This document shows positions 1-64,000 of a DNA stretch of 64,000 bases, in pieces. Under the pieces are notes generated by a model. That model was not told the DNA's origin. It worked only from the letters and a program-made list of their open reading frames with translations, and searched no databases. A program made the translations under genes and the position numbers. This DNA comes from Halichondria panicea (lineage: Eukaryota > Porifera > Demospongiae > Suberitida > Halichondriidae), in contig NC_087380.1 in NCBI RefSeq assembly GCF_963675165.1, positions 4,968,071 to 5,032,070 of the forward strand, written 5' to 3'. Each line of letters starts with the position of its first letter. Position 1 is the stretch's first letter.

Positions 1-835
1 ATACTGTCGTGCATACCAGACACTCGGGCAGACAGGCATTGAAGGACGAACGAGAAATTTGATTACCTAATAAGTTAACCTTGACCAGCACAGACAATAG
101 ATGTCACTTACATATAGCGGTGGCGTGAAACTGCATAGGGCCTTCAATTTGGTATGAAACTTTATTATAGCTTTACTGGCGGGGGGGCACCACTCATTGA
201 CAATCCATAATTATAGCCTGGTGACTATAAACGTTCAACCAAGCGGTGAAAAATTGAGGAATCTAGACTCTTGGCTAAAAACGACCCCAGTAGACCTCAC
301 TATTCCGGCTCTCTGAAGTACGGCCACCTCGATGGCTATAATTACATATTTACCGCAAAAAACTCGCAGCCACTCGCTATTCCGTATACCGGCCGGATAT
401 GACGTTTTGGGTGTGGTTTGGAAAATTAGAGACACTTAAATAGAGAGCATAAAGATTAATCTCGAGACAGAACTGTAAATTAGTCATTAGATTTGAGGTA
501 GAGTGGTTTTTTAGCCACTGTTATTTTCTGAAATGCAGCCAACTTGCTATAATTGTATTCCAGCCAAGCTGCACTGTCCAAAGGGTGGCTGGATTAACAC
601 GAGTCCACTGTTTATTTGCCAAACCATACTCAAAACATCATAAATGTATTAAACCTAGTTTGGGGCTGCCAGAACTGATCAGTATCAGTTTATATACGGA
701 ATAGCGAGTGGCCCTACTGTATGTTATACGTAAAAGCGAATGTACATGTAACATACATTGTAAAAGCCAGCCAATCTGAGAAAAATTGGGCCTTGAAGAT
801 AACCCACTATACGATATTATTAACCATGCACTTAC

Positions 836-3800
836 GCTTCCAGGTGTAATCCACTGCTCCTTAGGCAACTGGGCACCCTTTATGCTAAGATCTAGGGCAC
901 GCTTGATTCTGTACAGTCTCGCATATGAATCCTCTTCTGGCAGCCGACGAACGGCCTCTTTTACTGCTGGGTCTTCCTCATTTTGAATATCATCAAGTAA
1001 GAGGCCTGGAGAAAAGAGTTTATGGTAGATGAATTCACTACATCGATCATGTATATATGAGACTGTACATACATTTTATGCTATGGCAAAAGTTAGCAAT
1101 ACATGTTAATTAAGGTGCCACCGTAAATAACTTAACAGGTGAAAGGTTATAAGGGAGCTGTTATTTGCACTGTTGAGCACATTTTACTGGTGCTACGTTT
1201 GTAATTACTCGCCCTCACGAGTGATTTTTATGCCTCGGTGCGCATGCGCAAGCGAGGTATACGGTAGTGTGTCTGTGTGTGTGTGTAGACTGCTACAGCA
1301 GCTCAAGGATGAATCAAGTGCAAGTAAGAGTTTCTATAGGCTTCTAGTCATGTTTTCTTGGATTTCAATTCGTGGATTTGCAAAATAATGCTTCGTTCTC
1401 GAGTCATTGCAGCCTTTTCAGAAGAGTGTGTAGCAAAACTTGTTCACTGAGTGTTGCTACTCTACTTAGTAGTTAGCTCTGCACTAGAACGCTAGCTATT
1501 GGTAGCTGCAAGAGTGAGAAGAGAGCTGCAAGGCTCTGCAGACGGCATCCATTAATTTTAGACTTGAACTCGATCGTTTTTACAACAATCATGGTTGATC
1601 ATTACCCACTCTTCGAGTTTCCCTGCGATTCTGGATTCTGCATGCAGCAAAATTCACCATGATAATTATAATCAATGTGTGTATAAAAGCTAGCTATTAG
1701 TAGCTTTATGTTATGTAGCTTTGGCACCTCCACCGAGGCATCAGCACCTGTGGTGCTTTTTACTACTGATTTTTTCCTTTGCATTTTTCAATTATCCACG
1801 AGTATAAATGTTTTAATACCCGTGAAAATATGTCACCTTAGGTATAATTATTAATAATCGATATCCTACTGAGGCCACACCGAACGCATTTGGCAGCAAA
1901 GATGACAGGGGTGGATCTACCACACAGCTGCATTTAGGACCTACAGGCATTGTGGTTACCGCTGGTGGAAAAATAGATGTATTGGCAGTTATCAGACAAG
2001 ATAGATTCTATCTGCATCACTATACACGGTTTTTATTACCTATGAGTGTCAAGATAAGGCATAATGCATAATGTTGTAAAGAGTGGTCATTTGTATAGGT
2101 TTAAAGTACAAACAGATGATTTTCCATTGGTGCACAAATAGAACAAGAATTCCTCATCCTACTATCCACGATAAAACCTAGATTGGAAGCCACTCCCCTT
2201 CACTGAGCTCTGGACTGGTAAGCTGCTGTGTTGAGAGTTGTCCCAGTGCGTGAAGAATGTCACGCTCACACAAGAATGCAAACGTCACAAATACTTACGT
2301 GCCACCGCCCACGTGCTAACTATTATATTATCGGCCTCGAGTATAAGTACCACACTGGTGGTCTGTTTTCGAGGCTGAAGCAATATCACCCACGCATTAC
2401 GCATTTTGTTCTAATATTGCATTCCAACGGGACAACTCTCAACATGGCAGCTTGCCAGTCCTCAGAGCGCAGTAAAGGGAGTAGTTTCCAGTCTAGGTAT
2501 TACTGTGAGATGTTAAATAACGGCGCAAGAAAATTTATATTCATTTAGAACGGCAGCCACAATCAAATTTTATAGGGATAAATTATACCATGAAATACCA
2601 ATGAAAATACAATGTTCCGTTTGACGCTAAGATTTAGAGAGTGGAGCACCTGTATTATACCATAGATAGAGCAAAGAGGGATTGGCAACAAAATCGACCT
2701 CGAATAACCATCCGTGTTGCCCCGGCTTTACTCGAGGCTGTCTACTTCAACATAGGAAGACAGCCTCGAGTAAAGCCCAGGCTGGGAACGGTTGAGGAGA
2801 CAAATGATTGTCTTACTGTCAGTATAACAATCCTGCTGCTGATTTTAGACTTTATTTCCATGCTTGAGGCTATATGTGACCCAGGACACTACTTAGTTAG
2901 ACAATCTTAGCTATAATTATTCCGAGCAAAGCAAGGCTATAATCGTGCTAGGTCAAATCGAGATCAACGGTGGTAGTGGTGGTAGTGGTGGTGGTGGTTG
3001 GTCGATTTAAACTAGATCTAGCTACAGTTGCTCTCCAGTCAAGCGGTTTCGTTCTAAACTCAGCACAGGCACTCGATCTACATCAACACAAGACTCTCTG
3101 AACGACTTCTCATCCACAGTGAAGCTCTGCACGGCCGTTAGTGAACTTACTTCAACTATGGTTCTTACCGTGACGATCCGCCACAAAAACTATCATTACA
3201 CAAACATCTCCAGCTAGCTAGATCTAGCTACTTCTCTACCCTACTCTTCTCACAATATGTAGTGTACATCAACACAAGACTCTCTGGCCCACTTTGGATC
3301 TCACAAAGAGGTTCTACACTGTCTTTAATGAATACACAAACCTAGCTTTCTTACGTGCCGATCATTACATTCATCGCAACAAAATAAAATTACGTCATAA
3401 GCCAAGCAAGACTAAATTACGTCATAAGCCAAGTGCTGAGTGAGGATTGCACCATGTGCACCCCTAGTTATAGGTGCTATTGGTCCATAGCCATCAAAAA
3501 ACAGTGAAAAGAGGTGAAAAAAGCACTATGTACTGCTAGCTCTTTCTCAACAATCTAGAAACATTTTTGAGAATTTCCACATAATATACCCATCATCAAG
3601 AAGCATGGAAATCAAGTTTTGGGGGGTCTTAGAAAGCTCTGTGTAACATAAAAAAGTGTTTTGCGGCGTTACGGCGGGGGATAACACGCATAGTTCAAAA
3701 GTCTACGTTTTACCTTCCGTTACCAATCCCTCTCTTCTTTATCTATGATTATACTTTTTTGATATGCCATGGTCTAAGAGAGCTAATTTACAAATTATCA

Positions 3801-3904
3801 GGCTTACCAAGCTTCTCATGTCCAGAATGTTTTGGAGCAAACGACCCTAGAGCTTTCATAAGCCTGTGTCCAAGAGAAACTGAACTTCTTGCTGAAAGAG
3901 CCAT
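836..3904 (-). CDS. UQCRB: Cytochrome bc1 complex subunit 7 (UQCRB/QCR7), last exon outside window
   Basis: Small matrix-side subunit of respiratory complex III in the mitochondrial inner membrane. Two coding exons are seen: 3904..3808 and 1005..836. Exon 1 opens with ATG and reads [13 protein letters not shown], then HEKLG, and ends in phase 1 at a GTAAGC donor. Exon 2 continues [37 protein letters not shown] and [11 protein letters not shown], ending at GTAAGT in phase 0. This matches the family pattern of KLGL, the acidic stretch, EAxRRLPE, [11 protein letters not shown] and LPKEQW. The C-terminal exon (about 30-40 residues, rich in Glu/Arg/Lys in the family) was not found between 1 and 835, so it probably lies left of the window. 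Intron 1 (1006-3807) is filled with repeats. Identification is by motif memory and is fairly sure; the end is missing. Confidence 0.85.
1180..1545 (+). repeat. Dispersed repeat family A, copy 1
   Basis: About 350 bp unit that recurs at 6962..7295 (reverse), 9290..9640 and 36640..36870 (partial). Shared landmarks in order are a GCCTCGxxGCGCATGCGC head, a short GT microsatellite, CTTCTAGTCATGTTTTCTTGG, ATTCGTGGATTTGCAAAATAA and a GCACTAGAACGCTAGCTATT tail. No coding potential is seen. It lies in UQCRB intron 1. Confidence 0.75.
2177..2497. mobile_element. MITE-like element with about 68-bp terminal inverted repeats
   Basis: The left end (2177-2244, starting CCTAGATTGGAA and ending GAGAGTTGTCCC) is an imperfect reverse complement of the right end (2430-2497). 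The interior is about 185 bp. No clear target-site duplication is visible, which suggests an old copy. The open frame running through it looks incidental. Confidence 0.7.
2724..2777. repeat. Perfect 20-bp inverted repeat (hairpin)
   Basis: GGCTTTACTCGAGGCTGTCT at 2724-2743 is exactly the reverse complement of 2758-2777, with a 14-base loop. The stem contains CTCGAGGCT, a motif that also appears at the ends of inverted-repeat elements near 14181 and 51934. This is possibly a small palindromic transposon relic. Confidence 0.8.
2965..3430 (+). repeat. GGT-rich minisatellite and diverged direct repeats
   Basis: A GGTGGTAGT-type simple repeat (about 2969-3001) is followed by two diverged direct copies, about 3079-3200 and 3267-3395. 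Both begin ATCAACACAAGACTCTCTG and run on to CTTACGTGCCGATCATTAC or its equivalent. A 28-bp tandem of TTACGTCATAAGCCAAG follows at about 3390-3435. It lies in UQCRB intron 1. Confidence 0.55.
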
Positions 3905-4320
3905 TTTCACGTCCACAAGTGAACACAGTTTGTGAACTTTGGACCTACCGGTTGTCACCTAGACTTAGCCTCGAGACCTTAGTACTAGTGACTTCATAAA
4001 TAATTATTATACACAATGTATACTATAAATTATGGTGACTTGGTCTTAATTAGTAAATACAGTATAATATGTACCACTCAGTTATAGTTAAAACAGTGAA
4101 ACCATAATCTTAAACATTAGCTAACAACATGTATCCTCTATGATAATCCTGCAACGGTATCTAAGCATTCGATGTTATGGTGGTGTCTTGTGTTGTGGTC
4201 CTCTCAAACACAGGGTTGTTCAATGAGATCACCAGTTTGTCTTCTGGAGGACGCAAATGAGACTGATGAATAGGATTCTCAATGATGACTTTGACCAGTC
4301 CTCCTATTCCCTCCCCTTCT

Positions 4321-5355
4321 TTACTGCACAGAAACAGGGTGTCCACGTTTACAAACGGTATCGTATGTCTTTCTCGCAGCCATAAGTCCAGTACTGATAT
4401 CATATTCCTGCACAATAATTGGTACAGTTTAGTATATACAGGGAACCTTATTCTGCATGTACTTTGTTCCTTGATCTAAGTGAAATTGCTCTAAAAGGTG
4501 AGACACTGTCCAGTACTTTCCTCCCCCAGTGGGCACATCTGTACATCGATCAGTCACATGCATGCATAATCATTGTGTTAAAATTATTAAGTTTACCTTC
4601 ATTGGAAACAGGTACAGCGTAGTACAAAGTGAGGTTGTTTCTGCTGGGCGACGCTGTCAACGGGTACGCACTTGATCCTGTTGTAGAACGGAATGCTGCA
4701 ATCAGCTGTACTTATAAATCAACTTACCGTGGAGACCAATCTCTTGTTTTAAACTGTCCAGAACCACTGTTGTAGGGTCCTTGTCTATCCCTGCCTCCCA
4801 TTTCGGCAAAGTGAGAGTTTGCAGGCCTTCGCTATTCATGTAAACCTATGGGGATTATAGCCTAGGTATAATTATATTCTCGTTCACCAATCACTTTATG
4901 GCTTTAATTATGTAAATCTACCAAGCCGGATAATCGAGGTTCCGGATAATGGAGGGCCAGACAATCAAGGTTCTACTGTACATCTATTTCACATAGTACG
5001 TACCTCATATTCCCTACATGAATACTCATTGCTCTTTTTGACCCTTCTTACTGGTGCACAAGATATGTAAAAGCTGAACAAATAATATTATAAACTCAGA
5101 CTAAATTAAGAACACATATATGTACCTGAAACCAGCTCCAATATTAGGCTGACTTCTGTCCATGCTGCCAACCAACTGTGATATGATGGATCAAGATGTG
5201 TTTGTGTTGTAAAGTGCCCCTCCCACTAACATAGGTCAACCAAATTCAAGATGGACATGAATAAAATTATGATGTATGTGAGACATCAAAGTAATTACCG
5301 GGTATACAAATAAATTTGTTTCTCCAGCCAGAACCAAGCGTCTCGCCCTCACATA
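4321..5355 (-). CDS. Unidentified multi-exon gene, 3' part
   Basis: Seven exons chain in one frame on the minus strand: 5355..5299, 5175..5126, 5073..5004, 4845..4728, 4677..4597, 4538..4447 and 4407..4321 (stop). All have AG acceptors and GT donors, and the phases agree at every junction. The joined peptide includes GSMDRSQPNIGAGF, SCAPVRRVKK, MNSEGLQTLTLPKWEAGI, YPLTASPSRNNLTLYYAVP and LMAARKTYD, ending GHPVSVQ. I do not recognise the family. No membrane segment or signal peptide is visible. The 5' end is not located; the first listed exon starts at an acceptor, so more exons lie above 5355. Codon-consistent splicing over seven exons makes it a real gene with fair confidence. The boundaries of the most 5' exon are the weakest. 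Confidence 0.6.
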
Positions 5356-6020
5356 CTAGGTGGCCAAGCGGTTAAAGATCTTTGAACCTATTACAGACCC
5401 TCTCGTTAGCCACAAAGTGAAGGTTATACCAAGAGTACATTAGTACTCCTGGTTATACAAACGTACACGTTCTTGTAGTTTGTCGGGAAGACTCAACGAA
5501 CGACAGGCTGTGTTGATATAGACACTTCAAAGTACAGCATTTAATTGATTGGAGAAAACATATGAAGTGATGACTGATGAAGTACATGCATGGGTGCAAA
5601 ATGGTTTGTATTCACGTAAATGTATAGCCAATTAGTGTAATACCCGTCTCACTTATAAAAAGAAATTTGCAAAAAAATGCTTTGTCAATGGTTGGTTATA
5701 GTCTCGCGCGGGCCATACTTTGAACTGATTCAATCGATTTTGATCAGTCTTCAAAGTATGGCCGAGGATACCAGATTATAGTTGCTCCATCGCAAGACAG
5801 CCAAAAATATTTGATTTTATAATATATACCCCCTTGAAATTTTACACATACGATTCCTATAAATCCACTTACTAAAAAAAAGTGTAGAATCATACAAAAA
5901 GAATAACAAAGTAGTAGGGGACAATACAGTACCCCCACGACAAGCTAAATATTTATGTGATGCATGTACGTGTCACTATCAAATTACAGTCTGCATGAGC
6001 TTGCACTGCCTTGATCCTTG
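5356..6020. other. Intergenic stretch between two minus-strand genes
   Basis: AT-rich sequence that should hold the 5' exon(s) and promoter of the unidentified gene and the 3' UTR of the Rh gene. I could not fix either. A short inverted repeat around CATACTTTGAA / TTCAAAGTATG sits near 5714-5761. Confidence 0.4.
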
Positions 6021-9000
6021 TTACACTGTTGACTGCTTCATCTCATCAGGAGCCATAGAGCTTTGGCGACCACGAACCTCCCTCTGTCGCAGTCCTATAG
6101 TAGTCTCATATTGACCATCAGGCTCTTGGTGATCTTGTTGGGAAACCAGCACTGGTAGATAATTGTCAGCATCATCTGGGAGCTACATGGATAAAATAAA
6201 TGAAAGCACTGGTAGGTAGGTAATTGTCAGCATCATCTGGGAGCTACATGGATAAAATAAATGAAAGCACTGGTAGGTAGGTAATTGTCAGCATCATCTG
6301 GGAGTAAAATAAATGAAAGCACCGCGGGTGGTGATGCTAGCTATTTGCTAATACACACGATTATTATAATGCTCTTATAGTAATTTTGCTTGCATGCTAC
6401 AGGGAAACTCAAAGAGTGGGAAATGATCGACCATGATTGATGCTAAAAAGGTAGTCTCATGAATCAGCCGCCGTTCCTTTGGAACACCGTCTGAGCACTC
6501 TTGTCATCGTTTTATGTGCCAAGACGGAATTCCGTCTTGACCAATCAGATTGCAGAAGTCCAGTCAGGTGATGAACTTGGAGGCAGCAAAGAACTGCACT
6601 TTGCTCAACGCATTTGGATAATCATTACGCATGCATTACGCATGGTAAACACTTTGTACATAGAAGCTGCTGCGAAGCATAAGCAAGCCAAGCAGGGTCC
6701 TTGGGCAAGATTTAGCACCACAAGTAAAACACAAATAGAGAGAGATGCCTTCGCTTGAAGATTTGTACATAACAATTAGCAAATACGTGTGGGCGTAAGA
6801 TCCCGAATTTAATTAAATTCCATTGGTTTTGTGAGCAATCAACATTCCATTTTAAATTGACTTCATGACAAGAGTGCTCAGACGGCGTTCCAAAGGAACG
6901 GCGGCTGATTCATGAGACTACTAAAAAGGATGCCAAAACTAAAACTAATGGCTGCTGCATCTGTGCAGTAGAGCCTTGCAGCTCTCTTCTCACTTTTGCA
7001 GCTACCAATAGCTAGCTTTCTAGTGCAGAGCTAACTATTTAGTAGAGTAGCAACACTCCATGGACAAGTTTTGCTACGCACTCTTCTGAAAAGGCTGCAA
7101 TAACATTCCAAACTAGGCATACTCATAAACAAAGCATTATTTTGCAAATCCACGAATTTAAACCAAAGAAAACATGACTAGAAGTCTATAGAAACTCTTA
7201 CTTGAACTTCATTGATCCTTGAGCAGCTGGAGCAGTCTACACAGACACACACAAAACACTACTGTATACCTCGCTTGCGCATGCACACCGAGGCTAAGAA
7301 ATTGATAATTAACACAACCCATTACTTAATTAGTGCTGTAATTTTCATCACCCTACACGACAATCAGTACATAATTATACTGATCGTCCTCAATTACTGT
7401 GGATCTATAGGTAGGTATCGCCAAATTAGGAAATGGATACGAAGACTGCCAAAGTAAGTGTTTGGTTAGTTTCGCCAAGTATTGCTAATAGAGCTCTGCT
7501 CAATGATTAACTGGCTAACTTACCTCCCAGAATTCCTCATCATCATACAAATGCTCATCATCCAGATTATTGAATGCTGGCAGACAATGCACAATAGCAC
7601 CTAAAAACAAAGTATGGTTAAGTTATTATACACAAAAATTGGTTCATGAGAGGTTCGAACCCTCGACCTTCGCGTTATCAGGATGATGCTCCACCGACTG
7701 GGCTAATGAACCAATTGACGACATTCCATGCATTTTTTCACAATTAACCCGAGCCCACCGCGGACAGAGGGGTTGTAGTAAACTAGTCGGTTGATTTGTT
7801 TGTTTGCCTGTTTGTAATTTCTGAGTCTGCTTACCTGGATGCCATAGCGCTGCATTTTACAGCATGGATGCCTTCACACAACAAGTTTTGACAGATTGAA
7901 GTTAAAGTTTAATTTGTTGTCGAATAAAAGCGAGCAAAAGCTAAGAAGCTTGCACGTTGGCTGCATGGCTAGCTAACTACACGCGGCCTTTATTCGAGGT
8001 GCATATCTGCAGCTGTAGTGATCCCGTACCAGGAACAATGGAAAAGGGGCACTCAAGTAGAAAGCTAAAATTATGACTGCGGTTGTTGCTTCTTTGCTTA
8101 TCCTAGCCCAGAACATACCAGAGCCTATTTTCAAGCTTATTTGCTGACTTTGCTGTGATCCTAGTCCACAGTGCCATTCAATGTTTTAGCATGCCTCTAG
8201 CCCACAATACGTTCTGGGTTAGGGTTAGGGGACCAGGAGCCATATTTTCAAGCTTAATTGTTTGCTGACTTTGCTGTGATCTTACATGTAGTCCACAGTG
8301 CCGTTCAAAGTTTAGCATGCCTCTAGTCTACATATTGCACCTGTTACTTGCTACTTAGCCAGCTAGCTTCCATGCTTATACATTCCTCTGGTTTCTATAG
8401 ATCTATATTATTTATCCAACAGCCGAGGGTTAGCAATATTAATTCAGTGCTCTAGTTATTATCTCACCCGTTAGCAATCCTCCCGCTATTGAAATAGTCA
8501 GTGTAGAGGCTAAGAGGGCTAACTGAAAGCCAGCTTGTGTCCCAGCATCTCTCCCTACTGAAGGTGATATCCCAAGACCTGAAAACTCAGTCACGTTGGC
8601 ACTTGGGGTTCGCGCAGGAAATACTAGGTACAGACTGCAGAACACAAATTACTTGTAATACATGCATGCATATAGACGAAAACGTTTGCTAACCTGGGTC
8701 CATAGGCAACCTTTCCATCAGCTGCGGAAATCTCGGCTACGCCTGCTGCAATAGCAGAGGCTATTCCAGAGAATACACCAGGCAATCCATGAAGATTGTG
8801 AACCCCACAAGTGTCTTGAATGTATATCTTCTCAAGGCAGTCCTGTAGAGTTGTCAGCACAACACAACCTTAGTTCAGTAGTCAGTTCATAGATAAGAAG
8901 ACCAAGCAAAAAGCACGACGTATTATAGTAGCTAAAATTAATATGCCACAACAGACTAGTGCTAACTCTATAACAAACAGTGTCGTAATACACCAATGCA

Positions 9001-12000
9001 TTCACTTACACTAAAGAGTCTGTATCCCACCACCGAAATGAAGCCAGCGAGGAACCCGATAAGCAGTGCCCCCCAAGGTTGCAAAACCATGTCTGCCACA
9101 GAGCCAACTGCCACGCCTCCAGCCAAAGAAGCATTCTGGATATGCGTCTGCACAAACAAGAACATGAAGAGACACCATTATGCGACCAAAAGTACATGGA
9201 TGGCTTCATATATTGAACAACACTTCCTGCACTGAACAAACAACACAACTATAATAAATTAATGTCATGCTGTCAGTGGAGCACATTATTATGCCTCGAG
9301 GCGTAGCCGCACAAGGGATACGGTAAAGCTGACTGTGTGTGTGTGTCTGTCTGTGTGTGTATTCCAGCTAAAACTGCTCAACGGTTGCAATGCGACAAAA
9401 ACTAACAGCTTCTATAGGCTTCTAGCCACGTTCTTTTGGATTTTGATTCGTGGATTAGCAAACTAAAGCTTCTTTCTCGAGTTATGGCTAGTTCGACTCA
9501 CATTGAAGGCTGTTGCAAGTCTCTTCAGAATCTGTCATAGCATAATCTGTTCACACAAACTTTCTATTCAACTCATGAGTTAGCCTTGCACTAAAGCGCT
9601 AGCTTTTTGTTAGCTACAAGAGTCAGAAAAGATCTGTTAAAACTATGGCGCTATATTAGTGCCATAATTCAAAGGGGTACCCTAATGAAAAAAGTATACC
9701 CCCTAATAAAAAAAAGTATACCCCCTAATGAAAAAAGTATACCCCTTAATGAAAAAGTATACCCCCCTTGAATTATGGCACTAATATAGCGCCATATAAA
9801 ACAGCTAGCTATAGTAGCCATCGAGCCATTGTGCTCGATCTCTTTGGACACACCCTTTAATTATTCCTGTGGATGCAATGCGCATGCGCGCTCATCCCCA
9901 CATGTTAGAGAATCCAGTGAAAGAATCAACTTCTTTTTCTTGAGGTTCTGGTATACCGGTAAGCCACAAAACAAATGATACCAGATAACAATAAATTCAT
10001 GTACACAAGTCTGGTAACAATAGATACATGTACACAAGTCTTTTCTTCTCAGTATTAATATAGATAGATGACAATCAGTATATACCATAATATAATAAGC
10101 ACATTGCAAATTATTTACCTCTTCTATAACACTCTAATACTTTTGAGCGAAAGCAAAAACATGGCGAGAGGCATTGGTAAGCGCACGCTTGCAACACTCG
10201 TTCTTTAATCATTTATTGCATGCTGTGTAACTCACCATATCAAGCTTTCTCTTATTGTTGAAGAGCATAGAGAAGATGAAAGTGGAGATGACACTGGCGG
10301 TCATGGAGTAGTAAGTGTTGATCACTGCTCTATACTGGGCATTGCCTGACGCTAAAGCTCCGTTAAAACTGGGCCAGAACATCCACAGGAATATTGCACC
10401 TATAATTATGATTGTGTAAGTGATTATGAAAGTGGCACGTCGTGCTGAATCGAATCAGTAAAAACACAAACCATGAAAACTAGCAGGGAATTTAGTATGC
10501 ATCAGTGGTCGTCAATCCAACTAAAGTCACTGTATTGTACTCGTATAAAAATGATATAGGAAGCAGCAAGAATGTCATATGCAGCTGCTACATGTAACCC
10601 TGCACGGATAAGATGACATTACTTTTAGGCATATAAAGGGCTTCACGTGGCACTGAAATGTCTAGGTGTGACTTCTGTTGTTATTGCTAGGTGGGATTTC
10701 TGTTGTTATTGTACTTACATGTGATAATCTAACAAAAATAACCGTGTGTTGACAGTAGGTAAATGTAGATTTTGGAAATACCCACTGAGCAAAATTTTAG
10801 ATGAGTCACACACTTTGTCTCCCTAATACAATAACTTCAGCAAAGATGTCATAAACAATCATACGTATACAATAACACTTACCGATCATGGCGAAGAGGT
10901 CTGAGTGATAAACAGTTGAGTTTTTGGGATGGTTACTAGCCTTCTTTCTGTAGAGCATCACGGAAACACCCAGTCCAAAGTAAGCCCCAAAAGTGTGGAT
11001 GAGCATAGAGCCACCGATGTCTGCAGCTTTGAACACGAAATGGTTAAGAGCTTCATTAGAGGAGTAAAAGATAATCTCAAAGAATGTGATGACAATGAGT
11101 TGGAATGGACTGGCTCGACCCAGAACTGCTCCCATGGTTATCAGTGCAGCTGCAGCTCCAAAGTCAGCAGTTACCATGCTGTATGTTGGTACACGTGCAT
11201 ATATGGAGTATAAAGTATTTCTTGAATCAAAAATCAAAATGAATATGTACCATACAAATGGACCTTTATTGTAAATAATTTATATTCCTTGTGATTATGA
11301 TAATGATTACATAATAGCCTAGGGGCATGGGTAAAGGCAACAATGTTAAGTACATGCAGCAAAACTGTATGCATGATCCCGTATGCCTATTCTCATACAT
11401 GTACACACTATTACATGTAATAGGTACAGATTGATGAAAGTGAGAGTACCAAATCTCTTCCTGATTCACTTACTGATAAAGTTGAGTTTGAAATTACTAA
11501 TCACACTCCCGGCGACTTTAAACAAGCTGTGCGGTCATTACAACCACACTTCTCATGCTGACAAACACAGCTTAGATTGTTTGGGTGCTTAGATATTACA
11601 GTAGTATAATGCCTATACTGTCAAGGGAAACTGAGGACTGAAACTTTGCTTGCTTATTTCCGGGTGAGGGGAGAATCTTAAGTGTGATTATTTACTTCCT
11701 ACCTCTCAATGCTAACATGAATGCTGCAACATGTGTTTGTCTTTGATTGCTCAATGAAGGTGTACACACCGCTGGCAATGGTGTACCACTGGATGGCAAA
11801 AGCAGCCACCAGCATGTTGAACGCAACACTCCCAAACCCATAGCGACGAAGGAAAGTCATCAGAAACCCAAATCCGATGAAGATCATAACGTGGACATCT
11901 TGGAAAACTGCGAAAAATAGAGTTTGTACCTATACACCGTGTATCAGTGATTGTATACACACTAGACCAAACAATTCGTACCAGTACAGTGCACAGTGCA

Positions 12001-12368
12001 CAATATGAAAACGGAGCGATCTACATATATTTTTACTACATCCATGTTAACACAAATTTTTTCAACCATTGTTTTAGCATGCTTCTGCTAGAAACAAGAA
12101 ATCATAGTCTATGATTTCTATGACATAGAGTATGTGGTGTGTGCTTACAGGGGTACGTCTTAACGGTGGAGAGAGAAGACTGGAGGTTGCGAGTGAACTC
12201 GTCAGCAGTGCCACCTGCTTCTACATGCTGTGACACTGCTACCAGGTCTTGATGGGGTGCTCCAGCTTCATCATAGCGAACCAACAAACCGTAGATGACC
12301 AGAAATATGACTTCAAACACAAATAAGAAAATAGGGAAAGTTAGCTTTTCCAAACGACTCAGCTTCAT
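6021..12368 (-). CDS. Rh-type ammonium transporter (RHBG/RHCG-like)
   Basis: Rh glycoprotein, a polytopic plasma-membrane channel for NH3/NH4+. Nine coding exons: 12368..12149, 11907..11703, 11178..10883, 10399..10236, 9147..9010, 8842..8694, 8634..8468, 7600..7524 and 6182..6021, giving 525 residues with an open frame. Family signatures are [19 protein letters not shown] (TM1), [57 protein letters not shown] joined to [26 protein letters not shown] and [15 protein letters not shown]. Both twin-His positions of the pore (IHTFG and NLHG) are present. The C-terminal DDEEFWE matches the Rh DDQVYWE region and is followed by a 53-residue cytoplasmic tail ending KQSTV. RH type rather than AMT is clear; the paralogue is not. 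It is divergent from EIF2B2. Its introns carry repeats and a tRNA-like gene. Confidence 0.92.
6146..6316 (-). repeat. Triplicated tandem block over the last Rh exon acceptor
   Basis: Three direct copies (about 6148-6207, 6208-6268, 6269-6316) of a roughly 61-bp block containing GCACTGGTAG, AATTGTCAGCATCATCTGGG and AAAATAAATGAAA. The first copy includes the start of the terminal Rh exon and its CTAC/AG acceptor. The second keeps acceptor and exon start. The third has lost the acceptor bases. Copy 1 differs in having TAGATAA where the others have TAGGTAGGTAA, which keeps its exon frame open. Confidence 0.85.
6452..6920. mobile_element. MITE-like element, ~55-bp TIRs and 9-bp target duplication
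   Basis: The ends starting TAGTCTCATGAATCAGCCGC are near-perfect inverted repeats over about 55 bp (6452-6507 and 6866-6920). The nonamer CTAAAAAGG occurs immediately outside both ends (6443-6451 and 6921-6929). Long TIRs with a 9-bp duplication are typical of Mutator-like elements, so a non-autonomous MULE is the best guess. The 469-bp body has no convincing transposase. It lies in the last intron of the Rh gene. Confidence 0.85.
6962..7295 (-). repeat. Dispersed repeat family A, copy 2 (reverse)
   Basis: Reverse-oriented copy of the repeat at 1180-1545. It reads from AGCCTTGCAGCTCTCTTCTC through TTTGCAAATCCACGAATTTA to CGCTTGCGCATGCACACCGA. It lies 40 bp from the MITE-like element in the same Rh intron. 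Confidence 0.75.
7640..7712 (-). tRNA. tRNA-Ile-like gene, anticodon GAU, intronic
   Basis: A 73-nt cloverleaf on the minus strand. The acceptor stem GGTTCAT/ATGAACC is perfect, followed by discriminator A. The D arm is GCCC-AGTCGGTG-GAGC with one mismatch. The anticodon loop is CTGATAA (GAU), the variable loop AGGTC, and the T arm GAGGG-TTCGAAC-CTCTC pairs with one wobble. The box A region TAGCCCAGTCGG and box B GGTTCGAACCT fit Pol III promoters. The anticodon stem TCATC/CGCGA has two mismatched pairs, so it may be a decayed copy or tRNA-derived repeat. Animal nuclear tRNA-Ile normally uses AAU or UAU, which makes GAU odd. It lies in an Rh intron on the same strand. Confidence 0.65.
7800..8065 (+). 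repeat. Dispersed repeat family B, copy 1
   Basis: Matches 38820..39125 in reverse orientation. Shared landmarks are TGTTTGTAATT, GAGTCTGCTTACCTGGATGCC, CTTCACACAACAAGTT, AAGCGAGCAAAAGCTAAGAA and CCAGGAACAATGGAAAAGGG. No coding signal is seen. Confidence 0.65.
8123..8335 (+). repeat. Direct duplication (~115-bp period)
   Basis: Two diverged tandem copies, each with TTTCAAGCTTA, TTTGCTGACTTTGCTGTGAT, AGTCCACAGTGCC and TTTAGCATGCCTCTAG. A short GGGTTAGGG stretch lies between them. Confidence 0.65.
9290..9640 (+). repeat. Dispersed repeat family A, copy 3
   Basis: Diverged copy of the repeat at 1180-1545. It has a GCCTCGAGGCG head, a TGTGTGTGTGTCTGTCTGTG microsatellite, TTCTATAGGCTTCTAGCCAC, ATTCGTGGATTAGCAAA and TTGCACTAAAGCGCTAGCTT. 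It lies in an Rh intron. Confidence 0.7.
9644..9797. mobile_element. Inverted-repeat element with internal tandem repeats
   Basis: ATGGCGCTATATTAGTGCC followed by ATAATTCAA (9644-9673) is mirrored by TTGAATTATGG and CACTAATATAGCGCCAT (9769-9796). Between the arms are four to five copies of a roughly 21-bp unit, AAAGTATACCCCCTAATGAA. Confidence 0.75.
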
Positions 12369-12569
12369 CTTGCAAACCCAGCACGAACTTACAGTTGTAT
12401 TGAAAAGAGGCTGGCCAGAGATAAAGTAAGGAAATCTATTACTCTATCTCGATCTCTAGGTTAGCAAACAGAAAGCCCAGAGAACTGCGGTTCAACTTCG
12501 CTCAATACCTCATTCAAAGCCAAAGGAACGCCCCTTTCCTTAATTCTGCTGACTTAGCAAAAAGGCAGC
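12369..12569. promoter_or_regulatory. Shared divergent promoter region of Rh and EIF2B2
   Basis: Only 201 bp separate the Rh ATG (12368, minus) from the EIF2B2 ATG (12570, plus), so both 5' UTRs and core promoters must overlap or adjoin here. No clear TATA box is seen. It could be a bidirectional promoter; the two genes have no obvious shared function. Confidence 0.55.
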
Positions 12570-15500
12570 ATGGCAAAACCCCAAGAAGAGGAGCTAACAG
12601 AAAAAGTGGATGGCTTTGTCACATACCTCAAACAAAAGAAGTGAGGAGTATTGTTATTCTAACATTAAAAAAATCTATGTTACATACTCTCAGCCGGCTT
12701 CACAGCTCCTACGATGTAGCCAAGCGCACTGTACTTCTCATGAGAGAGATCTGCTCTAAAACCAAATGGGCCAGTGCAGAGTAAGTGAAGTCAGTGCCTT
12801 TGCACACATAGAAACGTGAGATATATATTGTAGCGAACTGATGTATCGAATGAGAGTGGCTGGAAAGAAACTTGTTGAAGCTCAACCCAGTGGTGAGTTC
12901 ATAACACCTGACAAATAAATCTGTATGTGCACACATAATATTCTCTCTCATGCCCTCCCCGTTATCAGAGAATGCTGTAGGTAACATGGTCCGCCGGGGT
13001 AAGTTCTTTATCTTTGTTGTTCTCCGCCATCGATGTTTACGTATTCATAGTGCTTAAGATAACAAGAGAGGAACATGCCAGGTAGATAAAAGATTTGTAC
13101 GCCATGCTATTAAAAATGTGTATCTAGTTGTATTGGTGAGAGTGAAGACTTGGACATAAAGGACTCTCTCCATGTACGTTGGCATATCTGATTCAGATTT
13201 GCTGATATATAGAACTTAAGAATAACGTTGATTTTGATGCTGTTTTGAACAGACTCTACTGCACGGAGAAGTTGATCAAAGTAATTTTTCCAAGCCTGTG
13301 CTCAATCTCAAGGTATTACAATTGTAGTTTTGTTGTTGGTACATGTGTAAATGTATTAAGCAAAAGTCTTGAGGAGGTCGTAACGAGGTATCCTAGCTGT
13401 CTCTTATTTAGTCAATGGGATCCCATTTGTGAGAACAATAATAATAATGATCCTGGTGTAGCTAAGATGTTGTGTTCTTTGCCCCAGGGTAGCGTGATAG
13501 AGACCATGAATGAGCTCTTGGATGAGCTGGAAGGAGGGTAAGGCAATAATTATAGGATAACAATCATGTTGGTAATGACCTCACTACAAAAGTTGAAGAT
13601 TTATCCGTATGTCAGGAGTGGCAATTTGACATAAGGATTTCAGTGTACTTTAATAATGGCATGCACCATGCACTACGACCTAATTGCCCTTCCTAACTTT
13701 AGTCTTTCCTGGGTTTTCCACCGGAGAGTTGTAAGACCGGGAAATGAGTTGTTTGTGCCCATCTACATGTACCTCAATCATTATCACTTTGTCACCTCCA
13801 CTTTGAAATTTAAAATGTACATGTACATGCAGACCAGTCTGTAATATAGATTACCAATCAACGGACTACAGAAAAGATACGACTAATCGTATGATGTGCT
13901 ATTAGTGCACTGGAATTTGTACAGCAATTAATCTCGTATCAGAGTAATTGTAAATTGCACAGAGGCTTGTTTTCGAATAACGGCCGCCCCCGAACATTTT
14001 GTTAAAACTGCAAAGAACTGCATCATAACAACAAATTAATTTCACATCTTATAATGTAGAAAGATATACATCAATTAATAGATCTGTACTGTAAGCACTA
14101 GCCACTAGGTAGGCATGGAGAAGTATTTTTCTTTTTCGGCACTAGAGGATTATATTTAAATGCTACATGTACCTCAGGTATAGCCTCGTTCCCGGGCCGA
14201 TTTTAAACGAAGTTGAAAAATACTAGCTAGAAACAACGAGGCTGGGAACGAGGCTACCTCAGGTAGCTTAGTGCTGTCAATACAACTACAAATAAATTGT
14301 CTTTTCATTGATGTCTTTAAATTGGAATAATGGGTACACCAAACAGGCTGACTTTTTGAGAATAGTCAAAAAGAATAATAGGGTAAAATAAAAAGTAAAT
14401 TTGCCAAGGCCTACTTGCGCCCCCCCCCCCCCCACCCATTAAAATGAGTTGTCTCATCCCACCAAGAATTCTAGTTGCCTTTTTGCTGTTTCACACTGTC
14501 AATTTATTTTAGGTACAGATCAGATACCGTATAGTGGGTAATTTTGTCGTCCAACTTTTCATATGAACTATCAATATTAATATTTCAAATTGTATTCGTA
14601 CAGCTCAGAATGGTGACGGTGAACCTATTGCGCATTAATAATTTCGTAGTTTTAATTTTCTTGTGTCCACCATACGACCTACATAACCTGCTATTAAATA
14701 CGGTATGCTACAAGCACTCCTTTAGAGACATTCAAAGAACTTAAGTTCACCACCTCACCTCTAACACTCCAGTGCCTCCAACATAGCCTCACAGGCTCTA
14801 GACCACATCCACTCCAGTGAGGTCATCATGACTGCAGGCTACTCAAAAACAGTAGAGGCCTTCCTCAAGGTGATACCATGCAACTCTGTGTGTGCATGTG
14901 TATGAATTAATGAACATGTTAATTAATGAACATGTACATGTATGTGTATAACAATTACTCTTGGTATAATGTATACAACGTAGTACGTGTGAGCCTACGA
15001 CTACGAATTGACTCTTGCTGTAATACATTGTACATGTATATGTAGGAAGGTACTGATTATTATCTTTCATCAATACAACACCCTTTACTTTCCTGAGCCA
15101 ATTAAACTTCACTATAAAAAAATTATGCATGTACATGGTTTTACAGTCTCTACGAGTAACCGATATTCTAAAAAAAGCAAATTAGGCTACTAGTTTAATA
15201 CCTTCAATCAAGTTCTTAGTACAATATCAACTGCCATATACTAAGTCCATGAGCACCCAAGTTAAAATAGCGATTACAAGAAGTCATGTACTGTACTGTA
15301 TGTTTCTACACAGGCTGCTGCAAGGAAGAGGAAATTTGAGGTGATAGTTGCCGAGTCAGCACCGTCATATCAGGGCCAGGAACTAGCCACTAAACTAGCC
15401 CAGGACGGTATTCAAACCACGGTCATTACCGACTCAGCTGTCTTCGCTATCATGTCACGAGTCAACAAGGTACTCCTACATGTACATGCATATATATACA

Positions 15501-17621
15501 AGATATTGTTGCAGTAGTTATCTCAAATCAGCCGTACATGCTAAATTTCCCGCAAAACACTCAGCAGTTATTGTGTTCATTGTATTAGCCTCGATTCCAG
15601 GCTGCTGAGAATCGAGACTATCAATGTATACACATGTAGGCCTATTCAGACGATTCTTCATGAGTATAATGCTTGAGCTGTACTGCAATCAGATTGTGGA
15701 TTCTTTGCTATTGTCATAACGTAACTTTTAGTGCATAAATAGCGGTTACTCGATCCACAATGTTAGTCATGTCATGTTTCTATCTCTGTAGGTTATCATA
15801 GGTACACACACAGTTATGGCTGATGGAGGGTGAGTGTGTAAAATGTCATGACATTTACTAAATGGAATGACTTTCTGCAGACTGAAAGCCTTGAATGGTG
15901 CTCATCAACTGGCTCTAGCTGCCAAGCACCATTCTATACCAGTGAGTTGTAATTATTGCCGAGCGGGAAGTGAGACGAATAATTGCACTACCTGATTTTG
16001 ACCCATGTAGATAATATGTGTCTGTAATAGATGTGGGTTGGGCTCCCGGGGGGGGAGCTTTGAGACAATAAAAGTACTTGCCTAGCTCTCTGTGCAGCGT
16101 AGCAGAACGGGAGGGACAGAAGAGCCAGAGCTAATAGTTCAGGCAGATCAGCAGAGGGGTCAGCTTTTATATTCTAATTTACTGTAAACTCTATAGTCTA
16201 TGCCTGACATTTTAGTGTACTTCCTACAGACCATGATATAAAAAGAGAAAGTATGCATGCACAACAAACGTGGATCTAATTACTAGATGTAGCACTACAC
16301 ATCACACTTCCAACAGGACAAGTCAACTTCCTTACCATCTAACTTGAATACGTGCACATATCTATTATGTAATTCCTACAGATGATATAAAAGAGGAAGT
16401 AAATGTATGCATAATTATAAGCTCACAACAAACGTGGATCTGATTACTAACGCTACACACCACACTTTCAACAGGATCAGACATGTCGACTGTCTGATCC
16501 TATTAATCGGCCAGTTATTTTCTCTTAATTTTTTGACCTCTTTCATTTAGCTATTATTAGCATAAACAAATGCAAATCAGAGCTTCCCGCGAGGCGCCTG
16601 CATATCATATATACGTGTACTCCAGCAATTATAATTATTATATGTGTATAGGTTCTAGTTTGTGCGGCATTGTTCAAGTTCTCTCCGGAGTATCTCTGCT
16701 CTTATGACCAAGTAAGACCCTATAAGGGGGTATGATATAATACCATTGTGACCTTGGGATAAATCATTATAATTGTTACTGAATTACACATGATTTTGAC
16801 GATTTGTATGTGGCACAAATTTGACAACAAAATCATGTACTTTTGATTCAGTGTCATTCGACACCAATCTCGAAAGTAAATGAAAACTAGGCCTCATGTT
16901 ACTGACACGTCCGTGTACATCCTGCATTGTACATAATTATTGTTTACAATGTAGTTGACTATGCTATACCTCCTTGCAACAGGACACCTTTAACAAGATT
17001 GTGGCACCACATGATGTCCTCAGTTTCACCGATGGCGAGTTCGTTTCAAAGGTGCACGTCCAGAACCCTGTGTTCGACTTTGTCCCTCCTGACCTCATCA
17101 CACTCTTTATATCAAACATGTGAGTGCACAATAAGAATTATTATGCATGCATGTACATGTACAGTGGAATAATTATAAGGCAAGGCACCTAGGTATACCA
17201 AATGTGAACGCAAATCATTCCCTCAATGAAGATTACACCTTAATTTGTGTAGTAGATAACCACAACCCCATTCCCCAAGGCTGGCTGGCATCTGGTGTTT
17301 GTTGACTATTTTATTTTTCTGCTAAATAATATGTCTTCCGGCCCCTCTGCATGACCTGATCTGGTCCATGCACTTATTTTTCTGCTATAATTATTTTTAT
17401 ATACATGTACCTCTGTATCTACAATTACTTTACATTCAGTTTCATGGCTGCACACACTCTGCTGTACATATTACATGCTCTATACCAACCCAGTATATAT
17501 TCTATCTTCTCCTGTTATTAAACTCATACACACACAATGATATTATAGTGGTGGGAGTGCTCCTTCGTACATCTACCGACTCATCAGTGATTTGTACCAT
17601 GCCGATGACAAAGACTTGTGA
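12570..17621 (+). CDS. EIF2B2: Translation initiation factor eIF2B subunit beta
   Basis: Regulatory-core subunit of eIF2B, the guanine nucleotide exchange factor for eIF2. Thirteen exons: 12570..12640, 12694..12780, 12834..12892, 12969..12998, 13051..13081, 13412..13537, 14773..14869, 15314..15469, 15792..15829, 15881..15941, 16652..16711, 16983..17119 and 17549..17621, giving 341 residues (human about 351). The N-terminus has [22 protein letters not shown] and [11 protein letters not shown]. The C-terminal Rossmann-like half has [85 protein letters not shown] and [14 protein letters not shown]. The match runs along the whole protein. Exons of 30, 31 and 38 bp are unusually small. The linker encoded at 13412 has an Asn run (ENNNNND) in place of the longer vertebrate linker. 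Confidence 0.96.
14181..14256. repeat. Short inverted-repeat element in an EIF2B2 intron
   Basis: TAGCCTCGTTCCCGGGC at the left mirrors GGCTGGGAACGAGGCTA at the right, across about 40 bp of spacer. A similar short hairpin (TAGCCTCGATTC / GAATCGAGACTA) is at 15589-15620. TAGCCTCG ends recur at 51934. Confidence 0.6.
14418..14432 (+). repeat. Poly-C tract
   Basis: About 14-15 consecutive C in an EIF2B2 intron. The exact length may be unreliable in the assembly. Confidence 0.8.
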
Positions 17622-18044
17622 TTAGTGCTTCTACATATACAGGTATCAACTAGTTTGTGAAATGAAACATTGTCTATCTGTTATACATGCATGCATTTTG
17701 CATATCAATATTGTTTGTACAGATTGAGGTCAAAGGTATATTGTACAGTAATCCACTGGTCGGATGTACCAGGTGTACTACTTTGCGCTCTTCTTTTGTA
17801 CCAAAATAATTATGGTCTCAAAAATTGCATGCGAGGTGGCTCTTAAATTATGTCGCCACTTTATAGTTACGGCTCATTCAAAATAATATATATACATTCA
17901 AAAGTTGGTAATAAATTAATGGAGTATTAATTGAGAGCAATTGCAACAATGAAGATACTGAAGTGCATAATAACGGTGTGAGGCAGCCAGAGTATGGAGC
18001 AAATCAACAATAAATAAATATGCAGTGGTGTTTCAGACTACTAA

Positions 18045-20410
18045 TTAATTGTCAGGAGTAAAAGTAACTGAGCTACTGGGTCTCCTAAGATCGGGTGTGG
18101 AAGGGAGCCCACCAAAAGCTTTTTTCTCCTCAATACTCATATTTTGGGGAGTATCAGAAATTTCTTTCGAAAGTACACTAAACCATGGTCTCTTCGACGG
18201 CTGTTTAGACCAGCATTTAATCATGAGGTCATACACACCATCAGGGCATTGATCAGGCTTTGGAAGATACTTTCCTTTCAGTACGTGCTGGACCACCTGA
18301 GCATTGGTGAGCTTGTCATACGGCCGAGCTCCAAATGTGAATACCTCCCACATCACAACACCGTATGACCATATGTCAGAGTAAACAGAGAATTTGCTGT
18401 GACGAATGGTTTCTGGGGCTAGCCAACGAAGAGGTAGTGGGGTGCTCTTTGCTGAACTCGAGCTTAGGCAGCAGTAATCTTTTGACTGCTGATCATAGCT
18501 TAGACCGAAGTTGGCTATCTTCACGCTCAGCCCATTCCCAACCTATATACATAAATGATGCTAGATTTAGTTATTGCAAAATGTAATAGCATAAATTTGT
18601 AGGTCTTAAAAACTTACCTGACAATTCCTAGCAGCAAGGTCTTTCATCACGAATGCTTTCTTGCTCAAGTAATCCATTCCATCAGCAATCTGGTGAGAAA
18701 TGTTACAAAGATCATCTATTCCGAGTGGCGAAGCATTTGTAGAAGGGCAGTTGCTTGCAGTTTCATTTAACACCTCATCGAAATTAAACCAGGCTGAGTT
18801 CAGTGACTGTAGAAAGTCTTTTAGTGAGCCGTACTCCAGGTACTCGTAAATCATGAACATTGGTTCTTCACGGCAGACCCCCAAGAGTGTTATCACATTG
18901 CGATGGTTAAATCCTGATGCCCAGGTCATCTCAATCAAGAACTGCTGCCTGACTTTAGCAGATGCCCTCTCTTTGAGAGATTTTATGAAAATGGTCGTAG
19001 ATACAACATTCTCTTCTAAACCTGTCGCCTCGCCTTGATATGTCATACCAAAATTGGTTTCCCAGAGGTCTTTAAGCAAACAAATATTAATATGAGGAAA
19101 CTCCAATTCGTTTAATCTCTGTTTAGGAGTCATATTGAGGTACTCTTTGTTAGTCAAGCGTTTAGCTAATGTGCTAGATCTTGGTGACATATTAACAAAC
19201 AGGGCATTCTGATAAGCAGATTTTCGCAGCATTAGTGTTCCTCTTTTTCCAGACTCGGGATCGCTAATTGGGCCAGTGTCCGGAATATCAAGCTTAAATT
19301 CAATAGCCTCTTCTAACGGATTTACACTACCGTTTTTCTCATGATACTGTGGTATACTGTCTCTTCTCTTTGGCTTTCTCATTTGGCAGCAGCAAAATAT
19401 GATCAGGAAAACAAAAACTGAGAAGGAGATTACTGGAATGCCGACACCCAAACAGACGGCAGCAATAAGAGTAGTGTTTGGATCATTGTTGTTGCTTGGA
19501 GGGTCTGTTGTGGGTGGCTGGGTAGGTACACAGCTGTCAGTTAGGGGCGGGCCTGTACACAATAATATTAGTTTATAATTCAGTGAATATCAGCGATACT
19601 AAGTACACGTAAGACAAAACATTTGGTTACAGTGTACATCTACATAATAATATACAATGGTTTAGTCTGGACATGTTATCAAGCTCTCTTAGACTCTTAC
19701 CAGTATTGATAGAGATACAGTTTGTTGTCATGGCAAGCGAGCTGTTACAGTCACTCTCTTGCTGTAGACTCGGTAACTTAATACTTTTAATTCTACGAAG
19801 CTCATTGATAATGTTTGTGAAAATCCTCCAATGCTGAACAGAACAATCAGTTCCAATAACACCCACACAATCTTCTACACACAATGTTGAATTGACTGGT
19901 ACGTATTCAGTAGTTTCTACCGTCAATTCCGCATGTTCACACACTGAGAAGACTTCATGACAATACAGGTTAACAAATCCTGTGAAACATGATTGTGGTA
20001 TCTCGCCAGCTTGAACGCTTAGCTGAGCCAAATCGAAGACTGATTCAAGCTCACCCTCTGCGTCAGCTAGCGAAAGTTGTTGAACAGCAAGGACATGGTC
20101 ACAAGATGTGAAGACGCTCTTACAGTGTAGAGACAAACCACCTGCTTGTGTGTAATATTGCACACAAGATGGCTGTGCTTGTGTAGAGGCAGTGAGCAAC
20201 CTATGAAGAATAACAAATGACAACAATAAGCTAGATACAACCCCATGATAATTAGTTAATAATTATTGTCAACGTTAGGTCCTTTAGCTTGGGTGTATAG
20301 ATCTATAATTATAGCCTCAAATTATTGATAGTGAGTTTGACAATACATTGGCAATAAAGTGGATGGAGAACTCACACGAATTCAAATAGAATTACTAATA
20401 GGACACTCAT
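18045..20410 (-). CDS. ROR-like receptor tyrosine kinase with degenerate catalytic motifs
   Basis: Single-pass receptor of 655 residues in four exons: 20410..20376, 20200..19701, 19552..18618 and 18542..18045. Exon 1 plus the start of exon 2 give a signal peptide, MSVLLVILFEFVLLTAST. Residues ~25-160 hold about ten Cys in a Frizzled-like CRD pattern. Then come a Thr/Pro/Asn-rich stalk, a TM near 205-232 with a Cys-rich cytosolic edge, a juxtamembrane region and a kinase domain (~325-630). Kept: beta3 Lys (TIFIKSLK), alphaC Glu, Asp of KDLAARN and APE. Changed: the glycine loop reads LWETNFGMTY, HRD reads VMKDLAARN, and DFG reads NFG (AAC codon). FVHKDLAARN and a non-standard DFG also occur in vertebrate RORs, so ROR kinship is likely. 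Loss of the DFG Asp suggests weak or no catalysis. No Kringle or Ig domain is seen. Confidence 0.85.
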
Positions 20411-20675
20411 TTTTTGAACTTGTTATTCTGTGCAACACTCAAACCAAATGACTGGCTTCCAGTTAGAGCTATATCTTTGTTGGAGCTATCTTTAATTGTT
20501 ACAACTGCAGCTAATTTTTAGTGTTGGCTAAGAAAGTGGGTGGGGCTCATATGACTTCAAGCAGACATTCCACTGCACAAACATTGGTCAGCACATGCAC
20601 TTCATGAATAATAATTTATGACATGTGTCTAGTATTCAGCTATGAATTTCCAAAAACAAAATCAAGTGCTGTCCT
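20411..20675. promoter_or_regulatory. Compact gap: ROR-like promoter and DSCC1 3' end
   Basis: 265 bp between the ROR-like ATG and the DSCC1 stop, both on the minus strand. It must hold the ROR-like promoter/5' UTR and the DSCC1 3' UTR. No clear motif is seen. Confidence 0.4.
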
Positions 20676-23600
20676 TTATCTGGTTGGTACACCAATCTTT
20701 GAGTTGTACAGTTTCTCCCCAGCACTGTTCTTGGATGCTCTCGTGTGCTTGAGAAGGAGAGCCTTGATCGAAAGTGTTGGCGTTTCCAGATCACTGCAGA
20801 GAGATAAGTCAATGCAGATAACGGTTTTTAGCATAAAAAGTAGTATAGAATGATATACCGTATACCGGGGGTAATTTTTGAGGGTCAAGCTGCGAAAATT
20901 TCAACTGCGAAAATGCATGTTCAGTATTAAAGTCCGCTAAAAAAACTGCTATATTTATCCTCGCACAAAAATAGAGACTATTGAAAATTATCCACTACAT
21001 GTATATGGTATTATAAATTATTTTTATCTACAAGAAAAACGGCCCTTTTTTGACGAGGCTAATACACCTAGTCTGGGGGGCCAATCAAGTAGAGCTATAG
21101 GATTAGGTCTGGAGACTTAGTATTGCCTTTGGATAGAGCGAGAGTATTGCTACATCTACTCCTTCTTTGAACCTCCAATGTCCAAGTGTTTATAGTCTCT
21201 AACTAATGGACATTCCAAGAGTACACAGAAATATGCTGCAAGAGTCTCCACACCTTTTCTCCCTTCTTTCCCTTCCCCCTGAGTGGCCGGCCCCCAGACT
21301 AGCTAATACCACAGTAGACTACAATGAGGCTGTTACATGCATTGAGCTTATTAGGTGGCATGAAAAGGACAAGTTAGTATACAAGCTAGATCGAATCATT
21401 ACCATAATTAGCAATAGAGCTATATATATACGATCATGAAAAAGAAGATTTGTGTACCTGATGTACGGTTCAATCTCTTTATGTGTCCATCTTTCTCGTA
21501 CCTCAAAAATTGATTTAAATCTGTGTGTGAAGGAATAATCAGCAAGCATACATGACGTAGCATTAAAATCCCGACATTTTCATGAGAAACCACACAACAC
21601 AGCATGCAGCCAGCATGAATTATAGGGGAGGGGGGAGCTAGCATTGTGACAGAGACAAACAAGAACCTTAATTTATCCGGAACCTCAATTAAACGGCTCG
21701 AACATTTTCTCAGAAAACAGGCATGTCCCTTAATGCGCATGCGCAATTAAGAGCTGTTACCATGGACACAGGCATGTTTATCTTCTGCGCATGCACAGCA
21801 CGTGCACTGCTGTTTATTAATTAAGTGCCTGGATCAAGGCAGCGTGATTATCCAGTTACTCTGGAACCATGGTGTCCGGATAATCGAGGTTCTACTGTAA
21901 CCTGAAGTCCCTCATAATTATGTTTCACATCCATCACACAATTATGTGGCAGTACCTTGAGGTGGGATCGTGTGGGAGGTTGCTGACAGGGAAGTGCCAA
22001 ATGACAGGAGGAGCAGATGTCATGTCAGCGAGTGCAAGACCCTGTGCAATGTGTATATAATAAATTATATGCCACATAATATAATCTGGTTTGATCATCC
22101 CTGTACACATTCTCCCCCTGGACACACTCAGTGTCAATGCACTTGCAGTTATGGACTTGGTGAAATTGTTACAGGTTACTGCTGTATGCATGCAGCAAAG
22201 TCTCCTGGCCATGCAACGTAAGAATGAACCAAAAAATGTTTGCATGGGATTATATGGCTGATTGGTACTTCCAACACTACACAAAAATCTGGCTCACGAT
22301 ACGTACATTCTTTTGTTCCATATGGCCAGTGAGACTGGGTTTACGTAACTATTGCGAAAAAAAAAAAGCATAACACAATCCTCGGCCTCGGCCTACACCC
22401 CAGAGTAGAGTATTGCAACTGAAAGTATATGTGGGCCCGTGTTTCCATTCACACACCTCCAGTTGGTCGAGGCTAGTGTCCATACCATCAGGAACACTCT
22501 GCCGCCAGGATGACATGAACTCATGGTAATTAAACTGCACAGAGAAAGTGCAATAACATTCATGGAACACTGCTGGGATTCATGACTTCATGGCTTCAGA
22601 AAGGATGACCAATAAAACACCTAAAGCCACAACATTTAAAAGTATGCCATACAAGCACCACTATATCGTAACTGACTACAGGATAAGGATAATTCAGGAG
22701 ACCAATCTCTGAGACCACATCCTCTGGAGCATACAAATACATGTAACATATACAACGTACATGTATACATAACACATACAGCACACATTTGACACTACAC
22801 ATTCGGTGCCAACCTTTCCAGCTGGTCGCAGCAACAACTCTGCATAAAACTGGCAGACCTTCAACTCAGATAGCTCATAGCAAACACGGCCTGAAAAACA
22901 TATTTAAAACATAAACAGCCCTAGGAGCAGACTGGCTTATACCCGTATGGTATTACATGTATGTGCATTATATACATCCTGTACGCTGAATGATTGTGCG
23001 TCCATGAACCGTACACATACCAGAGTCATCTTGTTGTCTACATCCGTAACAGTTTAGGCAGTGCTCGAGTGCGAAGCTGCATTCGTTAAAGATAATGGGG
23101 ATAATGGGGATATGTATTAAATTTCACCATAATTATGTACATGTATGGTAATTAATTAAACTACATTATACATATTCCCCCTACACATGTGACTGTAAAG
23201 CTGTTGTCAAAACCTCAGCTTTTTATCCCACAGTATACACTATGGGGGATTATACTCAATCAAAACAGGTGCGTGATTTCATACTAAACCAGGAAATTAG
23301 CAAAAGGAGAAACTGCTCATATCCCAATTATGTCCAACGCTGAGAATAAGTACATGAGGTGGTGGATACGTGCAACACCTCACCGTGGTTCCAATTCCTC
23401 TAGTTTTGAGATGGTTTGCTCAAGGGGGACCTGTTTGTAGCTCCAGTCCTCCTCCTCCAATAGTGTGAGAATGTACTGACACACTCGGTCTCTGTAGTCA
23501 GCATCAAACACACGCCAGTAACCTATAGGGAGGAAGTGTATTTGTACTGTGGACATAAGTGATGATCGAAAGTTCAACAGAGAGAGAATGTTCACTTCCT

Positions 23601-25121
23601 TTACAATAGCGGATGTTAATTAGCATTTATGGACAGGCTGGATGCATTGGAAGACTTCCATCCTTCTTTTGCGAGAAACACAAGGGTTATTCTGTTACAT
23701 TTAATATGTATTATGTATGTACATGGGATGATAGCTAGAGCACCCTTTTACAATTAATGTACCTGTTATTGGGCAAGCCTGCAGCTTCTCCAGGGCCTCT
23801 ATTAGTTCTCTCTCACTCGCTTGTACTCTACACAGCAGCTCCTCAAACGTGTACTGTAAGTACAACGAGAAGTAAAAGCAGCCTGACTATGCAACTGATG
23901 CCTTTGATTAAAGTAATGGACTCAAGTAATCCTACATGTAGTTGTTGCAAAGCAGTTAATCTTCCGTGCAGTGGATGATGTGTACCTTTGCTGGACCTCT
24001 ACTCTTTTTTGACGATCTCTGCTCGCTGACCTGTAACTCCTTACCGACGTCCTCTTCATACTCTTGACCTCGGTAGGGGACCTCAGAGAGCAGTTGCTTC
24101 AGTTTCTCAGTTCTAGGGCGAATTGGTCGCAATTCCAGATAGCTGGACAAACTGCCAGTTACCTACAAGTAGTGGGGAGGATATAAATAGAGAGCCATAT
24201 TCAACAGGGATGCTGAGATCGAGTCGTGTAGGTGAGCATTTAGGGTGGTGACATCATCCTTTTTACTGTAGAAGGACATATGTATGTAGTACACTACTCA
24301 CCTCTACATTAAGAATGGAGCCTTCTTCAGTATCACTGAAATCTGTGATAATATATTTTGAATTCCCACATTATCAGTACATGAATAACACTACCATTGA
24401 GACACTGAATTAAGAGTTCGTAGAGCGTGTAAGTGATATCAATGGGGAACTATAGCATGTATCAGGAGTGCATGCGCAGGCATGTATGTAAAATAGTCAA
24501 TAAGAAATTCAGCAGCTTCTACACAACTAATTGTGCAGCAGATTTGATCGCACCATTGTCTCCACGGAGGCGAAGAGAGGGAGTGAGGAGGAGCATGTTG
24601 GATGTGTCAGCTGCCCTTAGTTCAAATGTCTGGTCCTCAGTACACAGGACGGCATCATCACTAGCCTCACCACGAATCACAACACTGCAAGTGAATTAAT
24701 GTGTATACATGTAAATACAGGGTACAAGTAGCCTTGTTCATCCTAAATAAATGCTCTAATGATTGAACTACTACTAATTGTGACAGATGGTAGCCAACTT
24801 GGCTTGTGAGAAGCCTTAGATACTAACCAGTTGTACGAACAGATATATACGGTTTATAGTATCAAATGCACCCACACACCTTTTTCCATTGCTGAGAGAA
24901 GAGAGGACTTGTGGTGGCACCTCGAGCAATTTGTAGTCTTCAGTGTTGAGCATTGGGCTGAACCTGAGCAGCTGCACTGGTCCCTGTGTACTAGTGAGGC
25001 CGGCCGCTTGGGCTGCACCCCTCACCTGTTCCGCAGTACGTGTAAGAGAGGTAGAGGGGGTGGAAGTGGGGGACGTTAAACTTGTGGGTGTGAGGAAACT
25101 CTCCATCAGAGATCTGTGCAT
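20676..25121 (-). CDS. DSCC1: Sister chromatid cohesion protein DCC1
   Basis: Subunit of the CTF18 clamp-loader variant, which loads PCNA and supports sister chromatid cohesion. Twelve exons: 25121..24880, 24684..24554, 24342..24302, 24162..23986, 23853..23763, 23522..23384, 23076..23021, 22890..22814, 22534..22457, 22041..21956, 21520..21458 and 20793..20676, giving 432 residues (human 393). Signatures: VVIRGEASDDAVLCTEDQTF, ADTSNMLL, YLELRPIRPRTEKLKQLLSE, VQASERELIEAL, GYWRVFDADY, EHCLNCYG, SWRQSVPDGMDTSLDQLE, LADMTSAPPVIWHFP, IFEVRERWTHKEIEPYI and a C-terminal LLLKHTR. The match covers the whole length. The true start could be the internal Met at 25106; the first residues are not conserved. 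Confidence 0.93.
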
Positions 25122-27568
25122 GCGAGAAGACAGCTGGGTAAATTTAATGGCCTGATTTTTTCACAACAGATCACATGAAAATGAAGACGTACCTGCGTAC
25201 TAAGCTAGCTGGTTTAAAATATAGGAGATGAGTAAAATCAGGAGTTCAAATAAACTCCTGGTAAAATGGATGTATGTCACAATAAGATACCTTCTAGGCG
25301 AGTTCATACAGCTGTTGTGGTCAGAACCGTATGTACACATACACCCATTTGTTGTTGATGGGGAAACATTTGTATGGGGTTAGGGCACGTTGCGTATACC
25401 GTCGTGATGCAACTTGTTTGCTGCTAGATTTTAGTGCCATATACATGTATACTAATAGCAACCGTCAAATATGGATAAGAGCTCCTACAACGTGAGCTGA
25501 GCTGGCTCTGCAGTGTGTTGATGCAGTAGAACCCTGTCACACTGTCAGCCAAATCACCCACCACATTAATTTTATAATTATAGCTGCACCACCTGTGGGG
25601 GATTTTTTGACCAATTCATTTGCCTTGATCAAACGTACAATCTAGTTTTTTTACAGATGAACGTTTACTGGTAACGTCTCGTGAATTGTGGGGCAGTGTC
25701 AAATACATGACCAGGCTTCCTACTAATCTTACACTACGATTACACTATGAATACAAAGATAAAATGACCATGAAAGTCAATCTCAACAAAACATTGGATT
25801 AATTACTTGGGGAAATTTGACGAATAAAGTAAATGATTTTTAATGGATAACATCAGGAATATCATGCACTCCTGATAACATGCACAGGCTCTGGAAGCCA
25901 AACCCTAATAGACACTAACATTCATTTGTAATGACTGGAACAACAAACCATGGCAACATTTCCATACATATATACCAAGAATTAATACAAGCTATCAATC
26001 AACATGCAGAGTCTGTATAAGCATACAGTCAAGGAAATGCATCCTCCCATTTGACACTTGGTACTGTGTACACTACCTAAACAACATTAACCATAGCAAC
26101 TAAAGGGTGTATTATTATTGTTTATACACGTATAGTTAACAACCTAGTATTTACAAGCCACATACGTACCTGCATGTGCATGCACCCTAATTAGTAGGGA
26201 CACACAATGTGATTAAGCAAGGTGTTCTCAAGGAGATTAAGTTTATACATGTCAAGTGATATACTACGGGGAGCGTTTTAATGGCTAGGCATTTTGTACA
26301 TATAGCTATGACCACCAGGTGTAGGGAACACTTCTAAGGTGGGAGAAACACAGTGCATTACGTCATTTAACACCAAAGTTATTTTAGTATGGTAGTACAT
26401 GGTAGCACACCATAATTATTCCAGGGTCTCTGATAAGTAATCAGAGTCATACAGAGTCATACAAAGGTAAACTTGCTGTGGTTACAGTACATTGTTAGCT
26501 AAGAGGTTGGTAAGGTGAGTACTTCCTGAACCGTAGACGAAGCCTTACCAATGCACTCATTGTATTTATAGGGTTTACACTAGCACTTGAGAGCATTCTC
26601 TTGCACGGAGTATTGCACAAGTACAACACCAAGCTAGTACAATCAGTGCTCTAATAGCTAATACAAGTTTCAAGCAACACTTTGATCTGAGCAGAGCTTA
26701 GGTTACAAATTGTTTGCCTCATCAGTTGGAGGACTATATAGCTACCATCATCAAAACCTGAGGTCAGTGCTAGCAGGGTAAGTGCATGCTGTATGCTGTA
26801 GCATAGCAATTCAATACCAGTAGAGACAGGACAGAGTATGCTCCTGGTTGGTTTAATGATAACTTGTGCTTAGCTGCATGGGTAATAATTAAGCAGTGGC
26901 ACTATGAATAGCATAACTTACATCACATACATAGACTAGCAGGGAGAGTTGTTACATCATGCTCAGCCTTCCTTGGTTTGAAACGTTTAGTACAAGAAAC
27001 AGGCAAACCTAAAGCGCTATAGTGTTAGTACATCCCTAATTTGAACGTGCTAGCAAGGCTCGCAGCTGCAAATGAGCTAACAACACCTTTCTTTGTAGTC
27101 TCGTGGTCCGGACTCCATTGGACTAGTTTACGCACATTAGCACTAGAGACTATAATTATGCTATAACATAAGTTTGTTGTTCACTAGGGATATAGGAAGA
27201 ATCAACACTGGAAACGTGCGTAGGCTCAAAACAGAAGCATACTTCAGATGATTTAGATATGAGCACAATACTCATCCTGACCGTTTATAGTGATAATACC
27301 ACTCATCGTCTTCACGTGAATAAGATGGTCACAGAACTACATTATCTACAAGTCTTAACTTACAACAATGTATCTATAGCAATTGTAACTATAGTTATAA
27401 GAGTTATTGTACGTACAAAGTAACAATTGTAGCAAGCCCTGGGCATGCGCTTAATTTAGAAACCACTGTAAAAACAGCTCACAACAATGTAAATAAAATT
27501 ACATGTGCATGCATGTACTAACTCCAAAATTCTTTATTATCAGACTATACATGTAGATCGGTATGATA

Positions 27569-27821
27569 CGGTGGCCCTGAGTTGTACTCCTAGTTGATAG
27601 TCATACTTGATAGTTCAAACGCGTAGTTGGTAGTTTCGCAGTTGCTACTAGATAGTTCAAACGCGTAGTTCGCAGTTGCTACGTACTTGATAGTTCAAAC
27701 GCGTAGTTGCTACTTCGCAGTTGCTACTTGATAGTTCAAACGTGTAGTTGCTACTTCACAGTTGCTACTTGATAGTTCAAAACTGCCAACTACCAACTAG
27801 GAGTAGCACTCAGGGCCACCG
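27569..27821. mobile_element. TIR element with TA flanks and internal minisatellite
   Basis: The left end CGGTGGCCCTGAGT plus ACTCCTAGTTG (27569-27601) mirrors the right end CTAGGAGTAGCACTCAGGG plus CCACCG (27789-27821) over about 33 bp. TA flanks both ends, as with Tc1/mariner-type insertions. The interior is four imperfect copies of a roughly 40-55-bp unit containing TTGATAGTTCAAACGCGTAG and TTCGCAGTTGCTAC. Confidence 0.75.
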
Positions 27822-28753
27822 TAGTATGACGTATACATACATGCACAAATTATAAGAGTGTGTCCAAGTTTGATATCAAGCATCTTAAGGTGGGTGAAAT
27901 TGGCAAGAGAGCTACGTCAAAATAAGTGATATCACAGTGCACAGTATGGTTTCTGTTGTAAGCTAGGTATATACTCTATTACTAACCCTTTGAAAAGGAT
28001 TATACCGGTATTATCGTTTAGTAGCAAACAGATCAGATACTAATTTCCTGCTCTTTTATATTCACAAACATGTGACAGCAAGGTGTCTATATATCTCATC
28101 CACCATTCTGGAGCCAAGTACACTTAGCTAACAAATGCTATATTTAGGCTCAAGGTCATGCTGAAACAGGAAGGGAATGTAGGGAAGTTTGGCCAGTTCC
28201 TGTCACAAGTCCCCCTCCGGCATGTCTGGATTTAAAAAGAAACGCAATAACATCATTAACTTTTGCGCATGCGCACACACTGTTCCATAAGCTTCACACC
28301 TACTTACAACTTTGCAAGCAAACCTAAACTTAATTATTATCGTGTTAACATTCGTCATATTCGCACCACACGCCCACATGGTAATATAGAAGCTGTATGT
28401 AGGATGGGAAACAACTACCGTATAGCTCCACATTTGTGGGAATTGGCCGTGAACAGAATTAATGGATGGCCAAAAATCTTCTTGAGAAACCTGTGAAGTG
28501 TTTGGTCCACAAAAATTTGCCGCCGGTATGCAATTACTAGTGGCCTGAAAAGGTTTAACTGAAGTTTCTCCAGTACACACAAGTGGAACCATATATAAGT
28601 TGTTAAACAGAGCAAAGTAATCGTTTATTATATAATTATACTTACATAGAGAATACTAGCTACCGTAAATTACAGTGCCACAAAATAAATGATTTTCCCG
28701 TGGCACAAATAGAAGAAGAAAAAGTTGGCGCTTAGCGATAGAACGTACAGTAA

Positions 28754-29141
28754 TACCGTAATTGATGTAATTACAGCGCCAGAAATTAATTCCACTTCTG
28801 AGTGGCGCATCTTTTAGACCACAAAATATTGCGTTCAGCACAACTGGCGCTATGTTCTACAGCTAGTAAGAATTTGTAGAGAAAATGGGCATGGTCTAGC
28901 TCAGTTTCACTTGCTAGCTGCACCACCGTTGAGAGCTGAATGACTCATGACGTTTATTGACTGTAGTAGACAACTGTTTAGAAGTGTGAAGGGTCAACGA
29001 TGCAGAAAGATTGTCTTGATGTCTCAAACAAGCCTTTTTATAAGTGCCAGAAAAAATAATTCTAGCAACGGTTGGCCCATTTTTAGGACCGAAAAATTAT
29101 GCTGATGCTGACATGGCGCTGTAATTACATCAATTACGGCA
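28754..29141. mobile_element. MITE-like inverted-repeat element
   Basis: TACCGTAATTGATGTAATTA continuing CAGCGCCA (28754-28781) is mirrored by TGGCGCTG plus TAATTACATCAATTACGG (29113-29140). A related GTAAATTACAGTGCCAC motif sits outside at 28665 and GTGGTGCTGTAATTAG at 29252, so it may be nested in an older relative. Confidence 0.65.
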
Positions 29142-29570
29142 GTAGCAACCGTTCCATGACGTTGAGCAATCAGACGTATACTCAATTTCAGACAGGCTGC
29201 GTTCACTATAATTTACCTAAGTGCCAGCAATATAGCGCTTTTCTATTAGGGTGGTGCTGTAATTAGAAGAAAGGTACTGCCATGCCCACAGTGTTAAGAG
29301 TTTTATGTTCAGTTGGTAAAGGGTCATTAGATCTTTGTGTTAATAACAAGTTGTAGCTCAACAAATTTTATAGAGGTGCTCATTTGTGATGCATTTTTAA
29401 TTTGCACTTACAGATTTGTGATCCTCTCAGCTAGATAGCTACCTCAGACCCCTATATGCTCAGAGGCTAGACTGTGCACACCGGCACCATGCACATCATA
29501 CAGTCCATCCTCTTTATCTTTACAGGAGACTCCCCAAAGTGAAACCTGTCTAATTAAAGGAAATTACGTC

Positions 29571-32500
29571 ATGAGCATGATCGCCCAACCCGTGTTCAGT
29601 AAAAGTCCTCGAACTTCGGTGACTTCAGTCAACTCAATCAAGCTATACTCGAACTCGAACTCTAGCTCTTCTGCAGCTGAAGGGCTCGGCAACTCAGCGT
29701 CCAAATATACTTACACTTCGTACAGTGACTACACAGCTTCGCTTAAGAGAGACAAAGCTCAACCCAGTCAAAGCATGACCGATGCCGTTCGCCAGTCAAA
29801 CAAGGCAGCCATCTTGGCTGTTGGAGAGGAGCTACGCATTTTGCTGCACGAAGAAGACCCACCAATGATAAAGGACCGACGATTCCACCTGCGCTCCTAC
29901 CCGCAGTCTTTTGTTGGCTCAGAAATGGTGGATTGGTTGCTCAAGAAGGGGGAAGTGGAGACCAGGGCAGAGGCTGTCCAGATGATGCAGAAACTGGTGG
30001 ACTATGGAGTAATGCATCATGGTGAGGCTCAAGTAGCACAGTGTCTGTGTATTGTATAAATAAGGTAAAGTAAAGTGAGTACCTGGAGCCATAGTTTTAT
30101 TTTATACAGTATTGAAAGGCTAATAGTGAATTACATGAAAGCATGAAAGAGTCAAGTGTTGATCGATTCCCTTTGGTAGTCTGTCACATGAGTGCTTTGA
30201 CGTTCATAAAATTTGCATCAGCAATGCTTTTAGACTGCGTGTTTGGTTTCACATAGATAATAGTGATGCCTTGGCAGTTAATTGTGGTGGGTTGCTCAGT
30301 ATATTTACAGGTGTTAAGTTAGTGTTAATCAACTTATTGATTAGAACCTTGCCGAGCCTGCCAATGTTTCTCCTTGTGCTATTAACCCCAATCTAATAAG
30401 GGATTTGCTATAATACCAAAACAACCTATTTACATGATTGGCTGTTGCATAATTTGCGAGCTGGTTTGATCTGTTTGTTGATCAGCAGTGTCAATGATTT
30501 TTGAAATTGCCTGTTCCCATTTCTCTTGGTGTTAGCTACATCCACAGGGTATACCTTGGTAGCTCTTCTGCATGCATAAGTTTTGTTATGGGAAATTGGG
30601 GTATGTTAGGGTGCAAACAAGAATAATTTTTGGGTTCCTGTGTTTCTTGACCTTTGCATTCTCCAGACCAGTTGTCTAAATATGTTCGTATTTGCTAGTG
30701 GGATGGTGTGATGCTGACCCACCTTAGCCTGTGGGTCATGCACGTATAGTTTGTTAGCAAACAAGGAGTTTTTTGGCTGCCCTCTACTCCCTTATGCCTT
30801 TGCTAGGTTTGGAATCAACATGCAAAGACTTCCTAAACTTGTGTAGCTGACACTTCCTGCCATTAGCATCGGAAACAGAACATACAAAATCCTCTCCTGG
30901 AATAATATTTGCAAACGTAATTCCAGCTATTCCCGGGTGGCCCTGTGTGCTGCTTTGTAGTTTTGGCATCACTTCCTAAAGTACATGTAACTACCACTTC
31001 CTAAAGCACGTAGCTATGAATAAAAAATAACTAACACTATTTTCAATGCAGTGTGTGATGACCATTTGTACAAAGATGATTTCCTGTTCTATCGATTTCG
31101 AAGAGATGATGGCTCTTACAAGGAGGCTGCAGACACTGCTATTCTCGCCAAGGGGCAACGTCTGTACAGCAGGTATGTGGGAGCCATATACGATAGTAGT
31201 GAGTCATCTTTGAGTAGACTGCATATGGTGTCTATAGTGTGTGCGGTATGCCATTTGTGTTTCATGCATTAAATTAATGTTAGCTGTTAACTGGTGATAA
31301 TTATAATGAATCGTTAAGTTTTTCAACACTAGTTGATAGATCTACATGGGAAGTACATGTAAACTTGTACATGGGAAAAGTGCCTCAGAGCAGGTATACT
31401 AGGGACTGAGTACACCTGCTTATTTCGTTGTCAAGTAATTGTATTGTAGTCAAGCCTTGAGGGCAAAGTTTGCTCATGCGCACTAGTATCTAAATGAGTT
31501 AGACACTGTTTTGTCGGAGTCCATGTGATTTAGAAGCCCTCAGCCACTTGTAGTATCCTCGCTACGCTCGGGATACTAAATCAGTGCCTTTGGGCTTCTA
31601 AATCCCTACACATATCCAATAATTTATACATATAAAACAAATTAACTGGTTTTCACTGTATAAGTGTGCACAGTTTACACTACTTTTGTACACGAGGTGT
31701 TACATTTACAATCATTAGTCCCTGACTAGCATACTGGCGTTTGTAGTAATTAATGTACACTTACTGTGTGTTTACATACAGGCTACAGAGTGATGGCAGC
31801 AATTTGATCCAAGATCGCAAGTATCACCTCAAATCGTACAAGCGGTGTTTTGTAGCAAAAGATTTTGTGGACTGGCTCGTTGGTAGGGGCGAAGCTACTA
31901 ATAGGCTGGATGCTGTGGACCTGGGCAAGCAGCTTGTCGATGCAGAGGTCATCAGTCATGGTGAGTTTTTGGCTGAAATATAAAACATGTATTGTACATC
32001 TATTCTGCCGTTCCTAAAATTACTTACGATGTCACCTCTTAGAGCAGTGGCAGTAAAGATACTAACTAATTAAGATGAGCTTTTTCGTCTTTCCCCCAGT
32101 TGTTGGAGACCACCACTTCAAGGATGAGTTCCTATTCTTTCGCTTCAAGCACGATGAGAAGAACAAGAAGTTTCGCGAGCGTCTCCGCTCTCGCACTGCG
32201 TCCAACTCCTTCACAGCGTCCAAGAGGTCAACAAGGTCAGAAGATGACACTGGAAGTGGTGGGAGCAGTGTGGGTAACCGTGGGTCTGGAAGCAGTTGGG
32301 GGTCACGGGGGGAATCCCCTCAGAGCGCCACACCAGAACTTGATGAGTAAGTGCTCATACGTACTGTATTCACATTTTTTGTAATGTGCTTTTAAGCCTC
32401 TATACACATAAATTTATAGTGCACAATCATGTAACCAGCCTACACTTTGCTATCCACAGGTACGTGCAGATGCAAAGTCATCAGTTGGGCCTTAAGCAGC

Positions 32501-33445
32501 CCAGTCCTAGTTCTTCTCGCTTCACTCCCTCTCCACAGCCTCCCAACTCTACACCTCCACCTCCTTCGGCAAATGTACGCTCTAATGGGGTGGCCCCTGC
32601 TGCGACCTCCACTCAGGCTGCCAGACCAGCTGCCGAAGATCTGGCTAATTTGGACAAGTACAGCAGGAGAAAAGTGGATGTAAGTTATGACTCTATGTGT
32701 ACATAGTTCTACAACAGTTGAGTTTTCTAAGGCTTTAAGCTTCTTTAGTTTGTTATAGGATATTGCAAAGTGTATATGTAGTGGAAAGCCTGTGCATATA
32801 ATCAGTTTATTTTATGACTTTTTATGACTTATGATTGACAGTGAAGTGTTGATTTTCATTTACTCTGCAAATCCGTTACAGGTTGTCAGTGATCCTGTTG
32901 GCTATGGATTCGTAATCCGAGGCTCTCGACCAGTTTATGTTCACAGTGTGGATCCTAATGGACCTGCAGCTGCTGCTGGTCTTAAGGTGAGGTTCTACAA
33001 TATTCTACAATCTGTTGAATTAAGTGTGTATGCTTGTGCTCGTGGATGTTGTTTGTGTCTTTCAATTAAGGTAGAGTACCATTTCCTTTTTAACAAATGG
33101 AATTCCTAGTTCTGCCTTCACTTTGATCCTAAGTGCTTACAGTACATATATGTACATCCTCAATCTGCATACACCCTCGAACCCACACGATCCTAAGTGC
33201 ATGCTGTGATATGTACATGCAGTTACATGTATGTAAATCCTCAATCTGCATACGTCTTGGACCACACAACACTACTCATATCATGTGTCTATACTGTTTC
33301 GTTTTCCCTACAGGAGGGAGAATATCTGTTCTCTGTAAATGATCAGTCTGTGCTTCAAGCCTCACACACTGACGCTGCTCGTATCATTCTCATGGGCTCC
33401 AGCACGGCATTCCTCGTTACTCTAGTACCCAAAGACATTCAATAG
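29571..33445 (+). CDS. DEPTOR: DEPTOR: DEP-DEP-PDZ regulator of mTOR
   Basis: Cytosolic mTOR-binding inhibitor family. Seven coding exons: 29571..30021, 31052..31172, 31782..31960, 32100..32346, 32460..32679, 32882..32986 and 33314..33445, giving 484 residues (human 409). Domains in order: a Ser/Thr-rich N-terminus (~1-75); DEP1 (~85-190) with DRRFHLRSYPQSFVGSEMVD and DDHLYKDDFLFYRFRRDD; DEP2 (~205-290) with DRKYHLKSYKRCFVAKDFVD and DHHFKDEFLFFRFKHDE; a long Ser/Pro-rich linker with SASELDE-like text ATPELDE; and PDZ (~407-484) with GYGFVIRGSRPVYVHSVD and ILMGSSTAFLVTLVP. The two DEPs share the FLFxRF ending. The linker is where mammalian phosphorylation and degron sites lie; a classic SSGYFS degron is not seen. 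Start chosen as the first ATG of the open exon. Confidence 0.94.
31499..31612 (+). repeat. Inverted-repeat family C, half copy
   Basis: Reads TTAGACACTGTTT, GATTTAGAAGCCCTCAG, GCTACGCTCGGGATACTA and TTTGGGCTTCTAAATC. It resembles the full palindromic copy at 60006-60138 but lacks the right terminal arm. It lies in DEPTOR intron 2. Confidence 0.6.
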
Positions 33446-33754
33446 TCAATTTATTATTAGTTTTGTGTTTATGTATGTGTCGCGATTCCATTTTTGTACA
33501 CATGTATCATTTTTTTTCGTTGTGTGACGTTATGTTATTGTATGACGTATAATAATGAACAACATATCGTGCAAATCTGAAGCCTCAGGACCACGCCTTT
33601 CCAGCTTCGATCACGTGCGAGCAATGACCACACCCAGTTAATTAATAATTGCTGATTACTTGATAATTCTATTACAAGCTCACCAAAGCACATCTCTTTA
33701 CTTTGTCAAGAACATACTTGTTGTCTGAAAGCTGATTAATTCTGACTAACAGAG

Positions 33755-35740
33755 ATGGCATCAGGGGAAGTAGATGTACTGTTCGAAGTCAGGAACTCCT
33801 TTTTCCTTGGTAACTACCAGCACTGTATAACAGAGGCACAAAAAGTCAAGGTACTTTATTTAATAAAAGTAAAGTATTTAAACGACTCACTAAATAGTGC
33901 TGACCTACTTACACACAGCCTTCGACAGCAGCTGTTGCCATGGAGAGAGACGTTCTTATGTACAGATCATACATTTCCCAGGTATTTACTAAGTCGAGGT
34001 CTCGCGTTTATATACCGCACCGTATAGCACGAGGGTATAAATGTTTGCGGTTTTCGCTATACCCACAAATTTAATATCGCATGCAGCAGCAGAAAGGCTG
34101 CTATTCCGCGAAAATGTATACCCTCGAAATATACCCGCTATACGGTAACTACATGTACAATGCTGAAAAGCTATAAATAAACTGTGTTGTACTGTGTAGA
34201 AAAAATTTGCTGTTGTATTGGATGAGGTGACGAGCTCATCGTCAGCTGAGCTGCAGGCAGTCAAGATGTTAGCTGGGTACCTGCAAGGCCCGTCAAAGAG
34301 GTTTGTCGTAATCACGTTGTAGCTCCCTCCAGTGTGTTATGTACATTTGCACTGCATTTGATGTGGATTGTAAGGCCAATTGTATATAGTTACACTTTAT
34401 GCTCGGTCTTAACGCACGTCTCATGATCTGGTGAGTTGGATACATGTCCTCACTGATTACGTATTGTGCAGGGATGGCATATTGAAGCAATTAGAAACCA
34501 AACTGACCAGCGGTGTAGACAATGATGTATTCATTCTCATGGCAGCCTCAATCTACTACAATGAACAAGTAAAGAGACATTTAACTTGCAGGAAATTATC
34601 AGTTTACGTGTGCATTTATTAATCTCACATTATGCTAGGCATTGTATATTCCTTCAACACAGAATTACGAGTCTGCTCTGCGATGTTTGAACCAGAGTGA
34701 CAGTCTAGAGGGAGCCTCAATGAGAGTGCAGATATACCTGGCCATGCACAGAGTTGACCTGGCCAAGTAAGCATACATGTAGCAGATAATTATTTTGCTT
34801 GGTCTCAGAGGTTTGTATATAATTACACTCTGAAAAGATGCATTTGACCTGAGCTGTGCTAATTAATATGTATGGATAAACACTCAGGAAAGAGCTCAAG
34901 ACAATGCAAGAGAAAGATGATGATGCAACTCTCACTCAGCTCTCCCTCGCCTGGTTCAACCTGGCAGTAGGTGGAGACAAGTATCAGGATGCTTACTACA
35001 TTTTCCAGGAAATGGCTGACAAGACCACATCTACTTCCTTGCTCATTAACGGTCAGGCTGCTAGCTACATGGCCCAGGGAAAGTTTGACGAAGCGGAGGG
35101 ATTGTTGCAGGAGGCGCTCACGAAGGACAGTAACAATTCTGAGACACTTATTAATCTTATTGTAGTCTCTCAACATCTTGGGAAACCTTCAGAGGTAGAG
35201 TAAAAAGTGTTGCATATATTCAGTAATAAGATAAATTTGGTTTCAGGTTGCTAAGAGGTATTTGTCTCAGCTCAAGGACGGGCATGCAAACCACCCATTT
35301 GTTCAGGAGTATACAAAGAAGGTATAGTCATGCTTGCTATTTTGATGGGAATTATCGTAAGTAAATCTGTTTCGCCCAGTGTAAAGTTCAAACAGGGTGG
35401 CCACTGGCCAGACTATGGCGAAGGGGAGGGGCAGTATTATGTACACATGTTTCTTGCTATTATTTGGATCAATGTCCTCAAACACATGCCCTATATATAG
35501 CTGACAGGTACAATAATTATATAACCACAATAGAGGGAATCTGTACAGCCCTTGACTTTCCCTAGCTATAGCAGCTCAATTACCTAATCCCCGCCCTATT
35601 CTTTACTGTGTAGAGGAAACACTGGTAAATTGTATATACTCTGGGCTGTAAGTGTAATTATGTACTTTGGTGCTTAACAAATGCAGGAAGAAAACTTCGA
35701 CCACCTGGCAGCTCAATATTCAGCTTCAGTTTCACGTTAG
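33755..35740 (+). CDS. COPE: Coatomer subunit epsilon
   Basis: COPI coat subunit (TPR-like alpha-solenoid) acting in Golgi-to-ER transport. Eight exons: 33755..33850, 33919..33981, 34200..34300, 34472..34568, 34663..34766, 34888..35194, 35247..35321 and 35687..35740, giving 298 residues (human 308). Signatures: [123 protein letters not shown] and HPFVQEY. Start chosen by alignment of [14 protein letters not shown] with the family N-terminus. It follows DEPTOR on the same strand by 309 bp. Confidence 0.95.
34012..34147. mobile_element. Palindromic family D element in COPE intron 2
   Basis: The right end reads CGAAATATACCCGCTATACG-GTA. The left end is a damaged inverted copy (CCGTATAG, then GAGGGTATAAATG). 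The interior contains ATCGCATGCAGCAGCAGAAA and CTGCTATTCCGCG. The same family occurs at 38034, 38471, 39523 and 51842. Confidence 0.75.
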
Positions 35741-36440
35741 TTTACAATCCTTTTATTGATTATTTGATTTCTTGACCACGTGCTATAAGTAAGTACTACA
35801 TCTTTTTTGATCAGAGATGGCCTAGCTTTTTCCATGTGTACTTTTGAAATAACCTGTGAACTGACTGTTGTACATGTATTACGATTGCATTGATCATTAA
35901 ATACATGTCGCATATGTAACTGTGAAAATTAACCGTATGTAATGTTAATTTGGCTAACATTTTAGTTTTGGTCGGTAACATGTTCAGGATTGCACAATAG
36001 TCAGATACAGGAATCTTCTGTAAAACCCTGTGTAGGTTTGTAGGTTTTGCCAAGGGCGTCGATCGCCCTTGGTATTACTTGTACCTGAGGACCTGCACCA
36101 AATGCACCGTAAATTGTAATTGTGTGCGCAAGTCCTCTTTGTACTGCTACTGCTCTGCTTTAGTACTATAGTGTGTAGGACACAATCATTGATTCCGTCA
36201 TTAATTTTGTTTTACAAGTCCACGGTGGGAAGTTGTCATTTAACAAATGCTGGCATGTTTACCTGTAGCCAAGATTTTAGTTTCAATTACAACTTCTGAA
36301 CTAAGTAAACAAAAGGCGCCGGCACGATAGCACCAGAATGTTTTCAAAACGTTAAAGTATACATCACAGAATAATTTGTGCACCTCCGTGCACACACTTA
36401 ATCATTCGTTGTGCTGTGGGCTCTCATTAATCCGGTCACC

Positions 36441-36577
36441 CTTGAAAAAATGCAGTTTGGCTGGAATAGCGAAGTAGCTGCGGCTAAAAAGTGCTCTCTA
36501 CCTCGAATGTAATGACTAATTTGCGGTTCTGTCTCCGCAGCCACTTCGCTAATTCCAGCCAAACTGCATTTTTCCAA
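36441..36577. mobile_element. Small MITE with ~42-bp TIRs
   Basis: CTTGAAAAAATGCAGTTTGG plus CTGGAATAGCGAAGTAGCTG (36441-36483) is mirrored by CAGCCACTTCGCTAATTCC plus AGCCAAACTGCATTTTTCC (36534-36577). The spacer is about 50 bp. A diverged arm-like stretch lies at 531-585. Confidence 0.75.
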
Positions 36578-36639
36578 GTCATTAAAATAATGATTCTTTA
36601 TTTACATTATGTAAGTGTAATCTATGCCAAACCACACCC

Positions 36640-36870
36640 AAAGCGTCATAGGCCTTTTAGGCATGTTTTCTTGGATTTCAATTTGTGGTTTTGCAAAATA
36701 ATGCTTCGTTCTCAAGTTACGGCTACTGAAGGTCATTTGCAGTCACTTCAGACTTGTGTGTAGCAAAGTCTGTTGGTATAACTTAGCTATTCTACATAGG
36801 AGTTAACTCTGCACCAAAACGCTAGCTGAGAAAAGAGCTGCAAAGCGGCACTGTTCAGCAGCCATTAATA
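36640..36870 (+). repeat. Dispersed repeat family A, copy 4 (partial)
   Basis: Carries GGCATGTTTTCTTGGATTTC, GGTTTTGCAAAATAATGCTT, GTGTGTAGCAAAGTCTGTT and GCACCAAAACGCTAGCTGAG. It lacks the head and microsatellite of the other copies. Confidence 0.7.
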
Positions 36871-37048
36871 AACTTTTGGCATCCTTTTTAGCAACAATCA
36901 TTACCCAACTCTGTTGCACCATTCCCTTGCATGCAAATGTAAGAAAGTTAGTATTTTGTATTTTAATAGCTAAATCCAGCTTTGCGCCTAATGGCTGACT
37001 TCACCACACTAGAACCACAAAAATATTGGAGAAAACATAAGTCAACCA

Positions 37049-37688
37049 GTACAGTGGTTTTCCTTACCTTTGCAGGCTATACTGCAAGAGCACTGCAACC
37101 ACAATGTAGTAAATATAGTATTTTGGTTGGCTTCTGTTATGATTGTTAGTAACAAGCCAACAAAATTACAATTACTTGCTATGGCCTGCAAAATGCAAAC
37201 TGTAACTGGTTTTAATTTGGCAATTTCAAAACTGCCAAATTAATGGACCTAATTGCTGTAGTAGCCTAAGATGTCAAATTAAAAATCGCCAAATTCTAAT
37301 AGCTCACTCGCCAAATAATTATAATAGCCGCTAAATGTTTCAAGTGTCTCATATTTTGTCTGACTGAAGTGATGGTAGCTCAGCTAACTTGTTGCTTGGT
37401 TCATTGTGGCAAAATGATATGAGCTAAAACTTGTATGTATAGCTATAGGGAGCGGAGGGCCTATATTTACTTAGCCTCGATCCCAGACCGCACTTCCCAG
37501 AAGGATTGCTGTGAAAGTAGAGTAGTAACCCCTTGAGTTGTGTGAAAAGTCTGCAATAGCCAGTATTTTACCCATCATTGATTTTTGTGATGTGTGGGTG
37601 GACTAAAATAACACAAACAGGTAATCACTACATTGTGGTTACAGTGCTCTTGGAGTATAGCCTGCAAAGGTATGGAAAACCACTGTAC
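37049..37688. mobile_element. MITE-like element with ~62-bp TIRs
   Basis: GTACAGTGGTTTTCC through TTTGCAGGCTATACTGCAAG to CCACAATGTAG (37049-37109) is mirrored at 37628-37688 with only a few mismatches. The 520-bp interior has no transposase-like frame. The high arm identity suggests a fairly recent copy. Confidence 0.8.
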
Positions 37689-38033
37689 AGTGTACACAGC
37701 TAGTGGACATTAGTGTCTGCATGTACACTATTATATCACTTGAGGTGGATTAGTTTACACTAGCACTTCCCTGTGTGTATTTGAAAATAAGAAGTGACTG
37801 TGATGAAATAGAGGATTTCTGTTTTGTAACTCAATTGTTGTTGTGTTCGCATGCATCCAAAAACCCACACCGTGTATCAGATCTGTTCTATATGTTGCTA
37901 ATACAGGACTTAGTCGACGTTACAATATGGTGGACCTTTCGATGTAAGTGGGCTTGATACTTGTAGCATAGCTTGTAACATCATAGCTGAGTATATAGTT
38001 TGTGTAGCATATAGCTTAGCATAGCTTGTAGCA

Positions 38034-38190
38034 TACCGTGTGTGGCGGGTATATTTCGAGGGTATAAATGTTCATGGTTTTTGCTGATCAAGCATCTACC
38101 GCGAACATTATACGTATACCTATGAATTTAATATCGCATGCATGCATGCTGCAGAAAGGCTGCTATTCCGCGAAAATTTATACAGTATAG
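38034..38190. mobile_element. Palindromic family D element, truncated
   Basis: Left end TACCGTGTGTGGCGGGTATA, then TTTCGAGGGTATAAATG. The interior is shared with the copy at 34012 (AATATCGCATGCATG, CAGAAAGGCTGCTATTCCGC). The right arm stops after GCGAAAATTTATAC. Confidence 0.65.
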
Positions 38191-38470
38191 CTTAGCATAA
38201 CTTAGTAAAACTTAAAAAGCCGTGGATTTGGCAGGCTCGATGCAGGCTCTCCTTTTCACTCCTGAGATCCTCGCTTTTATGCATTCATGGCACACACTCC
38301 CACACCCACAATGCGCTGAGGAATAGTGACATCTCAATTGAGTTGGCTCCTAGTGAGAGCCACCTATACAATAATATATAATACTTACATACATGTTTCA
38401 TTATTATATTTTTTATACAAGTCAACCTATATACATGCTTGCAAAAAATGGATTTGGCAGGCTGTTTATG

Positions 38471-39317
38471 TATCGTATAGCGGGTATACTCGGAGAGGAA
38501 AATATTTTGGCAAATCTAGGGCTACCTGATGTCATCGTTTGCATGTTCATTATTTCTATTAAAACCAATAATGAACTAGAGCACTACAGTGCAAACCCTC
38601 AGCTGGTGACATGATTATAAAGAAACCAGAAGAGTGATCGATATAATTATGACTGAGCTGTCTGTCTAGCACAGCAACTCAGGAGCAATAAAACTAAACC
38701 AGACTGGAGGCATACTGAAACATTTGAGAACAGAGTTTTAGTGGTATACATAGATTATGCACTGTCGACTAGGATCACAGCAAGGAGTAGGAACCTAGAG
38801 TCAGCAACAAACCAGTTACAATTCTAGCTTTCTATTGTAGTGACCCTTTTCCATTGTTCCTGGTACAGAATCATGTAAAATTAATATGAACCTCGAGAAA
38901 AGGACGCATGTAGAAGCTAGAGGCCAACGTGTAACTTCAAGCTTCTTTTTAGCTTTTGCTTGCTTTTATATGACAACGAAGCTTTAACATCGAAATCTGC
39001 CATTGTTAACTTGTTGTGTGAAGGCTATCCATGCTGTAACCGTAGTGCTATTGGCATCCAGGTAAGCAGACTCATAAATTACAAACAGACAAACAAACAA
39101 ACAAACCATACCCACTGGCCGCATAATAATAACCGCCTGCCCTCATCCCGTCTTAATAGGAAGTGGATGAGAAACTAATCATTGAATTTGTGTGGCCTAG
39201 TGAGGGTCGCCGAAACTATAATTCGCCAATTACACCAATCTCATATACGTCATCAATAGCCATGAAACATGTTAAAATTGTCAAACCTCATTCGCCAAAT
39301 ATACCCGCTGTACGGTA
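38471..39317. mobile_element. Possible larger family D element enclosing repeat B
   Basis: Left TATCGTATAGCGGGTATACT and right AAATATACCCGCTGTACGG-TA are inverted. Repeat family B (38820-39125) sits between them, so either a long element or two half copies flank it. Confidence 0.45.
38820..39125 (-). repeat. Dispersed repeat family B, copy 2 (reverse)
   Basis: Reverse-oriented relative of 7800-8065, with CCCTTTTCCATTGTTCCTGG, AGCTTTTGCTTGCTTTTATA, CTTGTTGTGTGAAGGCTATC, GGCATCCAGGTAAGCAGACT and a TTTGTTTG-type tract. Confidence 0.65.
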
Positions 39318-39522
39318 TTTAGAAGCTCAAACTGTACTGTTTACATATAATTATTATAAAACAACTGTTTTCGAATCATTGTGCATGGGGGGACAGACTT
39401 TCCAGAAAAATGTGGACTATGTAGTGCAAAAGTACATGAGCCCTAATTTTTCTTCACTCTTAGACTAATACGTGGTACACCTATTCGTATGAGGAACAGA
39501 CAGTGAAATCAATACATTAATA

Positions 39523-39856
39523 TACCGTATAGCGAGTATATTTCGAGGGTATAAATTTTCGCGGATGGACCATTACAAAGGATTTCGCGGATTTTATTTT
39601 CGTGGTCTGAGTTCCAGCCTTTTGGCGCATGCGCACATCAACATGCAGCTGTTACCACACACCGTTAGCCTCGAATCCAGGCCTAGCCTATAACGGTGAG
39701 GCACCTCTTATTGTCGATAGGTGTGGTCAATAATACTGAACACGCCTACTATTCAATAAAGATATAAATTTTCGTGGGTATAAATTTTCGCGGTAGAGGC
39801 TCAATCCGCGAAAACCGCGAACATTTATACCCTCGAAATATACCCGCTATACGGTA
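39523..39856. mobile_element. Palindromic family D element, complete
   Basis: TACCGTATAGCGAGTATATT, TCGAGGGTATAAATTTTCGC-GG at the left is mirrored by CCGCGAACATTTATACCC, TCGAAATATACCCGCTATAC-GGTA at the right. An internal second arm (ATAAATTTTCGTGGGTATA) makes it multiply folded. Confidence 0.8.
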
Positions 39857-41494
39857 ACCTTCCATCAGATTTAACCCAACAATGAATCATTATCACTATA
39901 ATTGAAAATTGAAGGCCTCCGTTAAAGAAGGGATTGCTGCACTAACTTACCTGCGTAGATCAAAGAAGCCCCAGCTACAATATGGACAGTCGAAAGCAAC
40001 TAGTTAGAGACTTTGCGCTCACTCTTAACAAAGGTTAAAGGTAGCAATCAATCATTGATTTCAATCATGGAGAACTTTTACCTCCGTTTTCTTAAATATA
40101 CGAAATGTGACCCACTGAGCTAGGGCTGTAATGCTGACCCTACAGTTGAACACTCATCTACCTTGGTTAATATTATAGTATCAATGATAGTATCACTGAT
40201 AGTCATTTTCATATACTACATCACAACGCCTCTCAAGCCAAGATTATAGATTATGACAAAGAGTATAGAATGCAGAATGCAAACTACTGCATGGACCACC
40301 ACTTGTGTCATCACAACACAGGTAAATATTTGAAGCTCAAGCATGCAAACCAAGACTAAACAGTCTTGTTTTGACACACACTATGCATGCAAAAACATTT
40401 TCTGCCCTGGTGATTAATCATGTTACAATTATGGGATAAAGTGTTTGAATACCACAGTCAGAAGGTCACAATATTTAAATTACAGTAACTGTATTCTTAT
40501 TACAACAACCCCCCTTGGCCCTTGGCCAAATAGGGGTCAACACCTTGCTATCGTAAACACACTACTTTTATTGTGTGATCTGCTAGCCACAACTGCTTAA
40601 TGATATGGTTTCCACATGTCTCCCTTTGGAAAAGACCCCATGCATCAACTGTCCTATAACCATGTTTGGGCATCAGTTATGGATATTATTTATATACTAA
40701 GCTTACTCAAATTTACACTGATATACCTACCATGCACACGAACAAATCTCGAACTATTAAATGTAGCTATTATAGCTAGAAAGGCAACAAGTAGACTGTG
40801 CAATTACTAATACGATGTAGTAAGGCTAAGAGTGCAATATGAGATATGGCACGAGCAACAAGCAATGGCATGGATACTAATTGCACGAGGGTGTAGTCGA
40901 GTGCTATTAACCTTGCCAGTGCTTGTTATGAGTGCTATTAATCCACGAGTAACCATACTATTGATTTCTAATCGTGTATGATGAAGTTCTCTGCAGTTTT
41001 TAATAAAAATTTCGGCCACGGCCGTCGAAAACAATACATTGTCATTGACAGTGTGCAATTTCTTGACAGGTAATTGCACGCTGTCAATGACGACGTGCAA
41101 TTACTGAACCGGATGTGATACGGGATTAATTGCTATACACTCTCCTGTCGCTAATACTGAACACATCATACGATTATACCGGTAATGAAATACATCTGTT
41201 ATTTCTGGCCTTGTATTTTAATACCTAGGATCTGTGTGGGTGGCTTCCACCAATGATATCTATTCACCCACTGTAAATGAAGGTTTATAAACAACAGCCA
41301 AATAAAGTCATAACAGGTCTACTATTTTTATCACAAATTACACCTATAATGTGACTTCTTTGCTGACACATCTCAGTCAAACAAAGTATAGTGAAACAAA
41401 ATATTGTGTGTGGAACTCCAGGAATCAGAAGGTAAGTATTAGCTAACTGCAATGGCACACTCAAGGTGGTGTAGTTTATTTGAATCTTGTACAG

Positions 41495-44400
41495 ATGATG
41501 TATCGATCTACATTGAAGGCCTCCATGACAATGAATCAATGCAACGTGGTGATACTGATTGTACTTAATCTCATAACAGTGGTGAGCCCAACTATATCTG
41601 AAATTGTAGAGTCTTTTGATGATTGTGAGACAAATGCATGCAATTCACTACTGCATCACAACTTCAGTAACAAACCGAGTGTAATTTTGCATCTACTTCC
41701 CGGAACGCAATATGTGCCCCAACACATTTCAATCACTAACATTGGTACCGTAGAAATCGTTGGAAATGAAACGAACCTACTATTTGAAGAATTAGGTGCT
41801 CTCGTCTTCAAAAATATCACCAAGTTAATTATGAGGAATTTGAAACTACTAGAGCAAGTTGCAGTTGATATCACCATGGTTAAGGATATACTGCTTGAAA
41901 ATTGTTATGTGAATGGAAAAGGATTGAAGAGTGCGCTTTATATCGCCAATGCTCACACGGTATCCATTGCCGACTGTCACTACACAACATCTCGAGGTGG
42001 GGCTTTGTCGGTGAAGGATGTAATTCATCTGTCGATTAAAGAGAGCTCGTTCAAACACAATAAAACTTCTAATTTTGTACTGAATGGGACAATTGTTCTA
42101 GAAAATATTCAAACAGCCATTATAGATAACTGTACTATGATCAACAACAGTGTTAACTGCCGTACAAAAGGTTGTAAAGGTGGAGCAATTACATCAATCA
42201 ACACACACCAACTACGAATTTTGAACTCTATATTTAAATGGAACACAGCATATGGTGTTAATGCCGTTCATGGCATAGGTGGAGCTATCTACTCCGAAGC
42301 AGATCAACTAGAAATAACCAACTGTCAGTTTGAAAAAAACAGTGCTAATTTTGGTGGATCTGTCTACATTAGTCAAGGCTCTTTAAGCAGCTCCTTCAAT
42401 ACATATAAACTGAACCAAGCTACAGGTGCTGGTGGAGCAATTTACATTCAAGGACACATTTCCACATCAATGGATCACTTCAACTCTAATAGTGCAAACT
42501 ATGGGGGTGCAATTTGGGCTCTTACCAGCAACGCTACCAGTTTTGACAACCATTTCACAGAGAACAATGCATCGTATAGTGGAGGGGCATTTTTCTTTAG
42601 TCTTGCCATGAATGGATTTTTTAAGAGCTCCCAGAATCGGTTTAGTAAAAACAAAGCTATTTCTGAAAGGGGAGGAGCTATATACATGCTGTTAACTACA
42701 ACTTCTGCTACAACCCATTGCTTAGAGCAGCACCAACGCTGTACCGATCTTGCTGGTATTTATCAAGGTGAAAAACTTTTTTCAGGCGTAGGCGTATTCT
42801 CTAGCTTCAATGATACCTATACGATGAATACAGCAAACAGAGGGAGTGGTGGGGCTATCTATGCTGTGACTATCACTAGCTATATTAAATCGGCTAGATT
42901 TATCAGAAATCAAGCATGGCAACAGGGTGCTGCAATTTCTCACGTCGGAAACTCACTTGAAAGTATTGATACTGAGTTCTCTTACAACAATGCTTGCGAC
43001 AATAGTACACTATACATCAATTCCGCCACTCTTGTGAGCAAAGATTGCAGATTTGTTAGCAACAATGGATCACTCTTTGTTGTGAATAGCGTCATTGAAA
43101 TTGATGGGGTTACTCTATTTGCGAACAACCTTGGTATTACAGGAGGGGCAATAACGAGTATCCAAAGTCTCATTTCTTTTGTGGGTAGTGGAAATGTAGC
43201 TATCACAGGGAACAAGGCGGAGCACGGAGGAGGAATATCATTGTTTGAAAGTCAATTAAATGTTTCATGCTCAGTAAATATTTCAAAGAATGTTGCAACA
43301 CATACTGGAGGGGGGATTTATGCATATCGAAGTTCTATCTCATTTCAGGCACGAAAAGAAGTTATCTCAATGGAACTCACCAAAAACACTGCTTTGTTTG
43401 GGGGCGGATCCTATCTCTTTGCTTCAACAATAAAAATATTTCAAGACGAATTTATGTTAATGAGTCGCTCAAGACTAATCTATTACAATAATAGTGCAGT
43501 GCTTGGAGGAGCACTGTACCTAGATCAGACATCAAAAATATATTTCTACAGAGTGCTGTCTGCTCCTGAAAACATTTTTGACATAGAGTTTTGTCAGAAC
43601 ATTGCAAACTATGGAGGTGCTGTTTACATATCAGACGATACAGCATCGAGTCAGCTGTGTGAAAACACAAAGAAAAGAAATTCTGACCACTCTGAAGCCG
43701 ACTGCTTTATTCAGATACTTCAATTAGGAACTGTTGCAGTAGAAAATCCACCGAGCAAGCAGCAATACCAGCAGCACGACTACACAATCTCTTTAAAAGA
43801 CAATGTAGCAAATGTGAAAGGGAGTGCATTGTTTGGAGGATTATTTGACCGATGTTCTTTGAACTATATTGCAGAAGACGTAACTACCACTACTGAACCA
43901 AATTATTACCAGGCAATCTACATGATGACATTCTGGGACAACAAAAATCTGAGTAGCCTCATAGCATCAAATCCTGCACAAGTGTGTTTCTGTACCAATG
44001 TACTAAACAACACATATAACTGTACTACAACAAAATTGATTCTATCGATGAGAAGAGGTGAAACATTTAAAGTTGGGATAACAGCTATTGATCACATTCA
44101 AACTCAACTCGCAGCAACAATAGCAGCTACATTTAGTTCAAATGGTGGTGTCGGGGTATTTAAGAACGGGCAGACACGTCAAACTATTGAGAAAACCTGC
44201 ACAGAAGTGGAGTACAATGTTTACTCAAGAGAAACAGAGGTGCAGTTAGACATCTATGCTGATGGCCCTTGCAGCAATAAAGGGCTCTCAAAGAAGATAT
44301 TAGAAGTGACATTCCAGCCATGTGAGTGCCCAATCGGATTTAAGCCAACAGAAACTAAAACTGAATGTGTGTGCGACTGTGATAAAGAATTGTATGGGAA

Positions 44401-46084
44401 TGTACACAACTGCTCCGTTGCTGATGAGACTCTACTACTATCAATGAATACCTGGATTGGATATGTCAATGATACAAACAACAACACAGGATTTATCATG
44501 CAGACTTGTCCATACGATTACTGCTTGGTGAGACCCATCAACATATCGTTTACCGCTCCAAACGGTATGGACATGCAGTGTGCTTTTAATCGAGCAAATT
44601 TACTCTGTGGAGAATGTGAAGAAGGGTTTAGTCTAGTTCTTGGCTCATCAAGATGTATGATATGCACAAATAAGTTTTTGTCGCTTATGATTCTATTTGC
44701 TTTTCTTGGTGTACTGCTTGTAGTGTTCATCTTGATCCTGAACATGACTGTTGCAGTGGGAGCAATACACGGATTGATTTTTTACGCAAACTTCATAGGG
44801 ACCTCCCAATCAATTTTCTTTGCAAATCACGAAACTGACGTTCTGAAAGTTTTTATCTCATGGCTGAATCTTGACTTTGGTATCGAGACATGTTTCTACA
44901 ATGGAATGGATGCGTATGCAAAGATTCTATTACAATTGACATTTCCATCATACTTAATCCTGCTAACAATCACAATAATCATTTTATGTGAACATTCTCA
45001 ACGTTTTGCGAGGCTTCTAGGTAGCAGAAATCCAGTAGCAACTCTCTGCACACTTATTCTATTATCTTACTCCAAACTGCTAAATACAATCATTGGAGCC
45101 TTGCAGTTCACATATATTCATTACCCGAATGGAACCTATGAGACTGTTTGGTTGAACGATGCCAATGTTCTCTACTTTGAAACTAGTCACATTCCCAGAT
45201 TTGTAGTAGCCTCTATCGTTCTATTACTTGGAGCGATCTGTACCATACTGTTATTTTTTGGACAATGGCTGCCGCGATTTTCAAACTGGAGAATATTACG
45301 ATGGTCTAAACATCCAAAATACAATGCGTTCATTGATGCATACCATGCTCCTTTCACTCCAAAGCATCGCTATTGGGTAGGACTGCTGTTGCTTGTTAGA
45401 ATTGTGTACAATTTAGTAGTGTCACTCAAAGCTGATGACTCAGTTGCTCTACTATCGACAGCTGCTGCTGCACTGTTTCTCATTCTACTAAAAATGCTAC
45501 ATACAAAGACATATAAAAATTGGGCTGTGGACTTCATAGAAAACACATTTCTTATCAACCTCATAATTTTATCACTAGGTACATTTTACATCAGAGAGTC
45601 TAGCAACAAGGAAGTACCCCTCATTGCTATTTCAGTAGCGATCACTTTCTTGGAATTTTTAGCTATTTTCTTCTATCACTTGTACCAGCATCTCCTTCGA
45701 GAGTCCAAGGTTTGGAAAAAACTGAAGGTGTTAGTACCTGTAAGAAGAGCTAATCCCAACATTATTTTGGCCGATTATCAACTACCACAGATACTGAGAG
45801 AGAGTGATCAAGACGATACAGATGAGAGTGATGATGAACCAGATCAATGTCCTGACTATACACAAACCGAAGATAGTTCAGCCACAAATTCAGTGAGCGA
45901 TCGCCGCTATGACCCACCAATCATCCAGTCTGCTCTGAACTTGAGCGAGTTACGATTTCCTTACATGGACATCCTAGACCCTGTAACCCCTGAGCACTAC
46001 AAGGGTACCATGAAGAAGAAAAAAAGTCCAACCACTCCTAAACCTGTAACAACCACTTTTGTACACGGACCAAGGCAAAACTAA
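41495..46084 (+). CDS. Intronless Pmp-like beta-helix, Cys-rich, multi-TM membrane protein
   Basis: One uninterrupted frame of 1,529 codons from the ATG at 41495 (ATGs at 41525 and 41531 fit a signal peptide better: MNQCNVVILIVLNLITVVS). Residues ~225-710 hold about 14 repeats of the type GGAIY/GGGIY with FxxN and NxA spacing, as in right-handed beta-helix/Pmp adhesins (NCQFEKNSANFGG, SNSANYGGAIW, NYGGAVYIS). Cys-rich modules follow at ~943-975 (CECPIGF, CVCDCDKELYG) and ~1038-1055 (CGECEEGFSLVLGSSRC). Residues ~1058-1400 hold about eight hydrophobic helices with conserved-looking loops (SWLNLDFGIETCFYNGMDAY, LLGSRNPVATL, FFGQWLPRF, DAYHAPFTPKHRYW). The tail (~130 aa) is acidic, then Lys/Pro/Thr-rich. 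Many N-glycosylation sequons. Function unknown; surface sensing or adhesion is inferred. AATAAA lies at 46128. Confidence 0.85.
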   Translation: MMYRSTLKASMTMNQCNVVILIVLNLITVVSPTISEIVESFDDCETNACNSLLHHNFSNKPSVILHLLPGTQYVPQHISITNIGTVEIVGNETNLLFEELGALVFKNITKLIMRNLKLLEQVAVDITMVKDILLENCYVNGKGLKSALYIANAHTVSIADCHYTTSRGGALSVKDVIHLSIKESSFKHNKTSNFVLNGTIVLENIQTAIIDNCTMINNSVNCRTKGCKGGAITSINTHQLRILNSIFKWNTAYGVNAVHGIGGAIYSEADQLEITNCQFEKNSANFGGSVYISQGSLSSSFNTYKLNQATGAGGAIYIQGHISTSMDHFNSNSANYGGAIWALTSNATSFDNHFTENNASYSGGAFFFSLAMNGFFKSSQNRFSKNKAISERGGAIYMLLTTTSATTHCLEQHQRCTDLAGIYQGEKLFSGVGVFSSFNDTYTMNTANRGSGGAIYAVTITSYIKSARFIRNQAWQQGAAISHVGNSLESIDTEFSYNNACDNSTLYINSATLVSKDCRFVSNNGSLFVVNSVIEIDGVTLFANNLGITGGAITSIQSLISFVGSGNVAITGNKAEHGGGISLFESQLNVSCSVNISKNVATHTGGGIYAYRSSISFQARKEVISMELTKNTALFGGGSYLFASTIKIFQDEFMLMSRSRLIYYNNSAVLGGALYLDQTSKIYFYRVLSAPENIFDIEFCQNIANYGGAVYISDDTASSQLCENTKKRNSDHSEADCFIQILQLGTVAVENPPSKQQYQQHDYTISLKDNVANVKGSALFGGLFDRCSLNYIAEDVTTTTEPNYYQAIYMMTFWDNKNLSSLIASNPAQVCFCTNVLNNTYNCTTTKLILSMRRGETFKVGITAIDHIQTQLAATIAATFSSNGGVGVFKNGQTRQTIEKTCTEVEYNVYSRETEVQLDIYADGPCSNKGLSKKILEVTFQPCECPIGFKPTETKTECVCDCDKELYGNVHNCSVADETLLLSMNTWIGYVNDTNNNTGFIMQTCPYDYCLVRPINISFTAPNGMDMQCAFNRANLLCGECEEGFSLVLGSSRCMICTNKFLSLMILFAFLGVLLVVFILILNMTVAVGAIHGLIFYANFIGTSQSIFFANHETDVLKVFISWLNLDFGIETCFYNGMDAYAKILLQLTFPSYLILLTITIIILCEHSQRFARLLGSRNPVATLCTLILLSYSKLLNTIIGALQFTYIHYPNGTYETVWLNDANVLYFETSHIPRFVVASIVLLLGAICTILLFFGQWLPRFSNWRILRWSKHPKYNAFIDAYHAPFTPKHRYWVGLLLLVRIVYNLVVSLKADDSVALLSTAAAALFLILLKMLHTKTYKNWAVDFIENTFLINLIILSLGTFYIRESSNKEVPLIAISVAITFLEFLAIFFYHLYQHLLRESKVWKKLKVLVPVRRANPNIILADYQLPQILRESDQDDTDESDDEPDQCPDYTQTEDSSATNSVSDRRYDPPIIQSALNLSELRFPYMDILDPVTPEHYKGTMKKKKSPTTPKPVTTTFVHGPRQN

Positions 46085-46087
46085 AAA

Positions 46088-46245
46088 CCAATGTATATAT
46101 ATTAGTGATACAAAGTTGAAGTGTATAATAAAGTTGTCTAAGCGATACAAAGTTGAAGTGTCTGTAAACGAAGTATGTAGTTAATTATTATTACATACTT
46201 CGTTTACAGACAAATTATTAACTACATACTTCGTTTACAGACAAT
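46088..46245. repeat. Direct and inverted repeats just 3' of the beta-helix gene
   Basis: GATACAAAGTTGAAGTGT occurs twice (about 46108 and 46144). A roughly 24-bp unit, TGTCTGTAAACGAAGTATGT, occurs once forward (about 46159) and twice in reverse (about 46193 and 46220), giving alternative hairpins. Confidence 0.75.
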
Positions 46246-48125
46246 TTTGTCTGCATGTAATCACAATGATGATAATGATGGAGCCTGCAGGATTGGTCAG
46301 GCACCAGAAACGTGGAAACAATTAGAAAGCAGGAGAGTGTCGTCCATCACAAAGTCATGAACATGCACACACGTACAGGCCAATTTAACAATGCAAATGA
46401 TTTTCATATTTCGAATAAAAGAATTAGTGTTTCGCTGACACCAGTCCTCACGATATACCATGCATACATATAATGATCCAGTAACTAGACCTCTGAATAT
46501 AGCTTGAATAAAATAATGACTATAAATGTTCACGTCTTAGTTAAAACTTCCTAATACAGTCATCATCATTAATATTGCAGTGATCCAGACATAAGTAGAA
46601 AGTCCAAAATTTCGTATGTTTTCTCAGTAAGATTGGATTGACACACAGCTTTTTGGTACTTTCCCTGTTTAAATAAAAATATTACTGAGGTCTTATACTC
46701 CACATTATACACATTTCAAATGTTTTTCCAGTTGCGTGTATGTATGCATACATACTGCACACTCGGAGTGTACAGTATTTATGGTGTATGTCATAATTAT
46801 GGAGGTAATAAATGCAAGCAGAATAATTGAGGGGCACAGTGCTCAAATAGTATCAACCACAATCACAGGCCCTCAGCTATAGAGCCACTTTTACTAAATA
46901 TGCATAGATCTACATGCATAGGAAGTTAACACCCCTAATGTGCATTTTTCTGGCTTAACATTGATCCTCAGGATGAAGGGATATGAGCATAGATCTATGC
47001 TGTGAGGCAATGTAATTTCTACTTAGAATGTACACTGCCTACAGCATCCTATTGGTAAGTTGTTTTTTATGAGTGTAACTGCACATGTATACATACAGAG
47101 CATGTATATCCATGTAACGATAAAATAGTAAAGATATGCTGTATTTTAAGTATGTAAAAGCAATTTGTCTCATCGTAATAAATTTGAGTTGTTGATTTTT
47201 TTTTTGAAAATTGGGTATACCGGGGGAGGGGGCAGAAGTAATCTCAAAAATAAGTGATTTTAGAGGAATATCTATGTGTTAAAACAGTTGCCAGTGGCCT
47301 CTGTAAGTCGGTCTCAGCACTCGTAAGCACCGACAAAACAGGGTTCTCTTAAAGAAGAGAAATTGCTGTAAAATTCTGTTGCCTTGGGAACACGGAGAGG
47401 CTGGAACCACTTAAACTTGTTTAACCGAAACTTCTAGCTGGCTACTATATCTAGTTTTGGTGTCTGTAAACTTTAAAGAGGTGATTAAATTTTCATGGTC
47501 TTACCTAGAGGCTAGCACAAGAGCACTGATTGATATTATCTCTGCTTCTGAGCACTACGCTAGAAGTATTCTGCACAAGTGTTTTAAAAAGCCACTATCA
47601 GTGCTAAGTGGTTCCAGTTTCCTCTATGTCGTGAAATGTACGTTCATTTCATAAGGGTTCCAGTTTCCTCTATGTCGTGAAATGTACATTCATTTCCATA
47701 AGAGAGCAGTAACTACTTTTTGCTGTTGTACAAGTGATGGTTGATGCTTATTGTTGTATAAAAAAAGAACTCCAAGTAACACAGTTGTGTGAAGCAATAG
47801 CGTGTAAGTGTCAGCAACACCCTCCTCACATAACAAAAAAAAAATTCACTACATGCATGGCACAGTTGTATTCCGTATCTCCAGGAGCATGTATTGACAG
47901 TTGTATTCCGTATCTCCAGGAGCATGTATTGGACATTTGAGATTGTACATGTATCAAATTCCTTGAAGGTATCTATCTGATATCTGGTGGCATCTAACAT
48001 ACTGTGTGGAGTGTGGGTGTGATGTATGCACCATCTATAAAAGGGCTATACTCTGGCTATATCAATATAGCTGAATCTGAGTTTACTTAGTTCTGAAGGA
48101 CCAAAATTGACTGACTGCCTTTAGC
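46246..48125. other. Intergenic region with two short tandem duplications
   Basis: No exon supported. A 46-bp direct duplication, starting GTTCCAGTTTCCTCTATGTC, spans about 47611-47702. A 35-bp duplication, CAGTTGTATTCCGTATCTCC onward, spans about 47863-47932. The promoter of the adhesion GPCR should lie near 48000-48100. Confidence 0.5.
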
Positions 48126-51100
48126 ATGCTGCTTATGGTGAGTGCTATTCTCGTTCTGGGACTGCATTCAGTGGCAGCTGCACCAGGTAAGACTCTTAAT
48201 GTACGGGTCTGTATGTACGTAGGATCCAACCCAGAGTTTATAATGTGTATAATAATTATGGATAGATTTGAATGATCCTCCACACAGTCTGAGAAAAGTG
48301 ATTTGTATGCCGTGATTTATATTAATCTACTCTGCAGGTGTACCTACGTTCGTACAAACACTAAGCAATGTTGAAGTTGCTGAGGGAATGTCTGCTACTT
48401 TTGTGTGTGAAGCCAGGTCCTCAGGAAACACAGCTGTTACAATATGTTGGTTCAAAGTAGCTCTGAACAGTTCTACTCAGATTGCAATTGACAGCACTGA
48501 TTCAAGACTGTTCACTATCCAACAACAAAATAAAAAGGTTTTAAGTACCTTCACTTTGAACAATGTGTCCGTGTCGGATGCTACCACATATCTTTGTAAT
48601 GCCAAGACAGATACTGAAACTATTACAAGTTCCGCAAATTTAACTATTGTGACATCGATGAGTCCACATTCAATCTCAGCCACCACATCAATAGAGCTTA
48701 TATCGACTACAACGCTTATTGGACTGTTCGACAGTGAATCTTTTAATACAGTAATTACACTTGAAGCCACGTCAACATTTGTTGCAGTATCAAGCACACA
48801 ATCCAACAGCTACAGTCGTGCTTATGCTGATTCATCAATTCTAAGCAGTACACCATCAATCAAGGACACACAAACTGTATCCAGTACACACACTCCGGGG
48901 TCTTCACTAGTTCCAACATCAACTGTTCATTCACTAATCTCTGATACACAAAATATTCGTCCGACTATCACACAATCTAGTACTTCATCGGCCGTAGAAA
49001 TACCAAATGTTAGTGCATCACAAGTGATTAGCACTGATGTACTAACTATGAGTACACAAGGCTTTGAGTTGCCCAGTGCCCAACCCTCAATTTCTCCAAC
49101 ACTAACTGTTCATTCACTAATCTCTGATACACAAGACATCCGTACGACTATCACACAATCTAGTACTTCATCAGCCGTAGAAATACCAAATGTTAGTGCA
49201 TCACAAACAATGATTTATAGTCAATCTTTGAGCACTGATGTACTAACAACAAGTACACGGATCTCCACTCAAACCAGTCAACTCTCAAATGCTTTGATTT
49301 CATCAGTTTTCTCCACACCTCTTCTAACTAAGAGTACTCAAAGCATAGCTACGATGGCAATGAGTCAATCCTTTAGCTTGGTTTCTCCAACATCAACTCC
49401 GTTAATGATGCAACCTGTTCTAACGTCGAATGGAAAATACTCTATCACAACTATACCTACTTTGTACACAACATTGTCAAGTACGCATTTGTTTTCCTCG
49501 GGTATGCCAGCTACAACAACCCACATCACACAAGAACATTCTATCACCACCAACGTCCCAACTTCCACTATAACAGTAGTGCCAGGTACAGTTTCGTCAA
49601 CAATTGCATATCAGTAATAATTAATATTTTTTTAGGTCAACTTCATTGTCTATCTGATCAAGATGAAGTGTGGGGAATTGATTGGCCCACCACTGGAACA
49701 AACACATGGAGTTTAAGGAATTGTTCACATCAATCAGGTGGATCGGATTCAATCACAGGTTAGAACACCTCCATAGTTTCACATCTCCTATCTTTAAAGT
49801 TGCAGGACAAGCAAGACGCTATTGTTCTTTCAGAGGCATGTGGGACGAACCTGATGTCAGTAGATGCCGAAATAGGGAATTTACTAACATTTTAACTCAG
49901 GTTAGATATAGCTTAAAGCAATTTTCAGCAAGTATGGTATAACTTGATGTAGGCATCGGAGTTTGACAGGAATACGGAACTGGTTGAGCAAGTAACTACA
50001 GTGATATCTCAGCTTGCTGCTGCAACTATCTCAAACGGTTCTCTTCTTCTACCTTCCTCTCTTGATGCTACCAATAAAGTTCTGAAATCTGCCATAGATG
50101 CTCTAGACGAAGTGGAAAACGTCACGATAATCCTTTCTGAGGTGGGATGAAAATGTAGTATTTATCAGTTCTATCATTCATGTATGTAGTTCCTAGCTGA
50201 TGTGCTAAGCCGTGCTTTGGAAAGCACCAACGGTCAGAGCTGGATGGCTTTGGAATCTAATAGTGTAAGTTATTCATATGTATCATATATACCCGACACA
50301 CTAGCTTAAATTATACTTGTGTGTAGGTGTAGATGAATCAGGTGGAATTTTTCTCAGTATTATATACGTATACATTACTACACACCCTATTGAATATCTA
50401 GTGAATCAGATCAGGTAGAAAATTAGTGAATTCTTCTCGGGTCATAATCTGCCAGCTAGTTTTTCCTATGATACAGAAGAATGCAGGCAGCCAGTTACTG
50501 TTGAGTAATATTGAAAGAGTCGGAGAGCTGCTTGCTCGGGCACAGGGAAACAGTGGATCGACAAAACCAATTCAAATAGTTCGAGCCAACATTGGTACAG
50601 CCTTTGTGTAGATAATTCATTGTGTACTAACTACTCGTGTCAATGTGTCTTCTTTCACAGCAATTTCAGCGAAACAGTATGATGGTTCCTCAATTGTTGA
50701 CTCAGATGAATTAATGTTTCCTAAAGAAGAAGACTTTACATCTGATTTCCCAGTAATGCAAGCTCAAATTCAAATACCTCCTAACCTTGTGAAAGAAAGA
50801 CTGAGCCAACAAAGTCCAAAATATGGTAAAGTCTGACAACACGACATACAATGTAATTTTGCTTTTGCATTTTTATAGGAGCTGTGACTGTGCCAGTGGT
50901 GATGATGCTCATTCAGAACATAGTGTCTTTTCTCCCTTCCACTGCCCCTGGTCTCAACAACACTCGAGGGGCGTCGGCTCTCCTCACCGCTCAAGTTGGG
51001 GCACGAGAAAACAATGATATATCATCTGATCCCGTATCACTTACCTTTGGCGTTGATAGTGTAAGTATTCATGACTAAAGGCCCCCGATAATTATATACA

Positions 51101-53852
51101 AGCATGTATCAATGAGTTGTAACATTATGCGCGTGAGAGGGAGCAATCTTAATTTTACACATCCTCAGATAAATTAGCTTATGCGTTCACAATGTTTTCA
51201 CAATGTCCTACATATTATGTTGTAGAATGAAAACATTTCCAGTTATCACTGTGTATTCTGGAATTTTTCAAATCCGTAAGGCACCGTTCAACATTTCAGA
51301 GCAGTGTAAATGTAAATATTACTCTTCTAATTCTGATAGAATTGGAAGTGGTAGCTGGAGCGTTAAAGGACTTGAAACAGATGGAGTGACTTCAAAGGGG
51401 TCAATGACTACTGTAAGGTGTAGCAGCACCCATCTCACTAGCTTTGCAGTGCTCGTCAGTGTAGGTACAACAAGGGAGGTACGTAATTTAGGGAAAGGCA
51501 TGTATGTACGTGTACATCACAACAACCGTTTACTTTTTTTTGTAGAACACTGCTTTACAAGTTGTCTCCTACATTGGCTGTATCATCTCCATACTCTGTC
51601 TTCTTGTTACAATCATTTTCTTCCTGTCACATAGGTACCTACGTTAGTTTTATTGTCATCTTAACATAAAGATTTTCTTCTTTCTCCATAGGAGAGAGCT
51701 ACTTACTACCAAAATCCACTACTTCATTCACTTGAATCTCTCCCTTTCTCTTCTGTTGGGGTACATTGTCTTCATTACGGGTGTTGAAACTGCAATTGGA
51801 AGTAAAGTATGTTAATTTACATAATACTTTCTGACTTTATATACCGTATATATAGCGGGTAATTTTCGTGGGGTAAATATTCATGGTTTTCGTGGTTGAA
51901 GCTTTAATCACGAATATTTTACCCACGAATGAAGTAGCCTCGAGACCAGCCGTTCGTTATCTGAAAGAACGCCTGGTCAAGTTCTAATGTAGAACACTTG
52001 TAATTGGTCCAGGAATTCTTGGACTGGTAATTGCCGGTAATTGCCCGCAACAACCATACTTGCCCGCGAATATCATTATGATGCTTACAGTAACGTGCAG
52101 CTAGCTATAGTATTGTTGTGTTTGCGGTTACCGCAATCGTGCATGTTCACAACTACTCAAGCCTAACCACTCACTGACCAGGCGTTCTTTCAGATAACAA
52201 ACAGCTGATCTCGAGGCTACGAATGAAGCGACCTTGCCTACCTTTGCCTGCAGTGCTAATCCACAAAGTGACTAAATATTGCTCAACCACGAATGTTTTG
52301 CCTCCCGAAAATTACCCGCTATACGGTATACGTACATGCATATATATGAATGCTACTTACTCCATGCAGGGTGGTTGTGCATTTGTGGCTGCTGTCTTGC
52401 ACTACTTGTTCCTGGCATCTTTCTGTTGGATGCTTTGTGAAGGGGTGATGCTCTACCTCATGTTGGTACTTGTTTTCACTCAGCTGAAAGATAAATGGTG
52501 GTTTTTCTTGCTTCTTGGTTACTGTAAGTTATTAAATTGTCCTGGTAACTTGAATTTGTTTTACTCCAAAATGTATAGTGCCTCCCTTGGTGATAGTAGT
52601 TGTTAGTGTGGCAATTCGGTGGGAAGACTATGGAGTGAAAGATGACGAAGAAAATTTAAAATTGTTGGTTGAAATATTTTAAAACTATTATGTTTGTCAT
52701 AATAATAATTTTACAGTTGCTGGTTGTCGACAAACAATGGGACAATTGCGGCCTTTATAGCTCCAATGTTGCTGATAATTGGGGTATGTTATTCTTTTGT
52801 GCACATAAATTTATATATAATTATATATACATAATTTCATTCCGACCACATAGATCAACATTGTGTTTATGGGCTTTGCATTACGTGTCATTTGGAAGAG
52901 TAAAAAGGGTGTTTTGAAGAGAACAGTGCAAAATGACAAAGAAAAGAACTCTTCACTGAAATTAGTGAAGTAATTGAAGCATGCATGTATTAATCCACCT
53001 ACTACTGTACGTCATCTCTATGCAGATCACTGCTGATAGGAGCTGTTGTTTTCCTTCCTCTTCTTGGAATGACGTGGGTGTTTGGAGTGCTTGCTGTCAA
53101 CCAGAACACAGCGTTTTTTGCCTGGATTTTCACTATACTCAATTCTCTGCAGGTAGCTACATGACGTATAGACTCTATTGTGCATGCATCTATGGGGACA
53201 CTTCTTGTACATTATTGACAATTCCAAGAGCACTTCCACTGTTTTCAGCCAATTTACAGAGTATATAGAGTCTCTAAAATAGTTGTTTTTATGCAGTCAT
53301 CAAATCTACATTGTACACTTTTTACATTATCCATTATCACTACAGGGAGCATTTTTCTTCTTCTTTCATGTCATTAGAACCGATAAGGTGAGTGTCTCAC
53401 TACCACCGCAATAGTATGTTGTTTTCACTGAAGATTTCACTTACAGGTGTTGCAGAAAATCAAGGCATTCTTGCATATTAAAACGGTATTAAAGTTTAAC
53501 CCTCTTCCAACGTGTACACAGATTTTTACTATATACTCACTTTCCAGGGTTTGAGTTTTGCTTCCATGAAAAATCAATACACGTTGAGATCTGGTAATGA
53601 ATAAAATATTTTCTTATCGCTGCAAATAATTATAGTTTTTTCCTCCCAATAGGTTCAAGTACCATTAAAAGTACGCTATCACGTGCTGGAGATTCGAGCA
53701 CCATTAAAAGTACCCTATCATATGCCGGGACAATGCAGTTGCATTGTAATCCTAGCAACGAGGATTTAGAGATGAGTAATGATCACGAGAAAGACATATA
53801 TGGGTCCGAGGAGAAAGTTTCTACTACTTCACTGTCCAACACGTACTCGTAA
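48126..53852 (+). CDS. Adhesion GPCR: Ig, mucin stalk, HRM, GAIN/GPS, 7TM
   Basis: 1,174 residues in 22 exons: 48126..48186, 48338..49585, 49636..49758, 49806..49900, 49953..50141, 50190..50264, 50477..50594, 50661..50825, 50879..51060, 51226..51275, 51340..51478, 51546..51634, 51692..51806, 52370..52523, 52579..52663, 52717..52783, 52854..52969, 53026..53152, 53346..53387, 53447..53485, 53548..53593 and 53653..53852. Signal peptide MLLMVSAILVLGLHSVAAA. One Ig domain (~24-115: TFVCEA, CWFK, TTYLCNA). A Ser/Thr-rich stalk of ~320 residues. HRM (VWGIDWP, CSFRGMWD). GAIN, then GPS with CVFWNFSNP and CSSTHLTSFAVL (cleavage His-Leu/Thr intact), then seven TMs (SYIGCIISILCLL, HYFIHLNLSLSLLLGYI, FLASFCWMLCEGVMLYL, CWLSTNNG, LLGMTWVFGVLA). 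The cytosolic tail is Ser-rich. The exon-15 donor (GTTGGT) is the least certain. Confidence 0.9.
48921..49205 (+). repeat. Duplicated stalk segment inside the adhesion GPCR exon
   Basis: Two roughly 102-bp direct copies (48921-49022 and 49104-49205) encode TVHSLISDTQ, then TITQSSTSSAVEIPNVSASQ with two substitutions. This is an in-frame expansion of the O-glycosylation-prone stalk. Confidence 0.9.
51842..52329. mobile_element. Palindromic family D element split by a nested insertion
   Basis: Left TACCGTATATATAGCGGGTA, then ATTTTCGTGGGGTAAATATT, mirrors right GAATGTTTTGCCTCCCGAAA, ATTACCCGCTATACGGTA. It lies in the long 51807-52369 intron of the adhesion GPCR. The host arms are interrupted at 51934 by the element listed next. 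Confidence 0.8.
51934..52220. mobile_element. Nested TIR element with 7-8-bp target duplication
   Basis: GTAGCCTCGAGACCAGCCGT, TCGTTATCTGAAAGAACGCC-TGGTCA is mirrored by TGACCAGGCGTTCTTTCAGA, TAACAAACAGCTGATCTCGA-GGCTAC over about 46 bp. GAATGAA flanks both sides (51927-51933 and 52221-52227), extendable to CGAATGAA if the last base is counted, so a hAT-type 8-bp duplication is plausible. Confidence 0.85.
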
Positions 53853-54075
53853 AAGTCTTGATTGCTCAATGAAGCTTTGTAATACTTTAGAATGACTTTC
53901 ACTAAACACATTAATTCATTGCTCTTAATTAATTGTAATTACAATTCCTATTATCCAGTTATCAGTGGTATGGTTTTGCGTTATTTATTTTCTCTGTAAT
54001 AATTATTAGATACATGTATCATATAATTTGATTAAAGAAAATTAAATGCAAGTGGCACTTCGAATTTTAGAACCT

Positions 54076-56087
54076 CTATTGTTCTTTAGCATCTGAGTCT
54101 TTTGTGTTGTCACCAGGAGGTAGTTCGCCCTCAGGAGAAAACTGAGTGGCTTGCTGCCGAAGGGTCTCAAACATTTCAGGATTTTCCTCTTGCATTTGCC
54201 GAGCAGCTTGAACCATTTCTGGCCTGAACAATCCATATTATGTTTGTAAGTGAAATAATAAACAGAAACACGAAGTGCATGCTTACATCATTTCTGTCAT
54301 ATTTTGTGGGGCTGCTCTTCCCTGCTGCATCATACGACCTGCCATGTTTTGGAAAGCTGGGTTCTGCATCATTGATGTTGCCTGAAAGTAGTGAAAAACT
54401 AAAATAATGCAGCAGTGTCTTCTATGGGGTGGCCAAATTAATTAATGGTGAGTTGGGGGTCCAAGATTATTTTTAAACCTTAACGCCACTACAACTGTTA
54501 ATGGGAAGTACAGTAACATACAGTGAGGTAGTAAATAAACAAAAACATTTCAGGTTAGGGGGGGGGGGGGGGAGCTCCTTAGAATGGATGCCTACCATAT
54601 TCATGAATCCAGGATTCTGGAATAGATTTGCTAAGCCACCTCCTCCGAGCATGCCTGCAGAACAAAGAGTTTTTGTTGTTGTTCCCATTTACAATATTTA
54701 TATTTAGATAATAATAATTCTGTAATAATTCTGTATGTGATTAATTTACCTCCGAGACCAGGCGGCATTACCGGTATCCCACTGCCCGGAGCATCTCCCA
54801 TTCCAGGTACGGCCCCACCTCCTTGTGACTGTTCAGAGGCTTTCAACTGCTCTTGCACAGCATCTAGGTTGCCTTTGTAACTCCCATTGGAGGGATCCAA
54901 ATGAATGGCCTAGTGAAACAAAAAAATCAACAGCTGTATTATTGGGGAGAACGTGGGAACAGAAAAGAACATTTTAGGGAGCTTAAAGGTATTCCTTATA
55001 TCAATCTTACTGCTATGGGGGTTGTTACTTTATATAGTTTTAAGCTACTCAAAAGCACTAATTAATTAAATTCAGGAAAACTACATACGTGTTGCTACTA
55101 TATTTATAATTACAGTATCTACAGTAACCATACCTTTGCAAAACTCTCTTTAGCTTCTGGGAATTTATTTATCACGCTGTAAATATACCTAAAAGAACAG
55201 AAAAGTAATAACGTCACTACAGTTTTCTGTTGAAAAATCACTTACCCCATCCTGCCATGTGCTCTTGCATACTCAGGGTCTATCTCTATAGCTTTTTTGC
55301 AGTCTGCAAGTGCATTTTGATAATCCTCTAGTTTTATATATGCTGCAGCCCTGTGTGAAAACAATATTATAAAATAAATAGATGCGTGAGCAGTACCTGT
55401 TGCAGTAAAACGTTGCATTGTTAGAGTCAATCTCTATTGCATCAGAATACAGAGAGACTGCCCCCTGAAAGTTGTTCAATTTCAACTGTACATTACCTAT
55501 GGCAAAACGTGTTTAAAGGGACACACATTTTTTAAAAACGAGTGCTTACCCTCCTGTTTAATTGCATCCGCCTTAGCCTTGTCTTCATCAGTGAGTACCT
55601 TCAAGTCTCCAAAAAGTTCCTGCATTAAGTTAAAAATTGTAAGACAGTTAGAAACACTGTCACACCTATATCTATACTAATAATATTGAATATTAGGAAT
55701 TTCTTGACTAGGCACAAATGTCTACTGATGATGGAGTGCGTTGCTACCCCAAATATCAATTCAGGGCCTAGACACAGAAATAATAAGTCTGGCCAGTTTA
55801 CATCGTACATGTCCTGGTGAATAATTGTACGCACTTCTAGCAACATAGAATGTGATAACTTCACCTACATGACTGTTAATGTCACACGAATTTACCTCCA
55901 GCGTCTTACTCCCTTGGTACTTTTGGTTCTTGTCACCTAGTTCCACCCCGTACGCCTCACTCAAACATTGTATAGCCACAGAGACTCCCTCATTCTGCTC
56001 ATCACGTAGCCTCTGGGAGTCGACCTGACTTTGGAGGTGAAGCACAATCGCATATGCTATCTCCCTGTCTTTGTCCGTTAGAGACAT
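54076..56087 (-). CDS. SGTA: Small glutamine-rich TPR co-chaperone (SGT)
   Basis: Cytosolic co-chaperone that hands tail-anchored proteins to the GET/BAG6 route and binds Hsp70/Hsp90. Nine exons: 56087..55896, 55619..55550, 55496..55397, 55350..55246, 55188..55134, 54909..54750, 54654..54596, 54381..54287 and 54223..54076, giving 327 residues (human SGTA 313). N-terminal dimerisation helix region: AYAIVLHLQSQVDSQRL, VSVAIQCLSEAYGV. Three TPRs (~88-200): LKLNNFQGAVSLYSDAIEID, AAAYIKLEDYQNALADCKKA, ARAHGRMG, KAIHLDPSNGSYKGNL. The C-terminus is Gly-, Met-, Gln- and Asn-rich: LANLFQNPGFMNM, AFQNMAGRMMQQG, MVQAARQMQEENPEMFETL. An earlier in-frame ATG at 56111 overlaps an acceptor-like TGTACAG, so 56087 was preferred. 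SGTA versus SGTB cannot be separated; sponges likely have one gene. Confidence 0.93.
54558..54571 (+). repeat. Poly-G tract
   Basis: About 14 consecutive G in an SGTA intron. The length may be unreliable. Confidence 0.8.
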
Positions 56088-56351
56088 CTTCTGTAGCTCT
56101 GTACTGTACACAAAGAGTATCAGGTGTATTTATATAATGGACTACACCTGTCAAATACATGTACCTGCAAATAGCTCTGGATATTGATTTCTCTTAGCAG
56201 TACACTAACAGGTCCTAGATCTCCTATTGACAGACTTCTACACTGTGCACCTTTTGAAGCCAGTTAAAGGTCAAAGATCAAAATCAATGTAGAATAGCGA
56301 AAAACTGTGCTCAATAATAATATTAAAAACAGGGATCAACAAACATAAAAC
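56088..56351. promoter_or_regulatory. Shared divergent promoter region of SGTA and TRIR
   Basis: 264 bp separate the two start codons, which are head to head. SGTA may have a 5' UTR exon here, since an acceptor-like sequence precedes its ATG. No TATA box is obvious. Confidence 0.5.
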
Positions 56352-57318
56352 ATGGCTGAAGAAGAAACCTCTAGTAGCAACACTTTTGCTAATGATGGAA
56401 GCTTCATGGAACTATTCAAAAAGAAAATGGAACAGCAAAAGGGTATTCAAAAAAGTAACCTCCTCGAAAAACCTGTGACCGAGAGTACCCGGGTCATTGA
56501 ATGTGTACGGACTGACACTGACTGTCCATTGACTGACTCTAGTGAAGCAACAACTTCCGAGCTGAACAGAGAACCAACGCCTGTTCATAAACCTTATCAG
56601 GTTGTGCTATGATCCACTCACTACTGTCATAAGGCATACACAGCCTAGACACCCACTATCTGTTTCTCTGATATTATGCCAGAGTTCCCATTCTTTAGGC
56701 GATAGTTGGGAAAAGAAAGGCAATGATGAAGAGTATTGAGCTCAGGGAGAAACGCAAGAAAAGGAGAGAGGAATTGGAGGTTGTTTGTAGGGCCTTTCAT
56801 TTTAGCATTGCAAAGATTGTCCAATGTATTACCATAGTCATAGATGTTATTACCTGTCTCTACTATTATGACTACCAAATTAGTATATAGCCTATAGATT
56901 TGTCAAGTAACAGAGGTATCGTTGTGTGATGTTATACAGTGTGCAGAATGTGTTTATGGTTTGAGCTCAGCTACATGCAATAAAATGACTTCTTCATGTA
57001 CAATATCTCAGCTATAATAATAATAACAGGAGTGTACGTGTGTAAATATTCATGCACTCTTGTTAATAGATATAATTATAATACTCACCTAGATGTTGAA
57101 CCTGTGGTATTTATTATAAAATTGCACTGCTGTGCTTTAACTGGGAAACCTCTTTCATTTACATTTTGTGACCCACTGACGAACCTCAGGAACAGCAAAG
57201 TGCAGAGGACCAGGACAACAAAAGTAGTGCGTGGAAGTCGTACATGGCTGAGGTGAAGTCGTATGAAGCCAAGAATTGTTCTGACACTGATGGCTTGAAG
57301 AGACCTCTAGTGAAATAG
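56352..57318 (+). CDS. TRIR: Telomerase RNA component interacting RNase (TRIR / C19orf43)
   Basis: Small nuclear protein reported in mammals as an exoribonuclease acting on telomerase RNA. Three exons: 56352..56600, 56699..56779 and 57190..57318, giving 152 residues (human 176). The N-terminal block NTFANDGSFMELFKKKMEQQ matches human LFANDGSFLELFKRKME. The middle has VGKRKAMM and a basic helix, LREKRKKRREELE. The C-terminus AWKSYMAEVKSYEAKNC, then RPLVK and stop, matches AWAKYMAEVKKYKAHQC and RPLVK. Three blocks in order, including the exact C-terminus, make orthology convincing. The basic stretch suggests nuclear localisation. Confidence 0.9.
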
Positions 57319-57591
57319 TTTGTGTATTATATTGCTAACAGCTATGTACTGAATCATAATGAATATTAATTTTTTATTTGTGACTACTATGCTCTGACTA
57401 TGCTCTGTTCATGTACAAAAAAGTTAACTGGGCGGAGCCCCAAAAGTTACTGTTACGTAATCACGGTTACCCATGAATGTTATTAAAATTCCGCACTGTG
57501 ACTGGTTTAGCTCAAAATGTCTACAAGTTTTACCAGTATAATAATTTATATAGCTAGCTAGAGAGAAGATCAAGCAAGCCTAGCCAGCAAT

Positions 57592-64000
<6,409 letters not shown>

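Follow-up and report, generated by a model that had tools for sequence, protein, structure and literature searches.

Two genes, DSCC1 and DEPTOR, lie head to head in the window, the 64,000-nucleotide stretch of Halichondria panicea DNA that was analysed. DSCC1 occupies positions 20676-25121 on the minus strand and DEPTOR positions 29571-33445 on the plus strand, and the four end coordinates that a sequence-only reading had given for them were identical to those of our models. Both models were built from the genomic sequence alone, with exon borders set at GT and AG sites that kept the frame open. The GT-AG introns (11 of 11 in DSCC1 and 6 of 6 in DEPTOR) are a consequence of this choice and thus no independent test of the models. 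The DSCC1 coding model is complete, with its start at 25121 and a stop codon that ends at 20676, and encodes 432 aa in an open frame over 12 exons on the minus strand: 24880-25121, 24554-24684, 24302-24342, 23986-24162, 23763-23853, 23384-23522, 23021-23076, 22814-22890, 22457-22534, 21956-22041, 21458-21520 and 20676-20793, including the stop. The end of exon 2 was placed from the reading frame and a GT whose surroundings resemble a donor site only weakly. The protein matched the Pfam Dcc1 family over the entire profile (positions 1-319 of 319) with 316.2 bits against a cut-off of 22.9, and among solved structures it matched the DCC1 chain 5msm_A, which we take to be from yeast, with an E value of 2e-11. 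When the window's genome was searched with PF09724, both matches fell inside DSCC1 (all 5 candidates were scored, each exon separately) and no second Dcc1 locus was found, so there is no paralogue with which DSCC1 could be confused. DSCC1 is a component of the Ctf18 clamp loader, a complex used in sister-chromatid cohesion in which Dcc1 binds Ctf18 and Ctf8.

DEPTOR, which inhibits the growth kinase mTOR, has seven coding exons on the plus strand (29571-30021, 31052-31172, 31782-31960, 32100-32346, 32460-32679, 32882-32986 and 33314-33445, including the stop). The open frame of 484 aa is a complete coding model with its own start and stop. The Pfam matches were to DEP, with 151.7 bits in two stretches, and to PDZ, with 34.3 bits, and the layout is two tandem DEP domains, a linker and one C-terminal PDZ domain, with neither a RhoGEF nor a PH domain. 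The top match among solved structures was the DEPTOR chain 7owg_O, presumably human, with 243 bits over residues 76-475. The stretches of the PDZ domain that contact the FAT region of mTOR overlap motifs that are conserved across PDZ domains generally. In human DEPTOR these contacts are made by residues 336-342 and 354-362, as described in the part of the source covered (PMC8439657). At the contact residues 12 of 16 were identical here, compared to 19 of the 56 remaining PDZ residues, with the chain numbering taken as human and the contacts overlapping those general motifs. The serine-rich sequence SSGYFS, given as the phosphodegron of the DEPTOR linker in the covered parts of two papers (PMC8191632, PMC8439657), was absent from the protein, as was the pattern [DSTE][ST]GxxS; a looser DTGSGGSS was present at residue 300.

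The start codons are separated by 4,449 bp (25122-29570), and the claim that the genes diverge with no recognised gene between them was borne out by the gene models, the Pfam frame scans and Rfam. Twelve stop-to-stop frames of at least 60 aa lie wholly within the gap, and none of the 11 scanned (27324-27521 was left out) passed the cut-off of a Pfam family. Two frames gave weak matches of 13.3 and 13.6 bits, against cut-offs of 27, which were taken as chance, and Rfam reported no structured RNA in the gap at its gathering thresholds. Neither Pfam (11 of 12 frames) nor Rfam supported the presence of a gene or of a known structured RNA between the two start codons. Repeat elements make up 677 of the 4,449 bp. 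The larger, of 420 bp, is a MITE-like dispersed repeat at 28738-29157 with 44-base inverted ends that are 82% complementary. It was found at no fewer than 39 other places, as copies of approximately 260-430 bp with 78-89% identity, and as six short pieces; the count is a lower bound because 40 of 332 candidates were scored. The other, of 257 bp, is a foldback element at 27567-27823 in which 35-base inverted ends (91% complementary) flank tandem repeats with a period of 41. Compared to 147 kb of other DNA, the gap matched only in the MITE-like repeat. A search for copies of the gap showed one match besides the repeats, inside the first exon of DSCC1. Upstream of the DEPTOR start codon an acceptor-like pyrimidine-rich end was read from the sequence, TTTATCTTTACAG, at 29513-29525 on the plus strand, and it hints at an untranslated upstream DEPTOR exon within the gap. 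The CpG profile, judged by eye relative to a mean of 0.52 for the window, was 0.53-0.69 beside DSCC1 and 0.63-0.89 over the first exon of DEPTOR, with further rises at 27001-27900 and 28201-29300 that overlapped only partially with the repeats. No single peak of the kind expected from a shared promoter was seen in the gap in this profile.

On the DSCC1 side, the flanking gene is a receptor-type tyrosine kinase with a cysteine-rich N-terminal frame on the minus strand (18048-20262), recognised as open frames in which no start codon was found. The frame at 18609-19589 matched PK_Tyr_Ser-Thr with 103 bits, the frame at 19630-20262 matched no Pfam family, and the frame at 18048-18542 was read by eye. 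On the DEPTOR side lies COPE, the coatomer epsilon subunit, on the plus strand (provisionally 33755-35200), with 151 bits to Coatomer_E on 34880-35200 and an upstream frame whose first ATG is at 33755. The 4.4 kb gap is more than ten times as long as either flanking gap. The COPE start is approximately 0.3 kb from DEPTOR and the kinase frame approximately 0.4 kb from DSCC1, but these gaps separate genes on the same strand and were measured to open frames, so that the comparison is not like for like. Another long stretch with no recognised gene, itself unannotated, runs from COPE to a frame at 41447.

The human genes are assumed here to have the same orientation, DSCC1 on the minus and DEPTOR on the plus strand at 8q24.12. 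Their adjacency in human was found in a published gene list (PMC4534011), and the lists for chicken (PMC11507135) and dog (PMC5418765) likewise place DSCC1 next to DEPTOR and after TAF2, in the order as listed. The vertebrate order TAF2-DSCC1-DEPTOR-COL14A1 (human 8q24.12, chicken chromosome 2, dog chromosome 13) thus shares the DSCC1-DEPTOR adjacency with this genome but not the outer neighbours, which here are the receptor tyrosine kinase and COPE; TAF2 is found at a distance of 2.5 Mb on the contig of the pair, and MRPL13-like genes lie on another contig. Irimia and colleagues (2012) described ancient animal microsyntenic pairs, 60 of them also confirmed for the sponge Amphimedon, and enhancer-like signatures were found in adults on 43 of the 60 conserved microsyntenic units, according to the covered part of PMC5429095. 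Like those pairs, DSCC1 and DEPTOR are two unrelated neighbours common to this genome and vertebrates. In contrast to the pairs made of a developmental regulator and a bystander, this one includes no developmental transcription factor. Bidirectional-promoter pairs in Amphimedon, as defined in the text consulted, have start sites at most 1 kb apart (PMC4773876). The head-to-head orientation is common to those pairs and DSCC1-DEPTOR, but here 4,449 bp lie between the start codons and a single shared CpG peak is missing. The names DSCC1, DEPDC6, DEPTOR and TAF2 do not occur in the main texts, as distinct from the tables, of PMC5429095 and PMC8851819, and none of the literature matches listed, judged by title and the start of the abstract, dealt with the pair outside vertebrates. 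No relative was found in collections of viral and prokaryotic genomes, which says nothing about animals because the collections hold viruses and prokaryotes. Ancient animal microsynteny is a known phenomenon, of which DSCC1-DEPTOR is probably a new example.

The gene order around the pair was compared more widely by profile searches of the window's genome for eight families of human 8q22-24. WASHC5, FAM91A1, ATP6V1C1 and UQCRB are taken to lie in this human region. EIF3E, RAD21 and TAF2 sit on human 8q23-24 in the published list (PMC4534011), and the dog list has MRPL13 and MTBP beside DEPTOR (PMC5418765). Five of the eight families were matched on one other contig, C2: Rad21_Rec8 (RAD21), strumpellin (WASHC5), ribosomal L13 (MRPL13-like), eIF3_N (EIF3E) and FAM91_N (FAM91A1). 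V-ATPase C was matched on contig C3, and TAF2_3rd (TAF2, whose translation was also read by eye) on C4, the contig of the pair. The eighth, MTBP_mid, had no match in the window's genome and none in any control, and is therefore uninformative. The EIF3E matches were two equal loci of 27 residues. The L13 loci on C2 would be MRPL13-like, judging by their translations against the human sequence; a further L13 locus on C16 falls outside this reading. With five of eight families on C2, one on C3 and TAF2 2.5 Mb off, one intact block around the pair resembling human 8q24 is rejected, and inheritance of a small pair is the better fit.

The likeness to the pair of vertebrates would be false if the second gene were a fragment of P-Rex or another tandem-DEP protein. 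The tandem DEP region alone did score 165.9 bits against P-Rex1, compared to 178.7 and 180.6 bits against two DEP-only DEPTOR chains, and the missing degron also speaks for such a protein. In contrast, the DEP-DEP-linker-PDZ layout, which lies between a start and a stop of its own and lacks a RhoGEF domain, and the 243 bits of the full protein, point to DEPTOR, and a separate P-Rex-like gene on contig C10 has two DEP domains close together with RhoGEF and PH fragments upstream. A quartet tree of the tandem DEP regions (LG+G4; four sequences only) grouped the protein with human DEPTOR and rejected the grouping with P-Rex, with a bootstrap of 100 (200 replicates), a delta lnL of 28.3 and AU p values of approximately 0.0005 for both alternative topologies. 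The structure scores, the gene on C10 and the tree rule out P-Rex itself, and a tandem-DEP impostor of any kind is very improbable; we call the gene DEPTOR despite the missing SSGYFS because of its architecture and the tree. Judged by their sequences, DSCC1 and DEPTOR look like orthologues rather than paralogues. The earlier worry that they might be non-orthologous paralogues was answered by the single Dcc1 locus found and by the domains, structure match and tree of DEPTOR.

If so, DSCC1-DEPTOR would be a divergent neighbour pair inherited from the ancestor that this animal shares with vertebrates, and together with the vertebrate gene lists (human, chicken, dog) this makes adjacency by descent, and not by coincidence, highly probable. 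The genes could also have been joined separately here and in vertebrates, given that the order of genes has been scrambled between them, that the comparison spans this genome and vertebrates with no intermediate lineage, and that a genome-wide scan is bound to meet some chance pairs. However, if 12 genes are assumed (not counted) per 64 kb, the chance that two given genes are adjacent and divergent is approximately 3e-4 on this contig and 2e-5 genome-wide, figures uncorrected for noticing such pairs across many windows. TAF2, listed on the opposite side of the pair in vertebrates, is also on the same contig here, and chance adjacency is quite unlikely. Under descent, the pair may have been retained passively, as a short interval with few breakpoints that was never broken and has no common control. 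Ancestral linkage groups are kept in the chromosomes of sponges, cnidarians and bilaterians, as stated in the covered part of PMC10232365; TAF2 still being on the contig and the missing shared-promoter signal in the CpG profile agree with this. In contrast, six of the eight human 8q22-24 families lie on other contigs (five on C2, one on C3) and TAF2 is 2.5 Mb off, so the pair stayed tight while the surrounding order was shuffled. Passive retention remains a serious contender, with roughly one chance in three.

The likeliest cause of retention would instead be cis-regulatory, with upstream control sequences for one gene or both located in the 4.4 kb gap or in introns 1-2 of DEPTOR, so that breakage at that place would be harmful to a gene. 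Two distinct promoters would then share or interleave their elements, instead of one bidirectional promoter serving the two genes. To our knowledge, the two genes have no common function. One hint is the length of the gap, more than ten times that of the flanking gaps in the unlike comparison above. Another comes from the human 8q24.12 bone-density locus (lead rs11995866), where variants are cis-eQTLs for both DSCC1 and DEPTOR in the portion of the report covered (PMC7188784). The enhancer-like signatures on 43 of 60 conserved units in Amphimedon adults were counted in favour of the explanation as a whole. Counted against it were the 677 bp of repeats, the lack of a shared CpG promoter peak, the lack of a known common function, the two microsynteny papers whose main texts name neither gene, the flanking gaps being unlike, the second gene-poor stretch after COPE, and the comparison of two lineages only, this genome and vertebrates. 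We regard a cis-regulatory reason for retention as tentative, somewhat short of an even chance, and an inherited divergent pair kept by cis-regulation as about evenly balanced. A rather unlikely extension is that the pair forms a two-gene regulatory unit predating the split from vertebrates, intact while its surroundings were shuffled between chromosomes, in which the intervening DNA would tune a replication and cohesion factor against the mTOR brake and so link DNA copying to the decision to grow.

A 2021 review stated, in the part covered, that DEPTOR is only present in vertebrates (PMC8191632); the gene predicted here argues against this statement. No report of a sponge DEPTOR was noticed among the literature matches listed on DEPTOR in early animals, and the main text of one review of TOR-pathway evolution makes no mention of it. 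If a sponge DEPTOR beside a separate P-Rex-like gene is true, the two tandem-DEP families would have split before the sponge branch. The combination of a developmental regulator and a bystander is one of two types of microsynteny described in the covered part of PMC5429095, and the present pair, unlike that type, joins a cell-cycle gene to a growth-control gene. If the pair is adjacent across early animals, it would offer a compact and testable case of why certain unrelated genes remain adjacent over hundreds of millions of years.

DSCC1 was modelled on the minus strand at 20676–25121 (12 coding exons, 432 aa) and DEPTOR on the plus strand at 29571–33445 (7 coding exons, 484 aa). Both predicted models were made exon by exon, with borders picked at GT/AG sites that kept the frame open, and the strands and end coordinates assigned in the sequence-only reading agreed exactly with them. 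The Pfam Dcc1 profile was covered in full by the DSCC1 protein at 316 bits, and a solved-structure search also matched the DCC1 chain 5msm_A, which we take to be the yeast chain. Both Dcc1 matches from a profile search of the 131-Mb genome fell inside this gene. With the full profile covered and no other Dcc1 locus matched, the name DSCC1 was upheld.

The DEPTOR protein has two DEP domains and one PDZ domain (Pfam), and its top solved-structure match was the DEPTOR chain 7owg_O (243 bits), presumably the human one. When the DEP part alone was compared, P-Rex1, another tandem-DEP protein, scored 165.9 bits, close to the 178.7 and 180.6 bits of two DEP-only DEPTOR chains, and a paralogy test was therefore needed. 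Among 14 DEP matches genome-wide, two separate, close DEP domains were found in only two genes, namely DEPTOR and a gene on contig C10. In the C10 gene, four successive frames upstream of the DEP domains matched RhoGEF, one of them above the cut-off, and two frames matched PH below it, and the gene was thus judged P-Rex-like. A quartet tree, built from the tandem DEP regions of four sequences only and with the C10 peptides joined without a splice-site check, placed the window DEPTOR beside human DEPTOR and joined the C10 protein to human P-Rex1; both alternatives were 28.3 log units worse (AU p ~0.0005 each). On this basis a P-Rex-type paralogue was rejected, the P-Rex-like gene on C10 being separate, and the name DEPTOR stood on its PDZ and tandem DEP domains, the best match to 7owg_O and the quartet grouping. 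Inspection of the DEPTOR sequence found no SSGYFS degron. Contig C3 held four DEP-domain matches within 280 kb (L009–L012, 7.80–8.08 Mb), perhaps a local gene expansion.

A 2021 review (PMC8191632) confines DEPTOR to vertebrates, and a 2024 paper (PMC11591371) describes a scallop DEPTOR. Finding a clear DEPTOR here, alongside a distinct P-Rex-like gene on contig C10, speaks against the vertebrate-only statement; since the scallop gene was already reported, it extends an existing correction.

The start codons of DSCC1 and DEPTOR are 4,449 bp apart (gap, 25122–29570). Scanning 11 of the 12 gap frames of at least 60 aa with Pfam gave nothing over any cut-off, and Rfam had no match in the gap, its sole match in the window being a tRNA at 7640–7712. 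The claim that the genes lie head to head with nothing between them was borne out to this extent, their strands being opposed. A MITE-like dispersed element (28738–29157, ~420 bp, 44-base inverted ends) recurs in the genome in at least 39 other places of ~260–430 bp at 78–89% identity and at least six further short pieces, counts that come from scoring 40 of 332 candidates. Without it and a 257-bp foldback element with tandem repeats, also inside the gap, 3,772 bp remain. The distances from the DEPTOR stop to the COPE start codon (~0.3 kb) and from the DSCC1 stop to the kinase frame (~0.4 kb) are same-strand and no strict control for a divergent gap. A splice-acceptor-like sequence with its last base at 29525, upstream of the DEPTOR start codon, suggests that an untranslated DEPTOR exon may lie inside the gap. 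CpG observed/expected was 0.53–0.69 beside DSCC1 and 0.63–0.89 across the first DEPTOR exon (window mean, 0.52) and was also higher at 27001–27900 and 28201–29300; no single peak common to both genes was seen across the gap and this exon.

Elsewhere in the window, Pfam matched an ammonium-transporter-like exon (10809–11279) and one uninterrupted frame (41447–46081, 1,545 aa). The match of this frame was to chlamydial PMP-type repeats, and several hydrophobic stretches were visible by eye towards its C-terminal end. At E 0.01, no Pfam family matched the cysteine-rich N-terminal frame of the receptor tyrosine kinase gene (18048–20262).

We assume that the two genes are divergent in human as well. 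The vertebrate adjacency was confirmed in published lists, where DSCC1 and DEPTOR are consecutive: ENPP2, TAF2, DSCC1, DEPTOR and COL14A1 are given for human (PMC4534011), chicken (PMC11507135, table) and dog, with MTBP named ahead (PMC5418765). Eight families with human members on 8q22–24 were searched across the genome of this animal. TAF2 was on C4, the contig of the pair, at 2.50 Mb compared to 4.99 Mb for the pair. The families for RAD21, WASHC5, FAM91A1, MRPL13 (also by reading translations) and EIF3E matched on C2 and the V-ATPase C subunit family on C3; an MTBP profile that matched in no control either gave no match in this genome. The window also contains a UQCRB-like exon (UCR_14kD in Pfam, 641–1075), and human UQCRB is presumably at 8q22.1, on the same arm as the pair. 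Since the families are split over C2, C3 and C4, human 8q22–24 combines genes that here occupy two or more contigs, the pair and TAF2 belonging to C4. Apart from the pair, the RAD21, WASHC5, FAM91A1 and MRPL13 families matched within 1 Mb of one another on C2 (~6.6–7.6 Mb); in human all four genes are at 8q24, where we take WASHC5 and FAM91A1 to be placed. Three neighbouring MRPL13-like loci there (L021–L024, C2:7560902–7573581) had very similar translations and are perhaps recent duplicates.

The chance of adjacency in divergent orientation was ~3e-4 for two genes on C4 at an assumed gene density, a figure to be read knowing that a scan over many windows would meet some such pairs. The TAF2 linkage supports common ancestry, and the adjacency, the divergent orientation and this linkage are most simply explained by inheritance from a shared ancestor. 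As to why the genes stayed together, they may have been held by regulatory DNA within the gap or the first two DEPTOR introns (1,030 and 609 bp), or they may have been retained passively, which is nearly as likely. In PMC5429095, Amphimedon adults had enhancer-like signatures in 43 of 60 conserved units, and by this analogy we lean towards regulatory DNA. Neither PMC5429095 nor PMC8851819 mentions DSCC1, DEPDC6, DEPTOR or TAF2 in its main text. Variants at a human bone-density locus are cis-eQTLs for both DSCC1 and DEPTOR, according to PMC7188784, which fits common control without proving it. Animal gene pairs with deep conservation are already a known class. The TAF2 distance and the scatter of the other families show how far gene order broke down around DSCC1 and DEPTOR, which themselves remained close together.
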